In this document: positions 1 to 64,000 of the stretch, in pieces | How the letters are laid out: each line of letters opens with the position of its first letter | Numbering within the stretch: the stretch's first letter is position 1 | Position numbers and translations under genes: made by a program | The notes under the pieces: model-generated | The model's database searches: none | Seen by the model: only the letters and a program-made list of their open reading frames with translations | What the model was told of the DNA's origin: nothing | NCBI GenBank assembly: GCA_022828105.1 | Contig: JAJEJC010000009.1 | Coordinates: 1-64,000 of the forward strand | Source: Dehalococcoidia bacterium | Lineage (GTDB): Bacteria; Chloroflexota; Dehalococcoidia; Bin125 | Reading direction: 5' to 3' | DNA length: 64,000 bases

Positions 1-275
1 TGATCGCACAAGCACCCTGGATCATCGTTGTCCGATACGCTCACCGTGGCCGTGCCAGTGGTCGGCGGCACCGTGGAGCCCGGGCGGGGCTCCACACTGA
101 CCGCAACCGAGCCGTTGGATTCGTCCGCTGGGTCGTTCGACATCGCGACGTTCAGGGTGGCACTGCCGCTGTTCGAGATGGTCACGGTCTGCATGTCGAC
201 CACAACGCCGTCGTCGCCCGATCGCGACACCGACACGATCACGTCCACGAACACCGCTGACCGCCCAGATCCCAC
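1..275 (-). CDS. Calx-beta-like surface protein, fragment
   Basis: The minus strand is open from a GTG at 275 to the window edge. It reads as a beta-rich repeat with the block TVTISNSGSATLNVAMSNDP followed by a run ending TVSVSDNDDP, which is the usual end of a Calx-beta module in large bacterial surface proteins. The same style recurs in the 1554-residue protein at 33-38 kb. The C-terminus lies outside the window. The frame is closed upstream by a TAG (276-278) and the neighbouring DNA is an IS5-family remnant, so the N-terminal part may have been lost to insertion. Function beyond a probable extracellular adhesive or calcium-binding role is unknown. Confidence 0.6.
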   Translation of the reverse strand, partial: MGSGRSAVFVDVIVSVSRSGDDGVVVDMQTVTISNSGSATLNVAMSNDPADESNGSVAVSVEPRPGSTVPPTTGTATVSVSDNDDPGCLCD

Positions 276-348
276 CTAGGGAACGTTCACATTGGCTGCG
301 ATTTGGGCCATAGTAGCGGTAGGTCTGGCGGCCAGATCGAGGTGAGCC

Positions 349-880
349 AAGAAGCTGACCGATGCGCAGTTCGAACGGCTCGCGCCGCATCTACCGCGGC
401 CCAGCGGGCATATCGAGGTGGGCCAACGACAGGTCGTGGACGCGCTGTTGTGCATGGCGAAGGGAGGTTGGCGCTGGCGGGCGTTGCCCGAGCGGTTCGG
501 GAACTGGCATGCGATCTACGTGCGGCTCAATCGTTGGGCGAGGCAGGGCGTGCTGGAGCAGGTGCTGGCGGAGTAGCGGCGCGACCAGATAGGTGCGCTG
601 GACGGTTCGACCCTGCTTCTGGAAAGTACGATCATCGAGCTGCATCCCGGCGCGACCGGTGCGCGGCGTCGGAGGACAGCAGTCGGTCGGTCGGTCGCCG
701 AGCGGCTGGACGGCCAAACTGCACGCCCTCGTCGCCGCCGAGCGCGCCCCGCTGAGCCTCGCGCTTTCAACCGGGGGGATGGCGACGCGCCCTGGGGACG
801 CGCACTCCTGTTTCACAGTCCGTCGAGCAGGAGACCAAGCGGCTCTGCCAAACGCGACGATCGCCAGCCTGATACGGTAG
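349..880 (+). pseudogene. IS5-family transposase remnant
   Basis: From 349 the frame reads LTDAQFERLAPHLPRPSGHI and then WRWRALPERFGNWHAIYVRL, the N-terminal helix-turn-helix region (DUF4096 type) of IS5-family transposases. An in-frame TAG at 574-576 interrupts it. The same frame continues with ESTIIELHPGATGARR, which corresponds to the DST(I/V)xxxH stretch carrying the first catalytic aspartate. Near 690 the homology jumps frame to GWTAKLHALVAAERAPLSLAL and then degenerates before 880. No second half of the DDE domain is present. This is a decayed, non-functional copy. Terminal inverted repeats were not identified. Confidence 0.7.
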
Positions 881-897
881 CCAAACGGAGGGCGCTG

Positions 898-1605
898 ATG
901 GTCACCGCCAAGGAACTGCCGCAGGTCGTCAACGGCCGCACCCGTTTGCCCGACATTCCGGAACGGAACCCGGACGAAAAGATGACCGCATTCGACCACG
1001 TGCACCGTGCGGGCAACGCCTATCTGATAGCCCAGTATCTGCTCGACCAAGGCGCTGAGGCCGAACGGCTGCTGGTTACCGCCGACCACTGGATCGTGCA
1101 GGACGCCGAAGATTTCCAGCGGCGCAGACGATACCCCGACCTGATGGTCGCCTTTGACGTCGACCTTGAAGCGCATAAGGCGAGTAACGGCTACATCATC
1201 GCCGAGCAAGGCAAGTCGCCGGAATTCGTCTTAGAGGTGGCCTCGCAGAGCACCGGTCGCGTTGATCTCGGGCCGAAGCGCGACGACTATGAGGCGTTCG
1301 GCATCTGTGAGTACTGGCGCTTCGATGAGACCGGCGCATTTCACGGGGCCAGGCTGGCTGGCGACCGGCTGGCGGAAGGCAGATACGAGCCAATCGAGAT
1401 TGCTGAACGTGCTGACGGCAGTCTCCGCGGTTACAGCGCTGCTCTGGATGTCGAGCTGGAGTGGCGGGACGGTCGGCTCGGCTGGCTCGACCCAAGGACG
1501 AGACGTCATATTCCCACCTTCCTTGACGAGCGCCTCCGCGCCGAGAATGCCGAGGCGAATCTCAGGAGACTTGAAGAGGAGTTGCGCGGCCTTCGCGAGG
1601 AATGA
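898..1605 (+). CDS. Uma2 family (DUF820) PD-(D/E)XK nuclease-like protein
   Basis: This 235-residue protein has the Uma2/DUF820 core. RRRRYPDLMV (about residues 76-84) carries the conserved Pro-Asp, and EFVLEVASQST (about 108-118) is the second acidic motif of the restriction-endonuclease-like fold. KRDDYEAFGICEYW matches the family's K..xY...G..EYW block. The last ~35 residues (FLDERLRAENAEANLRRLEE) form a charged coiled coil, common in this family. The cellular role of Uma2 proteins is unsettled; they are often multicopy and next to mobile DNA, as here. The start is supported by a GGAGGG ribosome-binding site seven bases upstream. It follows the IS5 remnant and is probably a single-gene transcript. 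Confidence 0.85.
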   Translation: MVTAKELPQVVNGRTRLPDIPERNPDEKMTAFDHVHRAGNAYLIAQYLLDQGAEAERLLVTADHWIVQDAEDFQRRRRYPDLMVAFDVDLEAHKASNGYIIAEQGKSPEFVLEVASQSTGRVDLGPKRDDYEAFGICEYWRFDETGAFHGARLAGDRLAEGRYEPIEIAERADGSLRGYSAALDVELEWRDGRLGWLDPRTRRHIPTFLDERLRAENAEANLRRLEEELRGLREE

Positions 1606-2117
1606 CCGACCGTGGCAGAGCAACGAAGCGCCGTCCCAAACGGTCGAGAGTGAGACCCTCCGACACACTCAACTTCCTATTGTGACCACCCAGGCGGAAG
1701 CTCGTAGCTCGGTGAAGCCTCGTCGATCAACACTTCCTGATATCGCGAGACCTCGCCGATCAGCCGCAGCTCTAGCGTTGGTGTTCGGCACTGGACTGCT
1801 CCAACACATTCGTCCGCTGCTCCTCGCTGGCTGGCGTCTCGCGCCGGAGGAGGACAGGCGCGGGCATCGGAGGACGTTCCAGTCGGTGGATTGATTGGCT
1901 GATGGTGGTAATCACGAGCCGCGGCGACGCGGGCCGGTTGCGGCTGGGTAACGACGGCCGAGGCGCCGAGCTGGCAACAGCTGTCGGTGCGGGAGGCATG
2001 GCAGCCGACCTCAACCCCAACGACGAGCAGCAGCGCAACGGGAGCACCTCGGCCAGCCGCTGAACACGGACTGAGTTAGAGAGTAGCCTGCGTTCCTGGC
2101 GGGAAGGAGGCAGCGCG
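1606..2117. other. Intergenic, no supported gene
   Basis: About 510 bp between the Uma2 gene and the ABC ATPase. Open frames here are short or antisense to neighbours and show no recognisable motif. The only functional signal seen is the strong GGAAGGAGG ribosome-binding site at 2102-2110 for the downstream GTG start. Confidence 0.5.
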
Positions 2118-3338
2118 GTGCCAACAGACCGTGAGATCTCGCTCTCGATCCGAGGGCTGTACAAGGTCTTTGCCGACAGCGACGGCGCTGGCCTCAACCT
2201 GGCCCTGGGGGGGAGAACGAAGGACGAGATCCAGGAGCAGACCGGCGCGGTGGTTGGGCTGCGGGATATCAACATCGAGATCGCGCGGGGCGAGCTGTTC
2301 GTGGTGATGGGCCTGTCGGGCTGTGGCAAGTCGACGCTGGTGCGCTGCATCAACCGTCTGATCGAACCTTCGGCCGGACAGGTCTGGCTCGACGGCAGAG
2401 AAATCACGGCAATGAACGAGAACGAACTGCGGGAGGTTCGACGCGGCAACCTGGCGATGGTCTTCCAGCACTTTGGGTTGATGCCGCATCGCAACGTGCT
2501 CGACAACGTGGCGATGCCGCTGGAGGTAGCCGGGGTGGCCAGAGCGGAACGGCGCCAGCGGGCCGCGACGGCGCTTGAGCAGGTTGGGCTGGCCGACTGG
2601 ACCGGGTCAATGCCCAACCAGCTCTCGGGCGGGATGAAGCAGCGCGTCGGGCTCGCCCGCGGACTGGCGATGGATACGCCGCTGTTGTTGATGGACGAGC
2701 CGTTCTCTGCGCTCGACCCGGTGATTCGCCGCGACCTGCAGGACGAACTGCTGGCCCTGCAGGAGTCGGTGCAGAAGACGATCGTCTTTATCACGCATGA
2801 TCTCAACGAGGCCGTGCGGGTTGGCGACCGGATCGCGATCATGCGCGACGGTGAGGTGGTGCAGGTGGGCGCGCCCAACGATGTGGTGCTCAATCCGGTC
2901 GACGACTTCGTGCGCGAGTTCACGCAGGACGTGCGCTTGCACGGAATGGTCACGGCGGCCTCGATCATGGATACCGGATTCGCGGCCGCTTCAGGTTCGA
3001 TGTACGTCTCGAAGTTGATCGACCGAATCGAGCGGGAGCGTCTGTCCGCCATCTGCTGCATTGACGAGGAGGGCAAGTACCTGGGCACGGCTGACCCGGC
3101 CATCGCGCTGCGGGCCCAGCACAGTGGCGCCGAGCGGATTGTGGATGTCCCGCTCTACATCGGCGACGCGGTCTGGGAAGACACGGTCCTGGACGATCTG
3201 GTTCCGGTCGGGCTGCGGGCGCAGCACCCGTTGGCCGTGCTGGACAACGAGGGCGTGCTGGTCGGCGTGATTCCGCGGGAGCGGCTGGCCCGGGCCATGG
3301 TCTCGGACGAGGCAGCCGCGTCACTCGCGGCAGAGTGA
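2118..3338 (+). CDS. proV: Glycine betaine/proline-type ABC transporter ATP-binding protein
   Basis: The protein has 406 residues, the usual length for ProV/OpuAA. It has Walker A GLSGCGKST (about 68-76), a Q-loop in VFQHFGLMPHRNV, signature LSGGMKQRVGLARGLA, Walker B LLLMDEPFSALDP and the switch His in IFITHDL-type context. The C-terminal ~120 residues match the tandem CBS region (LHGMVTAAS onward) that senses ionic strength in osmoregulated uptake systems. The N-terminal extension before the P-loop (LNLALGGRTKDEIQEQTG) is typical of the betaine subclass. The start is GTG, eight bases after GGAAGGAGG. The family works with a permease and a binding protein, but neither follows, so this is either an orphan ATPase or the survivor of a disrupted operon. 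Confidence 0.9.
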   Translation: MPTDREISLSIRGLYKVFADSDGAGLNLALGGRTKDEIQEQTGAVVGLRDINIEIARGELFVVMGLSGCGKSTLVRCINRLIEPSAGQVWLDGREITAMNENELREVRRGNLAMVFQHFGLMPHRNVLDNVAMPLEVAGVARAERRQRAATALEQVGLADWTGSMPNQLSGGMKQRVGLARGLAMDTPLLLMDEPFSALDPVIRRDLQDELLALQESVQKTIVFITHDLNEAVRVGDRIAIMRDGEVVQVGAPNDVVLNPVDDFVREFTQDVRLHGMVTAASIMDTGFAAASGSMYVSKLIDRIERERLSAICCIDEEGKYLGTADPAIALRAQHSGAERIVDVPLYIGDAVWEDTVLDDLVPVGLRAQHPLAVLDNEGVLVGVIPRERLARAMVSDEAAASLAAE

Positions 3339-4203
3339 GGGCTGTTGCGATGCAAGGCCTGCGACCCCGTTCAGGTTTGGCCGCGCGCTCGGCCCATGGC
3401 CGACCTGATGTCTCTGTTGTTCTCGGTCCAACACAGGCCCACCCGGGCCGGTCCGCTAGCGCTTTCGGCCGTCGGCATCCTGTTGGCGACCACCTACGTC
3501 TACTGGCCCGGAGGCGGCCGGCCGGCGATTCGCTTCAGGTGGAGGGTGTAGGCGGTCCACCTCATGCCACGTGCAAGGCAAGCATCGCCGGAGGCCAGCT
3601 GCGCGACTGCTCCCACAGGGCTCGTCCGTTCCCGGCGGGGACCTGTAGTTCCGAGCCGATGTTCTCTGGGACGGAGGTGTCGGCGTGATGACTGGGCAGC
3701 AGGTCGGACTGGAGCTCGATCTGGTCGAACCCGAAGCGGCTGGCTGTTGCTCCGGTGCAGCTTCGCGCAGATGAGGTCGTCCTGTGGGTGTCGCCGATTT
3801 CTATCGCTGCCGCACGACGAAGCCTTCCCCTCTGACTAGCTCTTCCTCCCAGCCGAGAACATGGTACTGGCCCCGCAGGCCACCGCAGACAGGCGGCGCA
3901 GCGGCGTTCGACCCGTTCAAGCCTAATGATCATCACCGCTTCCCCAGGTCGACCTTCGGGCGATCGGCTGGATGCGCCCCGCTTTACTTGGGCCGGCGAC
4001 GGAGAACGTTCTGCCGGCCAGAATCGATCGCTGCGAGTAGACGAACCTGGAGGACGGAGCTCGAATCGGCCGACGGTGACGAGGACTGGATCGTGCAAAG
4101 GCAACCGAACGGCAAGGCAAGGGCTGTGCGCGACCGCTGCTCAACGTTGGGCCCTCGACGCTCAAGCCCCGGCAGGTCTCCGAGCGCCCACGCATATCCA
4201 CGT
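3339..4203. other. Intergenic, no supported gene
   Basis: About 865 bp downstream of the ABC ATPase, where a permease gene would be expected. A short plus-strand frame at 3345-3551 holds one hydrophobic stretch (PLALSAVGILLATTYVYW), which could be a decayed membrane gene but has no family match I can name. Other frames on both strands are Arg/Ser/Pro-rich shadows. Confidence 0.4.
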
Positions 4204-5436
4204 TCAGGCAGGGAGACGTTCGGAGCGCGCCTCATCGCGCAGCACGAGAACCTCCTGAGCGATTCGCTCCACGCGCCGGAACACGGCGGCGAGCTCGCCC
4301 GATAGGTCGAGGGACGCCACCTCAAGACGTTTGCCCGCATGTATCACCCGGTACGAGGCCGGTTTGGCGTCTCCCTGGGCGTAGACCAGCAGGCCGCCAG
4401 GGAGATCGAGCGCCGTCGCATAGGCCAGGAGCTGGTAGAGATCGGAGCTGGGAACGGATGAACCGGATAGGTTCTTGTACTTGGCGTCGCCGACGAACGT
4501 GCAGATAGGACCGTTCCACCAGGATAGGTCGGGCCTGAGCCGCAGCCTCCTATCCTCGGCCAGCCAGATCTCTTGAGTCTCACGATCGGAACGCAACGTC
4601 CGTTCGGATACGCGGAGCGTGTCGCGCAAGGAGGCGGTCAGAAACTCCTGGAACAGCTGGTTCATATCGATCAGGAATCCCGAGGCGCGGACGCCGCCGC
4701 GGCCCGACTCGAAGGCGCCATGGCGCAGCACCAGGCGGGCCAGCCCGACCACGCCGCGGTAGTGGTCATTGAGACGGTCAAAGCGCACGGCGGGCACCTG
4801 CTTGGGTCTGAACTCGACCGCCGTCACCTGCTCCACCGTTGCTGCGATCCAGCTCAACTGTCGGCGCGCCTCGTCGGAGCGCAGACGCATCGATCCAAGC
4901 CGGGCGACCGCTGCCCGCACCAGTTGGTTTTCGATGATGTCGTCTGTGAACTCGTCGAATTGCACTTCGACCGGCAGTCCGGCACCGAGCCGGCGGCGGA
5001 GTTGCTCGGCGATCCGGATGCGACCGCGAATGGTCCGCAGCGCTTGCTCCTCCGTCCGGTAGCCGTGCATCAGCCCCTGGCCGAAGGCGCGCCGCGCCGC
5101 CGAGGCGAGCGCCAGCGCGAGCGCGTCCAACAGCGATTGGCGCTCGGCGAAGTCGAAGGGTCGTTGTTCCTGCTGCCGGAACAGGCCCATGGCGTACGCC
5201 GCGAGTGAGAGCAGCTGAGGCACCCCGATCTTCGGTTCGATCATGATCGAGAGGTCGCCGATCTCGACGGCGCCGACGGTCGAGCCGGCGGTGAGCCGAA
5301 ACACGCGCCCTTCGCTCGCGACCGGTTCAATCGACAGCTCGAGCGCCGGCGCGTGTTCGAGCAGCAACTCAAGCTGGGTTGCCGAGAGCACCGACTCCGT
5401 CGACGCGTGCTCCTGCAAGTTGAGCTGGGTCGTCAT
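4204..5436 (-). CDS. mcrC: McrC-family nuclease subunit of a type IV (McrBC) restriction system
   Basis: This 410-residue protein has the McrC layout: an N-terminal beta-rich recruitment region (GAVEIGDLSIMIEPKIGVPQ), a helical core and a C-terminal PD-(D/E)XK domain. The catalytic pair is visible as RPDLSWW followed by TFVGDAKYKN, that is Asp then D-x-K (about residues 315-335), with LYQLLAYATAL following as in the family. McrC supplies the nuclease of the GTP-driven McrB ring, cleaving DNA with modified cytosine or other modified bases. It overlaps mcrB by four bases (ATGA, 5433-5436), indicating translational coupling. It looks intact. Confidence 0.88.
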   Translation of the reverse strand: MTTQLNLQEHASTESVLSATQLELLLEHAPALELSIEPVASEGRVFRLTAGSTVGAVEIGDLSIMIEPKIGVPQLLSLAAYAMGLFRQQEQRPFDFAERQSLLDALALALASAARRAFGQGLMHGYRTEEQALRTIRGRIRIAEQLRRRLGAGLPVEVQFDEFTDDIIENQLVRAAVARLGSMRLRSDEARRQLSWIAATVEQVTAVEFRPKQVPAVRFDRLNDHYRGVVGLARLVLRHGAFESGRGGVRASGFLIDMNQLFQEFLTASLRDTLRVSERTLRSDRETQEIWLAEDRRLRLRPDLSWWNGPICTFVGDAKYKNLSGSSVPSSDLYQLLAYATALDLPGGLLVYAQGDAKPASYRVIHAGKRLEVASLDLSGELAAVFRRVERIAQEVLVLRDEARSERLPA

Positions 5437-7265
5437 TCCAGGTCGTCGGAGGCCGGACCCGTCGACTCGTCTGGCCGTGGATGGTCCGATTCGGTCGCCG
5501 CGCGTTTCGCGGCCTCGCGCCGAAGCTGGTCGAGCTTGAACTCCGCTACGCGCTCGGGATCGCCGAAGAGCCGTTCCTCCAGGTACGGGACGACGCTATA
5601 TGTCCAGGTCCGCTCGACTGCTTGATCGTCAAGGTTCGGCTTCATGAAGTGGCTGGGTCCGATCGCCGCGTGGCGATCGTCGCTCAACCGCTCGTTGGCC
5701 AGGTCGACGATGTCTGCAACCCAGTTCATCTGCGTCGGGCCGGTCCGCTCCAGCCAGCGGCGCAGCAGGCCCTGAATCGGATACCGGTCCGGATGGAACT
5801 CCACGAAATGGAAGCGGCGGCGCAAGGCCAGATCGACCAGCGCGATCGAGCGGTCGGCGGTGTTCATCGTGCCGATGATGTAGAGGTTGTTGGGTAACGA
5901 GAAGCGTGCGCCGGAATCGCCCGCGTACTGCAGCCGGATCTCATGCTCGCGGTACTCCAGCAGAAAGTAGAGCTCGCCCAGCACCTTGGCCAGGTTGCCG
6001 CGATTGAGCTCGTCGATGACCAGGACATGCTTGGCCTCGGGCTCGGCGCGCGCCGCTTCGGCGGCCAGCAGCAGCGGACCATTCCGCAGTTCGAAGGCCG
6101 GCTGTCCCTGCACCAGCGCCGGACGGTAGCCCTGGACGAAGTCCTCGTAGGCGTACGACGGGTGGAACTGGACGATGGTCACGCGGTGGTCAGCCGCGGC
6201 CAGGCACCGCGCCAGTCGCTGCGCGACGAAGGTTTTGCCTGTGCCGGGCGGCCCGTGCAGGACGATCTGGCGCTTGTCCTTGAGCAGCACCTCGAGTTCT
6301 TCCAGGAACTCAACGGGCAAGTGCAATCGTTCCGCCAAAGCGTCGAGGCTCCCGCCGCTCTCAAGCTTGATCTTGGGACAATCGTCGTCAGAAGTCTGGT
6401 CGCCAAGGTCAGCCGCGGCGCCCGAAGCCGCTCGACGCTGGCGGCGGCCGCGGACGGCGGGATCCCAACGCTCGCGGATCCCTCCGTCGTCGTAGAAGCT
6501 CAGCCACTCACCGCTGCGCCCATCCTCGAGGCCAGCGCGGATCACTGCCAGCGTCCGATCGGGATCCTCTTCGGCTTCGTCGAGCGACCCGGCGAAAGCG
6601 GAGACGATCATCTGCTTGTGCCGCAGACTGACGATCGACTCAAAGCTGTCTGGATGAATCAGGTGCAGCAACGCTTGCCGCTGAAACCCGCCGCGGTCGG
6701 GATACTCGGCGAGCAGCCGGCTGCTCGGTTGAAGGGCCAGCAAGAACTGCTTGAACGCCCATGGATCAGAGAGCAGCCCCTCTTGTTGCGTGGACGCGAG
6801 TCGCTTCCATTGCTCGGCGAATTCGATGATCACTGCGAGTTGCCACGGGCGCTGCCGATGGAACGCCGGACCCGGACCGGCTATGCCGGGGATGAGGCCA
6901 TCGATCAACTCCACCGGGATCACCACCGAATCGGGCGACCAACTGAGCACTTCCTCCACGCGCTGACGCTGGGTTGCGCCGTTCTGCGTCGCGACGATCA
7001 AGAAGTGGACATAGAGCGTTTCAGCCATCAGTTGGACCACGGGCGGAGGAGCGCCGCGGAGCTGCCGCTCCAGCTTCTCCAGATAGGACGGCCCGTGCCG
7101 CTCGTCCGGCTGATCCAGAAAGCGCGTCCGCAGCTCGCGCAGCCAGCGCTCGCTCCAGATCTCCCGGCCTGGCGTGAAGAGCGATTCGTCGCGTTGCAGG
7201 CACTGGCCGACCCACAGAGCAGCCGCTGCGTAGACTCGTTCCGCGTCTGGTTTTCGGGACCCCAT
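5433..7265 (-). CDS. mcrB: McrB-family AAA+ motor/recognition subunit of a type IV restriction system
   Basis: This 610-residue protein has an uncharacterised ~300-residue N-terminal region, then an AAA+ domain. Walker A is GPPGTGKTF (about 337-345), followed by the FHPSYAYEDFVQGYRP block typical of McrB. Walker B is LVIDELNRGN (about 412-421). The GTMNTADRSIALVDLALRRR block (about 463-482) is the McrB signature containing the nucleotide-specific NTAD element and arginine-finger region. The N-terminal region should recognise the target; it is not a DUF3578 domain that I can recognise, so the modified base it reads is unknown. It is the first gene of a two-gene operon with mcrC. A nearly gene-free stretch lies upstream. 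Confidence 0.88.
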   Translation of the reverse strand: MGSRKPDAERVYAAAALWVGQCLQRDESLFTPGREIWSERWLRELRTRFLDQPDERHGPSYLEKLERQLRGAPPPVVQLMAETLYVHFLIVATQNGATQRQRVEEVLSWSPDSVVIPVELIDGLIPGIAGPGPAFHRQRPWQLAVIIEFAEQWKRLASTQQEGLLSDPWAFKQFLLALQPSSRLLAEYPDRGGFQRQALLHLIHPDSFESIVSLRHKQMIVSAFAGSLDEAEEDPDRTLAVIRAGLEDGRSGEWLSFYDDGGIRERWDPAVRGRRQRRAASGAAADLGDQTSDDDCPKIKLESGGSLDALAERLHLPVEFLEELEVLLKDKRQIVLHGPPGTGKTFVAQRLARCLAAADHRVTIVQFHPSYAYEDFVQGYRPALVQGQPAFELRNGPLLLAAEAARAEPEAKHVLVIDELNRGNLAKVLGELYFLLEYREHEIRLQYAGDSGARFSLPNNLYIIGTMNTADRSIALVDLALRRRFHFVEFHPDRYPIQGLLRRWLERTGPTQMNWVADIVDLANERLSDDRHAAIGPSHFMKPNLDDQAVERTWTYSVVPYLEERLFGDPERVAEFKLDQLRREAAKRAATESDHPRPDESTGPASDDLE

Positions 7266-7800
7266 GTGCGTTCCGTCGCTTCGGTGGGTTGCGTCGCTGT
7301 CGCGATGATATCGGCTATCGACGCGATCTAGCAGCGCGGGAGATCGGCTTCAGCAGCGGCACGGGTCTGGAGGGCTGAGCCGGGTCTGAGTCATTGGCGA
7401 GGCTGCAGCTCAAGGGATACTGATGGCGGTTCCGCAGCCGGCCAGCGACGCTCTTCACCTGCGCCGGACCTCCAGGCTCACCTAGCCGGGCGCTCCTCCC
7501 CGCCTGTCCGCTCTCATGGCCGCCGCCTCGCCAAGGACCCGTATGCCATTGGCAAGCGAACCATCTTGACTGCTTGCTCGGGACAACGGCGTTCTGCGTC
7601 CTCCTCGTCGTCATCGTCTCCCGCCGCTCCGACTCGCCACGCATTGAAGATCTATTTTGGCAATCGATGTTGCACATCTCTCATGCTGCCAGCCCTTCCT
7701 GCTTGATCAACCCGCTTGAACTTGGCGCCTTGTGCAGCTTGTTGTCGTCGCACGGCATCGCACACCATCCTCTAACCAGACCGACTTCTTCGACAGCCGG
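7266..7800. other. Intergenic, no supported gene
   Basis: About 535 bp upstream of mcrB and beyond the end of the next minus-strand gene. It would contain the mcrBC promoter. I see no convincing protein or RNA gene. Confidence 0.4.
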
Positions 7801-8199
7801 TTACTCCAGACAGATGTAACGCGCACCGGCGCTCAGCATTCCCCAGGCGGGCGGGTCGCCATCGAGTAAGGCGATTTCCGCCACGGCCGCAACGACCGAA
7901 CGATCGGGGCCGTGTCGAGTCCGAGTGAATAACACAATTCGCTTCTGCTCAAACCAGCGGTACTCGTAATCCAACCAGCTGAATCCGTCGCCCTGGTCGA
8001 GGAACTCTACCAGCGCCTCCGGCCACTCGCTCTCCGCCGTGAGGCCATGCGCGATGATCGCGCCGTCTGCATGGGTCTCGGAGACTTCCTCGCCGCACAG
8101 GTTTCCGTATCTCAAGCTGTTCAGATGCGGAAAGTACAGCAGTCGAATGGCTAGCGTTCCATCCAACTCAGCAGGAGGCTCGTACTCTTGCTCCGACAA
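7801..8199 (-). CDS. Hypothetical protein, 132 aa, acidic
   Basis: I do not recognise this family. The frame starts at an ATG with the acidic N-terminus MSEQEYEPPAELDGTLAIRL and is rich in aromatic residues (FSWLDYEYRWFEQKRIVLF). It ends ARYICLE followed by TAA. Composition is protein-like rather than the Arg/Ser/Pro bias of shadow frames, and the competing strand has no better frame. There is no signal peptide or membrane segment, so it is probably cytoplasmic. Lying between a restriction pair and a surface-protein gene, it could be an immunity or accessory protein, but nothing in the sequence proves that. Confidence 0.5.
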   Translation of the reverse strand: MSEQEYEPPAELDGTLAIRLLYFPHLNSLRYGNLCGEEVSETHADGAIIAHGLTAESEWPEALVEFLDQGDGFSWLDYEYRWFEQKRIVLFTRTRHGPDRSVVAAVAEIALLDGDPPAWGMLSAGARYICLE

Positions 8200-8656
8200 C
8201 CGCGTCCGCGGCTCGGCCTGATCATTGACCGATGCCTGCCCTTCCGTTGGGCCAGGCGCAACGCTCCCCCGTTTGTCGCAGTAGGTATCTCGTCACGGCA
8301 ACCAACCCCGAGGGGCGATGCCGTAGCCAGCAGCGCGACCAACCCAGACAACCAGATTGACGAGGGAGCCCTCCATCCCACTTCGATGTCGCTTTCTTTC
8401 GGATAGCGGTTTGGTTGATTCGCATCCGTGTGGCACACCCACAGGAGTCCCGAGGGAACGATACCCCATACCGCTCGGCGGCGAGCTGAGAGCCGTGATT
8501 CCAGGTGCGATGAAGAGGTCGACTGGAACGGTTCGGGAAACGACCGGCTATCGCAGTTCACTCTCAGCTAACGCAAATGCTCAACCCGGCGGGCAAGCGC
8601 TTGTGTTTCACGCAGCGGAGCGACAGAGTCAACGCAGAGAGTGTTGGGAACGGTCG
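8200..8656. other. Intergenic, divergent region without supported gene
   Basis: This is the divergent gap between the minus-strand hypothetical gene and the plus-strand surface-protein gene. The plus frame of the surface protein is open upstream to 8357, but the first 100 codons are Arg/Ser/Pro-rich with no signal peptide. I place the true start at 8657 and treat this stretch as promoter DNA. Confidence 0.45.
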
Positions 8657-9406
8657 ATGTCGCCGATCTGCGGACGGCCAACGCACGTAACAGCCCCAAA
8701 TGGCATTTCGCGCCTAGCGGTTCTGTCGCTGTCTGTGTTGCTGTGCTGGGCCGGGCTCTGCGGCTTGCTCGCGCCGAGCGGCCTGAGCGCCCAGGAGCCG
8801 GTGCGCGAGTATCACTTCGAGGGTCGGGCGGAGGTTGACGGCGCGCCCGCGCCGCAGGGCACGCTGGTTCAGATCCAAGTCGCTGACGCGGTGATTGCGA
8901 GCGGCCGGGTCAGCGATAAGCAGGGCGGCTGGACGCTTCGTGTCAACGCCGCCTTGCTTGAGCAAGGCGTATGCGACGCGATCTTCTATGTCGGTGGCGA
9001 GCGCGCCCAGCGCCAATGGAACCGCTGCACGGTCAACATCGTCCTGGAGGTTGAACATCTGGATCCGCCGGATGAACCGACCGGCGACCCGCCAACTGAT
9101 CCGCCGGATGAACCGACTGGCGACCCGCCGTCTGATCCGCCGGATGAACCGACCGGCGATCCGCCGACTGATCCGCCGGATGAACCGACCGGCGACCCGA
9201 CAACCGATCCGCCGCACGTACCGACCTACGATCCACCCGACGAATCGACCAGCGTCTCACCGATCCGTCCGGGCTCACCGCCCAAAACCGGAACGGGAGG
9301 CCTGGGCTCGGAGCAGGGCAACGTAGTGCCTTGGTACCTGGTCTTCGGCGCGTTCTTGGGAGTCTTGGCTGGTTCGACCGCGCTCGTCTTGCGACGCTGG
9401 AGGTGA
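8657..9406 (+). CDS. Secreted, C-terminally membrane-anchored surface protein with DPPDEPTGDPP repeats
   Basis: This is about 249 residues from the ATG at 8657. That start puts a clear signal peptide (LAVLSLSVLLCWAGLCGLLA, ending near GLSAQEP) close to the N-terminus. A ~90-residue beta-type domain (EYHFEGRAEVDGAPAPQGTL onward) resembles the carboxypeptidase-regulatory/Ig-like modules of exported proteins. Then come four near-identical 12-residue DPPDEPTGDPPT units plus a degenerate fifth, a PPKTGTGG motif, a hydrophobic segment (VVPWYLVFGAFLGVLAGSTA) and a basic tail ending RRWR. That tail has the form of a sortase signal, though PPKTG is not canonical LPXTG. It is probably displayed on the cell envelope, with the repeat as a rigid acidic stalk. 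The ligand is unknown. Confidence 0.7.
   Translation: MSPICGRPTHVTAPNGISRLAVLSLSVLLCWAGLCGLLAPSGLSAQEPVREYHFEGRAEVDGAPAPQGTLVQIQVADAVIASGRVSDKQGGWTLRVNAALLEQGVCDAIFYVGGERAQRQWNRCTVNIVLEVEHLDPPDEPTGDPPTDPPDEPTGDPPSDPPDEPTGDPPTDPPDEPTGDPTTDPPHVPTYDPPDESTSVSPIRPGSPPKTGTGGLGSEQGNVVPWYLVFGAFLGVLAGSTALVLRRWR
9062..9241 (+). repeat. 36-bp in-frame tandem repeat (4 units plus a degenerate fifth)
   Basis: Units start at 9062, 9098, 9134 and 9170, with a diverged copy at 9206. Each encodes DPPDEPTGDPP plus T or S. Differences are mostly third-position changes, so the array expanded recently. It lies wholly inside a coding frame and has no spacers, so it is not CRISPR. Confidence 0.9.
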
Positions 9407-10348
9407 GTTCATCGAGATGCGGAACGGCACTTGTGGCAGCACTCGTCTCTCTGGTGGGTGCGACGGCGACATTGGTAGGTGCTAGGATTGCGGCTCGTGC
9501 TGCTGGCTCGCTTAACACCGCAGCGGTCGAGAAATTCGTCGAGCACGGGATGGGACGCCCGTTCAGGTGTTGACGCTCATTACCAGTCCGGCGCTTGCCC
9601 TTAGCTGCGATCGCGAACCGGCATCCTCGCAGACCAAGCAATCCGAGTGGCTTGCCTCGACGCTCGCGGCTCTCCGGCGCACTGGCGAGGGCGGGTGGTG
9701 CGGCGGCCACTCCGGCAATTGGCCTATTGCGACTCGCCGCTGAGCGCGCACTGGCGAGAACCACGCTCGCTTGCCGGTCCGAGGCTGGATTCCCTAACTG
9801 TGAGTCAGCCTCGTGAGTGGCCGTCTCAACTGCCGGGATTCAGCGTTCCCGACCACGGGATCAACCGCCCAGTTGACGTCGGTCATCGCTTCGTCACTTC
9901 CGTGCGCCGGGCATGGCAACATTTGAGTACCGTGACCCGCACATGCCGACCTCGTAGACATCCTCGCGTCCGTGCATTGTGGTGTAGCCGTTCGCCCCGC
10001 CGCATTGCGCCAAGGATAGAGGGATGTAGCGACACGTAGTGGCCCGGCGCATCCTCAAGCTCGCCGCCCGCGCCGTCTGGTCCGCCCTCCGAATCTAGCG
10101 AGCCAAGGGCCGATGGCCTCGCCGATAGGGTCGGGTCGTCAACCCCAAAGCGAAGCCCTAGTCCTTCTCGGGGAACTTCTAACCTTCACCGCAGGGCTGA
10201 TCGATACAACCCGGCTCTGCCCCGGCGTCGGAGTCCCACGTCTGAGACTCGTCGGCCATTTCGCGTAGGCACCAAGCTAGGTGTTCTCGCTGGCCAGTCT
10301 ACCCCGGCGATAAGCCAACGTATCGACGGCTGCGCTATCTTGCCAGCC
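9407..10348. other. Intergenic, no supported gene
   Basis: About 940 bp between the surface-protein gene and the methyltransferase. Frames on both strands are short or compositionally like shadows. A membrane-like stretch (ALVAALVSLVGATATLVGAR) occurs in the frame at 9331-9573 directly after the surface-protein stop, but without a convincing start or conserved motif. It may be eroded sequence at the edge of the restriction-modification insertion. Confidence 0.4.
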
Positions 10349-11230
10349 ATGACGACGATCGACGCCCCACAGCTGCCTCTCTCGACCGACCAGCCGCCAG
10401 GGATTGAGCGCATCGAGTGCGCCGACAATCTCGAATTCATGGCCGGCCTGGACAACGAGTCGGTCCAGCTGATCGTCACCTCGCTGCCCTACAACCTGGG
10501 CAAGCCCTACGAGGCGAAGTCGTCGCTCGATTCCTACCTCGAGGACCAGACCGCGGTGATCGCCGAGTGCGTGCGCCTGCTCGCGCCGACGGGCTCGCTC
10601 TGCTGGCAGGTCGGGAACTTCGTCGACAACGGCGAGATTGTGCCGCTGGACGCGGTGCTGTTCCCGATCTTCCGCTCGCACGGCCTGCAGATGCGCAACC
10701 GGATCGTCTGGCATTTCGGCCACGGGCTGCACTCAAGCAAGCGACTCTCCGGACGCTACGAGACGATCAACTGGTGGACCAAGGGGCCCGACTACACCTG
10801 GCACCTGGACCCTATTCGGGTGCCCTCCAAGTATCCGAACAAGCGTCACTTCCGCGGCCCGAAGGCGGGCCAGCTCTCGGGCAATCCGCTGGGCAAGAAT
10901 CCGAGCGACGTCTGGGAGATCCCCAACGTCAAGAACAACCACATCGAGAAGACGATTCACCCCTGCCAGTTCCCGGTCGAGCTGGTCGAGCGGCTGGTGC
11001 TCTCGATGACCGACCCGGACGACCTGGTGTTTGACCCCTACGCCGGCGTCGGATCGACTCTGATCGCCGCCCGCAAGCACGGCCGCGGCGCGCTGGGCTG
11101 CGACATCGACGCCGACTACGTCGCGATCGCGCTCGAGCGCCTGGCGCAGCTGGCTGCGGGCGAGCTGCGCACGCGGCCGATGGGCAAACCGATCTACGAC
11201 CCGTCGAAGCCCAACGGCGGCCACGGGTGA
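10349..11230 (+). CDS. Type II DNA methyltransferase (N4-cytosine/N6-adenine class), partner of BglII-like nuclease
   Basis: This 293-residue SAM-dependent methyltransferase has catalytic motif IV early, as TSLPYNLGKPY (about 44-54), and SAM-binding motif I late, as FDPYAGVGST (about 227-236), followed by GCDIDADYVAIALERL. That order places it in the beta class. The middle holds the target-recognition region (YPNKRHFRGPKAGQLSGNPL). The SLPY tetrapeptide is closest to the SPPY of N4-cytosine enzymes, though with Leu for Pro. It overlaps the downstream nuclease by four bases (GTGA), so it should protect the host against that enzyme. The start at 10349 (MTTIDAP) is preferred over the in-frame TTG at 10340. 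Confidence 0.88.
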   Translation: MTTIDAPQLPLSTDQPPGIERIECADNLEFMAGLDNESVQLIVTSLPYNLGKPYEAKSSLDSYLEDQTAVIAECVRLLAPTGSLCWQVGNFVDNGEIVPLDAVLFPIFRSHGLQMRNRIVWHFGHGLHSSKRLSGRYETINWWTKGPDYTWHLDPIRVPSKYPNKRHFRGPKAGQLSGNPLGKNPSDVWEIPNVKNNHIEKTIHPCQFPVELVERLVLSMTDPDDLVFDPYAGVGSTLIAARKHGRGALGCDIDADYVAIALERLAQLAAGELRTRPMGKPIYDPSKPNGGHG

Positions 11231-11838
11231 GAATCGTCGAGTCCTACTCTCACCTCAACGGCGAGGAATACTTGCTCGTCCACCGGCCCACGCTGCGCGA
11301 CGAGGTGATCGAGGTGATCGCCTCGATCGACGCGGACGAACACCGGACCAAGGTGTCCAGGGAGAAGGGTCGCGAGGGCCAGCTGCTGCTGGCGCCGGCG
11401 GAACTCAACCTCTCGTTCAAGGCAGGGCTGCAGGAGCGCGGCTGGTCGGAGCGGCGCAACCGATTCTGGGTGACCGGCGACGAGCGCGTCCTGCGCGGCG
11501 TGCAGGGCCTGTCTCCGGATGAGCAGCGAGCTCGGATCACGGCCGCCGGCCACGAGCCGATCCTGTCCTACAACCAGACCGACTTCGTCAAGGATCGCGT
11601 CGCGGTCGAGGTCCAGTTCGGCAAGTACGCCTTCGTCGCCCACGACCTGTTCGTCAAGCACCTCAGCTTCTTCGTCTCCGACGTGATCGACGTCGGCATC
11701 GAGATCCTGCCGATGAAGGAGATGGAGCGCCAGATGTCGTCCGGCGTCGCCTACTACGAGCGCGACCTGCTGAATGTGATTCGCCAGGGTCGAGGCGTGC
11801 CCTCGGTCCCGCTGTGGATGATCGGTGTCGCGCCCTGA
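11227..11838 (+). CDS. Type II restriction endonuclease, BglII/BstYI family
   Basis: This is a 203-residue protein beginning at a GTG inside the methyltransferase stop. The stretch TDFVKDRVAVEVQFGKYAF holds Asp119, Glu128 and Gln130: a D-(9)-E-x-Q arrangement. In BglII the active site is Asp84, Glu93, Gln95, with the same spacing and the same unusual Gln in place of the usual Lys. Overall length and the downstream FVKHLSFFVSDVIDVGIEIL, EMERQMSSGVAYYERDLLNV blocks also fit that family. The expected target is therefore AGATCT or RGATCY; the exact one cannot be read from sequence. Together with the overlapping methyltransferase it forms a complete, intact-looking type II system. Confidence 0.85.
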   Translation: MRIVESYSHLNGEEYLLVHRPTLRDEVIEVIASIDADEHRTKVSREKGREGQLLLAPAELNLSFKAGLQERGWSERRNRFWVTGDERVLRGVQGLSPDEQRARITAAGHEPILSYNQTDFVKDRVAVEVQFGKYAFVAHDLFVKHLSFFVSDVIDVGIEILPMKEMERQMSSGVAYYERDLLNVIRQGRGVPSVPLWMIGVAP

Positions 11839-11886
11839 TCCGCTCGCGCTAAAGCGATTTATCGAGGCCTCGAATACGCTGGCGGC

Positions 11887-12393
11887 ATGAGCCGCTACCC
11901 CAATCGCATGGCCGGCGTGGCCGACGTCGCGCCCGCGGACCTGATCCCCCACCCCGACAATTGGCGCCTGCACTCCGAGCTGCAGAAGGACTCGGTCGAC
12001 CAGGCGCTGGCCAACATCGGCCAGCTGCAGCGGATCGTCGTGAACGAGCCGACCGGCCGGGTGATCGACGGGCACCTGCGCCTGGCGCTGGCGATCGAGC
12101 ACGGCGAGGCCTCGGTCCCGGTCCAGCACGTCGAGCTCGACGAGGCCGAGGAGGCGGCCGCGCTGGCCACCTTCGATCCGCTCGGCGACATGGCCCACGA
12201 GGACGCCCGCAAGCTCCGGCTCAACATCGAACGCGCAAACCTCGACTGGCTGCCGAAGGCCGGCGTCGGCCAGCTGTTCGAGCGCCTAGCGCCGCCGCGG
12301 CCGCTGCCCCGCGCCGTCACCGGCGAAGAGGGTCTGCCCGAATTCGCCCGATTTGCGATCGAGGGGGAACTAGGGGGAAGTCCAGCCCCCTGA
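11887..12393 (+). CDS. ParB/Srx-fold (ParB N-terminal-like) protein
   Basis: This 168-residue protein has the ParB N-terminal fold: PADLIPHPDNWRLHSELQKD, then VDQALANIGQLQRIVVNEPT and DGHLRLALAIEHG (about 60-72), the GxR-like nucleotide-binding block. It lacks the helix-turn-helix DNA-binding half of chromosomal ParB. Such short ParB-like proteins are common in prophages beside methyltransferases, where they serve as nucleases or regulators. It follows the restriction pair by 48 bp and precedes a terminase-like gene by 15 bp, suggesting a single phage-derived transcription unit. A decayed paralogue of its C-terminal half lies at 18.7-18.95 kb on the other strand. Confidence 0.8.
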   Translation: MSRYPNRMAGVADVAPADLIPHPDNWRLHSELQKDSVDQALANIGQLQRIVVNEPTGRVIDGHLRLALAIEHGEASVPVQHVELDEAEEAAALATFDPLGDMAHEDARKLRLNIERANLDWLPKAGVGQLFERLAPPRPLPRAVTGEEGLPEFARFAIEGELGGSPAP

Positions 12394-12408
12394 TTCTCGG
12401 AGGGCGAT

Positions 12409-12660
12409 ATGCCGGTCAGCCCGAAGCGGCAGCCCTGGTGGAGCATCGTGGAGCAGCGGATCGAGACCGGGATGTCGCTGGTCGAGGCTTACGACGATGA
12501 GCGGGCGCGGGATGGGCGGCGCGTCGACCGGCAACCGAAGACGCTCTACAACCTGCTACAGGTGTCGCCCGAGTTCCAGGCGGTCGTCGACGGCGCCCGG
12601 GCGCGCTACCACCGCTCGCTGGTCAACGCGATTGAGCGTGTCGGTGCGAACGAGCTAGAG
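12409..12660 (+). pseudogene. Truncated small-terminase-like / helix-turn-helix gene
   Basis: The first ~80 residues (MPVSPKRQPWWSIVEQRIET, then RRVDRQPKTLYNLLQVSPEF) look like the N-terminal DNA-binding part of a phage small-terminase or related helix-turn-helix protein, with an excellent GGAGGG ribosome-binding site. After about residue 83 (AIERVGANELE) the frame stays open to 13005, but its character changes to low-complexity shadow sequence. The opposite strand of 12655-13077 reads more like protein (ERLGLFGDPNLCNSNPERLA), in a family I cannot name. I infer a recombination junction near 12655 that removed the rest of the gene. Confidence 0.45.
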
Positions 12661-12951
12661 CCGATAATGGCTGCTTTCGATCACGACCTGGTAGCTGGCG
12701 CTGGCCAGCCGCTCGGGGTTGCTGTTGCAGAGGTTCGGGTCGCCGAACAGGCCGAGCCGTTCTTTGACCGAGCACTTGGAGGTGATCACGAAGCTGGCCG
12801 TTCTGTGGCGGGCGATGACATCCGCAGCGGCGACTCCCGCCGCCGCCCGACCGGTTTCAGGGCAGGAGGAAACGCGACGTTGCACGACTTCGATGTTGGA
12901 GGCCATCCGCGGGTGCAGCGGGCGCGTGCGACTCGCTGGCCTAGCCCTGTA

Positions 12952-13264
12952 TGCCCCTTCTCTAACGCGTACATCAACGTCGTCGGTCCCGTCACCGACA
13001 CCTAGCGGGACGTTCTGGCCAAAATCTACGACATGCACGGCCACGCGCGAGGGCAGCCCGCAGTCGGCCCAGGCCACCCAGGAGTTCGCAGGAACCTCCG
13101 GCGTCTTCGGCCCGCCCGACTACTGCGTGTAACGCCTCGGCGAGCTGATCGAGCTGGGAGTCGAACGCTTCCTAATCGCAGGGACCACGCTCGATCCGAG
13201 CCATCCCTACGCCCAGTGCAGCGAGACTCTCGCCAACGACGTCGTCCCGGAACAGAACCGTTAG
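12952..13264 (+). pseudogene. Luciferase-like (LLM class) flavin oxidoreductase remnant
   Basis: Fragments of the C-terminal third of an F420/FMN-dependent luciferase-like oxidoreductase are readable. NAYINVVGPVTD is cut by a TAG at 13003-13005, then RDVLAKIYDMHGHARG follows. After a frameshift near 13050 the frame reads SPQSAQATQEFAG, then FGPPDYCV, a TAA at about 13131, and RLGELIELGVERFLIAG. The last block matches the conserved GxP(E/D)xCxERLxELxxLGVxRF region. At least three lesions make it non-functional. It ends convergently, overlapping the stop of the dehydrogenase at 13261. Confidence 0.65.
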
Positions 13265-14226
13265 TGCACGATCACCAGCTTGCCCTTGACCTCGCCGGTG
13301 TCGAAGTAGCGCAGCGCGTCCGGCACGTCCTCGAGTGAGTAAGTGCGATCGATGGCCGGCGTGATGTCACCGGCAGCTACCCGGTCCGTGATGCACATGA
13401 GGTCGTCGCGATTGAACGTGTGAGTCCGGATTCTGTAGGTTCGCGTATCGATGCGGGCCGCGATCGGAGCGACCAGACCGAAATAGGTGATTCGCATTAC
13501 CGGACCGCCGGTCATGACGTACACGCCATCCGGCGCGAGGGCGCGGCGGACATCAAGGAATCCGCGATGCGAAGACACATCGAAGATCAGGTCGTAGCGG
13601 TCACCGGTTCGGGTGTAATCCTCGCGCTGGTAGTCGATTACGATGTCAGCGCCGAGCGACCGAAGCATCTCCAGCTTGCCGCCGCGGTCGACGCAGGTGA
13701 CGTGCGCGCCCAGATGCTTCGCGATCTGCAGCGCCAGCGTCCCCGCAGCGCCGCCCCCGCCATTGATCAGCACGCGGTCGCCAGGGCGATTCGGCCATCG
13801 CTCGCGCAGGCAGTGCAGCGCCAGCAGACCGCTCTGCGGCAATGTTGCAGCGTGCTCGAAGCTGACATCGGCTGGCTTATGCGCCATCGAATCGGCTCGA
13901 CCAACGGTGTACTCGGCGAAGCCGCCCCAACCACTCATACTGAGGTCTCCGAGGACTTCGTCTCCTGACTTGAACTCGGTCACACCGGGTCCGACGGCTT
14001 CAACCACTCCCGCGATCTCGGATCCGAGCACGCGATGCCGGGGCCGGAACGTGCCGAACATGAGACGCTCGAAGAACATGCCGTGCATCAGATGCCAGTC
14101 CCACGAGTTGACCGAACCGGCGACGACGCGAATCAGGATCTCGTCCGGGCCCGGAGTCGGCTGGTCGATTGCCTCGAGACGCAGTCGGTCGGCCGAGCCG
14201 TAGCGGTCGTAGACGATCGCTTTCAT
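13261..14226 (-). CDS. NAD(P)-dependent zinc-less alcohol dehydrogenase / quinone oxidoreductase (MDR family)
   Basis: The protein has 321 residues from the ATG at 14226 (MKAIVYDRYGSADRLRLE). It has the GroES-like N-terminal domain (PDEILIRVVAGSVNSWDWHL), the VEAVGPGVTEFKSGDEVLG strand block and a Rossmann motif GGGGAAGTLALQIAKHLGA (about 154-172). The usual catalytic-zinc Cys/His ligands are absent, which places it with the quinone-oxidoreductase/enoyl-reductase branch (NADP-dependent). The substrate cannot be deduced. The frame extends upstream to 14307, but the 27 extra residues are not family-like. It appears intact, in contrast to the debris around it. Confidence 0.85.
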   Translation of the reverse strand: MKAIVYDRYGSADRLRLEAIDQPTPGPDEILIRVVAGSVNSWDWHLMHGMFFERLMFGTFRPRHRVLGSEIAGVVEAVGPGVTEFKSGDEVLGDLSMSGWGGFAEYTVGRADSMAHKPADVSFEHAATLPQSGLLALHCLRERWPNRPGDRVLINGGGGAAGTLALQIAKHLGAHVTCVDRGGKLEMLRSLGADIVIDYQREDYTRTGDRYDLIFDVSSHRGFLDVRRALAPDGVYVMTGGPVMRITYFGLVAPIAARIDTRTYRIRTHTFNRDDLMCITDRVAAGDITPAIDRTYSLEDVPDALRYFDTGEVKGKLVIVH

Positions 14227-14700
14227 GAGCCGCTGCCCAGCGCCGCTTGGTCGAAAAACCGGAGGCGTAAGACGGTCATTGCTGCAGGCTGCTCCGGCTG
14301 GACCCAATGGCCCGCGCCGCCGAATAGGTGATGCTCAACAGCCTGGTGAGAGCCGCCTTCATCCGATCAAGCCCACTAGACCTCCTAGAGTCAAGAACGT
14401 TTGAATTGGCAGTCGCGCTGGAGTTCTGAATTGGAGTCCAGCCAGATGGACACCGACCGCCTACTCGGGCCTGGTTGCTCAGTTTCGTCATGATGTGAGT
14501 GTAAGCGAGATAGATTCATGTCTAGGTAGACGATGTCGGGCTCAGGGCTTGTTGACATTCACGTGCAAGCGTGGGAGAACCACGCCCGCAATTCACCCAC
14601 GAGACTCCATCGAGAGCGATGACCGATAGCGGTGAACAACTGCGGGCAGCTGGTTAACGAGCCTGGTCATGGGGGAATTATGGGGGAAAGTAACCACGCC
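14227..14700. other. Intergenic with one copy of a dispersed repeat
   Basis: No protein gene is supported here. The stretch holds the upstream region of the dehydrogenase and repeat copy A at 14544-14647. The sequence ATGGGGGAA occurs twice close together near 14669-14690, without obvious meaning. Confidence 0.4.
14544..14647 (+). repeat. Dispersed ~105-bp repeat, copy A
   Basis: It starts AGGGCTTGTTGACATTCACG and ends with AGCGATGACCGATAGC...TGCGGGC. Copy B at 19935-20039 has both ends in the same order and orientation (about 80% identity in the two end blocks by eye) and nearly the same length, with a diverged middle. A third partial start occurs at 20089. It lies in non-coding DNA. It could be a miniature inverted-repeat-type element or a structured RNA. 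Confidence 0.55.
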
Positions 14701-14949
14701 TCAGTCTTGCGGGAATCCTAACGAGATTGAGAGGGAGGACTGCAAGCGAGACCGAGCCCGGTCCAGCAAGACCCGCTCCATGCCGAACCTGAATCCGTCC
14801 ATGTACTGCTCGCTGGCCCCTGTCTTCTCCTGCACCCCCTCGATCAACTCGCTGATCATCTCTTGGGAAATCGGGTTGCCGTCGGAGTTCTGAATCCTCG
14901 GCGCAACCATGTTCAGCAACATCTCCACTGCCGTGAACTGCCCTCGCAA
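14701..14949 (-). CDS. Small helical protein, possibly the continuation of the upstream membrane gene
   Basis: This is an 82-residue frame from a TTG at 14949, ending SISLGFPQD and TGA. It is amphipathic and charged (MISELIEGVQEKTGASEQYM), with no membrane segment and no family I know. The same reading frame is open upstream, without a start codon, to the TAG that ends the small membrane gene at 14995. The intervening sequence ERARIDEETRKQLDELRG is coiled-coil-like. The two could therefore be one gene split by an amber codon, or this one could use a weak start. Confidence 0.45.
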   Translation of the reverse strand: MRGQFTAVEMLLNMVAPRIQNSDGNPISQEMISELIEGVQEKTGASEQYMDGFRFGMERVLLDRARSRLQSSLSISLGFPQD

Positions 14950-14994
14950 CTCGTCCAGCTGCTTCCTGGTTTCCTCGTCGATCCTCGCTCGCTC

Positions 14995-15198
14995 CTAGCC
15001 CGCGCCACTGAGAATCACGCCGAGCAGGGCCAGGAATAGGGCCACCAGGAGCCCGAAGCCCCAGAGCATCACGATCCGCAGGTCGCTGATCCGCTGGTCA
15101 ACGTGGTCGATCCGCTGGTTCAGCTGATCTCGAACCAGTTGTAGCTCGGAAATCATCGAAGGTCGTGACTCGTCCAGCGTCGTCACGTTCCGCCCCAT
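14995..15198 (-). CDS. Small coiled-coil, single-pass membrane protein
   Basis: This 67-residue protein has a hydrophilic coiled coil (LQLVRDQLNQRIDHVDQRIS) followed by a C-terminal membrane helix (VMLWGFGLLVALFLALLGVI). This N-in, tail-anchored plan is common among small bacterial proteins found in mobile islands. It ends with TAG at 14995-14997, and the frame continues into the next small gene. The start at 15198 is ATG; a second Met at residue 15 (MISELQ) is an alternative. Function is unknown. Confidence 0.55.
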   Translation of the reverse strand: MGRNVTTLDESRPSMISELQLVRDQLNQRIDHVDQRISDLRIVMLWGFGLLVALFLALLGVILSGAG

Positions 15199-15461
15199 TC
15201 CTATCTGCTTGACAACACATAAGAGATATGCCTAGGGTTCAAACCGCCACACAAGTCGAGCACCGAGAACCGGGTGCGTCAATCAAGAAGTGAGGACTCT
15301 CCCCATGTCACCTTCTTGGCGCACCCAACGGTCTGGACTTGTGTGGCGAGCAGTTCTCACCGCGCCAGAAGGTGGCCTCGAAATGCCTCCGAGTTCGCAG
15401 GTGCCCAGACTCATGACCCGCTCCAGCTCTCTCGACGCGGCCAGCCTGAAAGACGCCCGCC

Positions 15462-16082
15462 GTGTCCGCAGCCCAAGGGATCTTTGCCCTCGTCGCCATC
15501 ATTAGCGGAGTCGCCGCTGGCTTCTTTACGCTGGAACGAGCTCGCGGGCAGGAAGCCGGTCCGCCGATCGAACTGAGGACAATTGCTCAGGCCCACGACG
15601 ATAGTCAGGTCGAGTTCGGCGTCCTGCATGGCGAAGAGCGGCTACTGCCGGAGCTGCGCTACCTGACCCCGGCACTGATGGCACAGCACGTCGGAACCTG
15701 GCCGCGCAGCTCGGAGATTGACGTGCTCGGACGGCCGCAGGTCGACTTGGGCGCCTCCGACGAGGCGGATGGCACAGTCGAAACGTACACCTGCTGCATC
15801 GAGTCTGCGACCACACCCTTGGACCGGACTTGCGTCTCCTACAGCACGGACTGCACTGACACCGCGTGGGAAACACCCGGCTTCGGCTTGGCTGAGGAGC
15901 GAGTCTACGTTGCCGCCATGACCCACACGGAGGGCCGAATCGAGTTCAGCCTGGTTCACAACGGTCAGCGGCTCACCCCGGAGGCCCGGTGCCTCACCCC
16001 CGAGCTGATCGAGACGCGCGCCGGCGACTGGCTAACGAGCACGCTAATCTCGACCCGACCCAACTCACACCGGCCCGCTTAG
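15462..16082 (+). CDS. Exported protein with two internal repeats
   Basis: This 206-residue frame starts at GTG. A hydrophobic N-terminus (IFALVAIISGVAAGFFTLE) acts as signal peptide or anchor. Two ~45-residue repeats are visible: IAQAHDDSQVEFGVLHGEER with LRYLTPALMAQHVGTW, and VAAMTHTEGRIEFSLVHNGQ with ARCLTPELIETRAGDW. This RIEF-type repeat recurs in exported proteins of related bacteria but has no assigned function that I know. Four cysteines between the repeats (TCCIE, RTCVSYSTDC) suggest disulfides. The stop TAG overlaps the next start (TAGTG), so the two are probably co-translated. Confidence 0.6.
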   Translation: MSAAQGIFALVAIISGVAAGFFTLERARGQEAGPPIELRTIAQAHDDSQVEFGVLHGEERLLPELRYLTPALMAQHVGTWPRSSEIDVLGRPQVDLGASDEADGTVETYTCCIESATTPLDRTCVSYSTDCTDTAWETPGFGLAEERVYVAAMTHTEGRIEFSLVHNGQRLTPEARCLTPELIETRAGDWLTSTLISTRPNSHRPA

Positions 16083-16441
16083 TGCGCGGCGCCAGCTCCG
16101 CCTGGAAGGATCTGACCGGTGGCGACATCGCCGCGGGTTGCATCCTGATTGAGATCGGCCTGGTCGAGCGACCAGAGGGCGGCCAACAGGCCTCGTCGTT
16201 ACATCTCGAGTTGACTGAGCAGGTCGCCGCCAGCGATCCCAACCCAATCACGCTCGAGTCTGCCTGGCTCTACGCCGACGAACCGCATTCAGCCGACTCG
16301 CCCGTCCTGCAGGACCGCTATGTGTTCCTCGCTCTCGATCATCGCTTCGTGCTGCCACCACGGATCTGGTATGCGGAATCTGATTGCATCGATGAGCCTG
16401 AAGAGATTGAATCACCTGCCCAGAGTCAGGAGCAACAATGA
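16082..16441 (+). CDS. Hypothetical protein translationally coupled to the exported repeat protein
   Basis: This is a 119-residue frame from a GTG that shares its G with the upstream TAG. It is protein-like (CILIEIGLVERPEGGQQASS, YVFLALDHRFVLPPRIWYAE) with an acidic C-terminus (ESPAQSQEQQ). There is no signal peptide. In-frame sequence upstream of the GTG (from 15989) runs inside the previous gene in another frame and is unlikely to be translated. Function is unknown. A convergent minus-strand frame overlaps its last ~190 bp. Confidence 0.5.
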   Translation: MRGASSAWKDLTGGDIAAGCILIEIGLVERPEGGQQASSLHLELTEQVAASDPNPITLESAWLYADEPHSADSPVLQDRYVFLALDHRFVLPPRIWYAESDCIDEPEEIESPAQSQEQQ

Positions 16442-16736
16442 GCGAAGGAGAAACTAGCGAGCCCGTGATCGAGGATCCAGCTCTTGCTCTATTTCTGGCA
16501 TCTCTCGCTGAAGGCTCTTGCGCGAACCTATCAAGCCACTCTTCCAGATTTGGATGCTTCAGCAACCGTGCTTGGCGTTCAAGCTCAGCTTGCTCGGAAT
16601 CTGGGTCGAGAGGCGGGATCAACGATTCGGGCAGAGGATCGCCTATAACCTCTGAAGCTGAACTATCACCTGCGCCAGCAGATAGTCCGATCTCGGGACC
16701 GTCTTGGTCTGCCACCGTTATCGCTGGACTGACCAA
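16248..16736 (-). CDS. Hypothetical acidic protein, convergently overlapping its neighbour
   Basis: This is a 162-residue frame from a TTG at 16736. The first ~110 residues look like genuine protein (SEQAELERQARLLKHPNLEE, WLDRFAQEPSARDARNRARA). The last ~50 residues, antisense to the plus-strand gene, turn Arg/Ala-rich and look like shadow, so the true end may have been lost. It is in the same frame as the gene that ends at 16755 (TAG), with 18 bases between, so it could be a split second half of that gene. No family is recognised. Confidence 0.4.
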   Translation of the reverse strand: MVSPAITVADQDGPEIGLSAGAGDSSASEVIGDPLPESLIPPLDPDSEQAELERQARLLKHPNLEEWLDRFAQEPSARDARNRARAGSSITGSLVSPSLIVAPDSGQVIQSLQAHRCNQIPHTRSVVAARSDDRERGTHSGPAGRASRLNAVRRRRARQTRA

Positions 16737-16754
16737 GATAGCAGAATTCAGGGC

Positions 16755-17132
16755 CTAGCTGCGATCTTCATCCCAGCCGACATAGATGGTCACCCCGGAC
16801 CTCTGAGCCAGGACGCCATTGATGATCCGATCAAGCGTGTGCTTTCGCGTAGCTTCGGGTAGATGCTCGATGGGGCCGAAACTGACAGTCAGCTCAACTA
16901 CATCGTGGCCCTGAACCTCCAGCACGTCGAGGCAGGCAGCAACCGCCAATTCAGCATGATCGAAATCATCGTTGACCACATGATCAACGCCGTGTCCGCT
17001 ATCAAGCTCGCGCCGGCTCTTCATCTCCACCATTGCCCAGCTCTTGCTGACTAACCACTCCTGAGGCTGGCGACCGAGGATGCGCCGAATCTCCACATTC
17101 ACCTCGAGGACTGTCGCTTCAGGATCAACCAT
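16755..17132 (-). CDS. Hypothetical protein, 125 aa, with nucleic-acid-fold-like C-terminal half
   Basis: This protein starts MVDPEATVLEVNVEIRRILG and contains a stretch with the feel of an alpha/beta fold: DFDHAELAVAACLDVLEVQG followed by VELTVSFGPIEHLPEATRKH. It overlaps the preceding small gene by eight bases and ends with TAG, after which the same frame stays open into the next gene. It is probably part of a two- or three-gene minus-strand operon. Its family and function are not recognised. Confidence 0.5.
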   Translation of the reverse strand: MVDPEATVLEVNVEIRRILGRQPQEWLVSKSWAMVEMKSRRELDSGHGVDHVVNDDFDHAELAVAACLDVLEVQGHDVVELTVSFGPIEHLPEATRKHTLDRIINGVLAQRSGVTIYVGWDEDRS

Positions 17133-17295
17133 CCTCTCTGACCTCCAGCGGTGGCTTCTCGCGCTTCAGATACTGCCACTCATCGTCCCGCTTCGGTGGC
17201 GTGTTGAGCAGAGCGAAATCCATCTCCTCCGGCGTCGCTTGCTCGATTGGCTTCGGCTTCGGCCAGGGCGCACGTACCCGCTTCTTCTTTGCCAT
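17125..17295 (-). CDS. Small basic/proline-rich protein, 56 aa
   Basis: I chose the start MAKKKRVRAPWPKPKPIEQA at 17295 over the in-frame ATG at 17316. The body is short and charged, with the segment PEEMDFALLNTPPKRDDEWQ, ending PPLEVREDG. It overlaps the downstream 125-residue gene by eight bases, so they are coupled. The basic N-terminus suggests nucleic-acid contact or simply disorder. The gene is directly downstream of the broken IS1595 element on the same strand. Confidence 0.45.
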   Translation of the reverse strand: MAKKKRVRAPWPKPKPIEQATPEEMDFALLNTPPKRDDEWQYLKREKPPLEVREDG

Positions 17296-17372
17296 TGGCT
17301 TGACTCCTATGGACATATGGTATCGGGTGACGGCCCAAGCGGTCAGGCGGTCAGCTCCTCGTGGGTCAACCG

Positions 17373-18276
17373 CTAGCGAACCATTCCTTGGACGCTCGCT
17401 TCGAGCATCTCCTCCGCATCCATCACCCGCCAGTTCTGGCGACCTGCGAACTCATTGACCTAGCGCCGAGCGTGCTTACGGCTGAACCAATGGAACGTGC
17501 CGTGATAGCCGCGCTTGAGCACAGCCCAGAAGGACTCGATCCCGTTGGTCGTGACGATCTCATCGACGTACCGGCCGACGCCGTGGTTGACCCACTCGTG
17601 GCGGGGCAGAGCATCGCATCTCGTCCGTGAACACCAGCTTTAGTGGGTGCCGAGTCCGATCGCGCACCACTCCGACCAGGGTCGGCCCCTACACCTGGTC
17701 GACGACTCGGGCCGAAACCTCGCGGGTTCTCTGGTCGAACACGCCGACGACGGGCGTGCGCAGCTTGCGCCAGTTGCGCCCCTGCCGCTTGCTCTTGTGC
17801 CGGTTCTTGTCGAGTCCGCCCAGCCAGGTCTCGTCCGCCTCAACGGAACCCCAGAAGTCGGGTAGCTCGTTCAGGTCGTTCCAGACCTCCCGTCTCCGAT
17901 GGATCAGATGCCAGGCCGACTTCTGCGTGATGCCGAGGTCGCGGTGCAGCTTCATCGAGCTGACGCCCTTGAACCCCGGGTTCAGCAGGTAGAGAGCCAG
18001 CACCCAAATCTGGGCGCCCAGCTTCGAGCTGGCCATCACTGTGCCGGTCTTGACGCTGAAGAACTTGCGGCAGGCACGGCAGCGGTAGGGCATCGTCGGG
18101 TGCGTCGTGCCGACCTGGATGTTGTCCGAATCGCAGTCCTCGCGCGGGCAGCAGATGCCGTCCGGCCACCTCACCATTACCAGCCAATCCTCAGCCGCCT
18201 GGTCGTCGGGGAAGCGCTTGAACAGCTCCATCAGGGTTATGCCCTTGCGGTAGCTGCCTCCTAGCCCCTTGCTCAT
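17373..18276 (-). pseudogene. IS1595-family (ISXO2-like) transposase, broken
   Basis: The first 195 codons are intact: FPDDQAAEDWLVMVRWPDGI, a zinc ribbon (CCPREDC and YRCRACRKFF), TVMASSKLGAQIWVLALYLL, and the catalytic EADETWLGG start of the ISXO2-like DDE domain. A TAG at 17689-17691 interrupts VVDQV/GPTLVGVV. A frameshift follows near 17620. The third frame then reads HEWVNHGVGRYVDEIVTTNG, IESFWAVLKRGYHGTFHWFS, KHARR, a TAG where the family has Tyr, VNEFAGRQNW, and a stop at 17373. Most of the family sequence is present, but at least three lesions inactivate it. Inverted repeats were not located. Confidence 0.85.
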
Positions 18277-18309
18277 CTCAGTCTCCTCCCCCGCTCAGGG
18301 CTGGTTGAT

Positions 18310-18714
18310 TTGGTAAGTAGTTTCCTGATCATCGCTCCAGGTTGAACGGCGACCGATGATCGAGAAACAGCGAAGCCCAAACTCCGCTGCGAACCGACGC
18401 TCAGGAACAGCGAGAGGAAGAAGCGCCGCGCCCGCACGATCTCGTTACAGTCGTCGCTGGGTTCGCGAGGCAGCGACGACTAGGCGCTAAGGTACGGCGT
18501 CAGCCGGAGCGCCTCCTGCATACCCGATCGCGCAGCATGCGGAACTGGTGACCACGTCGCCGTCGAGGTCGTTGAGTATCTCGCTCCGCGCCGGCGGTCG
18601 ATTGAGGATGACGTGTCCGGCACCGCCGAAGGCGTCGAAGAACGAGTCGGCTGGCACGTCCAGCAATGGAGGCTGTCGACTCAGCGATCCTGCCTTGCCA
18701 CCAAACTGAGGCAA
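18310..18714 (-). pseudogene. Dam-type (D12 class) DNA adenine methylase remnant
   Basis: It opens MPQFGGKAGSLSRQPP and reads through DSFFDAFGGAGHVILNRPPA and EILNDLDGDVV. These are motif I and the conserved VLND(I/L)(N/D)GDLV block of D12-class adenine methylases. Homology then hops frames: FRMLRDR, then MQEALRLTPYLSA, a TAG, then LPREPSDD and ARRFFLSLFLSVGS. The catalytic DPPY region is not found; the IS1595 copy lies immediately beyond, so the end may have been displaced. It is non-functional. A ParB-like remnant sits directly upstream, the same ParB-plus-methylase pairing seen in phages. Confidence 0.7.
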
Positions 18715-18723
18715 AGCTCGAAG

Positions 18724-18960
18724 CTAACCTGATTCCGGCTCCGGCTCGGCCGGCTCGACGCCCTCGGGCAGTTCGCGTCTGCCGCTCTGATTCGGGGCAG
18801 CGCCCGCGGCGGGCCGAGTCGCTCGAGCAGCTGGTCGATGCCTGACCTGGGCAGCCAGCCGAGGTTTGCGCGCTCGATACTGAGTCGGAGCTTCTGGACG
18901 TCCTCCTGGGGCATGTTGCCGAGCGGTTTGACGCCGCCACGATTGCTGGGCTCAAGGATG
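18724..18960 (-). pseudogene. ParB-like protein, C-terminal remnant (paralogue of the 11.9-kb gene)
   Basis: The segment LGNMPQEDVQKLRLSIERAN, GWLPRSGIDQLLERLGPPRA aligns closely with LGDMAHEDARKLRLNIERAN and DWLPKAGVGQLFERLAPPRP of the intact ParB-like gene at 11887-12393. After PRALPRI the frame shifts, but an ELPEGVEPAEPEPESG-type tail ending in TAG (18724-18726) can be read. The N-terminal ParB fold is missing. It is therefore a decayed second copy, 10 bp upstream of the methylase remnant. Confidence 0.7.
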
Positions 18961-19102
18961 CCGGCTACGAAGTCGACCCGCGCGACGCATACGCCTTCCA
19001 TCTGGCCTGCACGCCGCAGCCCCACGATCGTAGCCGCCGGCTGCGCGTTTTTGGTCCCGCGTTATCGCGCAGCGCGAGCTGGTCCGCTCGGAGCCAGCCC
19101 GG

Positions 19103-19876
19103 TTAGCCTTGGGCGACCTCGGTGAACGTAATCGTCCAGTCGTGGCAGAAGACCATCAGGCCGGGCGATTTGCCGTACTGCCGCGGGGTGATCACTCCCG
19201 ATTGGTCATAGACCACCCAGTCCCAGGGATTATCCAACCAGCGCCCGGTTTGCTCGTCGACGATGTCGCGGTCCCGCGGTTGAACGATCAGGGACGGGAC
19301 TTTGTGGTGGAGCTTCGCGCAGTCAATGGAGATTTCGTATCGGCCGGGGAAGGGGACGCCATCGCGGCCGGGGTTGAGCGTCACCGCGTCGAGAACTGCG
19401 ATCTGCTCGCTGCCGCCGTCGCAGGTCCCCACGCCATTTGGATAGTCGACAATGCCGCTTACGCATATTTTCTGCACAACGGAGACGTCACCGTCGCCGT
19501 GCTGGTTGCTGTTGAAGATCAAGGATACGGGCTGATCCTCGCTGCCAACATGCACGTCCGCTTCGACGGCGGGTTTGTCGTTTCGCGGCCGCTTGATCTC
19601 GAACCGGACGGCGCGCAGCTTGGACTGGACCTGATCGAGCGCCTGGACCGCCGCCGCCAGGCCGTCGACGACAATGCGCCGACTCGCTGGATGCAGCTCT
19701 TTACTCTCGGAGTCCAACAGCCGGCTGATCTTGGCCGTCTCCGTCTGCAGCTCGGCCAGTTGCTGCTCGACTTTGGCTAGCTTGCCCTTCGGCGTACCGG
19801 ACGCCGCCTGAGCTACGACGACGCCCACGATCAGACCGCCGAGGGCGATGATTGCGAACAGCGCGATCCGTCTCAC
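19103..19876 (-). CDS. Exported coiled-coil protein, unknown function
   Basis: This 257-residue protein starts with a signal peptide or anchor (RRIALFAIIALGGLIVGVVV, then AQAASG). A coiled coil follows (KLAKVEQQLAELQTETAKIS) with a helical region, then a ~150-residue beta-rich domain with paired cysteines (ICVSGIVDYPNGVGTCDGG, DCAKLHH). It ends WTITFTEVAQG, TAA. I do not recognise the family. It is periplasmic or extracellular by the signal sequence. It stands alone, with repeat copy B 60 bp upstream of its start. Confidence 0.6.
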   Translation of the reverse strand: MRRIALFAIIALGGLIVGVVVAQAASGTPKGKLAKVEQQLAELQTETAKISRLLDSESKELHPASRRIVVDGLAAAVQALDQVQSKLRAVRFEIKRPRNDKPAVEADVHVGSEDQPVSLIFNSNQHGDGDVSVVQKICVSGIVDYPNGVGTCDGGSEQIAVLDAVTLNPGRDGVPFPGRYEISIDCAKLHHKVPSLIVQPRDRDIVDEQTGRWLDNPWDWVVYDQSGVITPRQYGKSPGLMVFCHDWTITFTEVAQG

Positions 19877-19934
19877 GTTCTGCGTGAAAACAAGATGGTT
19901 CCAAATTTCTAGGGTGCGGGAGTGGGCACACCTT

Positions 19935-20039
19935 AGGGCTCGTTGGTGTTAGCGAGCAAGCGTAGGATACCCCCTCCCCCCCAATCGCAAGCGGATCGCG
20001 ACCAAGAGCGATGACCGAAGGCAGTGAATCGTTGCGGGC
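19935..20039 (+). repeat. Dispersed ~105-bp repeat, copy B
   Basis: It starts AGGGCTCGTTGGTGTTAGCG and ends AGAGCGATGACCGAAGGCAG...TGCGGGC, matching copy A (14544-14647) at both ends in the same order. The middle holds a C5-T-C7 tract absent from copy A. It lies 60 bp upstream of the minus-strand exported-protein gene and could influence its expression. A partial third start follows at 20089 (AGGGCTTGTTCACATG). Confidence 0.55.
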
Positions 20040-20819
20040 GGGTTCCATCGCATAGCTTATGCGCGGATCCGTTCATCCCCCATATCGCAGGGCTTGTTCA
20101 CATGATGACCAGCTGCTTCGGCAGAGGCGAAGCAAGCCCGCCATACTGCTCCAGCCACACTTGACGGACGCGAAGCATTGAAGCGTTGACAGAGAGGGCT
20201 TGGGCTGCCGAGTCCCCCTTCTCGGCGTGTCAAGCGGGTCGGTCATGTGTGGCAACAGACCAAATCCGTGCCTGAAGGGGGCGACCATGGGCGACGCAGT
20301 ATCTGTTGACGTGTTCGCAACGTTCCTCGGCGGAGAAGCAATCGCCCTTGTCATCTGCTTCGTGCTGGGGATTATCTGCTCCATACCGGCGGCTGTCAGA
20401 CCTCGATGTCTTTAGCGCCACCAATCGCAAACAACGCATCAGGCGGCCTGCCTCGCCCATGAATCGGCCGTTGACCGAGGTGACGCGCCGAGGCGGGAAT
20501 TGACAACGGTCGGCCAACAGGTTGATGAAGTGTCGCCGGGTGAAGCTGGGGTTCATCGATTTAGTGGAATTCAATGAGTCGTCACGACATCTGCTTGACT
20601 CCATTCAGAGAACAGCTTGAGAGTTCCACGACCGAAGAGAGACAACGATCGCCAGGAGCCAGCGCGAGATCCGCTGCCGCCGCCTCGCTACCACTGACTC
20701 GCCCAGGCAAGCGACGCCGAATGGATTGCCCGGCTGCAACTCCGCCCCGCCTGGGGCCTGTCGGCATGTTGGGCGTTCGCGCTGTTGGCGTTTGTTGTAC
20801 TCCCGTAGCCCGCTCCCGA
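20040..20819. other. Intergenic, no supported gene
   Basis: About 780 bp with only short frames. One at 20287-20415 has a single hydrophobic stretch (GEAIALVICFVLGIICSIPA) and a Met start, but no ribosome-binding site or conserved motif; it may be debris of a membrane gene. Nothing else is supported. Confidence 0.4.
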
Positions 20820-21557
20820 TTACTCGAATGTTGCCGCGTCCGCTCCGAGCCACTTGCGGATGAGCTGGTTCAGTGTTCCGTCGGCCTTCATCGAGTCGAG
20901 CGCGTCGTTGAAGGTGTCCAAGAGGTCACTGCCGGTGCGGATGCCGATTCCGAGGCCCTGGTCAAGCCGCAACGACGGGCCGACGGCCTCGAGCTGCCCA
21001 GCATGCTCGGCAAGCTTCGCGACACCGTAGCCGTGGTCCACGAGCACAGCGTCCACGTCGCCGGCGAGGACGGCGGAGGCGGCGTCGACCGCTCCTTCGA
21101 GTGGTGTGAACGCGATGCCCTGCTCCGTCAGGTAGTCGGAGAAGATGGTGTTGGCCGTGGTGCCGAGGGTTCCCTCCAACGCCTGATCACCCGCACCTGT
21201 CCGTGCCAGATACATGGAGGGCCGCGGCGGATAGTAGGGGCCCGCGAAGTCAATCAACTCGTCGCGTTCGGCGGTGATGCTCATGCCGGCGATGATGACA
21301 TCGAACTGGTCTTCGATCAGCTCTAGGATGAGCGTTTCCCACTCGTGCAGGATCCACTCGCACTCCAGGCCAGCGCGCTGGCACAGTTCGTCGCCAAGAT
21401 CGCGTTCGAGTCCGTCAATCTCACCGTCGTCGTTGATGAAGTCGAAGGGGTGATAGTCGCCTACGGTGGCGATGACCACCGTGTCGGAGCTGTTGCACGA
21501 CAGGAGCAGCGGCAGAATTGCCACGGTGATGAACAGGGCAACGAGTGGCCTCAGCAT
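20820..21557 (-). CDS. Lipoprotein solute-binding protein, family 3 (polar amino-acid ABC type)
   Basis: About 245 residues from MLRPLVALFITVAILP at 21557. A lipobox LLLSC gives a lipidated Cys near residue 21. The mature part is a family-3 periplasmic binding protein: VVIATVGDYHPFDFINDDGE, IDGLERDLGDELCQRAGL, FDVIIAGMSITAERDELIDF, AGPYYPPRPSMYLA and the C-terminal hinge block MKADGTLNQLIRKWLG. Members bind amino acids or similar small polar molecules and feed a GltJ/HisM-type transporter. No permease or ATPase is adjacent, so its partner is elsewhere or it acts in sensing. The six extra residues before MLRPLV are probably untranslated. Confidence 0.88.
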   Translation of the reverse strand: MLRPLVALFITVAILPLLLSCNSSDTVVIATVGDYHPFDFINDDGEIDGLERDLGDELCQRAGLECEWILHEWETLILELIEDQFDVIIAGMSITAERDELIDFAGPYYPPRPSMYLARTGAGDQALEGTLGTTANTIFSDYLTEQGIAFTPLEGAVDAASAVLAGDVDAVLVDHGYGVAKLAEHAGQLEAVGPSLRLDQGLGIGIRTGSDLLDTFNDALDSMKADGTLNQLIRKWLGADAATFE

Positions 21558-21665
21558 GCAGTCTCCGGCGAGCAACAGAGGACCTCTTGACTGGCAATGA
21601 TACGGCGCGACGGTTCAGGAGCTCTGTAGGACCGGGAAGCGCGAGTGCCAGTCCGCCGCCTCAGA

Positions 21666-23390
21666 TCAGCGCCGCCACTCGGCGATGTTCCAGAGCTCGC
21701 TGTCCCAGGCGTTGAACCGGACGCCCTTGAGCGAGTCGAGATGAGCGGAGACCGCGCCGCGGCTGACCAGTGGAATCTGCACGTAGCTGCGCACGAGCAG
21801 GTCATTGAGCTGCTTGACTAGCGCCTCGCGCTCGGCGCCGAGCGGCAGACCGGGCAGCTCAGCGAACGCGAGATCGTACTCGGGGTTGCAGGCGCGGGCA
21901 ACGTTGCCGCCCACCCATAGCGTCTCGCCCACAGCGATCTGGTTGCATCGCTGATCGGCGAGGTGGCGCTCTGGTTCAATCCCCCCGCCTGTGGTGAACA
22001 TCTGCACATCCGCGAAGAAGCGTCGGTAGGAGGCGTCGGCGTGCTCGATCGGATCGCCGCCGAAGTACACGCTGGCGTCAAAATCGAGCAGCTCCGTCGC
22101 GACTCCAATCTCACGCCACCAGTCCCTGACCAGCGCCTGCGTCGCCTGACGAATCGCATTGGTCGAGGTGACGAAGCTGACCCGCAGGGACACGCCCTGA
22201 TACTCCCGGATGCCGTCGCCGTCAGCGTCGACAATCCCATGCTCATCGAGTAGACGCTGGGCGCCGGCAACATCCTGCGCCAGGCACTCATTGTTCGCGC
22301 CTGACGTGTAGTGCGGCGGTCCCGCAACCAGGTCGCACTCGGGCCGTCCGGCAAAGCCGTACAGCTCCGCGATCTGGCCGCGGTCGATCGCCATCGACAT
22401 CGCCCGGCGCAGCGGCAGGAAGCTGAGGAATGGGTGAGGGTTCGTTCCGTCGAGGTATTCGGAGCGGTCCTCGACCAGCGAAGGATCCGAGTTGGCTTGA
22501 TTGAGCACGAGCCGCTCGACCAGGTCGGCGAAGGTGGACACCACACGGCCGCGCCCGTTCGCTTCCAGTTCAGCGAGCAGCGACGGCTCGATCTGCAAGT
22601 TCCAGGCGTAGTCCGCCTCGCCGCGACCGAGCACGGCGCGCGCGGCCGCTTCGGCGCTGCCGCCACCCCGCAGGATCACCTGATCGAAGTAGGGCCGGTC
22701 GCCCCGATAGTGCGGGTTGCGCTCGTAGATCGCCTCGCTGTCGGCGGCGAACGAGACGATTCGGTAGGGTCCGCTGCCGAGCGGCGACTGATTCTGATCG
22801 ACACAGTCGACGGCGGCTGCGCCAACGCAGTCCTCGAACTGCGAACGGCTGATGATTGGCTGGCTGCCGCCCACGAAGACGCGATAGGGGTACGGAGTGG
22901 GCGACTCAAAGTGGATGCGCACTGTGTGTTCGTCGAGCGCCTCCACGGAGCGGATGCCGGCGAAGGCCTCCGCAGCGGTACAACCTGTCTCCGTATCGCT
23001 GCAGTAACGCCAGGTGAAAACCACGTCGGCGGCGGTCAGATCGCTGCCGTCCGACCACTTCACGTCCTGGTGCAGACTCCAAGTAATGGAGCGCAGGTCG
23101 GCGGCGACTCCACCGTTGTCGAGCGTCGGAATCGTCTCGGCCAGGGCGGGTACGAGCACACCGTCCGGGTCGTAGTGAGCGAGCGGCTCGAGGGTGATCG
23201 CGCCAGCGTCTCGATCTTTGGTCCCACCCGACAGATACGGTCCCGGCAGCGTGGGCGCTTGCCAGTAGAGGATGGTCAGCGTCCGCTCATCTCCGCCGCA
23301 GGAGAGCAGCAGCCAAACCGCGAGCAGCGGCAAGACCACCATGAGCGCCAGTCGCCGTATGCGGTTGCCGAGGATGGGATGGCCGATCAC
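21666..23390 (-). CDS. Lipoprotein solute-binding protein, family 5 (peptide/nickel ABC type)
   Basis: This is about 574 residues from a GTG at 23390. The frame is open to 23504, but that would overlap the upstream gene and bury the signal peptide. The signal is RIRRLALMVVLPLLAVWLLL followed by SCGG, a lipobox. The body has family-5 hallmarks: WSLHQDVKWSDGSDLTAADV, the GSGPYRIVSF strand, YERNPHYRGDRPYFDQVILR, and PLRRAMSMAIDRGQIAELYG. The ligand is unknown; this family binds peptides, sugars, opines or metal chelates. No permease genes are nearby. It lies 85 bp downstream of the acyl-CoA-dehydrogenase-like gene and may be co-transcribed with it. Confidence 0.88.
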   Translation of the reverse strand: MIGHPILGNRIRRLALMVVLPLLAVWLLLSCGGDERTLTILYWQAPTLPGPYLSGGTKDRDAGAITLEPLAHYDPDGVLVPALAETIPTLDNGGVAADLRSITWSLHQDVKWSDGSDLTAADVVFTWRYCSDTETGCTAAEAFAGIRSVEALDEHTVRIHFESPTPYPYRVFVGGSQPIISRSQFEDCVGAAAVDCVDQNQSPLGSGPYRIVSFAADSEAIYERNPHYRGDRPYFDQVILRGGGSAEAAARAVLGRGEADYAWNLQIEPSLLAELEANGRGRVVSTFADLVERLVLNQANSDPSLVEDRSEYLDGTNPHPFLSFLPLRRAMSMAIDRGQIAELYGFAGRPECDLVAGPPHYTSGANNECLAQDVAGAQRLLDEHGIVDADGDGIREYQGVSLRVSFVTSTNAIRQATQALVRDWWREIGVATELLDFDASVYFGGDPIEHADASYRRFFADVQMFTTGGGIEPERHLADQRCNQIAVGETLWVGGNVARACNPEYDLAFAELPGLPLGAEREALVKQLNDLLVRSYVQIPLVSRGAVSAHLDSLKGVRFNAWDSELWNIAEWRR

Positions 23391-23475
23391 ATCCTCTAGA
23401 GTATCTGGGTCAGGGTCGAAGGCGGCGACTGGATGACCGGGCGCGTCGGCAAATCGCGGACTGCGGGAGCCGGGC

Positions 23476-24699
23476 TTATGTACCTGCCGGACCAGCGAGC
23501 ACAATCGGCTCTCCCAACGCGGCCAGTCCCATCGATTGCCGCAACTCGCCCGTCTTCCAGGCCATGACGTTGCCGCCGGTCAAGTCGCGGTAGAGCCGCT
23601 CGATCGGGGCGCCCTTGACGAACGCGTGGGCGCCGGTGATCGACATGCCCAGTTTCGCGACCTCTTCCGCCATTCGGCGGAGGTGGTGCGTGACGCGGAC
23701 CTGCATGTGGAGGAACGCCTGGCGGTCGCTGTACGGCGTCTCCACCTGCTCAAGCGCGTGCGCCAACATCACCTCGCCAGAGCCGATCCAGCCATCCATC
23801 TCGCCGAGCTCCATCTGCGCCCAGGCCTGTTTGTCGCGAGTCTCCGTCGATCCACCGAGCGGGGTGCCGGCGACCGCCAGGTAGCCCCGGCGCTTGCGCA
23901 GATAGGCGACGGTCTCGTCGAACATCGCCTTGGCGTTGCCGAGCCAGATGGCGAGAATGCCGAGCGCGGGATACGCGCGCCGCTGCCATTGCGCCATCGG
24001 CATCATCTGCTGTCCCACCTCGATCAACGACACCGGCACGACGAAGCAATCCGCTCGTGGAACACGCAGATCTTCGATCACGATGTCGTTCGAGGCGGTC
24101 GAGCGCAGTCCCATCGCATTCCAGTTGCCACGATTGGTGACCGCCGGGTCGCTCAGTTCAGGGAAGGCGATCATGAGCTCATTCTCGGGCTCTTTCTCGA
24201 TCAGGCCGCCGACAAAGGCGAAGCGGGCGTTGTCCGATCCCGATCCGAAGCCGCCACGGCCGGAGATGATCAGATCGCTGCCGTCCTCGACCCCGCGGAA
24301 GCCGGTGGTGGCGTTGTCGAGCTCGCGCGAGGGCACGCTGCCGGGACCGCAGATCCAGTCTCCCGAGGCGCAGGCCCGCAGGACTTGATCGCGCCGGGGA
24401 AAGGCCGGCAGCGCGTTTGCGAATGCGGCGATCAGCAGGTGCATGTTGACCACGACCGCTGTCGAGGCATCGCCATAGGCAATCTCCTCGATCACCTTCA
24501 GCAGCGTCGCCCCGCTCGCCTCAAGCCCACCGAATGCCTCGGGCAGCAGCAAGCCGGGAATGCCCAACTCGGAGAGCTCCACGTAGTTCTCGCGTGGCAG
24601 CATGCCGCTCGCATCCGCTTCTTCAGCACGCTCGCGAAACGGCCCGCGAGCTAGTTCACGAACTTGCTCGATCAACTGGTTCGACTGTTCTGGATTCAT
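23476..24699 (-). CDS. Acyl-CoA dehydrogenase-family flavoprotein
   Basis: This 407-residue protein has an N-terminal helical domain (ELSELGIPGLLLPEAFGGLE), the middle beta domain (WNAMGLRSTASNDIVIEDLR, the family's xGxRxxxxxxxxxxxVPxxN-like strand) and a C-terminal four-helix domain ending RLYRDLTGGNVMAWKTGELR. The GGNVMAWKT segment replaces the usual YEGTxEI, so it is a divergent member. It could oxidise an acyl-CoA or act as a flavin monooxygenase-type relative of the DszC/HpaB-like branch. The adjacent FAD monooxygenase 95 bp upstream supports a catabolic role. The start is an ATG with GGGT-type spacing upstream. Confidence 0.82.
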   Translation of the reverse strand: MNPEQSNQLIEQVRELARGPFRERAEEADASGMLPRENYVELSELGIPGLLLPEAFGGLEASGATLLKVIEEIAYGDASTAVVVNMHLLIAAFANALPAFPRRDQVLRACASGDWICGPGSVPSRELDNATTGFRGVEDGSDLIISGRGGFGSGSDNARFAFVGGLIEKEPENELMIAFPELSDPAVTNRGNWNAMGLRSTASNDIVIEDLRVPRADCFVVPVSLIEVGQQMMPMAQWQRRAYPALGILAIWLGNAKAMFDETVAYLRKRRGYLAVAGTPLGGSTETRDKQAWAQMELGEMDGWIGSGEVMLAHALEQVETPYSDRQAFLHMQVRVTHHLRRMAEEVAKLGMSITGAHAFVKGAPIERLYRDLTGGNVMAWKTGELRQSMGLAALGEPIVLAGPAGT

Positions 24700-24794
24700 G
24701 GCCCACCCTGATCATGGCGCGCGACGCAATCTGCGTTGCCAGGATGAGCGTATCAACGGGCAGACGAGACGTTCGTTGCCGCGTCCAAGAACTG

Positions 24795-26384
24795 TCAGGA
24801 GAGCGGCAGAAATTGTGCCAGCAGCTCCTCAGGCGCTCGCGAGTCGGACTTGGTGGTATGCGTTGCGATCACGCCGTCGGGACGGACCACGACGGCCTCA
24901 GACTCCGCATACGGAGTGTTCGCGGCGTGCCGCATCTGCTCGATGCGAATGGGGAAGCCGCGGTGACGGTAGCCGTTGACCGCTGACTGCCAGCCTTCGT
25001 GCTCGTCCTGGCAGAGCATGACCACATAGTCGGTGCCGAACCAGTCGAGCGTGGAGAGCTTGCGGTGCGGATCGAGCCACGCGTGCGGGGCTCGGCGTCC
25101 GCTGCGCACAACCGGGATGAAGTCGCGATGCTCGTTCTCGACGTAGGGCGGCGGGTCGTGGTCGACCTGGCAGAGCTCGGACTGGTACTCGTAGCCCATG
25201 ATCATGCCCTCGTAGCTGCCGTACTGGTGGCAATTGATCTCGGCCTGGGCCATGTCGCCGCCGGTCCGGTACGCCTGCCCGATGGCCCCGGCCAGGTTGG
25301 CGTTTTCGATGCTCAGCCGTACGCGACGCTCAGCGATCGGGCGGTGCTCCTGCTCGTAGGTGTCGAGCAGCGAAGTGGGCGAGTGTCCCTGCAGCACGTA
25401 GGCGAGCTTCCAGCAGAGGTTGTGTGCGCCCGAGAATCCGGTGTTGCTGCCCATCCCGCCGGTGGGAATGAAGGCGTGCGCGGCGTCGCCCGCGAGAAAG
25501 ACGCGGCCATTGGAGAAATGCTCGGACAGTCCGGCGATGAAGTTCCAGGGGCGGATGCTGACCACCTCGAGGTCGAGCTCCGATTCGTCCACGCCGACGG
25601 CCTCAACGATGTAGTCGTGCGCCTCTTGCATGGTCAGGTCGCCGCGATTGGGGTCCCAACCTGGGAGCTGGACTCGCCAGCGCGTGGCGCCGTCCATCGG
25701 CTGATAGACCCCCATGCCGTAAGAGGTGAAGATGAACATCAGGCCGCCCATGCGGTTGCCGACCCAGCGCGAGAGGTCGGCGTGGAAGAGGATGTCCTGG
25801 AGATAGAAGTTGAAGCTGTTTTCGTCCAGCGAGCAGCCGATCTGGTCTCGGGTGGCGCTGTGCACGCCGTCGGCGGCGATCACGTACTGGGCGCGGATCG
25901 GCTCGCCATCACCGGTCTCGCGATCGATCAGCGTGGCCGAGCAGCCGCCGGCGTCCTGCGTGAGGTCTTCGGCGCTCGTGTAGAAGCGGACGTCGGCCGG
26001 CGCTTGCTCCCGCGCCGCTTTCCAGAGCGTTTCCTCGATCATGTCCTGCGCACCCATGACGGGGATGCTGGGGCTGTACTCGGCTGGCGCCATCTGGAAC
26101 GACTCGGTCGGTACAGAAGCGACATCCTTGCCGGCCAGGCTCTCGATCCAGCGATTCTGCCGGGTCCAGAGATCGCCGATTCCGGTCGCTTCGACATCGT
26201 GATGCACGCCGAAGCGCCGCAGCAACTCCAGCGTTCGGCGGTCGTAGAGCCGGGCACGCGGGTGATCGCTCGTGTGCGGTCGCCGGTCAACGAGGATGTG
26301 CTCGACTCCGAGGCTGGACAGCAAGAGCGACGACGTCAAGCCGATGAGGCTACCGCCGATCACCAAGATCTGAGTCTCACGCAT
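24795..26384 (-). CDS. FAD-dependent aromatic monooxygenase (PHBH/MhpA-like)
   Basis: About 529 residues from MRETQILVIGGSLIGLTSSL at 26384; the in-frame TTG at 26414 is less likely. The FAD-binding dinucleotide motif is at the N-terminus. DGVHSATRDQIG (DG motif) lies mid-protein. The second FAD motif is FLAGDAAHAFIPTGGMGSNT (about 296-315), followed by GAHNLCWKLAYVLQG. A C-terminal thioredoxin-like domain is present, as in phenol/dichlorophenol hydroxylases. It would hydroxylate an aromatic or related compound with NAD(P)H and O2. Its substrate is unknown. It sits between a transporter and the acyl-CoA-dehydrogenase-like gene on the same strand, suggesting a catabolic or xenobiotic operon. 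Confidence 0.88.
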   Translation of the reverse strand: MRETQILVIGGSLIGLTSSLLLSSLGVEHILVDRRPHTSDHPRARLYDRRTLELLRRFGVHHDVEATGIGDLWTRQNRWIESLAGKDVASVPTESFQMAPAEYSPSIPVMGAQDMIEETLWKAAREQAPADVRFYTSAEDLTQDAGGCSATLIDRETGDGEPIRAQYVIAADGVHSATRDQIGCSLDENSFNFYLQDILFHADLSRWVGNRMGGLMFIFTSYGMGVYQPMDGATRWRVQLPGWDPNRGDLTMQEAHDYIVEAVGVDESELDLEVVSIRPWNFIAGLSEHFSNGRVFLAGDAAHAFIPTGGMGSNTGFSGAHNLCWKLAYVLQGHSPTSLLDTYEQEHRPIAERRVRLSIENANLAGAIGQAYRTGGDMAQAEINCHQYGSYEGMIMGYEYQSELCQVDHDPPPYVENEHRDFIPVVRSGRRAPHAWLDPHRKLSTLDWFGTDYVVMLCQDEHEGWQSAVNGYRHRGFPIRIEQMRHAANTPYAESEAVVVRPDGVIATHTTKSDSRAPEELLAQFLPLS

Positions 26385-26450
26385 CGTACGCCATCCAATC
26401 GCCTCGACCGTCAAGCCTACCCAACGTGAGGCGCGCTCGGGTTGGATCGT

Positions 26451-28828
26451 CTACTCACCGAGTACCTCGGCTGCGCGCCGTGCGGCGCTACGCAGGCGGT
26501 GATTCTGATACGCGCCCCAGAGAATCATCGTCGGCGGGACCACGACGATGGCGGCGATCAGCGCGTAGGCAATCGTAATCGCGGTGACCAGACCGAACTG
26601 CTGGAACGGCGTCAAGGTGGAGAACGCGAGCACGCCGAATCCGAGCGCCGTGGTCAGCGCTGAGCCGAGCAACGCGGAGCCAGTCGTGCCCAGCGTGGTG
26701 CGAGCGGCCTGCTCGGGATCGTTCGAATGCCCAAATTCCTCTTCATAGCGATGGATGATGTGGATCGTGTAGTCGACGCCGATGCCGATCGAGAGCGCCG
26801 TGATCAGCGCCGTGATTACGTTGTACGGAATCCCGGCCAGCGACATCGTGCCGAGCACGCAGGCGAGCACCAGCACGATCGGAAACACGGCGATGAAGCC
26901 GAGCTCGGACCGGCCGTCGGTAATCCAGAAGAAGAGCGTGAGGATGACCAGCGCCGCGATCACCGTGGTCGCGATCGCGGCGGTCTGACTACCGGTCATC
27001 GCGTCCACGACTTCAAGGCCGATGATCTCGCCCGAGGTGGCGGTCAGTTCCGCGTCGTCGCCGTACCAGAGCGCATCGATGTCTTCTACCATCCGACCGG
27101 CGCGCTCCTGGTCGCGCGTCAGCGCGTCGAAGCGAAGCAGCATGGTGTCGATTCCGTTGGGATCGTCGACCAGGACCTGGCCGAAGGCGGCGGGGTCGAG
27201 CTCCTTGACGCGGTCGATGATCGACTGCACGTCGTCGGGGTCGAGGCGGAACTGGTTGGCCGCAGCCGCCATCTCGGCGAGCTCGGCGTCGTAGCGGTCC
27301 TCCGGCGTGCCGTCGTCCGTCACCCAGTCGTTGAAGAGGACTCCAAACGAGGATGAGATTCCGCCGACCACGCCTTCGGGACGACGGAGATCATCGTCGA
27401 AGGCGCCGGTGAAATCGAAGATGTTGCGGAGCGTGCGGTCGTCGGTGAGCTCGGCCTCGATCACCACCTGCACCGCATCGGTCGAGCCACCAAAAGCGGC
27501 GTCGAGCGTCTCGACGTCGCGGCGACACCCAGTATCACCGTAATCACGGCGATCACGATGAGGAACGGAGCCGGGCGTCGGGCGAGCAGCCCGCCCAGCG
27601 CTTCAACCGCCGGTCCGACGCCGGGGATCGCCCAGGAAACGGGCTTCGCTTCGCCGAGCCTGCCGCTGTCCTCGCGACGGCCGTCGATCAGCGCTCTCGC
27701 CGAGGAGAGCAGCGCCAGCATCACAATCAGGCCCGCCGCGACGCCAATCGCAGCGACGATACCGAAGTCGCCGTTCGCGGGAATCGGCGAGGAGACGTTG
27801 GTGAGGAAGGAGACAATCGTCGTCACAGCCGCGAGCGAGAGCGGCAAGAGCACGGAGCGCAGGCCGATTCGCGCCGCTGAACGGGCGCCCTCGCCCGCGC
27901 TGCGTGACTCGCGGTAGAGGCCAATAGTCTGGATTGCGTAGTCGACGACGAGGCCGATCAGCATCACCGGGACCATCGTCGTCATCGTATTGGGCGCGCC
28001 GATCAGGCCGAGTCCGTTGGGGCCCAGCCATCCCTGCGCGCCGATCACCCAGACGATCGTGAGGATCAGACCGATCACCGACAGGGCCAGGTCGAGTAGC
28101 GAGCGGGTGAAGGCCAGGATCAGCAGCCCGATCACCGCCAGCGCGATGACCATGATGATCGTCATCTGGGTGCCGGTCGCGCGTTCGGTCTCTTCTGCGG
28201 TGGTCGCCTCAGAGAGTCCGCTGCCCTCGAGCGGACCCGGCGTGTCGACCGCGATGGCGCGGATCAGCAGCTGGGCTTCCTCAAGCGTCTCTTCGTCGTC
28301 GAGCTTGTCGCCATCCCGATCGCCATCCTGGAAGAGGCGCACGTTGGCGATCGCGACGATCGTGCCGTCGACGTCGGCGCTGATCAGTCGACCCAGCGGC
28401 AAATGCGCCGCGGCGGCATCGATCTGCAGCTGCGAGAGCGAAGCGAAGTCGTTGGTCTCGAGTGCGAGCCCGAGCGGGATGGTCGGTGAGACCACGCCGC
28501 CGGGCACGAGGAACGGCGCCACCAGCGAGTCGGTCACGACCGAGTCGATGACCTGCTGAATCTGCGCCAGGCCGTCGGGCGTGAGCGCCTCGCCTCGAAA
28601 CAGCAAGGTGACGGAGATCGTGTCCTGTGAGCTGCCGAAGAGGTTCTCGATCGTCTCGGTGGCGACGGTGACGCCGCTGTCTTCGGGCAGGAAGACGGAG
28701 TTGTCGGCCTGGTCGGCCATCTGCGTGACGCCCGCGCCCAGGAACACCGTGACCGCAAGCAAAGCAACGAGCGTGAGCACAGGTTTGACTGTGAACAACC
28801 AACTGAGACCGTCCAGGACTCTCGACAT
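26451..28828 (-). pseudogene. MMPL/RND-family transporter, single-base frameshift
   Basis: Two adjacent minus-strand frames (28828-27461 and 27473-26451) together make a ~790-residue RND/MMPL exporter. The first half has LFTVKPVLTLVALLAVTVFL, VMLIGLVVDYAIQTIGLYRE and a second set of helices. The second half has ALSIGIGVDYTIHIIHRYEE and LGFGVLAFSTLTPFQQFGLV. Both carry the GxxxDY motif of proton relay in transmembrane helix 4/10. At about 27515 the first frame leaves the conserved path (VILGVAATS), while RDVETLDAAFGGSTDAVQVV continues in the other. One inserted base would restore a full gene. It is a pseudogene or a sequencing error. It likely exports lipids or small hydrophobic molecules. Confidence 0.85.
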
Positions 28829-28979
28829 GTCGGGCTCCCTTTGTCACAACTCCAAGAGCAAGAGGCTGCACTGTCGGCAGACTTGGCCGCTCAGCTTGTT
28901 CCGTCTGTCCGCTTCGCGGCCACATCAGTTAGTACGCTGAGGAACAACCGGCCAGCGTTGCGGCTGCTCAGGAGACAAG
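28829..28979. promoter_or_regulatory. Divergent promoter region between transporter and P450
   Basis: This 151-bp gap separates the minus-strand MMPL gene (GGGAG ribosome-binding site before its ATG at 28828) from the plus-strand P450 (AGGAGACAAG before the ATG at 28980). It must hold both promoters. No clear -35/-10 pair or operator palindrome was recognised. Confidence 0.5.
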
Positions 28980-30263
28980 ATGGCAACTCCCTTCGACACC
29001 CCGCCTCAATCCCTGGACGAGGTCAACATCACCTCGCCCGACGGCTACGCCTTGAGCGGATACCCGCACAGCCACTGGGCGTACCTGCGTCAGCACGCGC
29101 CGGCATTTCGCTACCAGGCGAGCGACGAGGAGCTCGAACCGTTCTGGGCGATCACGAAGTGGGAGGACATCCAGCGCATCTCCCGTGATCCGCAGACGTT
29201 CTCCAACAAGACGGACATTGTCCTGCGGCTCGGTCAGCTCGCGGAGGGCGGTGCGGCGCCGCAAACGCACCATCTGCTGGACATGGATCCGCCCGAACAC
29301 GCGCAGTACCGAGCGCTCGTCAACCGGCGCTTCACCACGAGGGGCTTGTCCATGCTCGAGGAGCGCATCGATGAGGTGGCCGGCGAGGTGGTCGATCGGG
29401 CAGCGCGCCAGATCGTCGACAGGGTCGCCCGGCGCGGTGAATGCGAGGTCGTCGCGGAGATTTCGAACCTCTTGCCGCTGGTCACCATCTGCGAACTGCT
29501 CGGTGTGCCCCGCGAGCGGCAAGGGGACATGATCCAGTGGGTCAACGAGATGGTCGGCTCAGGCGATCCCGAGTACCAGCGCGGCCGCACCCAGCAGGAG
29601 ACGTTGGCCGCGGCATCGCAGGCGTTGCTCGGCTTCTTCATGCAACTGTCGCAGCAGAAACGAGAGCAGCCGACCGACGACCTGCTCACGACCCTGGTGC
29701 AGTCGGAGATCAATGGCGCCCCGCTGAGCCCGCTCGATCTGCTCTCCTATTGCTACCTGTTGATCATCGCCGGTAACGAAACGACCCGAAACACGATCTC
29801 GGGCGGTCTCATGGCCCTCATCGAGCATCCAGAACAGATGGCGTTGCTACGCTCGGACCGATCACTCATGGATACCGCGGTGGAGGAGATCCTGCGCTGG
29901 GTCTCACCGGTGATTCACTTCGCCCGGGTCGTGACCGAAGACGTCGAAGTCGGCGGCCAGCTGATTCCCGCGGGTGAGAAGGTGGTCATGTTCTACCCCT
30001 CGGCGAATCGGGATGAGGACATCTTCGACGATCCCTTCAGGTTCGACATCACCCGCACGCCGAACGAGCATCTCGCCTTTGGCGGGTTTGGCGAGCACTA
30101 CTGCCTCGGCGCCAACCTGGCCCGTTTGCAGCTGCGGACCATGTTCGGGCACATCCTCGATCGATTGGATGAGATCGAGCTGAACGGCGACATCGAACGA
30201 CTACGCTCCGGCTTCGTCGGTGGGGTCAAGCGTCTGCCGATTCGCTACCTCGCTGACGGCTAA
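28980..30263 (+). CDS. Cytochrome P450
   Basis: This 427-residue soluble bacterial-type P450 has the I-helix oxygen-activation motif AGNETTRNTI (about 264-273), the K-helix ExxR as EEILRWVSP, the aromatic/meander region RDEDIFDDPFRFDITR and the heme-binding loop FGGFGEHYCLGANLARLQLR with the ligand Cys near residue 375. The I-helix has Asn where many members have the acidic residue before Thr, as in several actinobacterial steroid or terpene hydroxylases (CYP125/142-like style); this is only a resemblance. It needs a ferredoxin and reductase encoded elsewhere. It is divergent from the catabolic cluster and has a strong ribosome-binding site. Confidence 0.92.
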   Translation: MATPFDTPPQSLDEVNITSPDGYALSGYPHSHWAYLRQHAPAFRYQASDEELEPFWAITKWEDIQRISRDPQTFSNKTDIVLRLGQLAEGGAAPQTHHLLDMDPPEHAQYRALVNRRFTTRGLSMLEERIDEVAGEVVDRAARQIVDRVARRGECEVVAEISNLLPLVTICELLGVPRERQGDMIQWVNEMVGSGDPEYQRGRTQQETLAAASQALLGFFMQLSQQKREQPTDDLLTTLVQSEINGAPLSPLDLLSYCYLLIIAGNETTRNTISGGLMALIEHPEQMALLRSDRSLMDTAVEEILRWVSPVIHFARVVTEDVEVGGQLIPAGEKVVMFYPSANRDEDIFDDPFRFDITRTPNEHLAFGGFGEHYCLGANLARLQLRTMFGHILDRLDEIELNGDIERLRSGFVGGVKRLPIRYLADG

Positions 30264-30329
30264 CGGCGACTGCCGCACCGTTCTCCGATCCAATCTGCTC
30301 GGGAATCATCCGGATGTCTCAGCAACATC

Positions 30330-31085
30330 TCAGTCTGGCGGGTCCCGTTCCTGCATGCGTTCCAGCACTTCGCGTAGCTCACGAACTTCTTGCCTGAGCG
30401 CGGCAGAGTCCGTGTGCTCGGGTTCGCCGTGTCTTGCGAGCATCGAAGCGAGATTGGCTGTGAGTGCGGCGAATAATCCGATGCCGCCCAGCATGAGCAC
30501 GTGGGCCAGCGCCCGACCTGCTGGCGTGACCGGCACGACATCGCCGTAGCCCACCGTCGTCACGGTGGCAACCGCCCACCACAAGGCGTCGCCAAACGAG
30601 TCAATCTGGGAACCGTGCCCTTGCTCGAGCGTGGTCACGATCGTCGCGATCAGCAGGACGAGTCCAACCGCGTAGGCAGCCAGAAAGTCGACGTGCGCGA
30701 AGCGGACTCGACGACCGTAGGCGTGAGAACCGACCAGGAGGATGAGTGGGACCCTGAGCGGGCGGGCGACGGGCGCCAGCGCGGCCAGTAGATCGAACCA
30801 GTTGCGCCGCAGATATCGCGCTCGCTGCGGCGCCACTGCGATCCTGACGGCCAGCTCCACCACGAAGATCGCCCAAGACACGCCGTACAGCGCGATCGCG
30901 GTCGAACCCGACACCGGACCAGAATCCCACACGAAGATCCCAGCGATCAGCGGAACCATCGCCGCCGAGAGGATCATCAGCGGCACTTCAGTCGCACGCT
31001 CGATCTTGCCAAGCAACAGGCTGCGGCGTTCGAACGACGCGGCAGTGATTACCTCGTGCTTCATCAAGATGCCCATGATGATCAT
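30330..31085 (-). CDS. Voltage-gated-type potassium channel subunit
   Basis: This 251-residue protein has a reduced voltage-sensor-like region with RIAVAPQRARYLRRNWFDLL and arginine-bearing helices, followed by the pore. The pore helix is DSFGDALWWAVATVTTVGYG, the selectivity filter is TVGYGD (about 176-181), and the inner helix is VLMLGGIGLFAALTANLASM. The C-terminus is a short coiled coil (LRQEVRELREVLERMQERD) likely to drive tetramerisation. It conducts K+ across the inner membrane. The start is uncertain: ATG at 31085 or MKHEV seven codons later. No operon partner is seen; the adjacent hydrolase on the same strand is upstream. Confidence 0.9.
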   Translation of the reverse strand: MIIMGILMKHEVITAASFERRSLLLGKIERATEVPLMILSAAMVPLIAGIFVWDSGPVSGSTAIALYGVSWAIFVVELAVRIAVAPQRARYLRRNWFDLLAALAPVARPLRVPLILLVGSHAYGRRVRFAHVDFLAAYAVGLVLLIATIVTTLEQGHGSQIDSFGDALWWAVATVTTVGYGDVVPVTPAGRALAHVLMLGGIGLFAALTANLASMLARHGEPEHTDSAALRQEVRELREVLERMQERDPPD

Positions 31086-31151
31086 CAGTCCGCGGGGCGG
31101 CGCGCCATTGGAGTCGCAGCCGCAGAGAACATCGCCTGGCGAGCGCGATCG

Positions 31152-32197
31152 CTACTGTCTCGATGGCAGTGAGATCATCGTGCCATCGACGCCCAGCGTG
31201 ATCCGCCCGCTGAAGGCGTCGCTGGTACCCCGAAGAAACTGCCGTTCGAGCGCGGGCAGCAACAGCAACGGGGCGATGTGGTAGAGCAGCAACTGTCCGA
31301 CGCCCGCTTCCGCCGCCGTCTCGGCAGCTTCCTCCGGCGTGGTGTGGTAGGAGATGATGTCGCGGGCGCCTTGCGCCGCCCGAACGTTCCCGGCAGCCTC
31401 AGCTGCGTTGGCAATCCATTCGGTCAAGCGGAAGTCGAGCGCTTCATACACGAGCAGGTCGACTCCGCGGGCGTAGCCAATCAGATTGGCGGACTTGGTC
31501 GTGTCCCCGCTGATCACGATCGAGCGGTCGCGATAATCGATTCGATAGCCCACGGCCTCGGCAACGGGTTCGTGCGAGACCAAAAGGCACGGACCCGGAC
31601 GCCGTCGTCAGTCTCAATGATCGTCTGCGACTCGCCCTCCCGCGGGAGCGGAAACGGCACCGGGTCGAGGCCGCCGCCGCTCGCCGGCGTGAAGTCAGGC
31701 CCGTGGTGCGCGACGCGGTAACCGATATCGCCCGCGTAGGCGCGATTGAATCCGTCGGTCACCTCGCTGACCACCGGCGGGCCGTGCACGGGCAACGGAT
31801 GCTCAGCGCCCGAATTGACCCAACGCAGGATGCCGAGCTCACCGAGTCCATCGATGTGGTCGGAGTGGACATGGGTGAGGAAGACGGCCTCGACGCGTCC
31901 GATGTTCACGCCGAAGCGGGTGAGGTTTCGCGCCCCGTTGGTGCCGGCGTCGAACACGTACAGGTGGCGGCCCGCCTGAATCGCCACACAGGGACCGGAA
32001 CGCCTGATGTCGGCTAGCGGGCTGCCCGCGCCGCAGAGCAGCAGGTGGAGGCTATCTGGCAGATCGCCAAGGGCGTCGCGGGTCATCGCGACCATGACGG
32101 CCCGTTCGACCACCCGCTTGGTCATGCGCTCGGGCAGGAGCGAGGCGAGCCTGGACGCCAATAGCCGCGCAATCATGGCCAGGGCGATTCGCCTCAT
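31152..32197 (-). pseudogene. Metallo-beta-lactamase-fold hydrolase, single-base frameshift
   Basis: The start is at 32197 (MRRIALAMIARLL) behind AGGAGAGCAGC. The first frame holds LHLLLCGAGSPLADIRRSGP and the metal site HVHSDHIDGLGELG (about 107-120), and runs to VRVRAF. One base missing in a TTTT run near 31585 throws the frame. The other frame continues VSHEPVAEAVGYRIDYRDRS, VISGDT and IISYHTTPEEAA to 31152. With five T's the reading is AFLVSHEP. The assembled product (~348 residues) resembles RNase Z/arylsulfatase-like MBL hydrolases, with an N-terminal membrane-proximal helix. It is either a recent pseudogene or a homopolymer error. Confidence 0.85.
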
Positions 32198-33326
32198 GCT
32201 GCTCTCCTGCGTGCGAACCAGGCCAACTCTCGTTTCGCCGCATACGTGCGGACTGCACCTCGTCGGATCGAGCTTCGGAGGTCCAGCCCGCCCTCGGCAC
32301 GGCCAGGTTACCAGTAGCGACGGGCATCGGCGTACAGATGAGCAAGGATCCTCCAGGTCAGGACACGCCGATCTGTTGTAGCCAAGCACTGCGCTCCGAT
32401 GAACATGGCCTCCTCGAGGGCCGCCGTATCCGTCAGCGCTGAGAGGTGACACGGGCCGTATGAGCCGATGATGTCTGCCACTGTGTATCCGGGGACCCCC
32501 CAACTGAGGCGACAACCGGCCCGCGACCCAATCGGTCGACATCCCGTCTCTTGGTCGGTCGATTGTTGCCCCGCTCGTAATCCTTGTGGTCGTCCTCATT
32601 GCACTGCCCACCCTGTGCGCAACGCGAATCACACAATCGAGTTCGGCCGCGCGGTTGGTGGCCGGGAACGTGGCCGCTGACAACCGTACCGGCGCCCATG
32701 TCACGCCGGACCTCTCAGTCAGCGCTGAAGCGCCCGCCTGGCGAAGATCCCGGCCAATCGCCGATTCCGGCGGTCATCGAGCGGGGCGACGAACATCAAT
32801 GCCGCACCGAGAGGCAGCGACACGATGAACGTCGTCCTCGTGTCGCCGACCGCGCCGCCACTGTCCCCGTCGCTGAGCACCTCTCATCCCAGCCCAAAGC
32901 GCATCGTTCTCAGTATCGAGGGAGAAGATCAACCGTCGCCCTGGCTGCGCAAGAGACGCTCGTAGAGCACTCACGCTCGGCACGTCCGGCTGGTCTGCTC
33001 CGGCTAGACGAGGGTACGCCTCCTGAACTCTTGATTGCACTCGACTCGAAATAGCGAACTTCAGCGACAGGTACGGGATCCTGTCTGGTTCCTCTCTCGT
33101 GGCCGGCTGCGTGATGGTCTTGCCACTACGCATGCCGGTGTGTCTCGCCTTGCACAGCAGAACGGTCAGTCTCGGTCCCGTGAATGGGCGGCTCTGGCCA
33201 TGACCCCTGGAGAGCTGCGACTCAGTCGGCATGCTTGATGCTGATAGTGCACTTGGTGAGGCTCTCGATGACAGAGCGTCGGGCTGCCAAGGGCCGCATC
33301 CGATCCGAAGAAATCGACGTTCGCAG
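32198..33326. other. Intergenic, only weak frames
   Basis: About 1.1 kb without a supported gene. Two weak candidates exist. One is a plus frame around 32530-32820 with a hydrophobic stretch (IVAPLVILVVVLIALPTLC). The other is a 53-residue minus frame at 32719-32880 (GTG start) with GAALMFVAPL and a basic tail. Both lack ribosome-binding sites and known motifs; they may be debris. Confidence 0.4.
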
Positions 33327-33434
33327 CTACTCCCCCTCGATGCATTCGAGCGCCATCCTGGTGGGTAGCCAGCCGGCCCAGACCTCCTCCGACGCGCGCG
33401 CCTCGGCCGCCGTGTACGCCGTCAGATTGGCGTC
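33327..33434 (-). other. In-frame C-terminal continuation of the Calx-beta protein beyond a TAG
   Basis: Directly after the amber codon the frame reads DANLTAYTAAEARASEEVWA and then GWLPTRMALECIEGE before TAG. The block TAYTAAEARAxExxWxGWxPxRxAL is, to my recollection, a recurrent tail of such surface proteins. It is seen here in frame and without further lesions. Confidence 0.6.
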
Positions 33435-36400
33435 CTACACGTCCCCGAACGCGATCAGAACCCTCTTCCAGTTCTCCCCGTAGTTGGGCGGGTTGTCCCG
33501 GTTCGCGTCGTAGTAGTAGCGGACGGTGCTGAGCAGGACATCCGAGACGCAGGCCGACACCTCCGATGGCGGGTCATTGTCCGCCACCGCGACCGTCGCC
33601 GCGCCCTGCGTCGCCGAGACGGTGTAGTCCGCGCTGGGGGACAACGCGACCGTGATGGAGCCGTCCGACTCGTCCACGGAGTCGTCAGTAGTAGTGACCG
33701 TAAACGTCGCCGTGCCGCTGGGGCCGAGCACGACGGTCCGCGGGCCGACGGTCACGCCGAAGTCGCCGCTCTGCGTCACTGCGACGACGACATCCCCGTT
33801 GGCCGACGGCGCCGGGTTCGCGGTGATCGTGAAGCTGGCGATGCCGCCCTCGGTGATGTCGCCGCCGGCGACGATGCTGATCTCGGGGACGGCGTCGGTC
33901 GAGTCCTGCGACTGGCCGAAGGAAACCTTCTGCGGCATGTCAGGGACCGGATCGATGATCGTCACGGTGACCGTGTCGTTGCCGCCCGCGAAGGCCGCCA
34001 CCCTGCGGAAACTGCCGCATCCATCGCTGCCCTTGTTGCAGGCAACGAGATCGAAGAGCCTGTCTCCGCTTCTTCCGCTGTCTTTCGCGGTGACCTTGAA
34101 TCCCGTGTTGGTCTTAGCGATGGTGTGTTCGCTTGGGAGCGCCTGCTCCCCTTTGTTGCCCGTGCCGCCGATGCTGTAGTGGCTGACGAAGACGTACCAG
34201 CCATCTGCGCTTCCTGGGACCGGTATGTCGAAGCTTTCGCCCTCAGTCAGCAAGAGACCATCCATGATGCTCACCGTGTGCGGCATGGCGTCGCCGGTGA
34301 AGCTCACCGAAGATCGATCGCGGATGTCATCGGAACCGCCTTCACTGCACAACTCGACCGTGAGTTTCTTCTCTCCTTGCCCCTCAGTTGTGCCATGCAC
34401 GATGCCGGTGAACTCGAGGACAACCACGCGGGCGCCGTTCTCACCGAACCTGATTAGCGGCTTCTGTGGATCTGTCATGTCCAACGTAGCGTCTCCGCCA
34501 GAGATTGACACTTCGTAGTGCGTGCCGACTCTTGCGCCGCCGGTGAGGCAGATGGGGATGACGCCCTCGCCTTGCTTGAAAAATCGGCCCAGGTCAATCG
34601 TCATTGTCGACGTGCCGTTGTACTCGCTGATGCGCGTGTCGGCGTTACTCCCGGCCGCTGCGGGAATGCCGCTGAAGGTGATGGTGGCCGTCGTGCCGTC
34701 ATCGTCCAGCACGATGACCTCGACCTCAGCCGTTTGGCCGTCGTAGCCGCCGCCCCGAGCGGTGTGGCTGATGGTCGTGTCACGCTGGTTGTTGGGATTG
34801 TCCTTGCTGTCGTCCACGGCGGTGACCGTCACCTCTTGGTAGTCGTCCCAGTTGCTGGGGGTGAACGTCAGGGTCACTGGCATGACGGTTGCCACACTGG
34901 TGTCGTCGCTGGACACGGTGATGGTCACATTGGACTCGGGGCGTGTGGTTAGTTTCACCTTGTACGTTGCTGTCCCAGCGTTTTCGTCTGTGACCGTGAC
35001 CGATGTCTTGTCAGGCATCAGTTCCGGTCGGTCGTCATCCGTGACCGTGACCTCTGGACCCGCGAGGGTGACGGCGGGCAGGCCGCCGCCGCTGATGCGG
35101 TGGCTGATTTGCGTGGCGCGCTCGCCGCCGGTGTTGAGGAAATCGTCGTCGACGCCCGTGACCGTGACGGTCTGCGGCGTCGCGTGGTTGTCGCGGGTGA
35201 AGACGAGGCGGGCCGGTGACACCGTGGCGACTCCTGAGTCTGCGATGGAGATGTCGACAAACACATCGCTTGCAGGCTCGGATGTGAGCGCGATGGTGTA
35301 CTCACCTGTGCCGCCGTTCTCCGACATCGTTAGCGATGTTGGGCTGACGTCGAGCACCATGCCGCGCACGGTGACGGTGACTGGAGCGGCCGCGACGTCG
35401 TCGTAGCCGCCGCCTGTGACCGTGTGCGTGATGGTCACGTCGCCGGTCGCAGCGGCGTTCTGCCAGGTCACGGTGACCGTCTGCGGGATGTTCCAGTTGG
35501 CATCGGTGAAGACGAGCGTCGAGCGGTCGGCGGCGGCCTTGGCCGCGTCGCTGCTGGAGATTGCGATGCTGACGCTCTTGACTTCGCCTGCGGGCGGACT
35601 GTCGAGCACGATGGTGTAGTCGGCGCTGGACGCATCACCCGACCTCTCCACGACCAGCTGCGTGGGCTTGACCGTGACTGACGGCTCGGCATCCGGCGCG
35701 CCGGTGCGCTCGGACCAGATGCTGCCGACGCCCCACTCGTTCAACGAGCGGACGCGGTACTGCGGATGCTCGCCTGGGTGCTCGTCGAGGAAGAGGTTGC
35801 CCTTGATGCCGTCGCCGACAGTCGTCGACACACTGCCATTGGTACGCTCGATCCGGTAGCCCACGACCGGCCAGAGGTTGAGGTACTCGGCCTCGGTCCA
35901 GCGGATGAGCGTGCCTGCCGACGTGCCAATCGTCTCGACCGACTGCGGCGTGCCCGAATCGCCCTCGCCGCTGCCCGGCAGCGCCGCAATATCGGCGCTG
36001 TTGTTCTCCTCGATGTAATCGAAGTAGTTGGTGGCATGCCAGCTGCCATTGGCGGCGGTACATGCCGTTTCATTGGGAGGCTTCGGACGAACGTCGTCAA
36101 CGCCGCCGTTTTCGATGCAGACCGAGTAGGGCTCCGCCTGGGAGATGGTCGCGGTGATGGGGGCAGCAGGAGAGTCCGACGGCGCGATCAACGTGAGCGT
36201 GGGGAACTCCGTCCGATAACCGCGGACGATCCCGTGATTGAGCGGCAGCTTGCCGATGGTCCAGGTACCGTCACACAGCCCGTTTGCGCAGTTCTGACCG
36301 CCCGCGTATGTGCCGAAGTAGCCGTCCTCTTCCAGGATGTGGCGCGACCCTTCGGGGACGTTGCTGAGGTTGACCACGACCATCGGCGCATCGTCGGGAC

Positions 36401-38099
36401 CATTATGCTTCGCGACAATCGTGTAGGCGCGCTCCTCCGAATCCGCCAACGGACTCTGCCCGCCGCTCCGCACCTCCAACTCCGCAATCGGCCCGACGTG
36501 GAAGGTGTATGTACCCGAGTCAGAGTAAGGCTCCGAATAAACCGTGTCGATGAGCTGCTTCACTGAGGCTTCGTACGTCAACGTATAAGTGCCAAGCGCA
36601 TCAACCTCAAAGAAGATAGCGATCGGGGATGCTTTCCACTGGCGCGTCCTTGTGTCCGTAGGATTAGCTTTGAACAAGGCATTACCATTCCAATTCCGAT
36701 TGCGGGCGTGTTCGCGTACGTGTACCTTCGCATCTCCCACCGACCGATAAATCACACTGACCGTGTAGTCGCCCCGCCAGTCTGGATATTCTTCCGGCCA
36801 TTCGCTCCCGGCGAGATCCTCATGTGTTTCAGAGAGAGCTAGGCGACTCTCTCCAACACCTTTAGCTGTCTGCCACGAGACCGTCTGCCCGTCATTCACA
36901 GAATCTTCATGGTCATCGTACTGACGGTTAGATAAATCTGGCAAATGAAAGATAACCGATTCTGGTTTCAGGTAACTCCCGTTGGACTGTTTGACATACA
37001 ATTCGACGCTGCCTGTAGCTTCGCAAGGGGAATCCGTGCTAGTCACGCAGTCGTGAAGCCACCAAAGATCGAACTCGCCTTCGCTGAACAGCTGTGGTGG
37101 CTCCTCCTTGAGACAAGCCGTAGCCTCATCGTTGCTCTTGCGATACGCATCTCGTTCAAAGGGAGGCACCGCATTCACTATGGTTGCGGTCAGGCAGGCT
37201 GGCCCGTTTGCGACACCTGCCGAAGAGAGGCGGCGTGCAGGCAGCCTGAGTGTTTTGAGGTCATGAGGCCCGACACGCCCAATGTCCCACTTCATGTTAG
37301 AGTCATCGAATAGGGTCCCAGGCGCTGCTATCGCTTCACCATCAGGATCTAAACCGGCCAAGCTAATCGCTACCTGAACGCCATGAGAGGAGTCCCATAT
37401 GGGCCCGTTGCTGCCCAGACGTATCTCCCCTGGAGTGGTGTTGTAGCTGTTTATCGTTACCTCGAATTCCGCTCGATCGAGTCCAGTGGGTTCTATCGAA
37501 ACCGTGACTCTGGGGTCCATGTACGCAACCCGGGCGTTGTCCTGGCCGACGCGATGGACGTAAAACCATTCCTCTACGGGCTGAGACGCAATGCGAACCG
37601 CCGGTCGGTCGGCGTCAGCGTTCGCTACGATGGCTCGCATACACACAGGCCTCCAAGAAGACCATTCCATATCGTCTTCAACATCACATTCGCTGCGATC
37701 TAAGGGATCTACGCGGCGAGGATTAAACCTGGCCCGAACGATCTGCCCCGGCGAAAGCTTAGGGATAGTCCAGATACCATCCTTAGCATCGAATGTTGTG
37801 CCGTCGGTGAGCTCCTCCAGATACATGTCGCATGGTGGCGAGTCGCACGGTCCACCCTTCGGAGTAATTCTAATCTTGATGTTGCGAGCCTCTACTAAAG
37901 AGCCCGCAACAGCCTCGTGTCTTACGGTTACAGTAAATCTAACGGGCGGGTTGCTACCATCATTGTCGGCCGGTTGCGACTCCAGCACCAGCCTGAACTC
38001 AGGAAGAGGCGCAGCACGCGCTAACGCGAGACCGCTGGCCATCCCAACGGCGATGAGGAGCAGGCTCAAGACCCCGATCGACCATCCTGTGTGCGGCAT
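33435..38099 (-). CDS. Giant secreted Calx-beta / fibronectin-type surface protein
   Basis: This 1554-residue protein has a signal peptide (WSIGVLSLLLIAVGMASGLA, cleaved near ALARAAP). It is a chain of beta domains: CARDB/DUF11-like modules to ~720, a fibronectin-III-like unit near 740-830 (GTLIRWTEAEYLNLWPVVGY), then three ~100-residue repeats with VTVTGVDDDFLN and VTVTAVDDSKDN linkers. A Calx-beta module near 1420-1515 ends TVAVADNDPP. The tail VRYYYDANRDNPPNYGENWK, RVLIAFGDV stops at a TAG (33435-33437). The same frame goes on for 35 codons (DANLTAYTAAEARASEEVWA ... ALECIEGE) to a second TAG at 33327. That continuation looks like the natural C-terminus, so the first TAG is probably premature or read through. 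Confidence 0.85.
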   Translation of the reverse strand: MPHTGWSIGVLSLLLIAVGMASGLALARAAPLPEFRLVLESQPADNDGSNPPVRFTVTVRHEAVAGSLVEARNIKIRITPKGGPCDSPPCDMYLEELTDGTTFDAKDGIWTIPKLSPGQIVRARFNPRRVDPLDRSECDVEDDMEWSSWRPVCMRAIVANADADRPAVRIASQPVEEWFYVHRVGQDNARVAYMDPRVTVSIEPTGLDRAEFEVTINSYNTTPGEIRLGSNGPIWDSSHGVQVAISLAGLDPDGEAIAAPGTLFDDSNMKWDIGRVGPHDLKTLRLPARRLSSAGVANGPACLTATIVNAVPPFERDAYRKSNDEATACLKEEPPQLFSEGEFDLWWLHDCVTSTDSPCEATGSVELYVKQSNGSYLKPESVIFHLPDLSNRQYDDHEDSVNDGQTVSWQTAKGVGESRLALSETHEDLAGSEWPEEYPDWRGDYTVSVIYRSVGDAKVHVREHARNRNWNGNALFKANPTDTRTRQWKASPIAIFFEVDALGTYTLTYEASVKQLIDTVYSEPYSDSGTYTFHVGPIAELEVRSGGQSPLADSEERAYTIVAKHNGPDDAPMVVVNLSNVPEGSRHILEEDGYFGTYAGGQNCANGLCDGTWTIGKLPLNHGIVRGYRTEFPTLTLIAPSDSPAAPITATISQAEPYSVCIENGGVDDVRPKPPNETACTAANGSWHATNYFDYIEENNSADIAALPGSGEGDSGTPQSVETIGTSAGTLIRWTEAEYLNLWPVVGYRIERTNGSVSTTVGDGIKGNLFLDEHPGEHPQYRVRSLNEWGVGSIWSERTGAPDAEPSVTVKPTQLVVERSGDASSADYTIVLDSPPAGEVKSVSIAISSSDAAKAAADRSTLVFTDANWNIPQTVTVTWQNAAATGDVTITHTVTGGGYDDVAAAPVTVTVRGMVLDVSPTSLTMSENGGTGEYTIALTSEPASDVFVDISIADSGVATVSPARLVFTRDNHATPQTVTVTGVDDDFLNTGGERATQISHRISGGGLPAVTLAGPEVTVTDDDRPELMPDKTSVTVTDENAGTATYKVKLTTRPESNVTITVSSDDTSVATVMPVTLTFTPSNWDDYQEVTVTAVDDSKDNPNNQRDTTISHTARGGGYDGQTAEVEVIVLDDDGTTATITFSGIPAAAGSNADTRISEYNGTSTMTIDLGRFFKQGEGVIPICLTGGARVGTHYEVSISGGDATLDMTDPQKPLIRFGENGARVVVLEFTGIVHGTTEGQGEKKLTVELCSEGGSDDIRDRSSVSFTGDAMPHTVSIMDGLLLTEGESFDIPVPGSADGWYVFVSHYSIGGTGNKGEQALPSEHTIAKTNTGFKVTAKDSGRSGDRLFDLVACNKGSDGCGSFRRVAAFAGGNDTVTVTIIDPVPDMPQKVSFGQSQDSTDAVPEISIVAGGDITEGGIASFTITANPAPSANGDVVVAVTQSGDFGVTVGPRTVVLGPSGTATFTVTTTDDSVDESDGSITVALSPSADYTVSATQGAATVAVADNDPPSEVSACVSDVLLSTVRYYYDANRDNPPNYGENWKRVLIAFGDV

Positions 38100-38141
38100 G
38101 ACTCAGTTTGTAACTAGGCGTTATTCACGCTCCAACAGCTA

Positions 38142-38188
38142 GCAGGGCGCTGAACAGCACTAGTTGAGGTCCTGCTTCAGCGCCCTGC
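38142..38188 (-). terminator. Hairpin between the two large surface-protein genes
   Basis: A perfect 13-bp inverted repeat (GCAGGGCGCTGAA / TTCAGCGCCCTGC) with a 21-base loop sits nine bases after the stop of the cadherin-like gene. There is no U-tract on the minus strand, so it is a structural terminator-like or mRNA-stability element rather than a classic intrinsic terminator. Confidence 0.55.
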
Positions 38189-38196
38189 ACAGAGAG

Positions 38197-39960
38197 TTAA
38201 GGGGCGCTCCAGGTCACGGTGACCGGATGCGCGCGCAATGAGACTGGGTCGGCGTCCAGGTCGCCATCGGGGTAGTAGTACACCCTGAGCCCCACCACAG
38301 CGACAAAGGGCACGTTGTACTGGATTTGGTGCGTTGTGTCACCAAGAAGCCCAGGCCGAGCTTGGCCGTGCTCGTCCAGGAACGAATAGAGTAACTGCTC
38401 CCCCTGGCCAAATCCCTCAGTCACCCTCGCCGTGAATGTCACAGTCTCGCCCACTGCGGGGTTGCGGTCGGAAACTGTCAGAATCGCTTTGGCCGGTTCG
38501 TCCTTGACGGCGATGTTGATTCCTAGCACGTCGTCAATGGTGGGGTCCGGATTGCTCTCGTGGTCCAGCTGGTCGGTCACGCTGAGCCTGAGTTCATAGC
38601 TGGGCGTGGTCTCGAAGTCGAGGTCGGCGCCTTCGGCAACGACAATCTGCACCGTATGCGGGTTGGTGGTGGTCGCCAGCGCAAACTGATCACTTCCATC
38701 GCCGGAGAGTGTGTAGGTCAGCGTGTCCGCTTCCGACTAGAGGATTGGCAGCGGAGGACTGACCACGGTGCCGCCGGGCGAGTTCTCGGGCACGCTGAGG
38801 TCGAGGCCGAAGAGCGGCGGTTCTTCCTCCTCAAAGTCTCCGACCTGGAACACATAGCGCTTGACCTCGCTGGTCTCAGTCTTGTTCGGGCTGAGCGGCG
38901 CCCAGTCATCAGGAGAGTCATCCGCTGCGGGATCGTGCACTGTGCGCACGTGCCCGACCAGTTCGACCCAGATCTCGTAGGTACCTTCTTCGGTGAAGAT
39001 CCACTCCAGGTCCTGCAGTTCGGTGCCGGGGTCCATCTTCAGCATGCTGACGCCAGCGTTCGCGCTGGACCAGACGAGCTTCGGCTTCCTGTTTTCCCCT
39101 GTGAGGGCGTAGGCAAAGAAGTGCGGATGATCGTTCGGGTGGCTGGGGTGACGCTCGACTTCCAGCTGGTAGGACAGAGGCGAAACGCCTTCACCAGCGT
39201 ACCAGCCCCAATCATTCAGATTTCGGGTGGAGAAGCCCAGGGTGAGAGCGGAACCTTCGTCCACATCGGTGGTGCGAGGGTCGTCTAACCGTAACCACCA
39301 GACATGAGTACCCTCGGGCACAGGCAGCGTGTTGCGTTCTGGGGGAGGTCCCGCTAGCCCGAAAGCATCGTGGACTTCGGAATACGCGTCCAGTGACAGC
39401 TGGCCTGCGGTGGCTGCCGCGTTTGTGGCCACCACGGTCGCTCGATCGTCGTCGGTCACGTGGAAGATGGCCTCTTCGATGTCAAGGGTAGAGTCGCTCA
39501 GCCCTGAGACTGTCGTCTCGCCCCCTCGCCCGTCGGATTGCGTAGTCGTGACCCACTCCGGCGGGCAGGTATTGGTGTGCAGGATGCCGGAGTTGCCTTC
39601 GGTCGACCCTGTGGCGGTCGTATCTTCCCAGTAGGCGTCGAAGAGGGCGAAGTGGCCCTCGGTGATCTCATGCGGCTCTGGCATGAAAGCGACACGGATG
39701 GTGTCGCCCGGGCCGCAGGGCTGTGGATTGGTGTAGGGGCTGTCGCCGCCGCTGGGGAGACCTCCATTCTGGGCGCCGGCGCTGAAGGTCAGCGCCGGTA
39801 CGGAGACCAACAGGGCGGTCAGCGCGATGCCTCCGCCTCTGAGTCTCAGCCGCTTCGGTTCACCGAATCGGACACGACGGGGGCGGGGGGAGGGGGGGTA
39901 AACACAGACATTGGCACGGCACAGGGCTCTAGCTGGTGGCAAGGTGTGAGCACGAGCCAC
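38197..39960 (-). pseudogene. Cadherin-like secreted surface protein interrupted by TAG
   Basis: The frame opens at GTG 39960; a start at GTG 39875 would put the signal peptide (LRLRGGGIALTALLVSVPAL, then FSAGAQ) nearer the N-terminus. The ectodomain includes ALFDAYWEDTTATGSTEGNS and repeated EGTYEIWVELVGH-type beta modules. It reaches the cadherin-repeat signature DLSVPENSPGGTVVSPPLPI and a TAG at 38737-38739. In the same frame the cadherin repeat resumes (SEADTLTYTLSGDGSDQFAL, ADLDFETTPSYELRLSVTD) and continues 180 codons to TAA at 38197. The TAG therefore falls inside one domain. Pseudogene, readthrough and base error are all open. If read through, the product has ~587 residues. Confidence 0.75.
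39879..39898 (+). repeat. Homopolymeric G tract (G5-C-G6-A-G7) at the 5' end of the cadherin-like gene
   Basis: Three consecutive G runs on the plus strand form C-runs near the start of the minus-strand surface gene, within the frame if GTG 39960 is used or in the leader if GTG 39875 is used. Such tracts are slippage-prone and can form quadruplex structures. Phase-variable expression is possible but unproven. Confidence 0.5.
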
Positions 39961-40110
39961 GCCAAGATGCTATACCCACCTTGCCTTTGGGCGCTACCGG
40001 CGCACCTGCTCCGCGCAAAGCAGGTCAGGGTTTTCGCGGGCACGAAAAAAGACCGTCATACATGGAACCTGGGGAGGCCGCCGCAATCTGAGACGACCTC
40101 CCCCGTTCCG

Positions 40111-42486
40111 TTATCCGCCGGCAGCGGCGAGGCTCGCCTGCTGCTCGCGCTCGAGCGCCCAGTCGAACAGCGAGGTCGACGGCTCCGTCTGCTTCCGAGT
40201 CCGACGCTTGGTTGGCGTTGGCTCGTCGGCCAGGAACTCGGCCCAGCTGAACCGCAACTGCCGCTCGGGAGCACCGGTGTGATGTTCACACGGCATCAGC
40301 GCGACGGGCGGCGTCTCGACGACCTCTGAGTCAATGACCAGTGGCGTCTCGGGCTCCGCCCGTTCCCAATCGGCATCGACCAGCAGCTGGTCGGCCTGGG
40401 CGGCAATCTCTTGGGCCTGCCAGAAGATGTCCTCGACCGGATCATCCTCGGCGTCGCCGGAGACGAGCCCCCGATCGGGGTCGAGGACAAGCTTGCGGGC
40501 GAGGGCCATCATCAGGTCGTCGCCGGTGTCGCCGTAGCCGGCCAAGCCGTCCTCGGGCAGCTCGCCTTCAACCGCCAGCGACGACTGCAGCTTCTGCGCG
40601 ACCAGCTTGAGCGCGTCGGCCTGGAGCGTGCTCCGGTAGGCCATGAACACGACCTTGACCGGCCGGGTCTGGCCGATCCGCCAGGAGCGGCGCGAGGCCT
40701 GGCGCATGGTGTAGACCGAATAATCGGTCTCGTACCAGCACACGGTTTCGAAGGCGATCAGGTCGAGGCCGGTCTGGACCAGCCGCGGGTGACAGATCAG
40801 GACGTCGAGACCCTCTTCAACGCGCTTGGCGACCCAGGCCTCGCGCTGTTTGGGTTCGACCCGGTCGGCCTTCATCACCGCCGCGCGGAAGCCGTGCCGC
40901 TCCAGCAGGGCCGAGAGCCGCCCGGTGATGTCGCGCGTGCCGGTGTGGGTCGCGTAGACGAGCACCCGCCGTCCGGCCAAGCGCTCCTGCGCGACCAGGT
41001 CGATCAGCTGCTGCTCCTTGGGGTAGACCCGCTCTTCGTCCAGCGGCGGCAGCTGCACGATCACCTCGCCCGAGTCGGGGTCGAAGACCGTCTCGCCCCT
41101 GGTGCAGCCCTCCGGGTAAGCGAGCAGCGATTGCAGGTAGGTCGAGAGCAGCCGCTGCGAGCCGCGTTCCAGCGCTTGGAGCAAGGCGCGCTTGAGGTTG
41201 AGCGCCAGGTGCTGGTAGGCCGAGGCCTGCGAGAACCCGTGCAGGTTGGGCTCGTCGTCCAGCCGCGCCACCTGGATCTGCTCCTCGTAGGGCGGCAGTC
41301 CCGAGGCCACATCCGAGAGCTTGAGGAAGAGCGAGTGACCGATGATGTGGAACAGCGCCCCCGGCGCCAGACCCGGCCGCTCCTTGACCTGCTTGCGGTA
41401 GCTCTTGCGGCGCGAGACGGAGCCGTCCTCAGTCGGGTCGTCGAGGTCGCGGTCGTGCCGCACCGACTGTTCGAGGAAGCCGTAGCGCTGGACCCACTTG
41501 CTCTCCTCGGAACGGCCGAACTCGGAACGGATCTCGGGCGAGAAGCGGTAGAGCAGGTGGAAGAGCGTCGAGGCGTAGCCTCCCATCAAGGTTCCACTCA
41601 GGGCCAGCGACTTGCCGCAGGCGTCGGCCAGGATGCCGGCCGAGAGGCCCTGGGCAGAACCTCTTCCTTTGTGCTCGTGAACCTCGTCGACCAGCAGCAG
41701 GTCGAAGTAGCCGCGCATGTGGTTCTTGACGTAGTCGGCCAGCGGGTACTTGCGCGGCCCCTGGCCGGGCGTCCGCCGAGCCATCAGACCGGCGTTGTAG
41801 TCGGTCGTCACGGTCTGGGCCGGCTTGGCCTCCGCCGTCCACAAGGGCGTGCCGCAGCGAGGGCAGTTGTGACGCTTGCGGTCCAACTGCTTGTGCGAGA
41901 CGGGGACGCCTTCGGCGTCCACGATCTGCGCCGTGCAGTCGGGGCAGGCCGGAGTCATCACGAACTCGCCGGTTTCCGCGTCGCGGACAGGACGGCCGTC
42001 CTCGTCCTTCAGCCGGCGCATCCAGTAGGCGGGACGGAAGCGGTGACCGAGCTTGGCCCGCGAGTGCGACATGACCACGTACTGGGGGCCGGGTCCCTCT
42101 TGATGTCGCAGCGCCTCGAGGTCGGTGATCGAGTCGGCGATGGCCGTGCGGACCAGGGGCAGCGTCTCCTCGATCTCGCGCTTCCACTTGCCCACGAGGT
42201 GCGGCGGGCAGAGCAACAGCACGCGGCGGAAGCCGGCCAGCTGGGCGGCGGCGATGCCGATGAAGGTCTTGCCGACGCCCATCTCGCCGACCACGGTCGT
42301 GCCGCGCTGCTCGGTCAGGCTGAGCGCGGCTCCACGGATCGCGGTCTCCTGGGCGCCCATCGGTTGTCGCTTGAGCTGCGGCAGCGGACGGTCGTCGGTC
42401 GCCGGCCGGTAGCGGGGTGGGTAGCTGTGGACGATCCGCTTCGTGATCGCCTCGCGGTAGGTGTCGATGAACTCTGAGAGGTTCAC
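40111..42486 (-). CDS. SNF2/SWI2-type DEAD-like helicase of the mobile element
   Basis: This 791-residue superfamily-2 ATPase has motif I GEMGVGKTFIG (about 66-76), LLLCPPHLVGKWKREIEETL (motif Ia area) and a large insert with a zinc ribbon (CPDC ... NCPRCG, about 180-230). Motif II is LLLVDEVHEHKG (about 263-274), motif III LALSGTLMGG, and motif VI QASRRSWRIGQT (about 596-607), the SNF2-like arginine block. It would translocate on duplex DNA, remodelling protein-DNA complexes or assisting replication or restriction evasion. It is the distal gene of a long minus-strand transfer-element cluster whose members mostly overlap or abut. It starts at ATG 42486, nine bases after the next small gene. 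Confidence 0.88.
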   Translation of the reverse strand: MNLSEFIDTYREAITKRIVHSYPPRYRPATDDRPLPQLKRQPMGAQETAIRGAALSLTEQRGTTVVGEMGVGKTFIGIAAAQLAGFRRVLLLCPPHLVGKWKREIEETLPLVRTAIADSITDLEALRHQEGPGPQYVVMSHSRAKLGHRFRPAYWMRRLKDEDGRPVRDAETGEFVMTPACPDCTAQIVDAEGVPVSHKQLDRKRHNCPRCGTPLWTAEAKPAQTVTTDYNAGLMARRTPGQGPRKYPLADYVKNHMRGYFDLLLVDEVHEHKGRGSAQGLSAGILADACGKSLALSGTLMGGYASTLFHLLYRFSPEIRSEFGRSEESKWVQRYGFLEQSVRHDRDLDDPTEDGSVSRRKSYRKQVKERPGLAPGALFHIIGHSLFLKLSDVASGLPPYEEQIQVARLDDEPNLHGFSQASAYQHLALNLKRALLQALERGSQRLLSTYLQSLLAYPEGCTRGETVFDPDSGEVIVQLPPLDEERVYPKEQQLIDLVAQERLAGRRVLVYATHTGTRDITGRLSALLERHGFRAAVMKADRVEPKQREAWVAKRVEEGLDVLICHPRLVQTGLDLIAFETVCWYETDYSVYTMRQASRRSWRIGQTRPVKVVFMAYRSTLQADALKLVAQKLQSSLAVEGELPEDGLAGYGDTGDDLMMALARKLVLDPDRGLVSGDAEDDPVEDIFWQAQEIAAQADQLLVDADWERAEPETPLVIDSEVVETPPVALMPCEHHTGAPERQLRFSWAEFLADEPTPTKRRTRKQTEPSTSLFDWALEREQQASLAAAGG

Positions 42487-42494
42487 GGGGTCGG

Positions 42495-42680
42495 TTACTC
42501 CTCGATGTGGGCGCGTGCGTCACGGACGCAGGCGGACAGTTCGTCGTATTCGTCTCGGCTGAGACCGCAGCGGCACCACCAGCTGTAGCTGCGGCCGGCG
42601 GTCTGGTTGCCGTGTTCGTCGATGGCTGTGAGTTGCTCGAAGAAGATCTCGCAGCCTTTCTCGTTGCTCCAGGGGTCCAT
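42495..42680 (-). CDS. Small Cys/Trp-containing protein, 61 aa
   Basis: It starts MDPWSNEKGCEIFFEQLTAI and carries SYSWWCRCGLSRDEYDELSA with a CxC pair, ending ARAHIEE. It is protein-like and tightly packed before the helicase gene (8-bp gap). The Cys pairs could bind a metal together with Cys10. It is one of several short open frames in this cluster with no known family; such small genes are often anti-restriction or accessory factors of conjugative elements, which is inference only. Confidence 0.55.
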   Translation of the reverse strand: MDPWSNEKGCEIFFEQLTAIDEHGNQTAGRSYSWWCRCGLSRDEYDELSACVRDARAHIEE

Positions 42681-42736
42681 GGTCGGGTTCCGTTCTAGCC
42701 CGATCCGCGCAGGCGGCGGATCGGGCGGAGTTGGGT

Positions 42737-42928
42737 TTAGGCCGCGAGCGCGAGGGTCAGCTGCCGCTCGGGAGCGACGGCCTCGAGATGCTCGGCCAAC
42801 AGGCGGGCGAAGTCGCGGTCGGCGCAGTCGTCCATATGGAGCTGTTCGAGGTCGAACAGCGCGGTGAGGACCTGGCCGATCGTGACGGTGGCGTCGAAGT
42901 CCGGTAGGCCGGAAGAGGGCTCAGGCAC
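42737..42928 (-). CDS. Small acidic hypothetical protein, 63 aa
   Basis: I take the GTG at 42928 as start; it overlaps the end of the upstream zinc-ribbon gene by eight bases. The product contains VTIGQVLTALFDLEQLHMDD and a helical run FARLLAEHLEAVAPERQLTL. The longer frame back to 43084 is Arg/Pro-rich shadow. No family is recognised; the protein is likely all-helical and cytoplasmic. Confidence 0.5.
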   Translation of the reverse strand: MPEPSSGLPDFDATVTIGQVLTALFDLEQLHMDDCADRDFARLLAEHLEAVAPERQLTLALAA

Positions 42929-43154
42929 CTGGGGCCAGCCAGACCAGATCCGAGGGCTGCCAGTCGACCAACTCCACGCGGTCCTGGGCCCGCCGGTCGA
43001 ACATCGGGTAGTCGCGCTCGGAACCGCCGCGGGCGTCGCGCCGGGCGCAGGTCGCGCACTGGTTGAGCGGCGCCGCCTCGGCATCGGGCGTGTAGGTCTG
43101 GTCCTCGACCTCGTAGGTCTCGCGGCAGAAGCCGCATTGGGTAGTCTGGGTCAT
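42921..43154 (-). CDS. Zinc-ribbon protein, 77 aa
   Basis: It starts at ATG 43154 (MTQTTQCGFCRETYEVEDQT). Two CxxC pairs (CGFC and CATC) spaced about 25 residues apart form a treble-clef or ribbon-type zinc site. The C-terminal part (ERDYPMFDRRAQDRVELVDW) is acidic. It is probably a small DNA/RNA- or protein-binding adaptor of the element. The in-frame ATG at 43196 would add 14 unlikely residues. Confidence 0.6.
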   Translation of the reverse strand: MTQTTQCGFCRETYEVEDQTYTPDAEAAPLNQCATCARRDARGGSERDYPMFDRRAQDRVELVDWQPSDLVWLAPGA

Positions 43155-43247
43155 GTCAGGTCTCTCAATCTGACGAGAGCGGGCGAGGGGGTCCATCCCT
43201 CGTCCGCTCGCTCGCTTGGTGTTGTGGGCTCAATCGCTGGCGTAGGG

Positions 43248-43436
43248 CTACTGCTCGGCTGAGCGGTCGCCGTCCGTGATTCGGTAGGCGTTCTGGGGCG
43301 TGTGCTGCGACATGTAGCCGCAGCCGCCGCAGGGAGCCTGGACGACCTCGGTCTCGTGGTACCGATAGTCGAAGTACTCGGCGGACGACCTGTGGCCGCA
43401 GTGGTCGCAGGCGTAGTGAACTCTCAGTCGGGGCAT
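43248..43436 (-). CDS. Zinc-ribbon protein, 62 aa
   Basis: MPRLRVHYACDHCGHRSSAE carries CDHC, and APCGGCGYMSQHTPQ carries CGGC: a classic four-Cys ribbon. It ends GDRSAEQ with TAG. It is the second zinc-ribbon gene in this cluster. No partner domain is visible. It was probably acquired with the element; its function is unknown. Confidence 0.6.
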   Translation of the reverse strand: MPRLRVHYACDHCGHRSSAEYFDYRYHETEVVQAPCGGCGYMSQHTPQNAYRITDGDRSAEQ

Positions 43437-43534
43437 GGTCGGTCTCCGTTTCCGGTGTGGGCGGCGTGTGGGGGTGGAGCGCGTCCGCCTGGCCGCGCTG
43501 GGTTCCTGGGTGGGCTTGGTTTCGTTCAGGTCGG

Positions 43535-44566
43535 CTACGCCTCGATCCGTTCAATCCGGCCCGAGTCGAGGTCGAGCGTGACCACGCTGGTCTGGAGTTG
43601 CTCGCGGTAGGTGTCGTGCGTCTCCCCCTCCTGGACCAGCACCATTTCCTTCGTGGTGCGTCCCTTGACCAGCACGCGCGACTCAGGGGTCTCCAGTTCG
43701 AGGTTGTCGAGGAAGCCGGCCGCGACGAGCATCGCCAGGTGCCCTTTGCGCAAGGGCATCAGGGGGCGCGCGGTCTGGTCCGTGGGCGGCCAGAACGCGT
43801 CGGTGATTTCGTCCTGGGTCCAGAGTCCGCGCGAACGGGCCTCGGCCACGGCCTTCTGGAAGTCGATCACCCGGGTCGTGAACATCGCCGCGCCGGGCGG
43901 CGAGAGGCGCACGTCGTAGACGGGCCGCAGGTCCGAGCGCAAGGGCGGGAGATCCTCGATGCCTTGAAGCAGCGCGTTCATCGCCCGCGCGTCGGGGCTG
44001 GGATGCTCCTTGCGCTCACCCAGAACCACGACCTGGTCGAACTGTTCGATCTCCGGTTCGGGGAAGGCCCAGGCCTGGACCTCTGCGTAGTTGGTCGTCA
44101 GGAAGCGCGCCGATCTGGCGATCTGGGCGCGCGGGACGATGTAGACCAGCACGCCTCCCGGCTCCAGGTAACGGCTGCAGTGCGTCAGGAACGAGTGCTC
44201 GACCCGCTTGTCCTCCTGGTCGTGGTCGTAGGGCGGGTTGAGCCAGAGCAGGTTGAACGTGCGGTTGGCGATCGAGCAGCGGAAGAGGTCGCTCGACAGC
44301 ACGTGGTCGAGTTGCTCCGCCGCCTGTTGCGCTCGCTCAGAGTGCAGTTCCGCGCCGTAGGTCTCGACCGGGACGCCGCGCCCCAACGAGTCGGCCAGCT
44401 GGCGCAGGGCGTCGCCCGGGCCGCAGCAGGGGTCGAGCAAGCGCATCACGTTGCCGCGGTTGGCCCGGCCCCAGACGGGGTAGGGCGCGAGCAGCGTGCG
44501 GATCAGGTCGACCACGCGCGGCGGCGTGGGGTAGAACCCTCCCTTGGCTTGTCCGGCGAGTCTCAT
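43535..44566 (-). CDS. Class I SAM-dependent DNA methyltransferase (DUF6094-like)
   Basis: This 343-residue protein starts at ATG 44566 (MRLAGQAKGGFYPTPPRVVD). It has SAM motif I MRLLDPCCGPGDALRQLADS (about 40-58) and catalytic motif IV LLWLNPPYDHDQED (about 110-123), then FLTHCSRYLEPGGVLVYIVP. The NPPY tetrapeptide is that of N6-adenine and some other amino-methyltransferases. Similar stand-alone enzymes occur in conjugative elements, where they protect incoming DNA from host restriction. Here that host repertoire would include McrBC and the BglII-like system in zone 1. It overlaps the upstream gene by four bases (ATGA). It ends with TAG. Confidence 0.82.
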   Translation of the reverse strand: MRLAGQAKGGFYPTPPRVVDLIRTLLAPYPVWGRANRGNVMRLLDPCCGPGDALRQLADSLGRGVPVETYGAELHSERAQQAAEQLDHVLSSDLFRCSIANRTFNLLWLNPPYDHDQEDKRVEHSFLTHCSRYLEPGGVLVYIVPRAQIARSARFLTTNYAEVQAWAFPEPEIEQFDQVVVLGERKEHPSPDARAMNALLQGIEDLPPLRSDLRPVYDVRLSPPGAAMFTTRVIDFQKAVAEARSRGLWTQDEITDAFWPPTDQTARPLMPLRKGHLAMLVAAGFLDNLELETPESRVLVKGRTTKEMVLVQEGETHDTYREQLQTSVVTLDLDSGRIERIEA

Positions 44567-44745
44567 TCGGTGTCCTTTCGTTCGGTGTCGGCTTCGACGA
44601 GGCCGAGCAGGTGTTCTTCGAGCTCTTCCGCGATCTGGGCGATCTGCCAACTCGACTCCTGGGGTTGGAGCCACCAGCGGGCCGTTTCGTCTATGCCCAG
44701 GCGGACCGTGACGATGATCTCGTTGTCGTCGGGTGCTTCGGTCAC
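44563..44745 (-). CDS. Small acidic protein, 60 aa
   Basis: MTEAPDDNEIIVTVRLGIDE begins a strongly acidic short protein containing RWWLQPQESSWQIAQIAEEL and ending ERKDTE. It overlaps genes on both sides by four bases, proof of a tightly coupled operon. Highly acidic small proteins can mimic DNA (anti-restriction), but no known family matches. Confidence 0.55.
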   Translation of the reverse strand: MTEAPDDNEIIVTVRLGIDETARWWLQPQESSWQIAQIAEELEEHLLGLVEADTERKDTE

Positions 44746-44933
44746 TCGGATTCCTCCCCGTACTGCTCCAGCAGGTGGAGCAGGTGATCGTGGATGTCCT
44801 CGTGGAACTCGCCCTCGATCTCCGGGCCGTCTTCGGCCAGGTCGAAGTTGTAGACGGCGGTGATTTCCTCACCGCAGATTTCGTCCTCGCCGGCGCGGGT
44901 CTCGACCGTGACGGTCACAAATCGGTCGCTCAT
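44742..44933 (-). CDS. Small acidic protein, 63 aa
   Basis: It starts at ATG 44933 (MSDRFVTVTVETRAGEDEIC). About a third of the residues are Asp/Glu (FDLAEDGPEIEGEFHEDIHD), and it ends LEQYGEESE. It overlaps both neighbours by four bases. Like the adjacent 60-residue protein it has an N-terminal beta-strand pair followed by acidic helix, so the two may be paralogues or partners. DNA mimicry is possible but unproven. Confidence 0.6.
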   Translation of the reverse strand: MSDRFVTVTVETRAGEDEICGEEITAVYNFDLAEDGPEIEGEFHEDIHDHLLHLLEQYGEESE

Positions 44934-45580
44934 GCCGCCGCTCCGTTCAGTTCGCGCGGCAGCGCGAGCGCGCCGTATCTGACGGCGGCCGAGAGCTCCA
45001 TCTCCAACTGGTCGGGGTCGTGGTAGCAGGACCAGGCGTGGAGGCCCTCCGACTTCAGCGGTCGGATCGCTTCGTTCTCCAGTCCCTGCTCCCAGAGCCA
45101 GCCGGCCCAACTGCGGTGCAGCGGCAGTTCGGTGCGCTGGTTGAGGAAGCGCCAGTGCAGCGCCGGCGCTTCGTCTTTGTCCGGGGTCAGCAGCAGGAAG
45201 GCGTCGCGCTCGAACGAGAGCTCGGCCATCTGGGTGTAGACCATCGCGTGCCATGCGCCGGCTTGCGGCAGCCGCGCGAGCTTGGTCTTCCAGGTGCCGA
45301 TCGAGCTCTCGGGGATCTCGCAGCGTTCGTAGCCGCCTTCGTGCACGTCGTCCGCGGCGCCCTTGATCAGGAAGGCCGGACTGGGCGGCGAGTTGAGCAG
45401 CGCCGCCCAGATCGCCTTGAGCGAGGTCTGCGCGCCGACCATCGAGACGAACCAGAGCTGGTTCTCTTCGGGGTCGGAGGCGAAGGCGTCGCAGGTGGCG
45501 GAGAAGCCGCCCGCGGTGATCGTGTAGAGCTGGGTCGTTTGGTCGTCTCCCGGAGGAGACGTGGTTGGGCTGTCGAGCAT
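44930..45580 (-). CDS. Hypothetical protein, 216 aa
   Basis: It starts MLDSPTTSPPGDDQTTQLYT with a GAAAGGA ribosome-binding site. The body is globular (NQLWFVSMVGAQTSLKAIWA, WLWEQGLENEAIRPLKSEGL) without signal peptide, membrane helix or a motif I can assign. It is in an operon with the two acidic proteins and the methyltransferase. It looks intact and well conserved in composition. Confidence 0.6.
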   Translation of the reverse strand: MLDSPTTSPPGDDQTTQLYTITAGGFSATCDAFASDPEENQLWFVSMVGAQTSLKAIWAALLNSPPSPAFLIKGAADDVHEGGYERCEIPESSIGTWKTKLARLPQAGAWHAMVYTQMAELSFERDAFLLLTPDKDEAPALHWRFLNQRTELPLHRSWAGWLWEQGLENEAIRPLKSEGLHAWSCYHDPDQLEMELSAAVRYGALALPRELNGAAA

Positions 45581-45628
45581 GGCTCGTTCCTTTCGTTGGA
45601 TTGGGGGCAGGGGTGGCTCAGGCGGTCG

Positions 45629-46156
45629 TCAGAACAGGCCTTGCTCCTTGTGCGAGACCCAGCCGTCCGAGCCGATCACGACGTGGTCGAGCAGCTCGAT
45701 CCCGAGCAGCTCGCCGACCTCGGCCAGCGTCTTGGTCAACTTGATGTCGTCGCCGCTGGGCTCGGGGTCGCCCGAGGGATGGTTATGCACCAGAACGATG
45801 TGCGGCGCGGCCTCGACGATGGCGGGGCGGAAGACCTCGGCCGGTCGGACCAGGGCCGCGTAACCGTTGCCCTGGTAGATCGTGCGCTGGCCGACGACCC
45901 GGTTCTTACGGTCCAAGAGCAGGACGCGGACCTGTTCCTGGGCCAGGCGGCTCATCTCCTCGCCCAGGAGATCGTTGACCGTCTCGGGCCGGTAGATGAT
46001 GGGCATGTCCTCGGGTCGTTCGGGCCGGGTCTCGACCTCGTAGCGGATCGCGATTTCGCCGAGCAGTTGCAGGTTGCGGCGCAGGGCGTCGAGCAGCGCC
46101 TGGCGCTCGTCGTCGTCCGTCGAGGGAATCAGTGCGAGTTGAGTTGCGGTGGTCAT
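45629..46156 (-). CDS. RadC-like JAB/MPN-domain protein
   Basis: This 175-residue protein consists mostly of the RadC-type JAB domain. It has LLLDRKNRVVGQRTIYQGNG, then the metal motif HNHPSGDPEPSGDD (about 119-132; H-x-H...SxxD), and LLGIELLDHVVIGSDGWVSH. RadC proteins are frequent on mobile elements near SSB and recombination genes; despite the name, a repair role is disputed. The helix-hairpin-helix region of full RadC is absent, so this is the short, element-borne form. A two-hairpin element precedes it. Confidence 0.85.
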   Translation of the reverse strand: MTTATQLALIPSTDDDERQALLDALRRNLQLLGEIAIRYEVETRPERPEDMPIIYRPETVNDLLGEEMSRLAQEQVRVLLLDRKNRVVGQRTIYQGNGYAALVRPAEVFRPAIVEAAPHIVLVHNHPSGDPEPSGDDIKLTKTLAEVGELLGIELLDHVVIGSDGWVSHKEQGLF

Positions 46157-46193
46157 CGGATTCGTCCGTTCGTGAGTTGGCCTGGAGATGAAG

Positions 46194-46247
46194 CGGGGCC
46201 GCGTCCCAGAAGGGTGCGCGGCCCCGAAGTGCGCCTGTGTGGAGGCG
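46194..46247 (-). promoter_or_regulatory. Two-hairpin intergenic element, copy 3 (before radC-like gene)
   Basis: Hairpin B at 46194-46226 (CGGGGCCGCG / CGCGGCCCCG arms) and hairpin A at 46232-46247 (CGCCT / AGGCG) are joined by GAAGTG. The same layout appears upstream of both ssb genes. It lacks a U-tract. Confidence 0.55.
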
Positions 46248-46264
46248 TCGTGGTTCGATTTGGG

Positions 46265-46630
46265 TTAGAAGGGTTGGTCGCCGGTCGAGTCCTGCCCGCC
46301 CTTGCCGTTGCCCGAGCCCAGGAAGATCACTTCGTAGGCGTGGACCTCGGTGCGGCTGCGGCGCTCGCCCTGGTCGGTCTCCCAGGTGTGGTGGTTGAGT
46401 CGCCCGGCGATGTAGACGCGCTCACCCTTGTGGACGTACTGGGCGACGGCTTCGGCCTGCTTGTCCCAGTAGACGACCGTGTGCCAGTCGGTCTGCGGGT
46501 CCTCGTTCCCGTTCCGCCGGTCGGTCGCGACGCGGAGCTGGACGACGGCCGTCCCGTTCTGGGTCTTGCGCAGCTCGGGGTCGGCTCCGACCCGGCGCAG
46601 CAGTTCGACACGGTTGATCGTGCGTGACAT
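46265..46630 (-). CDS. ssb: Single-stranded DNA-binding protein (second copy)
   Basis: This 121-residue OB-fold SSB has NRVELLRRVGADPELRKTQN, GTAVVQLRVATDR, TDWHTVVYWDKQAEAVAQYV and GERVYIAGRLNHHTWETDQG. It is shorter than chromosomal SSB and lacks the acidic interaction tail beyond GDQPF, though the last residues (DSTGDQPF) still resemble the DDxIPF tip. It is about 75% identical by eye to the neighbouring ssb, with an equally similar leader, so the pair arose by tandem duplication. It coats ssDNA during transfer or recombination. Confidence 0.92.
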   Translation of the reverse strand: MSRTINRVELLRRVGADPELRKTQNGTAVVQLRVATDRRNGNEDPQTDWHTVVYWDKQAEAVAQYVHKGERVYIAGRLNHHTWETDQGERRSRTEVHAYEVIFLGSGNGKGGQDSTGDQPF

Positions 46631-46692
46631 TGGTGTTGCTCCTTTCGGAGAGCGTGTGGTTGCGCGGACTTCCCGCGCGTCAAAGAAGAGGC

Positions 46693-46748
46693 GAGGCCGA
46701 CCTCCAACGTCTGGAGACCGGCCTCGGAGTGCGCCCGTCCTGTGGGCG
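46693..46748 (-). promoter_or_regulatory. Two-hairpin intergenic element, copy 2 (leader of ssb copy 2)
   Basis: Hairpin B at 46693-46725 (GAGGCCGACCTCCA / TGGAGACCGGCCTC) and hairpin A at 46732-46748 (CGCCC / GGGCG). A third small stem (GCGCGG...CCGCGC) lies closer to the ssb start, followed by GAAAGGAG. It is nearly identical to the leader of the other ssb. Confidence 0.6.
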
Positions 46749-46773
46749 TCGGATTGGGGTGGTGGAAGGTCCG

Positions 46774-47154
46774 TTAGAAGGGGGAGTCCTCCGTTCCGTT
46801 CTCAGAGCGCGGTTCGCCGTTGCCGTTCGAGGCGCCCAGGAAGATCACCTCGTAGGCGTGGACCTCGGTCCGGCTGCGGCGTTCGCCGGAGTCGGTCTCC
46901 CAGCTGTGGTGGTTCAGGCGACCGGAGACGTAGACCCGCTCGCCCTTCTGGACGTACTGGGCCACGGCTTCGGCCTGCTTGTCCCAACAGACGACCGTGT
47001 GCCAGTCGGTCTGGCTCTCGGCCGACTCGTCGCGGCTGCGGCGGTCGGTCGCCAGCCGCAGCTGGACGACCGCGGTCCCGTTCTGCGTCTTGCGCAGCTC
47101 GGGCTCGGCCCCGACCCGGCCCAGCAGTTCGACTCGGTTGATCGTGCGTGACAT
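46774..47154 (-). CDS. ssb: Single-stranded DNA-binding protein (first copy)
   Basis: This is a 126-residue OB-fold SSB. NRVELLGRVGAEPELRKTQN, GTAVVQLRLATDRR, TDWHTVVCWDKQAEAVAQYV and GERVYVSGRLNHHSWETDSG are the diagnostic blocks. The short tail NGTEDSPF keeps the acidic-plus-Pro-Phe tip that recruits repair proteins. Strong ribosome-binding site GAAAGGAG. It is a paralogue of the next gene and is preceded by the same structured leader. Two non-identical SSBs may form heterotetramers or act in different steps. Confidence 0.92.
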   Translation of the reverse strand: MSRTINRVELLGRVGAEPELRKTQNGTAVVQLRLATDRRSRDESAESQTDWHTVVCWDKQAEAVAQYVQKGERVYVSGRLNHHSWETDSGERRSRTEVHAYEVIFLGASNGNGEPRSENGTEDSPF

Positions 47155-47216
47155 CGGTGGGTGCTCCTTTCAGAGAGCGTGTGTGGCGCGGTCGTCCCGC
47201 GCGTGATTGAAGAGGC

Positions 47217-47272
47217 GAGGCCGGCCTCCAATGTGTGGAGACCGGCCTCGGAGTGCGCCCGTCGTGCGGGCG
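47217..47272 (-). promoter_or_regulatory. Two-hairpin intergenic element, copy 1 (leader of ssb copy 1)
   Basis: Hairpin B at 47217-47249 (14-base arms, one mismatch, 5-base loop) and hairpin A at 47256-47272 (CGCCCG / CGGGCG). The spacing between them is six bases, as in copy 2. A GCGCGG/CCGCGC stem and GAAAGGAG follow before the ssb ATG. Confidence 0.6.
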
Positions 47273-47293
47273 TCGATTCGATGGGCACGGAGG

Positions 47294-48406
47294 TTAGCTG
47301 ACGCGGACGTACTCCGAGGTCTGCTCGGTCACAATCTCGGCCCGCTGCTCGGGGTCGAGCAGCGCGTTGAGCCTTTTGTGGTCGACCGCGTAGCGCCGGC
47401 TTGCGACCATCCCGACCGTGCGGGTCTTGTCCGAGCCCCCCAGCCTGGCTTTCTCAACTCCCTTCCTCTGGAGCCAGTGCTGGAGGGTCTCAAGCGCCGT
47501 GCGCTTGTCCGATTCGTGTGCCTTGATCTCTCGCTGGGCTTGCTCGTACTCGCGCAGTGCCGCCTGCGCCGCTTCGTCCGAGACTGGCCCGGTCGGCTCC
47601 GCCTCCGTCTCATCGGACTCCCCGGTCGCTTCGCCGGGCTGGCAGAGGTTGAGGTAGGGGCAGCGCTGGCACTGCCAGTCCGAGGCGGCGAAGTCGCGTT
47701 CCGGCAGCGCCTCGGGGTCGGTTCCGCAGGCCTCGTGGTGGTCGGCCAGCGCCGACAGCCTGAGGCAGGCCGAGTCCCAGGCGCGTTCGGCCCGCGCGGC
47801 CGGGATCACTTCGTGCTCCCAGCGCCGGGCGCCGGTGTCGAGCGTCGCGATCACGATGTCGCGGACTTCGCCGAACAGGCCCAGCGAGTAGCAGGCCGCC
47901 TGCGCGACCGACTCGGGGTGGCTGCGCTCGGCGCCCAGGGTTTGCCAGTGCTTGAACGCTTCGGGACCGCGCGTCTTGATCTCGATCACGAGTTCGTCGC
48001 CGGTGCCCGCCGGTTCTTCCGCGCCGAACAGGAACTGCTCGACGGCGGCGACCGCTCCGCCCTCAGGCGGCAGGTAGCCGGTCGCGTCGGGATGGCCCGT
48101 GACCGTGAGTTGGTCGGAGACCTCGACTGTGACGGATGGCGGCTGGTCGCGGTCGGCGGCTGAGACCGACCAGCCGTCGCGCTGCATGGCGCGGACGACG
48201 ACCGGTTCGAGCGCGTTGCCCGCTTCGAGCAGCGTCAGCGAGTCGGGCTCGGTTGGATTGGTGACGGGTTGTTCGGTCGCCGCGTACCAGAGCGCGCGGC
48301 GGCACTGGCCCAGGGCCGAGGCGCGGACGTCGAGCAGGCCGTCCTGGAAGCGGGCGGCGGGGCGGCTGTAGGCGTCGCGCCGAGGTGCGTGAGTTTCGGT
48401 GGTCAT
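47294..48406 (-). CDS. Cas4/RecB-like PD-(D/E)XK exonuclease with iron-sulfur cysteines
   Basis: About 370 residues from MTTETHAPRRDAYSRPAARF at 48406 (AGGAGGACC upstream); the frame to 48466 overlaps a leader hairpin. The nuclease core has RASALGQCRRALWYA (first Cys), TGHPDATGYL (Asp), ELVIEIKTRGPEAF (E-x-K) and ESVAQAACYSLGLF (motif with Q..xY). A cysteine cluster WQCQRCPYLNLCQP follows, the Cas4/AddB arrangement for a 4Fe-4S cluster. A C-terminal helical extension carries REIKAHESDKRTALETLQHW. It probably resects DNA ends, generating ssDNA for the adjacent Rad52-like annealing protein and SSB. It is not associated with any CRISPR array here. Confidence 0.82.
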   Translation of the reverse strand: MTTETHAPRRDAYSRPAARFQDGLLDVRASALGQCRRALWYAATEQPVTNPTEPDSLTLLEAGNALEPVVVRAMQRDGWSVSAADRDQPPSVTVEVSDQLTVTGHPDATGYLPPEGGAVAAVEQFLFGAEEPAGTGDELVIEIKTRGPEAFKHWQTLGAERSHPESVAQAACYSLGLFGEVRDIVIATLDTGARRWEHEVIPAARAERAWDSACLRLSALADHHEACGTDPEALPERDFAASDWQCQRCPYLNLCQPGEATGESDETEAEPTGPVSDEAAQAALREYEQAQREIKAHESDKRTALETLQHWLQRKGVEKARLGGSDKTRTVGMVASRRYAVDHKRLNALLDPEQRAEIVTEQTSEYVRVS

Positions 48407-48427
48407 GGATGGTCCTCCTGTAGCAAG

Positions 48428-48464
48428 GAGCGGGCTGCCCCCGATCAAGAGGACAGCCCCGCTC
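48428..48464 (-). promoter_or_regulatory. Leader hairpin of the Cas4-like gene
   Basis: Arms GAGCGGGCTGCCCC and GGACAGCCCCGCTC pair with one bulge around a short loop, between the Rad52-like stop and the Cas4-like ribosome-binding site. No U-tract. It parallels the leader hairpins of other genes in this cluster. Confidence 0.5.
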
Positions 48465-48488
48465 ACTGGGTTGGGTTCGCGTTCGGCC

Positions 48489-49442
48489 CTATCGGGCCGT
48501 TGACTGCTGCGCCTGGGCGAGCTTGTCGGCGGCCGAGGCGATCAGCGGGTTGAGTTCGGCCGGGCCGAGTTGGTCCAGCTCCCGCCCGGTCTTGTTCCGC
48601 ACCGCGGCCCGGACCTGGTCTTCCGTGAAGCCCTGCTCGACGCTCAGTTCGAGCAGCTGCTGGCGCAGGTTGCGGGCGTCGCGCTCGTCGATCGACTCCG
48701 GCTGTGAGGCCGGCTGGACAACGCGGCGCTCGGTTCGCGGCTGGCTCTCGCGTTCGGGCGCGGGCTGCTGCTGCCGCTGTGGAGCGGACTCCGGTTCGCG
48801 ATTGCCGCGGGCGTTGCTCGGCGGGTCGCCGTAAAGCCCGTTGCCGAAGCGGTCGCCGAAGCTGCGCAGGGCGCGCTTGAGCGCGTCCGTGACCGCTCCC
48901 TTGAACGCGGTCTCGTGGTCCTCGGGGGTGTCGGCGGCGACCGGCTGGAAGCCGACGTCGGTGCGTGAGGGCGCGCCCGGCACCGTCACCCGCACGACCG
49001 CTGAGTAAGCCGCCGTGCGCGTTACTTCGCCGGTACGCGAGTCGGTCTGCTCGATCGGTCGCAGGGTCACGTCGCCGACCAGCTCATACCCCCAGCCGCC
49101 AAAGCCGAAGATCCGGTTGGCCTGGTCGATCGCGGTGTGGCCCTCGATGTAGTCGAACTTGCGTCCGGCGCGTCCCTTGCGCTGCGAGATTAGCTGGGGG
49201 TCGAGGGGCTGGGCCAGCGCCTCCGTGACGCGGGGCGCGAGCGCGTCCCAGTGCAGCGCCTCGACCGAAGCCGGGGCGGGGTCGCGCTCGGCCGGGCTGG
49301 GGGAAGACGTTCGCGGGTGAGTCCTGTTCCTTCCGGTTTGAGTCGGGTTCTGTCCGTTCCTGCGAACGGCCGTCGCGGTTCCATTGCCGTTGCCTCCCGT
49401 TCGGGCCGGGGGCAGGCTGCTGCGGTGGGTTCCGTTGTTCAT
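48489..49442 (-). CDS. Rad52/Rad22-family single-strand annealing protein
   Basis: The protein has 317 residues from ATG 49442 (MNNGTHRSSLPPARTGGNGN), with AGGAGCAAGAG before it. A disordered ~60-residue N-terminus precedes the annealing core: LDPQLISQRKGRAGRKFDYI, EGHTAIDQANRIFGFGGWGY and TAFKGAVTDALKRALRSFGD with RFGNGLYG, the eukaryote-like Rad52 signature also found in phages. The C-terminal half is a Gln/Arg/Pro-rich linker and a small helical end (EDQVRAAVRNKTGRELDQLG). It anneals complementary ssDNA during recombination of the element. It is flanked by a Cas4-like nuclease and a primase. Confidence 0.88.
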   Translation of the reverse strand: MNNGTHRSSLPPARTGGNGNGTATAVRRNGQNPTQTGRNRTHPRTSSPSPAERDPAPASVEALHWDALAPRVTEALAQPLDPQLISQRKGRAGRKFDYIEGHTAIDQANRIFGFGGWGYELVGDVTLRPIEQTDSRTGEVTRTAAYSAVVRVTVPGAPSRTDVGFQPVAADTPEDHETAFKGAVTDALKRALRSFGDRFGNGLYGDPPSNARGNREPESAPQRQQQPAPERESQPRTERRVVQPASQPESIDERDARNLRQQLLELSVEQGFTEDQVRAAVRNKTGRELDQLGPAELNPLIASAADKLAQAQQSTAR

Positions 49443-49639
49443 CTCTTGCTCCTGTTCAGGTGATGGATTCGGGTGGTGGCATCCGCCGGATTCGGCGGTT
49501 GTGATGCTGTGCGTGGACTGTCCCGCACTTGATGCGGGGGCACGGTCGGTCAGGGGCCATAGGCGGCCCTTCGTCTCGTTGAGTGGGTGGGGTGGGCGGT
49601 GGAGTGGAGGCAAGGTTGGCCCCGCCTGGCTTGGCGCTG
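49443..49639 (-). promoter_or_regulatory. Hairpin-containing leader of the rad52-like gene
   Basis: The 197-bp gap between the primase stop and the annealing-protein start contains two short stems on the minus strand: CCCGCA/TGCGGG around TCAAG and CCGCCG/CGGCGG around AATC. It has no U-tract and no open frame with protein character. Confidence 0.45.
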
Positions 49640-50686
49640 TTAGCGCGCGGCCCGCGCCGCTCGGTTGAGCAGGCAGAGGAAGACGGCGCGACCCTGAGCG
49701 TCTCGGCCCAGTTCACCGATGTCGGACACGCCCCGAGGCAATGTCACGAAGGCGGTCCGGTGCGAACCCAGCAGGCCGGCGAGTTCGGTCGCCGCCTCGC
49801 GCCCGGCCTCGTCTGAGTCGAAGGCGAGGAAGACGCGGGGCCGGTCCTGTAGGCAGGAAGCCAGCTTGTCCAGCCCTTGAGTGCCGAGCGCGGCTACTGC
49901 GGGCAGGCCCCAGCTGGCCAGGACGAGCCAGTCGAAGAGGCCCTCGGTCAGCACGATCCATGGCGCCTGCGAGGGCAGCCGCGAGAGGCCGAGCACCGGC
50001 TTGGCGCCGGGCAGGGCCTGAAAGCGCGGCCTGGCATGGCGATGGATCGCGCGGCCGGCAAGCCAGCTAACGCGCCCCCCGGTCAACTCGGGGACGACGA
50101 TCATCCCGCGGAAGCGCTCGCGGCCCTCCGAGACCAGGCCGCTGGCAAGGACGCGTCCGCCCTCGAAGCCGGCGTCGGTGAGCCACGAGTGCAACCCGTG
50201 CCCACTGCAGTAGCCCAGTCCCAGTCGCCGGGCGGCGTCGGCGGAGATCCCGCGCGAAGCAAGGTAGGCCTAGGCCGGTTCGTAGAGCTGCAACTGCCGC
50301 GCGTAGCAGCGCATCGCCGCTGTCAGCAGAGCCGTGTCGCGGAACGGCGCCGGCTCGGGCGATCTCGTCGTCGGGGCCGGATGTTCCAGAGCCGCCGGCC
50401 TCTCCGGTGAGGCGTCCAGGCGGCGGATCGCCTCTGGCAGATCGACCCCGTCGCTGCGCTGGATGAAGTCCAGCACGTCGCCGCCCAGGCCGCAGCCGAA
50501 GCAGTAGAACCGCTGGGTGTCGGCGTAGACGGTGAAGCTGCCCTCGGTCTCCTCGTGGAAGGGGCAGAGGCCCTGGCGCACACGGCCCCGGCCGCGCAGC
50601 TCAACGCCCGCCGCCTCGACGACCGGGCCGAGCGGATGGCGTCGCTTGAGCGCGGCGATGTCGACGTTGACGTGCGCGGCGGTCAT
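49640..50686 (-). pseudogene. DnaG-like primase interrupted by an in-frame TAG
   Basis: The start at 50686 overlaps the upstream gene by four bases. The N-terminal CHC2 zinc finger is intact: GLCPFHEETEGSFTVY and FYCFGCGLGGDVLDFI (about residues 37-72). A TAG at 50270-50272 follows ARQLQLYEPA. The same frame resumes at once with AYLASRGISADAARRLGLGY, a conserved block of the DnaG catalytic core, and proceeds through the Toprim domain (VLTEGLFDWLVLASWG and FLAFDSDEAGREAAT) to TGA at 49640. The next possible start (TTG at 50194) would lose that block. So a functional enzyme needs readthrough (348 residues); otherwise it is split or dead. All neighbouring genes are intact. Confidence 0.8.
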
Positions 50687-51141
50687 TCGGGACCACCTTT
50701 GTGCAGGAGTCTCAGCCCCCTGAGGCTGCGACGCGAGACGAGCTTGCCCGGCCGCCAGCGCATGCCCAGGACGGCGCGGACTTCGAGCGTCCCCTCGTCG
50801 AGCGGGATGAGGACGGCGGCCCGTCCGTTCCCCGTGCGGTAGAGCCAGGCGTCGTCGCCGCCGAAGCGCCGCCGGGCCAGGTCGAGGAACTCGGTGTAGG
50901 TCCAGCAGACCTCGCTCTGGGTCGCCTCGCTCAGGTCCAGTTCGGCGAAGACGGCGAGCGCTTGGTCGAGCTCGCGGATCCGCCGAAGCTGGCGCGCCTC
51001 GTGGATCGCGCGGGCCGGCGATGTGCGTGGTTGGACGGCCGGTTCGGGGCCGAAGACGGCGTCGATCAGCCGGTCGACCAGTTCCTCCAGCGTCCGGCTG
51101 GGACGGGTCGAGGTAGCGGTCGCGGTGGTTGCTGCAGTCAT
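50683..51141 (-). CDS. Hypothetical protein, 152 aa, coupled to the primase
   Basis: It starts MTAATTATATSTRPSRTLEE behind GAAAGGAG and overlaps the primase start (ATGA). A helical segment (LVDRLIDAVFGPEPAV) is followed by IREHARQLRR-type helices and a small alpha/beta end (DDAWLYRTGNGRAAVLIPLD). No family is recognised. Coupling to the primase suggests a replication-accessory role, which is inference. Confidence 0.55.
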   Translation of the reverse strand: MTAATTATATSTRPSRTLEELVDRLIDAVFGPEPAVQPRTSPARAIHEARQLRRIRELDQALAVFAELDLSEATQSEVCWTYTEFLDLARRRFGGDDAWLYRTGNGRAAVLIPLDEGTLEVRAVLGMRWRPGKLVSRRSLRGLRLLHKGGPE

Positions 51142-51210
51142 GGTGGTCTCCTTTCGTTTTGGACGTGTGACTGCGTCGGTGTGGTTGCGGGTCGCCCGAT
51201 GGCGACGAAG

Positions 51211-51237
51211 AAGGGCCGCCTGGCGGAGGCGGCCCTT
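51211..51237 (-). promoter_or_regulatory. Perfect leader hairpin
   Basis: An 11-bp perfect stem (AAGGGCCGCCT / AGGCGGCCCTT) with a GGCGG loop lies between the membrane zinc-finger gene and the 152-residue gene. No U-tract. It is another member of the hairpin-before-gene pattern in this cluster. Confidence 0.55.
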
Positions 51238-51263
51238 GGTGTGGTCCGAACGGGTGCGAGCGG

Positions 51264-51788
51264 TCAGCGGCGGCGAGTCGCCTTCGCGAGCGCGGCGCGA
51301 TGGTTCAGGATGATGCGCCGCACGAACCAGCCGGCCCAGCAGAGTCCGACGGCGTTGAGCGCGATCACCTGCAAGTCAAAGCCCAGCAGGATCGGCAGTG
51401 CCGCCGCCGCGAGCAGAGCGACGAGCACCAGGCCAGTGATCGGTTGAGTGGAGCGCCGCTTGACAGGCCGGGCGGCGAGTGTGCTACTGCCTCGCGCATC
51501 GGCGTAAGCCGACCAGATCGACTGGCCGGTCAGTTCCTCAAACCGTCGGACAATGCGTTCCCGCGAGCACCGGCCGCTGTGGCAGCGCACGTCAATCGCG
51601 CCGCCGTCGGGCCGCTGGCGGAACGACAGTCCGTCGTCAAGCGAGTCATGGCAGACCGCAGCGGTCTGAAACCAGCCGCGCTCGAAGCGGACGCGCTGCG
51701 GCAGCTGCTGGGCGATCTCCCAAGCGTCGGGCCCGGTGTAGTGCCGCGTCGCGTCGTTGGAGGTGGGCAGGTTGGTGCTGGCTCTCAT
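51264..51788 (-). CDS. Primase-type zinc-finger domain fused to two membrane helices
   Basis: This is a 174-residue protein. The N-terminal half (YTGPDAWEIAQQLPQRVRFE, then VCHDSLDDGLSFRQRPDGGA and IDVRCHSGRCSRERIVRRFE) resembles the CHC2-type zinc finger of plasmid and phage primases: a Cys/His pair, a short beta hairpin and CHxGxC. Instead of a catalytic domain it continues into a linker and two hydrophobic helices (ITGLVLVALLAAAALPILLG and DLQVIALNAVGLCWAGWFVR), with a basic tail. A membrane-anchored nucleic-acid-binding adaptor of the element is a reasonable inference. It is the first gene of the minus-strand cluster, with a GAAAGGAG site. Confidence 0.55.
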   Translation of the reverse strand: MRASTNLPTSNDATRHYTGPDAWEIAQQLPQRVRFERGWFQTAAVCHDSLDDGLSFRQRPDGGAIDVRCHSGRCSRERIVRRFEELTGQSIWSAYADARGSSTLAARPVKRRSTQPITGLVLVALLAAAALPILLGFDLQVIALNAVGLCWAGWFVRRIILNHRAALAKATRRR

Positions 51789-52542
51789 CGGTGGGACTCC
51801 TTTCTGTGGCGTCAGTGAGTGACGAGAGGCTGGGTGGCGGAACTGAACGTCGTCGTGGATAAGTGGAGACCGACGTCGGCATCAGCGACGTTCGGTCAGC
51901 GCAGTTGGTGGTTGGAACTCGGGTGAGGAGGATGGATGGACGCACTTCGCCTGCGGTCTGATGCGGGACACTCAGGGGCTACGAGTGCGGGAAAGAGGGA
52001 GGCGCGCGCGCCGTCAGCAGGCCGTTGGAGCCAGGTGGGCGAACGCGCGCGGATACGAGGCGACCGAGCTGCCCGGTTGGGGAGCTCGATCAGGGGCGAA
52101 ACCTACGGTCAACAGGGCACTCCGCCCTCTTCATGACCGCGATGCCGGTTCCTGCGATATCAGGCCGCGCGTCGGTAGAGCAGAACTCAACGCCTCGGCC
52201 GACCTCGCGCCACAGGAGTGCGCGGTTGTCCCAATCTTGAGCAAGACCGTTGGGAGAGCGGAACTCAATCACCAGGTCAAGCTCGGGTCTGGGACGACAC
52301 CCGCCAGTGTTCTGAGGAGGAACCACTGGCTGAAACCGAAAACCACAGTCATTAGACACGGATGCGAGGCAGTTGACCATGACGCCGGCGTCCGATTTGG
52401 CGGGGTGTCTGCGGACAAGTGTTCCGAAATATGCAGTTCGACTCTCAGGGTCGCAGCCTGACTGAGGAACAGGCCCGACACCGACGAAGCGTTTTAGCCT
52501 GACGTTGCCTCGGTCCGCTGCGGGTCGGTCGAAGGGAGCGTC
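51789..52542. other. Region with no firmly supported gene
   Basis: About 750 bp. One minus-strand frame at 52090-52380 (96 residues) has protein-like sequence (ELDLVIEFRSPNGLAQDWDN, ALLWREVGRGVEFC) faintly like a Uma2-type acidic motif, but no ribosome-binding site and an undefined family. A short direct repeat (GTAGAGCAGAACTCAA / GGAGAGCGGAACTCAA) occurs near 52180 and 52255. Nothing else is convincing. Confidence 0.35.
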
Positions 52543-52872
52543 ATGGCCGGGCAGCTACTGGTCACAGTCGGCTTGGCGCTGGATATCGTCGGCGTCGCAC
52601 CGCTGCTCGCCGGGCCGCGGGTACACCCTCGCGGCAGCTTTCTTGCGCTGGAGAGCAGCGGCGCTGAGGAGCTGTCCGGACTGCGTCGCGTGTGGTCAAG
52701 GCTCGGCGCCTTCGGCCTTCCGATCGTCACCGTCGGTTTCGGGCTCCAGATCATCGGCACCTGGGCGCCCGATCTCGATCCGGGGTGGCTCGCGGGCATC
52801 ATCGCCACTGCGATTCCACTGGTCTTCATCGCCGCTTACGTGATCGTGGGCCAGTTACCCTCGGGCGACTGA
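52543..52872 (+). CDS. Three-helix membrane protein, unknown
   Basis: This 109-residue protein has three hydrophobic helices: LLVTVGLALDIVGVAPLLAG, FGLPIVTVGFGLQIIGTWAP and WLAGIIATAIPLVFIAAYVI. A short hydrophilic loop (ESSGAEELSGLRRVWSR) lies between the first two. The GAAGGGAGCGTC before the ATG provides a ribosome-binding site. It is transcribed on the plus strand, opposite to the DNA-processing cluster. No family assignment is possible; it is probably an inner-membrane accessory or cargo gene. Confidence 0.6.
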   Translation: MAGQLLVTVGLALDIVGVAPLLAGPRVHPRGSFLALESSGAEELSGLRRVWSRLGAFGLPIVTVGFGLQIIGTWAPDLDPGWLAGIIATAIPLVFIAAYVIVGQLPSGD

Positions 52873-52980
52873 CCAAGCAGTCGTTCGGGGAGAGACCAGG
52901 TTGCACTGCCCGGGCCCTGCACCTTCGCTACGTGGGTCTGGAGAAGCAGTCGAAGATGGCAAGGGAGACGCCAAACGCTT

Positions 52981-53814
52981 CTAGCCGCCTAAACCCAGCG
53001 TCAACAGTCGCACGACCGAGCGGCGCAGGCGGGCTCGGCGCAGTTCCCCACGCCGCTGCTTGATGTGCCGGCGTTGCTGGTAGAGCCACCTCGACCGCGG
53101 CCCCTCGGCCACGGGGTAGTGGGCGGGCGGCATCGTCAGCCCGTGTTCCTCGACCAGGGCCAGCTCCAGTTCCAGCATCCGCAGGTGCGCCCGGTACCCG
53201 TCCAGGCTGCCCCAGTGCGCCTTGAATAATCCGCGCTGCTCGCGCCAGTCGGAGACCAGGGGCCAGGCGTCGCCGAAGTTGCGCTCGTCGTCCTCGGCGG
53301 GCTCAGTCGTAACCAGTTCTGGAAACGAGCGGCGAGGGAAGAACCGCTGCGTCTGCGAGGGAGCCGCAGCATCGGCGTCATCACCCTGCTCAGTCAGGGG
53401 CTCGGAAGCAGCCGCGGCGAGGTGACCCGCGAGTTGCCGCTCCACGTCCTGTAGGCGGCTCTCGATCGTCTCCAGACGGCGCCGCAGCTCGTCGGACGGG
53501 TTGGGGGCCTCAGCATCGTCGCCCTGTTCCAGCTCGGCGACCCGTGTCTCAAGCGCCGCCAGCCGCCGTCTGAGGCGGCCGGACATCACGGCGGGGTCGC
53601 GACTGGCCTCCGCTTCGAGCGCCTCGGACAGCTTGCGGCTGAGCTGGCCCGAGCTCACCGCTCGCCTCAGGGTGCGCTCGCTCACATCCAGCCGGCGGGC
53701 AACGGCATCCCGGCCGTCACGCTCGATCAGGTCCTGTAGGAAGCCGATCAGGCGCGCATCCGCCTGCTCGGCCCCTCCCGACACCGGCACCTGAGCGCCA
53801 TTCGTCCCTGACAT
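52981..53814 (-). CDS. Helix-turn-helix coiled-coil regulator candidate
   Basis: This 277-residue protein has an N-terminal DNA-binding-like segment (DAVARRLDVSERTLRRAVSS, about 36-55) with clear helix-turn-helix spacing. A long coiled coil follows (LRRRLAALETRVAELEQGDD, RLETIESRLQDVERQLAGHL). A C-terminal helical domain with very basic ends (QQRRHIKQRRGELRRARLRR) completes it. It is divergently placed beside the conjugation operon, and the gap between them holds four copies of a TTGTCCAAC-type motif. It is thus a prime candidate for the element's transfer regulator or partition/segregation factor. No named family is evident. It ends with TAG. Confidence 0.6.
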   Translation of the reverse strand: MSGTNGAQVPVSGGAEQADARLIGFLQDLIERDGRDAVARRLDVSERTLRRAVSSGQLSRKLSEALEAEASRDPAVMSGRLRRRLAALETRVAELEQGDDAEAPNPSDELRRRLETIESRLQDVERQLAGHLAAAASEPLTEQGDDADAAAPSQTQRFFPRRSFPELVTTEPAEDDERNFGDAWPLVSDWREQRGLFKAHWGSLDGYRAHLRMLELELALVEEHGLTMPPAHYPVAEGPRSRWLYQQRRHIKQRRGELRRARLRRSVVRLLTLGLGG

Positions 53815-53857
53815 ACGCGTCCTTTCGACGTCAAACGTACCCGAATGGCTGTGCTGG

Positions 53858-53987
53858 GTTGGACAACAGCGGCCGGTTTGTCCAACCAGCCGCGGAAATG
53901 GCCCATCCGCCCACGGCGACTCGGCTGAACCGGGTTTGTCCAGCGTTCGCCAGGTAAAACACTGGTTTTGAACCCGTTCTGTCCAAC
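53858..53987. promoter_or_regulatory. Four TTGTCCAAC-type repeats (operator/iteron candidate)
   Basis: Sites: 53858-53867 (reverse, GTTGGACAAC), 53875-53887 (GGTTTGTCCAACC), 53932-53944 (GGGTTTGTCCAGC) and 53975-53987 (CGTTCTGTCCAACC region). Sites 3 and 4 share an upstream TGAACC. They lie between the divergent regulator gene (start 53814) and the conjugation operon (start 54171). They could bind that regulator, or serve as oriT/replication iterons. Confidence 0.6.
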
Positions 53988-54069
53988 CGCCCCACCCCTC
54001 ACATTCCTGTACACGCCCCGCACCTCGAAGCGCCGATCTGTAACGGCGGGCACTGACGCCGGCGCCGGT

Positions 54070-54081
54070 GTCGCGCGCGAC
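54070..54081. repeat. 12-bp perfect palindrome in the divergent control region
   Basis: GTCGCGCGCGAC, followed shortly by CATGACGCGCGCGCC. It lies 90 bp upstream of the conjugation operon and could be an operator or part of the origin of transfer. Confidence 0.4.
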
Positions 54082-54170
54082 ATGACGCGCGCGCCCTGTT
54101 CACGGCTGCTTCGGCCGGACACACTTTCCATTGCCAATACAGAACTCACGTTCCTCTGAAGGGATGAGCC

Positions 54171-54788
54171 GTGACCGACCTTTCAATCGGAACCACCCTG
54201 CACCTGAGGGCGGCCGCAGCGGCCGTGCTGCTGCTGTGCGGCGTCATCTCGGCGTCGGTCGTCTGGCAGACCGCGCTGGCCCAGGTTCCGCCGCCGGTGC
54301 AGCCGCTCGTGATCGTCAACGACGACGAGGAGCAGCCGTTCATTGAGCGCAAGAAGCACGGTGAGTTCCGGGCCCGGCCGATCTTCTCGCAGCGGCTCTC
54401 GCGGCTGACCTACGGGATCCGGGACGCGGATTCGGGCGAGTGGTTGACGGCGATCTACCGGGTCTCGGGCGGCGAGGACGAGCGCGACGAGGGCTGGGAG
54501 TACGACTTCGATTATCCGGCGCTGGACGAGCAGCCGGAGCTCGACCCCGAGCGGACGTACCTCTTGGTGATTGCGGCTCAGGCGGTCGGGCATCCGACGC
54601 CGACGACCTTCTACGTCACGATTCCCGAGCATCAGCCGGGCGGCATCTTCAACGAGATCCTGGGCGCGCTCGATCCCAGCCGCTGGGCGCGGGCCGCGGC
54701 GGTCTGGGTGATCGAAGGCGTGCACGGGGTGCTCTGCGGGGTCCTGGAACAGTTCGCCGGCGTCGGCCTCGAGCAGTGCGAGAGGTAG
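54171..54788 (+). CDS. Exported first protein of the conjugation operon
   Basis: The protein has 205 residues. The signal peptide is RAAAAAVLLLCGVISASVVW followed by QTALAQVP. The mature protein has an acidic beta-type domain (LSRLTYGIRDADSGEWLTAI, YRVSGGEDERDEGWEYDFDY, ERTYLLVIAAQAVG) and an amphipathic end with WVIEGVHGVLCGVLEQFAGV. No family is recognised. Position as first gene, seven bases before the VirB6-like gene, suggests a periplasmic or surface component of the transfer channel. It ends with TAG. Confidence 0.65.
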   Translation: MTDLSIGTTLHLRAAAAAVLLLCGVISASVVWQTALAQVPPPVQPLVIVNDDEEQPFIERKKHGEFRARPIFSQRLSRLTYGIRDADSGEWLTAIYRVSGGEDERDEGWEYDFDYPALDEQPELDPERTYLLVIAAQAVGHPTPTTFYVTIPEHQPGGIFNEILGALDPSRWARAAAVWVIEGVHGVLCGVLEQFAGVGLEQCER

Positions 54789-54794
54789 GCCTGG

Positions 54795-55766
54795 ATGTCC
54801 GACATCATCACCGGTACGCCCGCGGGATTGACCTACGAGCACGTGCTCGTGCAAGAGGCGTGGCTCGCGGTCTGGATTGTCACTTCCGCCGCATTGGCCC
54901 TGATCATCGGTTGGATCGGCGTCTCGCTGATCCTCGAGGAACCGCTCGGCGGACGCGGCTCGGGCTGGCGCGAGCTGATCCCGAGATTGCTGCTGGGCGT
55001 GGTCGCGGCGGCCGCATCGCTCTGGTGGTGCGCCCTGGTCATCGACTTGGCGCACGCCGTCTCGGGCTTCATCGCCGCGACCCTGGATGTCACGCCCGAA
55101 GACCTGCTGCTGGCGCCCGTCAACACGTTGCTCACCGCGGTCAAGTCCGGCTCGGTCGGGATCGCGCTCTTGCTGGCCCTGATCTATCTGATCTACGCCT
55201 TCTTCTGCCTCTACCTCTTGCTGCAGATGGTGCTGCGGCTGGCCTTGATCGACCTGCTCTTGGCGCTGGCGCCGGCAGCGATGGGCCTCTGGATTCTGCC
55301 CCAGACGGCCGGCTGGAGCCGGCAGTGGCTACGCACGTTCACGACCACGGTCGCGCAGCAGGCCGTGCAGCTGATCGCGCTCGCGCTGGGCATCGGTTTC
55401 CTCGCCGAACTGGCCGAGATTCAGCCGTTCGAACCGGCCCGCGACCTCGTCTGGAAGCTGCTGATGGCGGTCGGCTTCGTCTACCTCGCGACCCGCGTAC
55501 CGAGCCTGTTGGGCAACGCCAACCCGTTCGATGCCTGGTTGCAGACGCTCTACTTCGCCTTCTCGCTGCCCATAAACGCCGCTCGCTCGGCGGGCGCCTT
55601 CGCGGCCTACGCCGGCGTCGGTTCCGCCTCGCGATCCGCCGTCAGCGGTCAAGGAGCCGCCGCCGCAACGGTCGGCGCCTCCCACGCCGCGACCACCGTC
55701 AGCGCCCCGAGCAGCAACAGCGAGACCGAGGCCTCGGGCCGCGGCCTGCGCAGCCAGAACGAGTGA
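54795..55766 (+). CDS. TrbL/VirB6-like polytopic conjugation membrane protein
   Basis: This 323-residue protein has seven or so membrane helices, among them WLAVWIVTSAALALIIGWIG, LLLGVVAAAASLWWCALVID, LLALIYLIYAFFCLYLLLQM and LRLALIDLLLALAPAAMGLW. The last of these is followed by WILPQTAGWSRQWLRTFTTT, the TrbL/VirB6 conserved block. The C-terminal ~60 residues are Ser/Ala-rich and disordered. It forms part of the inner-membrane channel of a type IV secretion system. It is co-transcribed with pilin, PrgI and VirB4 genes downstream. Confidence 0.75.
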   Translation: MSDIITGTPAGLTYEHVLVQEAWLAVWIVTSAALALIIGWIGVSLILEEPLGGRGSGWRELIPRLLLGVVAAAASLWWCALVIDLAHAVSGFIAATLDVTPEDLLLAPVNTLLTAVKSGSVGIALLLALIYLIYAFFCLYLLLQMVLRLALIDLLLALAPAAMGLWILPQTAGWSRQWLRTFTTTVAQQAVQLIALALGIGFLAELAEIQPFEPARDLVWKLLMAVGFVYLATRVPSLLGNANPFDAWLQTLYFAFSLPINAARSAGAFAAYAGVGSASRSAVSGQGAAAATVGASHAATTVSAPSSNSETEASGRGLRSQNE

Positions 55767-55855
55767 GGGGAGGGATGCCGATGTGCTGAACCGCAGCTGC
55801 ATCTCGCTTGGGATGCCTCACACCACAACCAGTCACCACAGAAAGGAACACACTC

Positions 55856-56167
55856 ATGGATGACCTGATTCAGACCATCTCCAACCTCGTCGGCATCTTG
55901 CTCGGCGTGGTCGGCGCGATCGGCGTCGGCTACTTCGTCTTCGGCGCCTACCAGTACCTGACCGCCTCGGGCGCGCCCCACCAGATGGAGCGCGGCAAGA
56001 CGGCGATGCTCACGGCGCTCGCCGGGATCGTGCTCGCGATGGTCGCCTTCGGCGTGGTCGAGCTCGTGATCGACGCCGTCGTCAACCCCAGCATCGACGT
56101 GGGCGCGCCGCCCGACCCCTCAGGTGGCAGCAGCGGCGACGGCACGCCTCCCGCGGACGGCGGCTAA
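55856..56167 (+). CDS. VirB2/TrbC-like pilin
   Basis: This 103-residue protein starts at ATG 55856 (MDDLIQTISNLVGILLGVVG) behind AGAAAGGAACACACTC. It has two hydrophobic helices (LLGVVGAIGVGYFVFGAYQY and AMLTALAGIVLAMVAFGVVE), separated by a short charged loop (GAPHQMERGKT), and a Gly/Pro/Asp-rich C-terminal tail. This is the standard plan for conjugative pilin subunits. The upstream in-frame ATG at 55808 is unlikely. Confidence 0.75.
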   Translation: MDDLIQTISNLVGILLGVVGAIGVGYFVFGAYQYLTASGAPHQMERGKTAMLTALAGIVLAMVAFGVVELVIDAVVNPSIDVGAPPDPSGGSSGDGTPPADGG

Positions 56168-56206
56168 GCCGTCGTCCAGATTCCACCTCTGGAAAGGAGG
56201 TAACCC

Positions 56207-57802
56207 GTGCACGAACACGAAGTGCCGACCCACATGCAGGCTGAGGACCGGGTGCTCTTGTGGTTCACGTTTCCGCAGCTGATCGCGCTCGCCGTCGCGG
56301 CGGCGCTGGGCTACGGCGTGTACCACTACGCACCGGTGGGCTCTGAAGCCGTGCGGATCATGCTCGGCCTGGGCGTGGCGCTGACCGGCGTCGGGCTGGT
56401 CGCGGGCAAGGTCGGCGGGCGGCCGCTGCCCGCGGTCCTGGCCGACCTGCTGCGCTTCGGCCTGGGCGCGAGCCGGTTCGCGGGACCCGTCTCGCAGCTC
56501 GCCCGCTCAGAGCCGCCGGTTCCGCCCCGAGCGGCTCAGCAACCCGCGAGCAAGCCCATGCGGCGGCCGCGCACGCGCGGCGAGCGCATGCCGCGGATCC
56601 CGCTGGGTTGGTTCCGCAAGCGCCATCAGCAGCGCGCCCGGCGCCAGGTCGATCAAGCCCGGCAGTCCGTCGCTAAGGCCCTGCGCGGCCAGCGTTTCCA
56701 GCGCTGGTCCGCGGGGCTGGGCGCGGCCGCAGTCGTGGCGGCGCTCGGAATCGTCACCTGCACCCCGCGCGGGATCGTGGCCCAGGAGCCGCACACGCAG
56801 CCGCGGCTGCCTGAGGAGATCGAGTTCGATCCCGAGCCCCTGATCGACGGGCGGCGGCTCTTCATCGAGCGGCTCACGATCACACCCTCGGAGGCCACCG
56901 TCGTGCTCAGAGCGGCGGCCGACCTCGAGGTTGACGTCCGGGCCTTTGGCGGCGTCAATGGACGGAGCCTCGTGGCGAGCCGGTCGGTTCCACTGAACGG
57001 GAGCGAGCGTTCCACCCAGCGGTTGCCGCTGAGCGGCCCCGACCCGTCGTTCACCTTCGCCTGGCTGGATGAGCACCTGCAGGGCGGCGCGCTGACGCTC
57101 TCGGCCGATCAGCTGCCCCATCCGCTGCCGGCGGTCGAGGGCGATCTCTGCGACCTGCAGCTGACCTCGCTTGAGTGGCGTCCCAGCCAGATCCGCGGCG
57201 AGGTGTCGTCAATATGCGTCGCCTCGATCGATGACCAGGTGCGGCTGCAAACCGTGGCCGGCCACGTCAACCAGACCGAGACGGTTGTCTTGAGCGGCGA
57301 CGTGCGAGCGCTCAGTGGCGCGCTGCGGGTCTCAGTGGGAAGCCGTCAGACGAGCGTCCCGCTCGTCGCGGACGGAACGACGCGTTTCCAACTCGCGCTT
57401 GAGTCCGGCGCTGGGATACAAGATGTCGCGCTCAGCGCGAACGTCACGGCCCAGCTGAACATCCCCCTGCCCGACCTGGTCCAACTGACGCACCATCCGG
57501 CGCGAACCGAAACGTTCAGCGAAACGGTCTCGTTCCCGATCCCGGATACGGAAGAGGTCGCATCACAGACTGTGACCTTCACGGTCACCCATCCGGCGCA
57601 CGTGCGCGCGGCGATGGTCGCCCGCTCGCCGTCGACCAAGTCGCGGGAGGAGCGCCTCACGCTCACAACCGTGATCGCGAGCGACGGCCCGTATGCAGCG
57701 CTGGTCGCGCCCGAGCGGCCGCCCACTGCTTCCACTCAGACGCGGGTTCCTGAGGACGAGCTCTCACAGCTGTTCGCGCAGCTCGGATGGGAGCTCAACT
57801 GA
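56207..57802 (+). CDS. PrgI-family (VirB3-like) protein fused to a membrane-anchored ectodomain
   Basis: This 531-residue protein starts at GTG, nine bases after GGAAAGGAGG. Residues 1-95 are PrgI-like: VPTHMQAEDRVLLWFTFPQL, with two helices (IALAVAAALGYGVYHYAPVG and MLGLGVALTGVGLVAGKVG). A basic linker (RPRTRGERMPRIPLGWFRKR) is followed by a third helix near 172-190 (LGAAAVVAALGIVTCTPRGI). A ~330-residue exported beta-rich domain comes next (ERLTITPSEATVVLRAAADL, SFTFAWLDEHLQGGALTLSA). PrgI alone is normally ~100-130 residues, so this is an unusual fusion. It links the inner-membrane VirB3-like component to an outer structure. The next gene starts within its stop codon. Confidence 0.75.
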   Translation: MHEHEVPTHMQAEDRVLLWFTFPQLIALAVAAALGYGVYHYAPVGSEAVRIMLGLGVALTGVGLVAGKVGGRPLPAVLADLLRFGLGASRFAGPVSQLARSEPPVPPRAAQQPASKPMRRPRTRGERMPRIPLGWFRKRHQQRARRQVDQARQSVAKALRGQRFQRWSAGLGAAAVVAALGIVTCTPRGIVAQEPHTQPRLPEEIEFDPEPLIDGRRLFIERLTITPSEATVVLRAAADLEVDVRAFGGVNGRSLVASRSVPLNGSERSTQRLPLSGPDPSFTFAWLDEHLQGGALTLSADQLPHPLPAVEGDLCDLQLTSLEWRPSQIRGEVSSICVASIDDQVRLQTVAGHVNQTETVVLSGDVRALSGALRVSVGSRQTSVPLVADGTTRFQLALESGAGIQDVALSANVTAQLNIPLPDLVQLTHHPARTETFSETVSFPIPDTEEVASQTVTFTVTHPAHVRAAMVARSPSTKSREERLTLTTVIASDGPYAALVAPERPPTASTQTRVPEDELSQLFAQLGWELN

Positions 57803-58113
57803 TGCGCCGACTTCTATCGCTGATTCCACTGACGGTGGTCGCATTCGTCACGGTCGCCGCCGCACCTGAAGAGCAGGCGATGCTCGACGCCTTCGATACG
57901 GCGCTCACGGCGGTCGCCGTGGCCGCCTCCGGCCTGGCCCTGTTCGGGCTGGTCTGGGCCGGCTTCCTGCTGATGGCCGACGGCGCATCAGAGCGCGGCG
58001 GCCGGGCCAGGGGCGCGGTCTTCATGAGCGTGGCCGGGCTCGCCCTCGCGCTCTCGGCCAAGGGCCTGGCCGCCCTGCTCGCCTCGGGCGCCATCCCGAT
58101 TCCGATCCCCTGA
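57802..58113 (+). CDS. Second pilin-like small membrane protein
   Basis: It starts at ATG 57802, overlapping the previous TGA (TGATG). The 103-residue product has a signal-like N-terminus (RRLLSLIPLTVVAFVTVAAA), a cleavage-like site at PEEQ and two further helices: VAVAASGLALFGLVWAGFLL and GAVFMSVAGLALALSAKGLA. The hydrophobic pattern and size match VirB2/TrbC pilins, so the operon may encode two pilin-type subunits. It was a likely duplication, although identity between the two is low by eye. Confidence 0.65.
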   Translation: MRRLLSLIPLTVVAFVTVAAAPEEQAMLDAFDTALTAVAVAASGLALFGLVWAGFLLMADGASERGGRARGAVFMSVAGLALALSAKGLAALLASGAIPIPIP

Positions 58114-58129
58114 CCGAACGGAGCTCACC

Positions 58130-60361
58130 ATGCGAAACCGACTCAATGTCTCAGTGCGGAAGGCCAAGAGTGAAGCGGGACCTCCCACGCCGAAGCCGCC
58201 GCCCGAGTTGCCGCTCTGCTTCATGCTCTCGCACCTTGAGCCGGAGGGTCCGGTGCGGCTGGACGGGCTCAAGCTGTCGATCATCGAGCTCGCCGGCCTG
58301 GAACTGGACGAGGCCAAGCTGGGCGCGTTCGCGGGCGCGCTCAACGCCTGCGACTTCCCCTTGCAGCTGCTCGTCCGCCAGCATCCGCCCGATCTCAATC
58401 GCTTGCGACGCGATCTCACCGAAGCCCAACCCAAACACCTGCCCGAGCGCACCCGAGATGCGGCCGACTCAGCGCGCCGCCTGCTTGCCGAGCTGGAGTC
58501 GCGGCCGGGCATCCTCGATCGGCGCTTCTACGCGATCTCCGAACGCGAACACGCCGCCGAGCTGCGCGGTGTACTCGGCCGGTCCGGCCTGACGCTGCAA
58601 CCCCTCAGGGACGAGCCGCTCAGGCGGCTCGTGATCGCGGCGGCGCTGGGCGGCACCCCGACCGAGCGCGACCCCGACGAAGCGGCCGAAGTCACGATCA
58701 AACGCGCCGAGTTCGAGCTCGACCAGGACCTGCAGCGCTCGCTGCACCTGGTCAAGTGGCCGCGCTCGCTGGTGCCCGGCTTCCTGCAGCAGCTGATGTC
58801 GACGGGAGCGCCGATGGATCTGTCCCTGCACTTGGGACCGATTCCCGCAGCGCAGGCCGCTCGCCAGCTGGAGTGGCAGAAGGTGCGCTTCGAGTCGGCG
58901 CGCTCGCTCTCTTTGAGACGCGGCAAGACGCTCTCGCCGGAAGCGGAGATCGCGCTTGAAGACGTGTCACGCTTGCGCAACGACATCCAGCGCGGCCGCG
59001 AGCGGCTCTTCCATGCGTCGCTCGCGATCACCTTGCACGCCCAGGACCCCGAAGCGCTGGACGAGCTGACCCAGCGCGCGTCGGCCCACTTCGCGGCCAG
59101 CTTGGGCCAGCTCGGTCCGCTGCCCTTCCGCCAGCGCGAGGGCAAGCTCTCGACCATGCCGCTGGCGCTCAACGCGGTCGCCGCCTGGCGCACCCTCGAT
59201 ACATCATCGGTGGCCCGCTGCTTCCCCTTCTCGCCGCCCGACCTGGACACCCGCTCGGGCGCGCTGGTGGGCATCGACCTCCGGGCCCGCGCGCCGATCG
59301 TCTACGACCCCTGGGACGGCACGCACCTCAACGCCAACACCGCGGTCCTGGCCCGTTCCGGCTCGGGCAAGTCGTTCGCGACCAAGCTGGGCGTGCTGCG
59401 CGGCGTCTCCCGCGGCGTCGTGGCCTACGTGATCGACCCCGAAGGCGAGTACGCCGACCTGGCCCGCGCCTCGGGCGGCCGCGTGTTCTCGCCCGGCGTG
59501 CCCGGTCAGGGCATGAACCCGTTCGTGATCGACCGCGCCGACCCCGAGGAGCTGCTGCAGCGGATCGGTTCGCTGAGGCGGCTGATCGAGGTGATGGTCG
59601 GCGAGCGGCTCTCAGCGGAGCGGCGCGCCGCGCTCGATCACGCGCTGGCCAGCTACTACGCAAGCCCAAGAGAGCCTTCCGGCTTCCGCGACTTCTACCG
59701 CTTCCTCGAATCGGACGACCCGGAGGCGCTGGCCAAGCTCTTGCGGCCGTTTGAGTCGGGCAGCCTCAAGCATCTGCTCTCGGATGACGGCGACGACCTA
59801 CTCAAGCATGAGGCGCTGATCACCGTCTTCGACCTGCATCTCTTGGAACCCGAACTCAGACCCGCCGCGGCGATGGTCTGCACCGAGACGGTCTGGGCCG
59901 CCGCCGCCCGCGACCCAAGGCCGCGGCTCCTCGTGGTCGACGAGGTCTGGTCGATCATGCAGCATCCCGAGGGCGCTGCGTTCATGGTCTCGATGGCCAA
60001 GCGCGCGCGCAAGCACCGGCTGGGGCTGCAGTTCATCACCCAGGATGTCCAGGACCTCCTGTCCGAGGACACCTCGCGCACGATCACCGGCCACTCCGGC
60101 CGGGCGCTGCTGCAAAACGCCGCGTTCAAGCTGCTGCTGCAGCAAGACGCCGCCGCGATCGCCACGGTCGGCGACGCCTTCGACCTGCCCGGGGATCTCC
60201 AGCGCTGGCTGCTCTCCTGCCCGCGCGGCGACGGCCTGCTGCTCGCCCAGGGCCAGCGCTTCCCGATCCGCATCGAAGCCACGCCAGAGGAAACGGATCT
60301 GATCGACTGGCGTCCCGGCCAGCAGACACAACCCGACCAACAGAAGGGAACCCCCTCATGA
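58130..60361 (+). CDS. virB4: VirB4/TraC-type conjugation ATPase
   Basis: This 743-residue protein has a ~400-residue N-terminal domain, then the motor. Walker A is ARSGSGKSFATKLGVLRG (about 407-424), with YVIDPEGEYADLARASGGRV following, the VirB4 hallmark. Walker B is LLVVDEVWSIMQHPEG (about 601-616), followed by GLQFITQDVQDLL (motif with Q). It energises pilus assembly and substrate transfer at the cytoplasmic face. The start is ATG 58130, with GGAGCTCACC before it. It overlaps the coupling-protein gene by four bases. Confidence 0.92.
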   Translation: MRNRLNVSVRKAKSEAGPPTPKPPPELPLCFMLSHLEPEGPVRLDGLKLSIIELAGLELDEAKLGAFAGALNACDFPLQLLVRQHPPDLNRLRRDLTEAQPKHLPERTRDAADSARRLLAELESRPGILDRRFYAISEREHAAELRGVLGRSGLTLQPLRDEPLRRLVIAAALGGTPTERDPDEAAEVTIKRAEFELDQDLQRSLHLVKWPRSLVPGFLQQLMSTGAPMDLSLHLGPIPAAQAARQLEWQKVRFESARSLSLRRGKTLSPEAEIALEDVSRLRNDIQRGRERLFHASLAITLHAQDPEALDELTQRASAHFAASLGQLGPLPFRQREGKLSTMPLALNAVAAWRTLDTSSVARCFPFSPPDLDTRSGALVGIDLRARAPIVYDPWDGTHLNANTAVLARSGSGKSFATKLGVLRGVSRGVVAYVIDPEGEYADLARASGGRVFSPGVPGQGMNPFVIDRADPEELLQRIGSLRRLIEVMVGERLSAERRAALDHALASYYASPREPSGFRDFYRFLESDDPEALAKLLRPFESGSLKHLLSDDGDDLLKHEALITVFDLHLLEPELRPAAAMVCTETVWAAAARDPRPRLLVVDEVWSIMQHPEGAAFMVSMAKRARKHRLGLQFITQDVQDLLSEDTSRTITGHSGRALLQNAAFKLLLQQDAAAIATVGDAFDLPGDLQRWLLSCPRGDGLLLAQGQRFPIRIEATPEETDLIDWRPGQQTQPDQQKGTPS

Positions 60362-62895
60362 GACTCAACCCACTCCACCTCTTCCACCGCGAGCCGCCCG
60401 AGCCTGTGCTCTTGGCGGTCAAGCCACCGCGCTCGGGCCAGCGCACCCTGCTCGGAGTCGAGAACCTGCTCCAGGCGCTGGCCGGGAGCGAGCCCTTTGC
60501 GCTGGAACTCGCCTCGGGCCGCGAGGGCGTGCGGCTGCTGGTGCGCAGCCGCTCAGAAGCGCTCGTGCGCGGACAGATCGGCTCACACTATCCCCAGGCG
60601 CGAATCGAGGAGCTGCCCGTAGAACGAGATCCGCTGCACGTGCGCGATCGTGAAGATGTCTGGTCGATGACGCTCAGAGCGTCCGGGCCGGAGTACCTGC
60701 CGCTGCGCCTGTTCAGCGACCGCGACCTGCTTGATCCCGGCTCCGATCCGCTCTTGGCCCCGATCGGCGCGCTCACGGGGCTCGAGCCGGGCGAACGGAT
60801 CGTGGCCCGACTGCGCCTGCATCCGCTGCCTGCGGACTGGTCGCGTCCCTACCAGGCGCTGGTCCAGCCGTCTGAGCAGCCAGCGCCCGCTCCAAGCAGT
60901 CACTACCAGTCCAGGAACGGGCCCGAGCCGTTCGCGCTGGCTGTCCTCGGGCTGGCGGGCTTGGGCGCCTTCCAGGGCTACACCTGGTTTGCGGCGGGCG
61001 AGATCTGGAGCCTGACCGCGCTCTGCGCCAGCGTCGCCGCTGCGCTGATCGGCGGCACCTGGGCGCGCCGCCGCTGGAAGCGCTCGCGCCAGCGCGTCAT
61101 CGATCCCCAGCTGGTCAAGGAGAAGATCTACCGAGCCGCGTTCGCGGCCGACCTGGAGCTGGTCGCCGTCCTGCCTGAAGGGACTCCGGCCGAGCGCGCC
61201 CAACAGCTGCTCGAACGGGTCGCGACCGCCTACCGCCACTACGACCATCCGCAGGGCGCGCAGTTCGTCGCCTCAGAGCCGGTCAAGCTGTCGGCCTTCG
61301 AACCTAGTCTGACGCCGCGCCCGGCGGGTCTGTTCGCGAGGCGCAGCGTGCTCGGCGTGCGCGAGGCGGCCGCGCTCTGGCATCCGCCCGGCGCCGTGGA
61401 CGAGACGCACGAACTGGCCCGCGCCGGGGCGAAGTCGCTGCCGCCGCCGACGGACGCGCTGCGCGAAGACGCCCTGGTCGGCGACTCCACCGGCGACGAC
61501 CCGCGCCCGATCCACTTCCCCCGCGACCTCACCCGCCGCCATCACCTCTACGTGGCCAGAACGCGGATGGGCAAGTCGACCCTGATGCGGCACCTGGTTG
61601 CGCACAAGCTGAGCGAGAAGGCCGCCGGCCGCGACCGCGACGCGATCGTGGTCGTTGACCCGCACGCCGATCTCACCGCAGCGATCCTGGAGCAGACGCC
61701 CGAGTCGCTCGCCGACCAGGTCCGCCTGATCGACCTCGCCGACGAGCGCGGCGCGGTCGGGATCAACCTGCTCGATGCGCACGTGTTCACCGACCGGGAC
61801 CGGACCGCCGACGCCGTGGTCCGGGTCGCGCGCGGGCTGTGGGAGCAGTGGGGTCCGCGCATGCAGTCGATCCTCGAGCAGACCGTGAAGACGCTGCACG
61901 AAGCCAACAGCCATCCGCTGACCGAACGCGACCAGCAGCACACGATCCTGGACGGTCTGCGGCTGCTGGGCGACGACCTGTTCCGGGCGGGCGTGCTGTC
62001 CCGCGTCAGCGACTCCTACCTGCTCGACTGGTGGGCGCGCGACTTCGGCGGCTGGCGCAAGGAGTATCGCGCAGAAGCGCTCGCGCCGGTCCAGACGCGG
62101 CTCAACTACTACGCATCCTCGAAGCGCGCGCGAGCGATCCTGGGTCAATCCCGCTCCACGATCGACCTCCGCCGAACGATCATCGACGGCGGCATCCTGC
62201 TCGTCTCGACGGCGCAGGGGTCGGTCGGACGCGATGTCGCGGCCCTGGCCGGCGCTTCGCTGCTCAACCTGGTCGACTCCGTGTTCCGCGAACAGGAGCG
62301 CATCCCGCATGCCGACCGCCGCGGCGCGCTGGTGGTCGTCGATGAGATGCAGACGATCCCCGGCGTGCCGTTCGAGTCGATGCTCTCCGAGCTGGGCAAG
62401 TACGGCGCCTCGTTCGTGCTGGCGACCCAGAGCCTGGCCAAGCTGGACGATCTCTCGCCGACGATGAAACACACGCTCTTGGCCAACACCGGCTGCCTCT
62501 GCGTCTTCCAGGTCTCGGGCGCGGACGCCCGCGAACTGGTCTGGGAGCTGGGCAAGGAGCGGCTCACGGAGGAGGACCTGGTCGGACAGCCGGCGCATCA
62601 CTGCTACGTGCGGGCCTCGGTCGGCGCTCAGCGCCTGCCCGCGTTCTCGATGACCGTGCGCAAGCCCGAGCCGGGCGATCCCGAGCTGGCCCAACGCATC
62701 CGCGAGGCCGCTCGGGCCTACACCACCAACCACGAACAGCTGGCCGCGCAGCAGGCCGAGCGCCAACGCCAGGTCGAACGGTTCCACCAGGAGCTTGCCG
62801 CCGCAACCGAGCAGACTGCCGCCGCTGCGGCCGAGCCGAAGCCGAAACCGAAGCCGAAGCGCGTGCGCAGCCGGCGCATGGAGCGATCCGCATGA
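60358..62895 (+). CDS. VirD4/TraG-like coupling ATPase
   Basis: This 845-residue protein has two N-terminal membrane helices near 195-240 (FALAVLGLAGLGAFQGYTWF and SLTALCASVAAALIGGTWAR) and an AAA+ ATPase domain. Walker A is ARTRMGKSTLMRHLVAH (about 399-415), then VVVDPHADLTAAILEQ. Walker B is LVVVDEMQTIPGV (about 658-670), with FVLATQSLAKLDDL following. The C-terminus is a Gln-rich helix and a Lys/Pro tail. It should bring the relaxosome to the channel. DUF87/HerA-like features put it in the coupling-protein family of Gram-positive-type elements. It overlaps its neighbours on both sides by four bases. Confidence 0.88.
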   Translation: MRLNPLHLFHREPPEPVLLAVKPPRSGQRTLLGVENLLQALAGSEPFALELASGREGVRLLVRSRSEALVRGQIGSHYPQARIEELPVERDPLHVRDREDVWSMTLRASGPEYLPLRLFSDRDLLDPGSDPLLAPIGALTGLEPGERIVARLRLHPLPADWSRPYQALVQPSEQPAPAPSSHYQSRNGPEPFALAVLGLAGLGAFQGYTWFAAGEIWSLTALCASVAAALIGGTWARRRWKRSRQRVIDPQLVKEKIYRAAFAADLELVAVLPEGTPAERAQQLLERVATAYRHYDHPQGAQFVASEPVKLSAFEPSLTPRPAGLFARRSVLGVREAAALWHPPGAVDETHELARAGAKSLPPPTDALREDALVGDSTGDDPRPIHFPRDLTRRHHLYVARTRMGKSTLMRHLVAHKLSEKAAGRDRDAIVVVDPHADLTAAILEQTPESLADQVRLIDLADERGAVGINLLDAHVFTDRDRTADAVVRVARGLWEQWGPRMQSILEQTVKTLHEANSHPLTERDQQHTILDGLRLLGDDLFRAGVLSRVSDSYLLDWWARDFGGWRKEYRAEALAPVQTRLNYYASSKRARAILGQSRSTIDLRRTIIDGGILLVSTAQGSVGRDVAALAGASLLNLVDSVFREQERIPHADRRGALVVVDEMQTIPGVPFESMLSELGKYGASFVLATQSLAKLDDLSPTMKHTLLANTGCLCVFQVSGADARELVWELGKERLTEEDLVGQPAHHCYVRASVGAQRLPAFSMTVRKPEPGDPELAQRIREAARAYTTNHEQLAAQQAERQRQVERFHQELAAATEQTAAAAAEPKPKPKPKRVRSRRMERSA

Positions 62896-64000
62896 GTCCG
62901 CTCAGCGCCCAGACCGACCTGCTCCGGCAGCTGGCTCACACTCCACTTGCGGACCGCAGCGAACTCGCCGCGCTCAGCGGCTGGTCGCCGTCCGCCGTCT
63001 ACGGCTGCGTCGCCCGGCTCGAACGAGCGGGACTGGTGGAGCACGTGATCCATGCCTCGCCCTCAACGCCGGCCACGAGGCGCTACTGCCTCAGCGCCGC
63101 CGGCGTCCGCTTGTTCGCCGAGGATGCCGGCATCGGCTTGAGCCGAACCCTGGCCCAACACCCGGTCTCGAACGAGTGGCGGCGGCTCCTGGTGCAGCGG
63201 CTCGACACCGCCGCCCTCCTCTACCGCACCGCCATCGAGATCAGCGAAACGGAGTATCCGCTGCGCTTCCGCTGGTACCGGGCGCAGCCGCTGGACGCGG
63301 CGGTGGAGCTGCCCGACGGACGCCGGATCGGGCTCGCCCGGATCGGCCGCACGTCGGACCGCACCGCGATGGCCAAGCGGCTCGGCCGACTCGGCGACTC
63401 CGTCGGAGGCGGCGCGGCGCTGATCATCCTGCCCGATCAAGTCCGGCTGCGCCACGCTCGCCGCATCTTGCGCGGTTCCGCAGCGCTGGCGTTCCTCGGC
63501 CTAGTGGCGCAGGTCGTGCGCGCCGACCCCAGCGCCGCGCTCTGGCAGATTGCGTCCGGAGGCGCGCGCTTCAGCCTCGCGGAGGCGCTGAGGCACGTAA
63601 CAGCGTCGCCTCCGTCGATCACTGAACGCCCGCTGGCGAAGGTGTCGGTGCCTCGGCCGCTCGGGCGGTCGGAGGCGCCGGCGCTCACTCGCAGCGAACA
63701 GCGCGCGCTCGACCTGATCGGCGACTGGCCCTGGCTGCGGCCCGTGCATCTCGCCAATCTGCTCAACTGCAGCCCACGCCGCAGCCGGCAGGCGCTGAGC
63801 CGGCTGCGGCGTCTCGATCTCGTGGTTCGGCGGTTCGCCGCCGGGCAGCCACGGCTGGCGCTGTCCGACGCCGGAATCTCGCGGCTCGCCCGCCGCGACC
63901 GAGCCTCGGTCGCGATCGCCAGACGGCGTTGGAGCGTCGAGTCGGTGGAGCGTTCCTCGCCCTCATCCTGGCGGGACGTGAACGGGGCCCGTTCGCGGCA
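62892..64000 (+). CDS. Replication-relaxation family protein (partial, runs off the window)
   Basis: It is open from ATG 62892, inside the upstream TGA (ATGA), to the window end with no stop: about 369 codons visible. The N-terminus is a winged helix (LADRSELAALSGWSPSAVYG, RLERAGLVEHVIHA, RRYCLSAAGVRLFAEDAG). The middle region matches replication-relaxation proteins, which initiate rolling-circle-like replication or strand separation in plasmids and elements. A second winged helix appears near 275-335 (LRPVHLANLLNCSPRRSRQA, LSRLRRLDLVVRR). It is usually encoded next to the coupling protein, as here. A true relaxase may lie beyond the window. Confidence 0.78.
   Translation, partial: MSPLSAQTDLLRQLAHTPLADRSELAALSGWSPSAVYGCVARLERAGLVEHVIHASPSTPATRRYCLSAAGVRLFAEDAGIGLSRTLAQHPVSNEWRRLLVQRLDTAALLYRTAIEISETEYPLRFRWYRAQPLDAAVELPDGRRIGLARIGRTSDRTAMAKRLGRLGDSVGGGAALIILPDQVRLRHARRILRGSAALAFLGLVAQVVRADPSAALWQIASGGARFSLAEALRHVTASPPSITERPLAKVSVPRPLGRSEAPALTRSEQRALDLIGDWPWLRPVHLANLLNCSPRRSRQALSRLRRLDLVVRRFAAGQPRLALSDAGISRLARRDRASVAIARRRWSVESVERSSPSSWRDVNGARSR

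Follow-up and report, generated by a model that had tools for sequence, protein, structure and literature searches.

The window, the stretch of 64,000 nucleotides analysed here from a Dehalococcoidia bacterium, contains at positions 53815-54170 a region between two divergently oriented units. An HTH regulator is encoded on its left on the reverse strand, and a conjugation operon begins on its right with a GTG start codon at 54171, both as placed in the preliminary description of this DNA (Table 1). The four TTGTCCAAC-like copies reported there, one of them inverted, are likewise found at 53858-53987, copies 3 and 4 following the inverted pair as direct repeats 58 and then a further 43 bp on. 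Two conserved features had been missed, namely a core and a longer dyad whose sequence varies. Genes for primase zinc-ribbon and Toprim, Rad52-family and helicase proteins lie to the left of the region. The DNA-processing cluster includes genes of the Rad52/22 family (48489-49613), RadC (45629-46156) and a DUF6094 methyltransferase (43535-44872), as well as two adjacent and mutually similar genes (46265-46630 and 46774-47154) whose products, from sequence alone, read like single-strand-binding proteins.

Table 1. Features of the regulator, the divergent region and the transfer operon (positions in the window)
Feature	Position	Strand	Remarks
Regulator, candidate relaxosome accessory protein	52981-53814	-	N-terminal HTH, long helices, conserved C-terminal region
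Inverted pair GGTTGGACAA - 11 bp - TTGTCCAACC	53857-53887		Copies 1 and 2; 10-bp arms
Motif copy 1 (TTGTCCAAC)	53858-53866	-	Exact match
Motif copy 2 (TTGTCCAAC)	53878-53886	+	Exact match
Motif copy 3, TTGTCCAGC	53936-53944	+	
Conserved block GGTAAAACACTGG	53953-53965	+	About 40 bp left of core; core-anchored alignment, read by eye
Motif copy 4, CTGTCCAAC	53979-53987	+	Site of the element-specific dyad left of the core in other elements
Core ATTCCTGTACACGCC	54003-54017	+	Proposed relaxase recognition/nic region
Degenerate palindrome (GACGCCGGC/GCCGGTGTC and CGCGCGCG...CGCGCGCG)	54055-54093		Contains 54070-54081; centre in relatives about 64 nt after CCTG start
12-bp palindrome GTCGCGCGCGAC	54070-54081		
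CACACT, within conserved CANA[CA]T	54120-54125	+	Possible -10 box of the transfer operon
First transfer-operon gene	54171-54788	+	GTG start; no Pfam family
Transfer operon	54795-62895	+	TrbL/VirB6-like, T4SS pilin, PrgI-like, second pilin-like, VirB4, coupling protein (T4CP)
Replic_Relax (PF13814; MOBC-type) relaxase candidate	62892-64000	+	538 aa, extends past the window end to about 64508

The first product of the transfer operon is probably of a secreted type, given its hydrophobic N-terminus, and the TrbL, PrgI and second-pilin matches are below the curated cut-off. Relatives of the VirB4 protein occupy at least 72 distinct loci, the nearest among the matches listed being L039 (96% identical). 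They are located on MAG contigs titled Dehalococcoidia, Chloroflexi/Chloroflexota or SAR202 cluster, and on one titled Gammaproteobacteria.

The AlphaFold2 model of the regulator (mean pLDDT 81.8, pTM 0.46, 29 sequences) has helices at residues 13-33, 35-42 and 46-55. The last of these is the recognition helix in the model and is preceded by S45 (S45-E46-R47-T48). The DNA-binding part is all-helical, with the HTH at residues 13-55 and no ribbon-helix-helix fold, and neither Pfam nor NCBIfam returned a ribbon-helix-helix family for this protein. From its sequence pattern we assume the HTH to be Fis-like, i.e., to resemble Fis-type HTHs, and the long helices are taken as a coiled coil. No Pfam HTH family matched the regulator at E 0.01; at the same threshold, NCBIfam gave nothing for the regulator, the first operon gene, the relaxase candidate or a 174-aa protein. 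PHROGs gave nothing for the regulator or three further proteins to its left, and Foldseek with the regulator model nothing at E <= 0.001. A Pfam PilJ hit (23 bits versus a cut-off of 26.6) that covers residues 60-138, i.e., the long helices, was disregarded. Homologues of the regulator were present in 18 of 100 relatives (E <= 0.001), and a profile search recovered it from 35 of 393 genomes of the class, representing 11 of 226 genera (E <= 1e-8). tblastn at E 1e-3 found no homologues in plasmids, and none of 29 pattern stretches in viral contigs was a relative.

The relaxase candidate matches PF13814 with 32.4 bits (curated cut-off 25.3; 31 bits in the genome search), a family given as MobC in Table 1 of PMC5357655. 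No PF03432 relaxase was detected in the genome. Residues 6-52 of the candidate match MarR_2 (E 3.2e-6), i.e., an N-terminal winged HTH, and a model of the L039 copy (pLDDT 91.5) contains winged-HTH parts; VIA structure matches of up to Z 14.1 fall mainly on the second wHTH (residues 262-339). MOBC relaxases are related to PD-(D/E)XK nucleases (PMC12857230). Foldseek with the relaxase model found nothing at E <= 0.001 and weak matches to such nucleases (Cdn1, XisH, PaqCI) at E 0.02-0.05. P423-D424 and E441-x-E443 (L039 numbering) are invariant in 28 homologues of the candidate. Mean column identity is 62% for the relaxase candidate as compared to 35% for the regulator.

Allowing at most one mismatch, the motif occurs 15 times in the window versus a shuffle mean of 6.24 (sd 2.52), and none of 100 shuffles reached 15. 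The exact 9-mer has 16 copies in the 2.74-Mb genome, two of which lie here, 20 bp apart. We also applied a blind repeat statistic, defined as the best 10-mer family with one mismatch on either strand and compared with dinucleotide shuffles of the region. The four copies were equalled by 2 of 400 shuffles with 10-mers and by 43 of 400 with 9-mers, and four or more copies of a 10-mer family were counted in 8 of 179 segments of 356 bp tiled over the window, the region itself included. By these counts the repeat by itself is suggestive and no more; taken alone, the four copies are moderately unusual, and it is the comparison across elements that makes them convincing. The nearest relative, G013, keeps all four. 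Between G013 and the window, 1 of 44 motif-block positions has changed versus 27 of 356 region-wide (one of them a gap), a difference that is not significant (Fisher 0.13).

The core ATTCCTGTACACGCC has no other exact copy in the 2.74-Mb genome. Of the 39 regions delimited by a regulator and the first T4SS gene, 36 contain TGTAC[AG][CG], in one copy each; the count becomes 33 of 36 when the three elements that carry two locus ids (L010/L039, L018/L043, L021/L077) are counted once. The exceptions are L069, with a one-base variant, and L080 and L098, with none. A search for the degenerate core in 20 genomes of the family yielded 28 matches in 9 genomes, and the reversed control yielded none. Reading the tables by eye, we found 23 of these matches to adjoin a regulator, a broken regulator or remnant, a T4CP gene or a relaxase-like gene, some of the remnants being weak matches (E 0.001-0.005 for G009 C8:22934). 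Three others look like chance (G014 C5, G006 C3:167653, G011 C24) and two have no clear assignment (G009 C8:37916, G011 C21:4145). The extended core, searched as 21 exact bases, was absent from the viral contigs, and the core matched none of the nic sites that could be checked. We regard its TCCTG|T as resembling MOBP nic sites. Block GGTAAAACACTGG is common to the window and to elements with a relaxase-like gene divergent from the regulator; another block, GTCCAG..GGACTGGAGATC, lies at about the same distance left of the core. Many elements additionally have an element-specific dyad about 10-40 bp from the core, such as CGATTGCACTCTGCAATCG (L164), TTGGACAACTGTCCA (L095), GTGGACAAATGTCCAC (L082), ACTTCCCTTTTGGGAACT (L053) and ACTTGCATTTCTGCAAC (L102). 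The window's counterpart at this site is a single copy, CTGTCCAACC, and some regions, e.g., L061 and L056, have no clear dyad beside the core.

The 12-bp palindrome that had been pointed out to the right of the repeats is indeed present, but it is not a conserved feature, as G013 differs from the window at two of the 12 positions. The longer dyad was analyzed in 25 aligned regions of the window's operon type, whose rows are partly related. Its best-scoring copy, an inverted repeat located between CCTG and CANA[CA]T, is centred 63.5-66.5 nt from the CCTG start in 19 of them, and for 16 of these 19 no more than 5 of 100 simple shuffles gave a repeat as good; in the window, L039, L061, L071, L072 and L081 the best-scoring copy is not centred there. 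Pairing holds in 74.5% of cells versus 34-57% in slid controls. The covariation score is 0.475 versus 0.09-0.23, with double changes in 19 of 21 pairs, some lean being expected because the structure was taken from L095. The sibling elements keep the shape of the palindrome more than its sequence; in the window and in its nearest relative the palindrome is degenerate. Single-strand folding of the window's 138-nt stretch (z -0.95) and of L091 (z -0.86) was no better than that of shuffles; L095, L044 and L053 reached z -5.3, -4.1 and -3.7. The palindrome was rejected as an intrinsic terminator, none being detected in 53750-54250, and Rfam gave nothing over 53000-55000 at E <= 1. In every one of the 25 aligned sequences, CANA[CA]T follows the CCTG start by 106-114 nt; the distance is exactly 108 nt in 14 of them and 114 nt in the window.

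The repeats were compared with the recognition helix in 52 regions, 47 of which have a core in the available DNA and 34 of which are non-redundant, using the 200 bp left of the core. For the SER class, defined by the helix start [SN][EPD]xT (S-E-R-T or alike), the counted word was TGTCC/GGACA, in two or more copies. It was found in 10 of 12 SER-class regions versus 2 of 22 others (Fisher 2.8e-5, with shared ancestry among the SER elements left in); the SER-class regions L020 and L030 have a single TGTCC each. TGTCC is part of the TTGTCCAAC-type motif and also ranked top of 512 words for this class in an unsupervised 5-mer scan. For two helix classes, the words chosen by eye differed from the top words of that scan, which were CGACA/TGTCG for the tyrosine class, not the TTGCA picked by eye, and AGGGG/CCCCT for the DRKT class. 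L082 (SDKT) and L095 (SPRT) carry TGGACA-2 bp-TGTCCA dyads, and the C-terminal parts of their regulators are nearest to NNKT/NHKT and DRKT/SYRT regulators, i.e., to other helix classes. Conversely, L102 (NYRT) and L092 (DHRT) have C-terminal parts that are 74-76% identical and regions that are otherwise alike, yet their repeats differ.

Three predictions fixed beforehand were then applied to 37 regions from 16 further genomes. Seven regions already used (L168, L171, L173, L174, L177, L193, L203) and two without a helix (L194, L204) were left out, so that 28 remained; one of the new regions, L186, lies in a tandem regulator pair. The strict core was found in 14 of the 28 and, after post hoc relaxation at the first base of CYTG, in 23. 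None of the 28 regulators belongs to the SER class and the main TGTCC rule was therefore checked negatively only: of the 23 new non-SER regions that contain a core, 19 have at most one TGTCC and four have two. The rule linking tyrosine-class helices to TTGCA failed (5/8 versus 7/15; by hand count, 4/5 versus 4/9 with the strict core). Three or more TGCCC were counted by hand in all four new DRKT regions versus 3 of 19 other new regions, which is a later observation. The helix-motif link thus appears good for the SER class and suggestive for the DRKT class, and there is no simple or general code. For the window's helix class, repeats or dyads beside the gene track the recognition helix in their sequence, which supports the earlier proposal that the region is a set of operators to which the adjacent HTH protein probably binds. 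The companion expectation, that the motif would recur in intergenic regions of related elements, was borne out beside regulators with similar helices, which have TGTCC repeats, but other repeats occupy the same place where the helices are different.

Related Dehalococcoidia/Chloroflexota elements share a layout in which element-specific repeats and a near-invariant core separate the gene of a divergent HTH regulator from the start of a transfer operon; where the operon order is that of the window, a palindrome of variable sequence is also included. This layout is constant though the gene after the core changes, being the first T4SS gene, a relaxase-like gene (e.g., L013, L017, L025, L029, L165) or the coupling-protein gene (L164, L167). 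No regulator was seen for L152 or G009 C8:37916, and L158 ends at a contig end.

Several individual loci are of interest in their own right. Two reverse-strand cores of different type (488 and 286) lie about 200 bp apart in L151 (G011 C21:1-10000), followed by a relaxase-like fragment, and possibly mark the place where two elements were joined close to their cores. A further ORF (1143 aa, 4656-8087) separates the regulator of L151 (8166-8956, apparently frame-broken) from the core module (4160) and looks like an insertion between parts that are neighbours elsewhere. Genome G009 has ten core matches (L149, L154-L156, L161-L163) and is crowded with element copies or remnants, including several truncated regulators. 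A Type ISP-like restriction-modification protein is encoded downstream of the transfer operon of L111 (9372-12536; contig C6 about 69371-72535). In L164, L167 and L158, the operon behind the core starts directly with the coupling-protein gene, and L152 and L161 encode a distant Replic_Relax protein (about 30% identical). Together they are possibly mobilizable elements that bring along both a T4CP and a MOBC-type relaxase of their own, a combination noted in plasmids (PMC5704250).

We propose, with about even confidence, that the region is a composite control site in which the regulator's operators serve at the same time as accessory sites of the relaxosome, and the core forms the recognition/nic region for a MOBC-type relaxase. 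Briefly, the divergently encoded HTH protein would bind the TTGTCCAAC repeats as a dimer or higher oligomer, a step that we infer strongly, and the bound protein would control its own promoter and probably also that of the operon. The core ATTCCTGTACACGCC would be recognized and nicked by the element's Replic_Relax relaxase. The repeat-bound regulator would act as a relaxosome accessory factor that gives each element its own oriT identity, core and relaxase remaining constant. The palindrome about 64 nt past the core start in sibling elements, degenerate in the window, might be a second oriT or leader element; our guess is that it serves relaxase docking or forms a hairpin in the transferred strand. 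A constant core with a constant relaxase, next to variable repeats with a variable HTH protein, is the picture expected of an oriT with an element-specific accessory factor. The oriT suggested in the preliminary description is accordingly matched in anatomy, that is, in position, in a near-invariant core with adjacent element-specific sites and in a relaxase-family gene within the element, and the oriT role itself is plausible. The two cores 200 bp apart in L151 and the ten core matches in G009 count against it.

The main rival is a serious one, to which we assign a substantial probability somewhat short of even. It holds that the HTH protein is only an autoregulator, repressor or activator acting on divergent promoters, that the core is part of a promoter or the operator of a second regulator, and that oriT lies elsewhere. 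The module nearly always sits beside a regulator or remnant and points away from it. Its linkage to the regulator is closer than that to the relaxase gene, which lies at a distance of 9 kb here, and a plain operator would be expected to show the same linkage. It heads operons of differing gene content, several copies can occur per genome, with two only 200 bp apart in L151, and the -10-like CANA[CA]T precedes the operon start by about 45 bp. However, no sigma-70-type promoter was detected in 53750-54250 (promoters of this organism may differ), and with CACACT as the -10 box the core would lie 114 nt upstream, where it is not needed as a promoter part. Conservation of the core across operons and helix classes moreover asks for a constant ligand, and the relaxase candidate is one. 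A replication origin, in which the repeats would be iterons for an initiator or DnaA sites, was also suggested earlier and seems improbable. Primase zinc-ribbon/Toprim, Rad52-family and helicase genes do lie to the left, and repeats and palindromes are usual in origins, but no DnaA box of the TTATNCACA type is present in 53815-54170 on either strand (patterns TTWTNCACA, TTGTCCACA and TTRTCCAC) and homologous regions carry unrelated repeats in place of the motif. Chance repeats without function are disfavoured and very improbable, since the helix-linked motif recurs in other elements and a specific core stands beside the repeats, even if 8 of the 179 tiled segments hold as many members of a 10-mer family.

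It is tempting to extend the composite control site to a widespread and apparently undescribed oriT family of uncultured Chloroflexota, in which a MOBC-type relaxase reads the constant core, a swappable HTH protein and its matching repeats set transfer identity, and the hypervariable palindrome at a fixed position is a second tag; we consider this wider proposal rather unlikely as it stands. Related elements crowd the same genomes, and in such a family the repeat-protein pair would keep co-resident elements from mobilising each other. If true, constant core plus regulator-matched repeats would be a signature by which transfer origins could be searched for in the Dehalococcoidia and in SAR202-type Chloroflexota, and the elements would be a natural collection of pairs of recognition helix and DNA site that shows how specificity changes in conjugative elements. 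It would also add an HTH-type accessory factor to a MOBC system. We found no paper that deals with the oriT of these elements or with the control of their conjugation, most subscription journals being outside the coverage of our search. To our knowledge, there is no laboratory conjugation model for Dehalococcoidia and SAR202-type Chloroflexota.

Most described relaxosome auxiliary proteins are ribbon-helix-helix proteins (PMC12857230). One of these, MobC of the IncU plasmid RA3, is an autoregulator that acts via a palindromic operator and also stimulates transfer, so that one protein does both jobs (PMC4175270). The candidate regulator resembles it as a predicted DNA-binding protein encoded beside a putative oriT, but RA3 MobC has a ribbon-helix-helix fold and belongs to a MOBP system (PMC4175270). 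The relaxase candidate shares an N-terminal winged HTH with the MOBC relaxases TraX of pAD1 and MobC of CloDF13, and its own nuclease fold is weakly suggested by the model. TraX binds repeats located 70-120 bp away from nic, a spacing similar to that of the palindrome or the outer repeats in the window. The accessible text on MOBC systems describes no HTH accessory protein of the kind proposed for the regulator (PMC12857230).

The closest parallel is the staphylococcal pWBG749 family (PMC8136818). SmpO variants of this family read subtype-specific sites beside the core and thereby set mobilisation specificity. Both systems combine a core with variable, subtype-specific accessory sites and encode the proven or putative accessory protein beside the proven or putative oriT, with a specificity that is out of step with the other conjugation genes; a pair of sites at a fixed distance in each oriT is a further point of agreement. 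SmpO is a ribbon-helix-helix protein, in contrast to the HTH and long helices of the window's regulator. The smpO gene is flanked by oriT and the relaxase gene, whereas the regulator gene points away from the transfer operon. For pWBG749, both binding and transfer have been measured (PMC8136818); the system described here is known from sequence comparison. By this analogy, the region would work like the pWBG749 oriT with SmpO, but with an HTH protein as the accessory factor.
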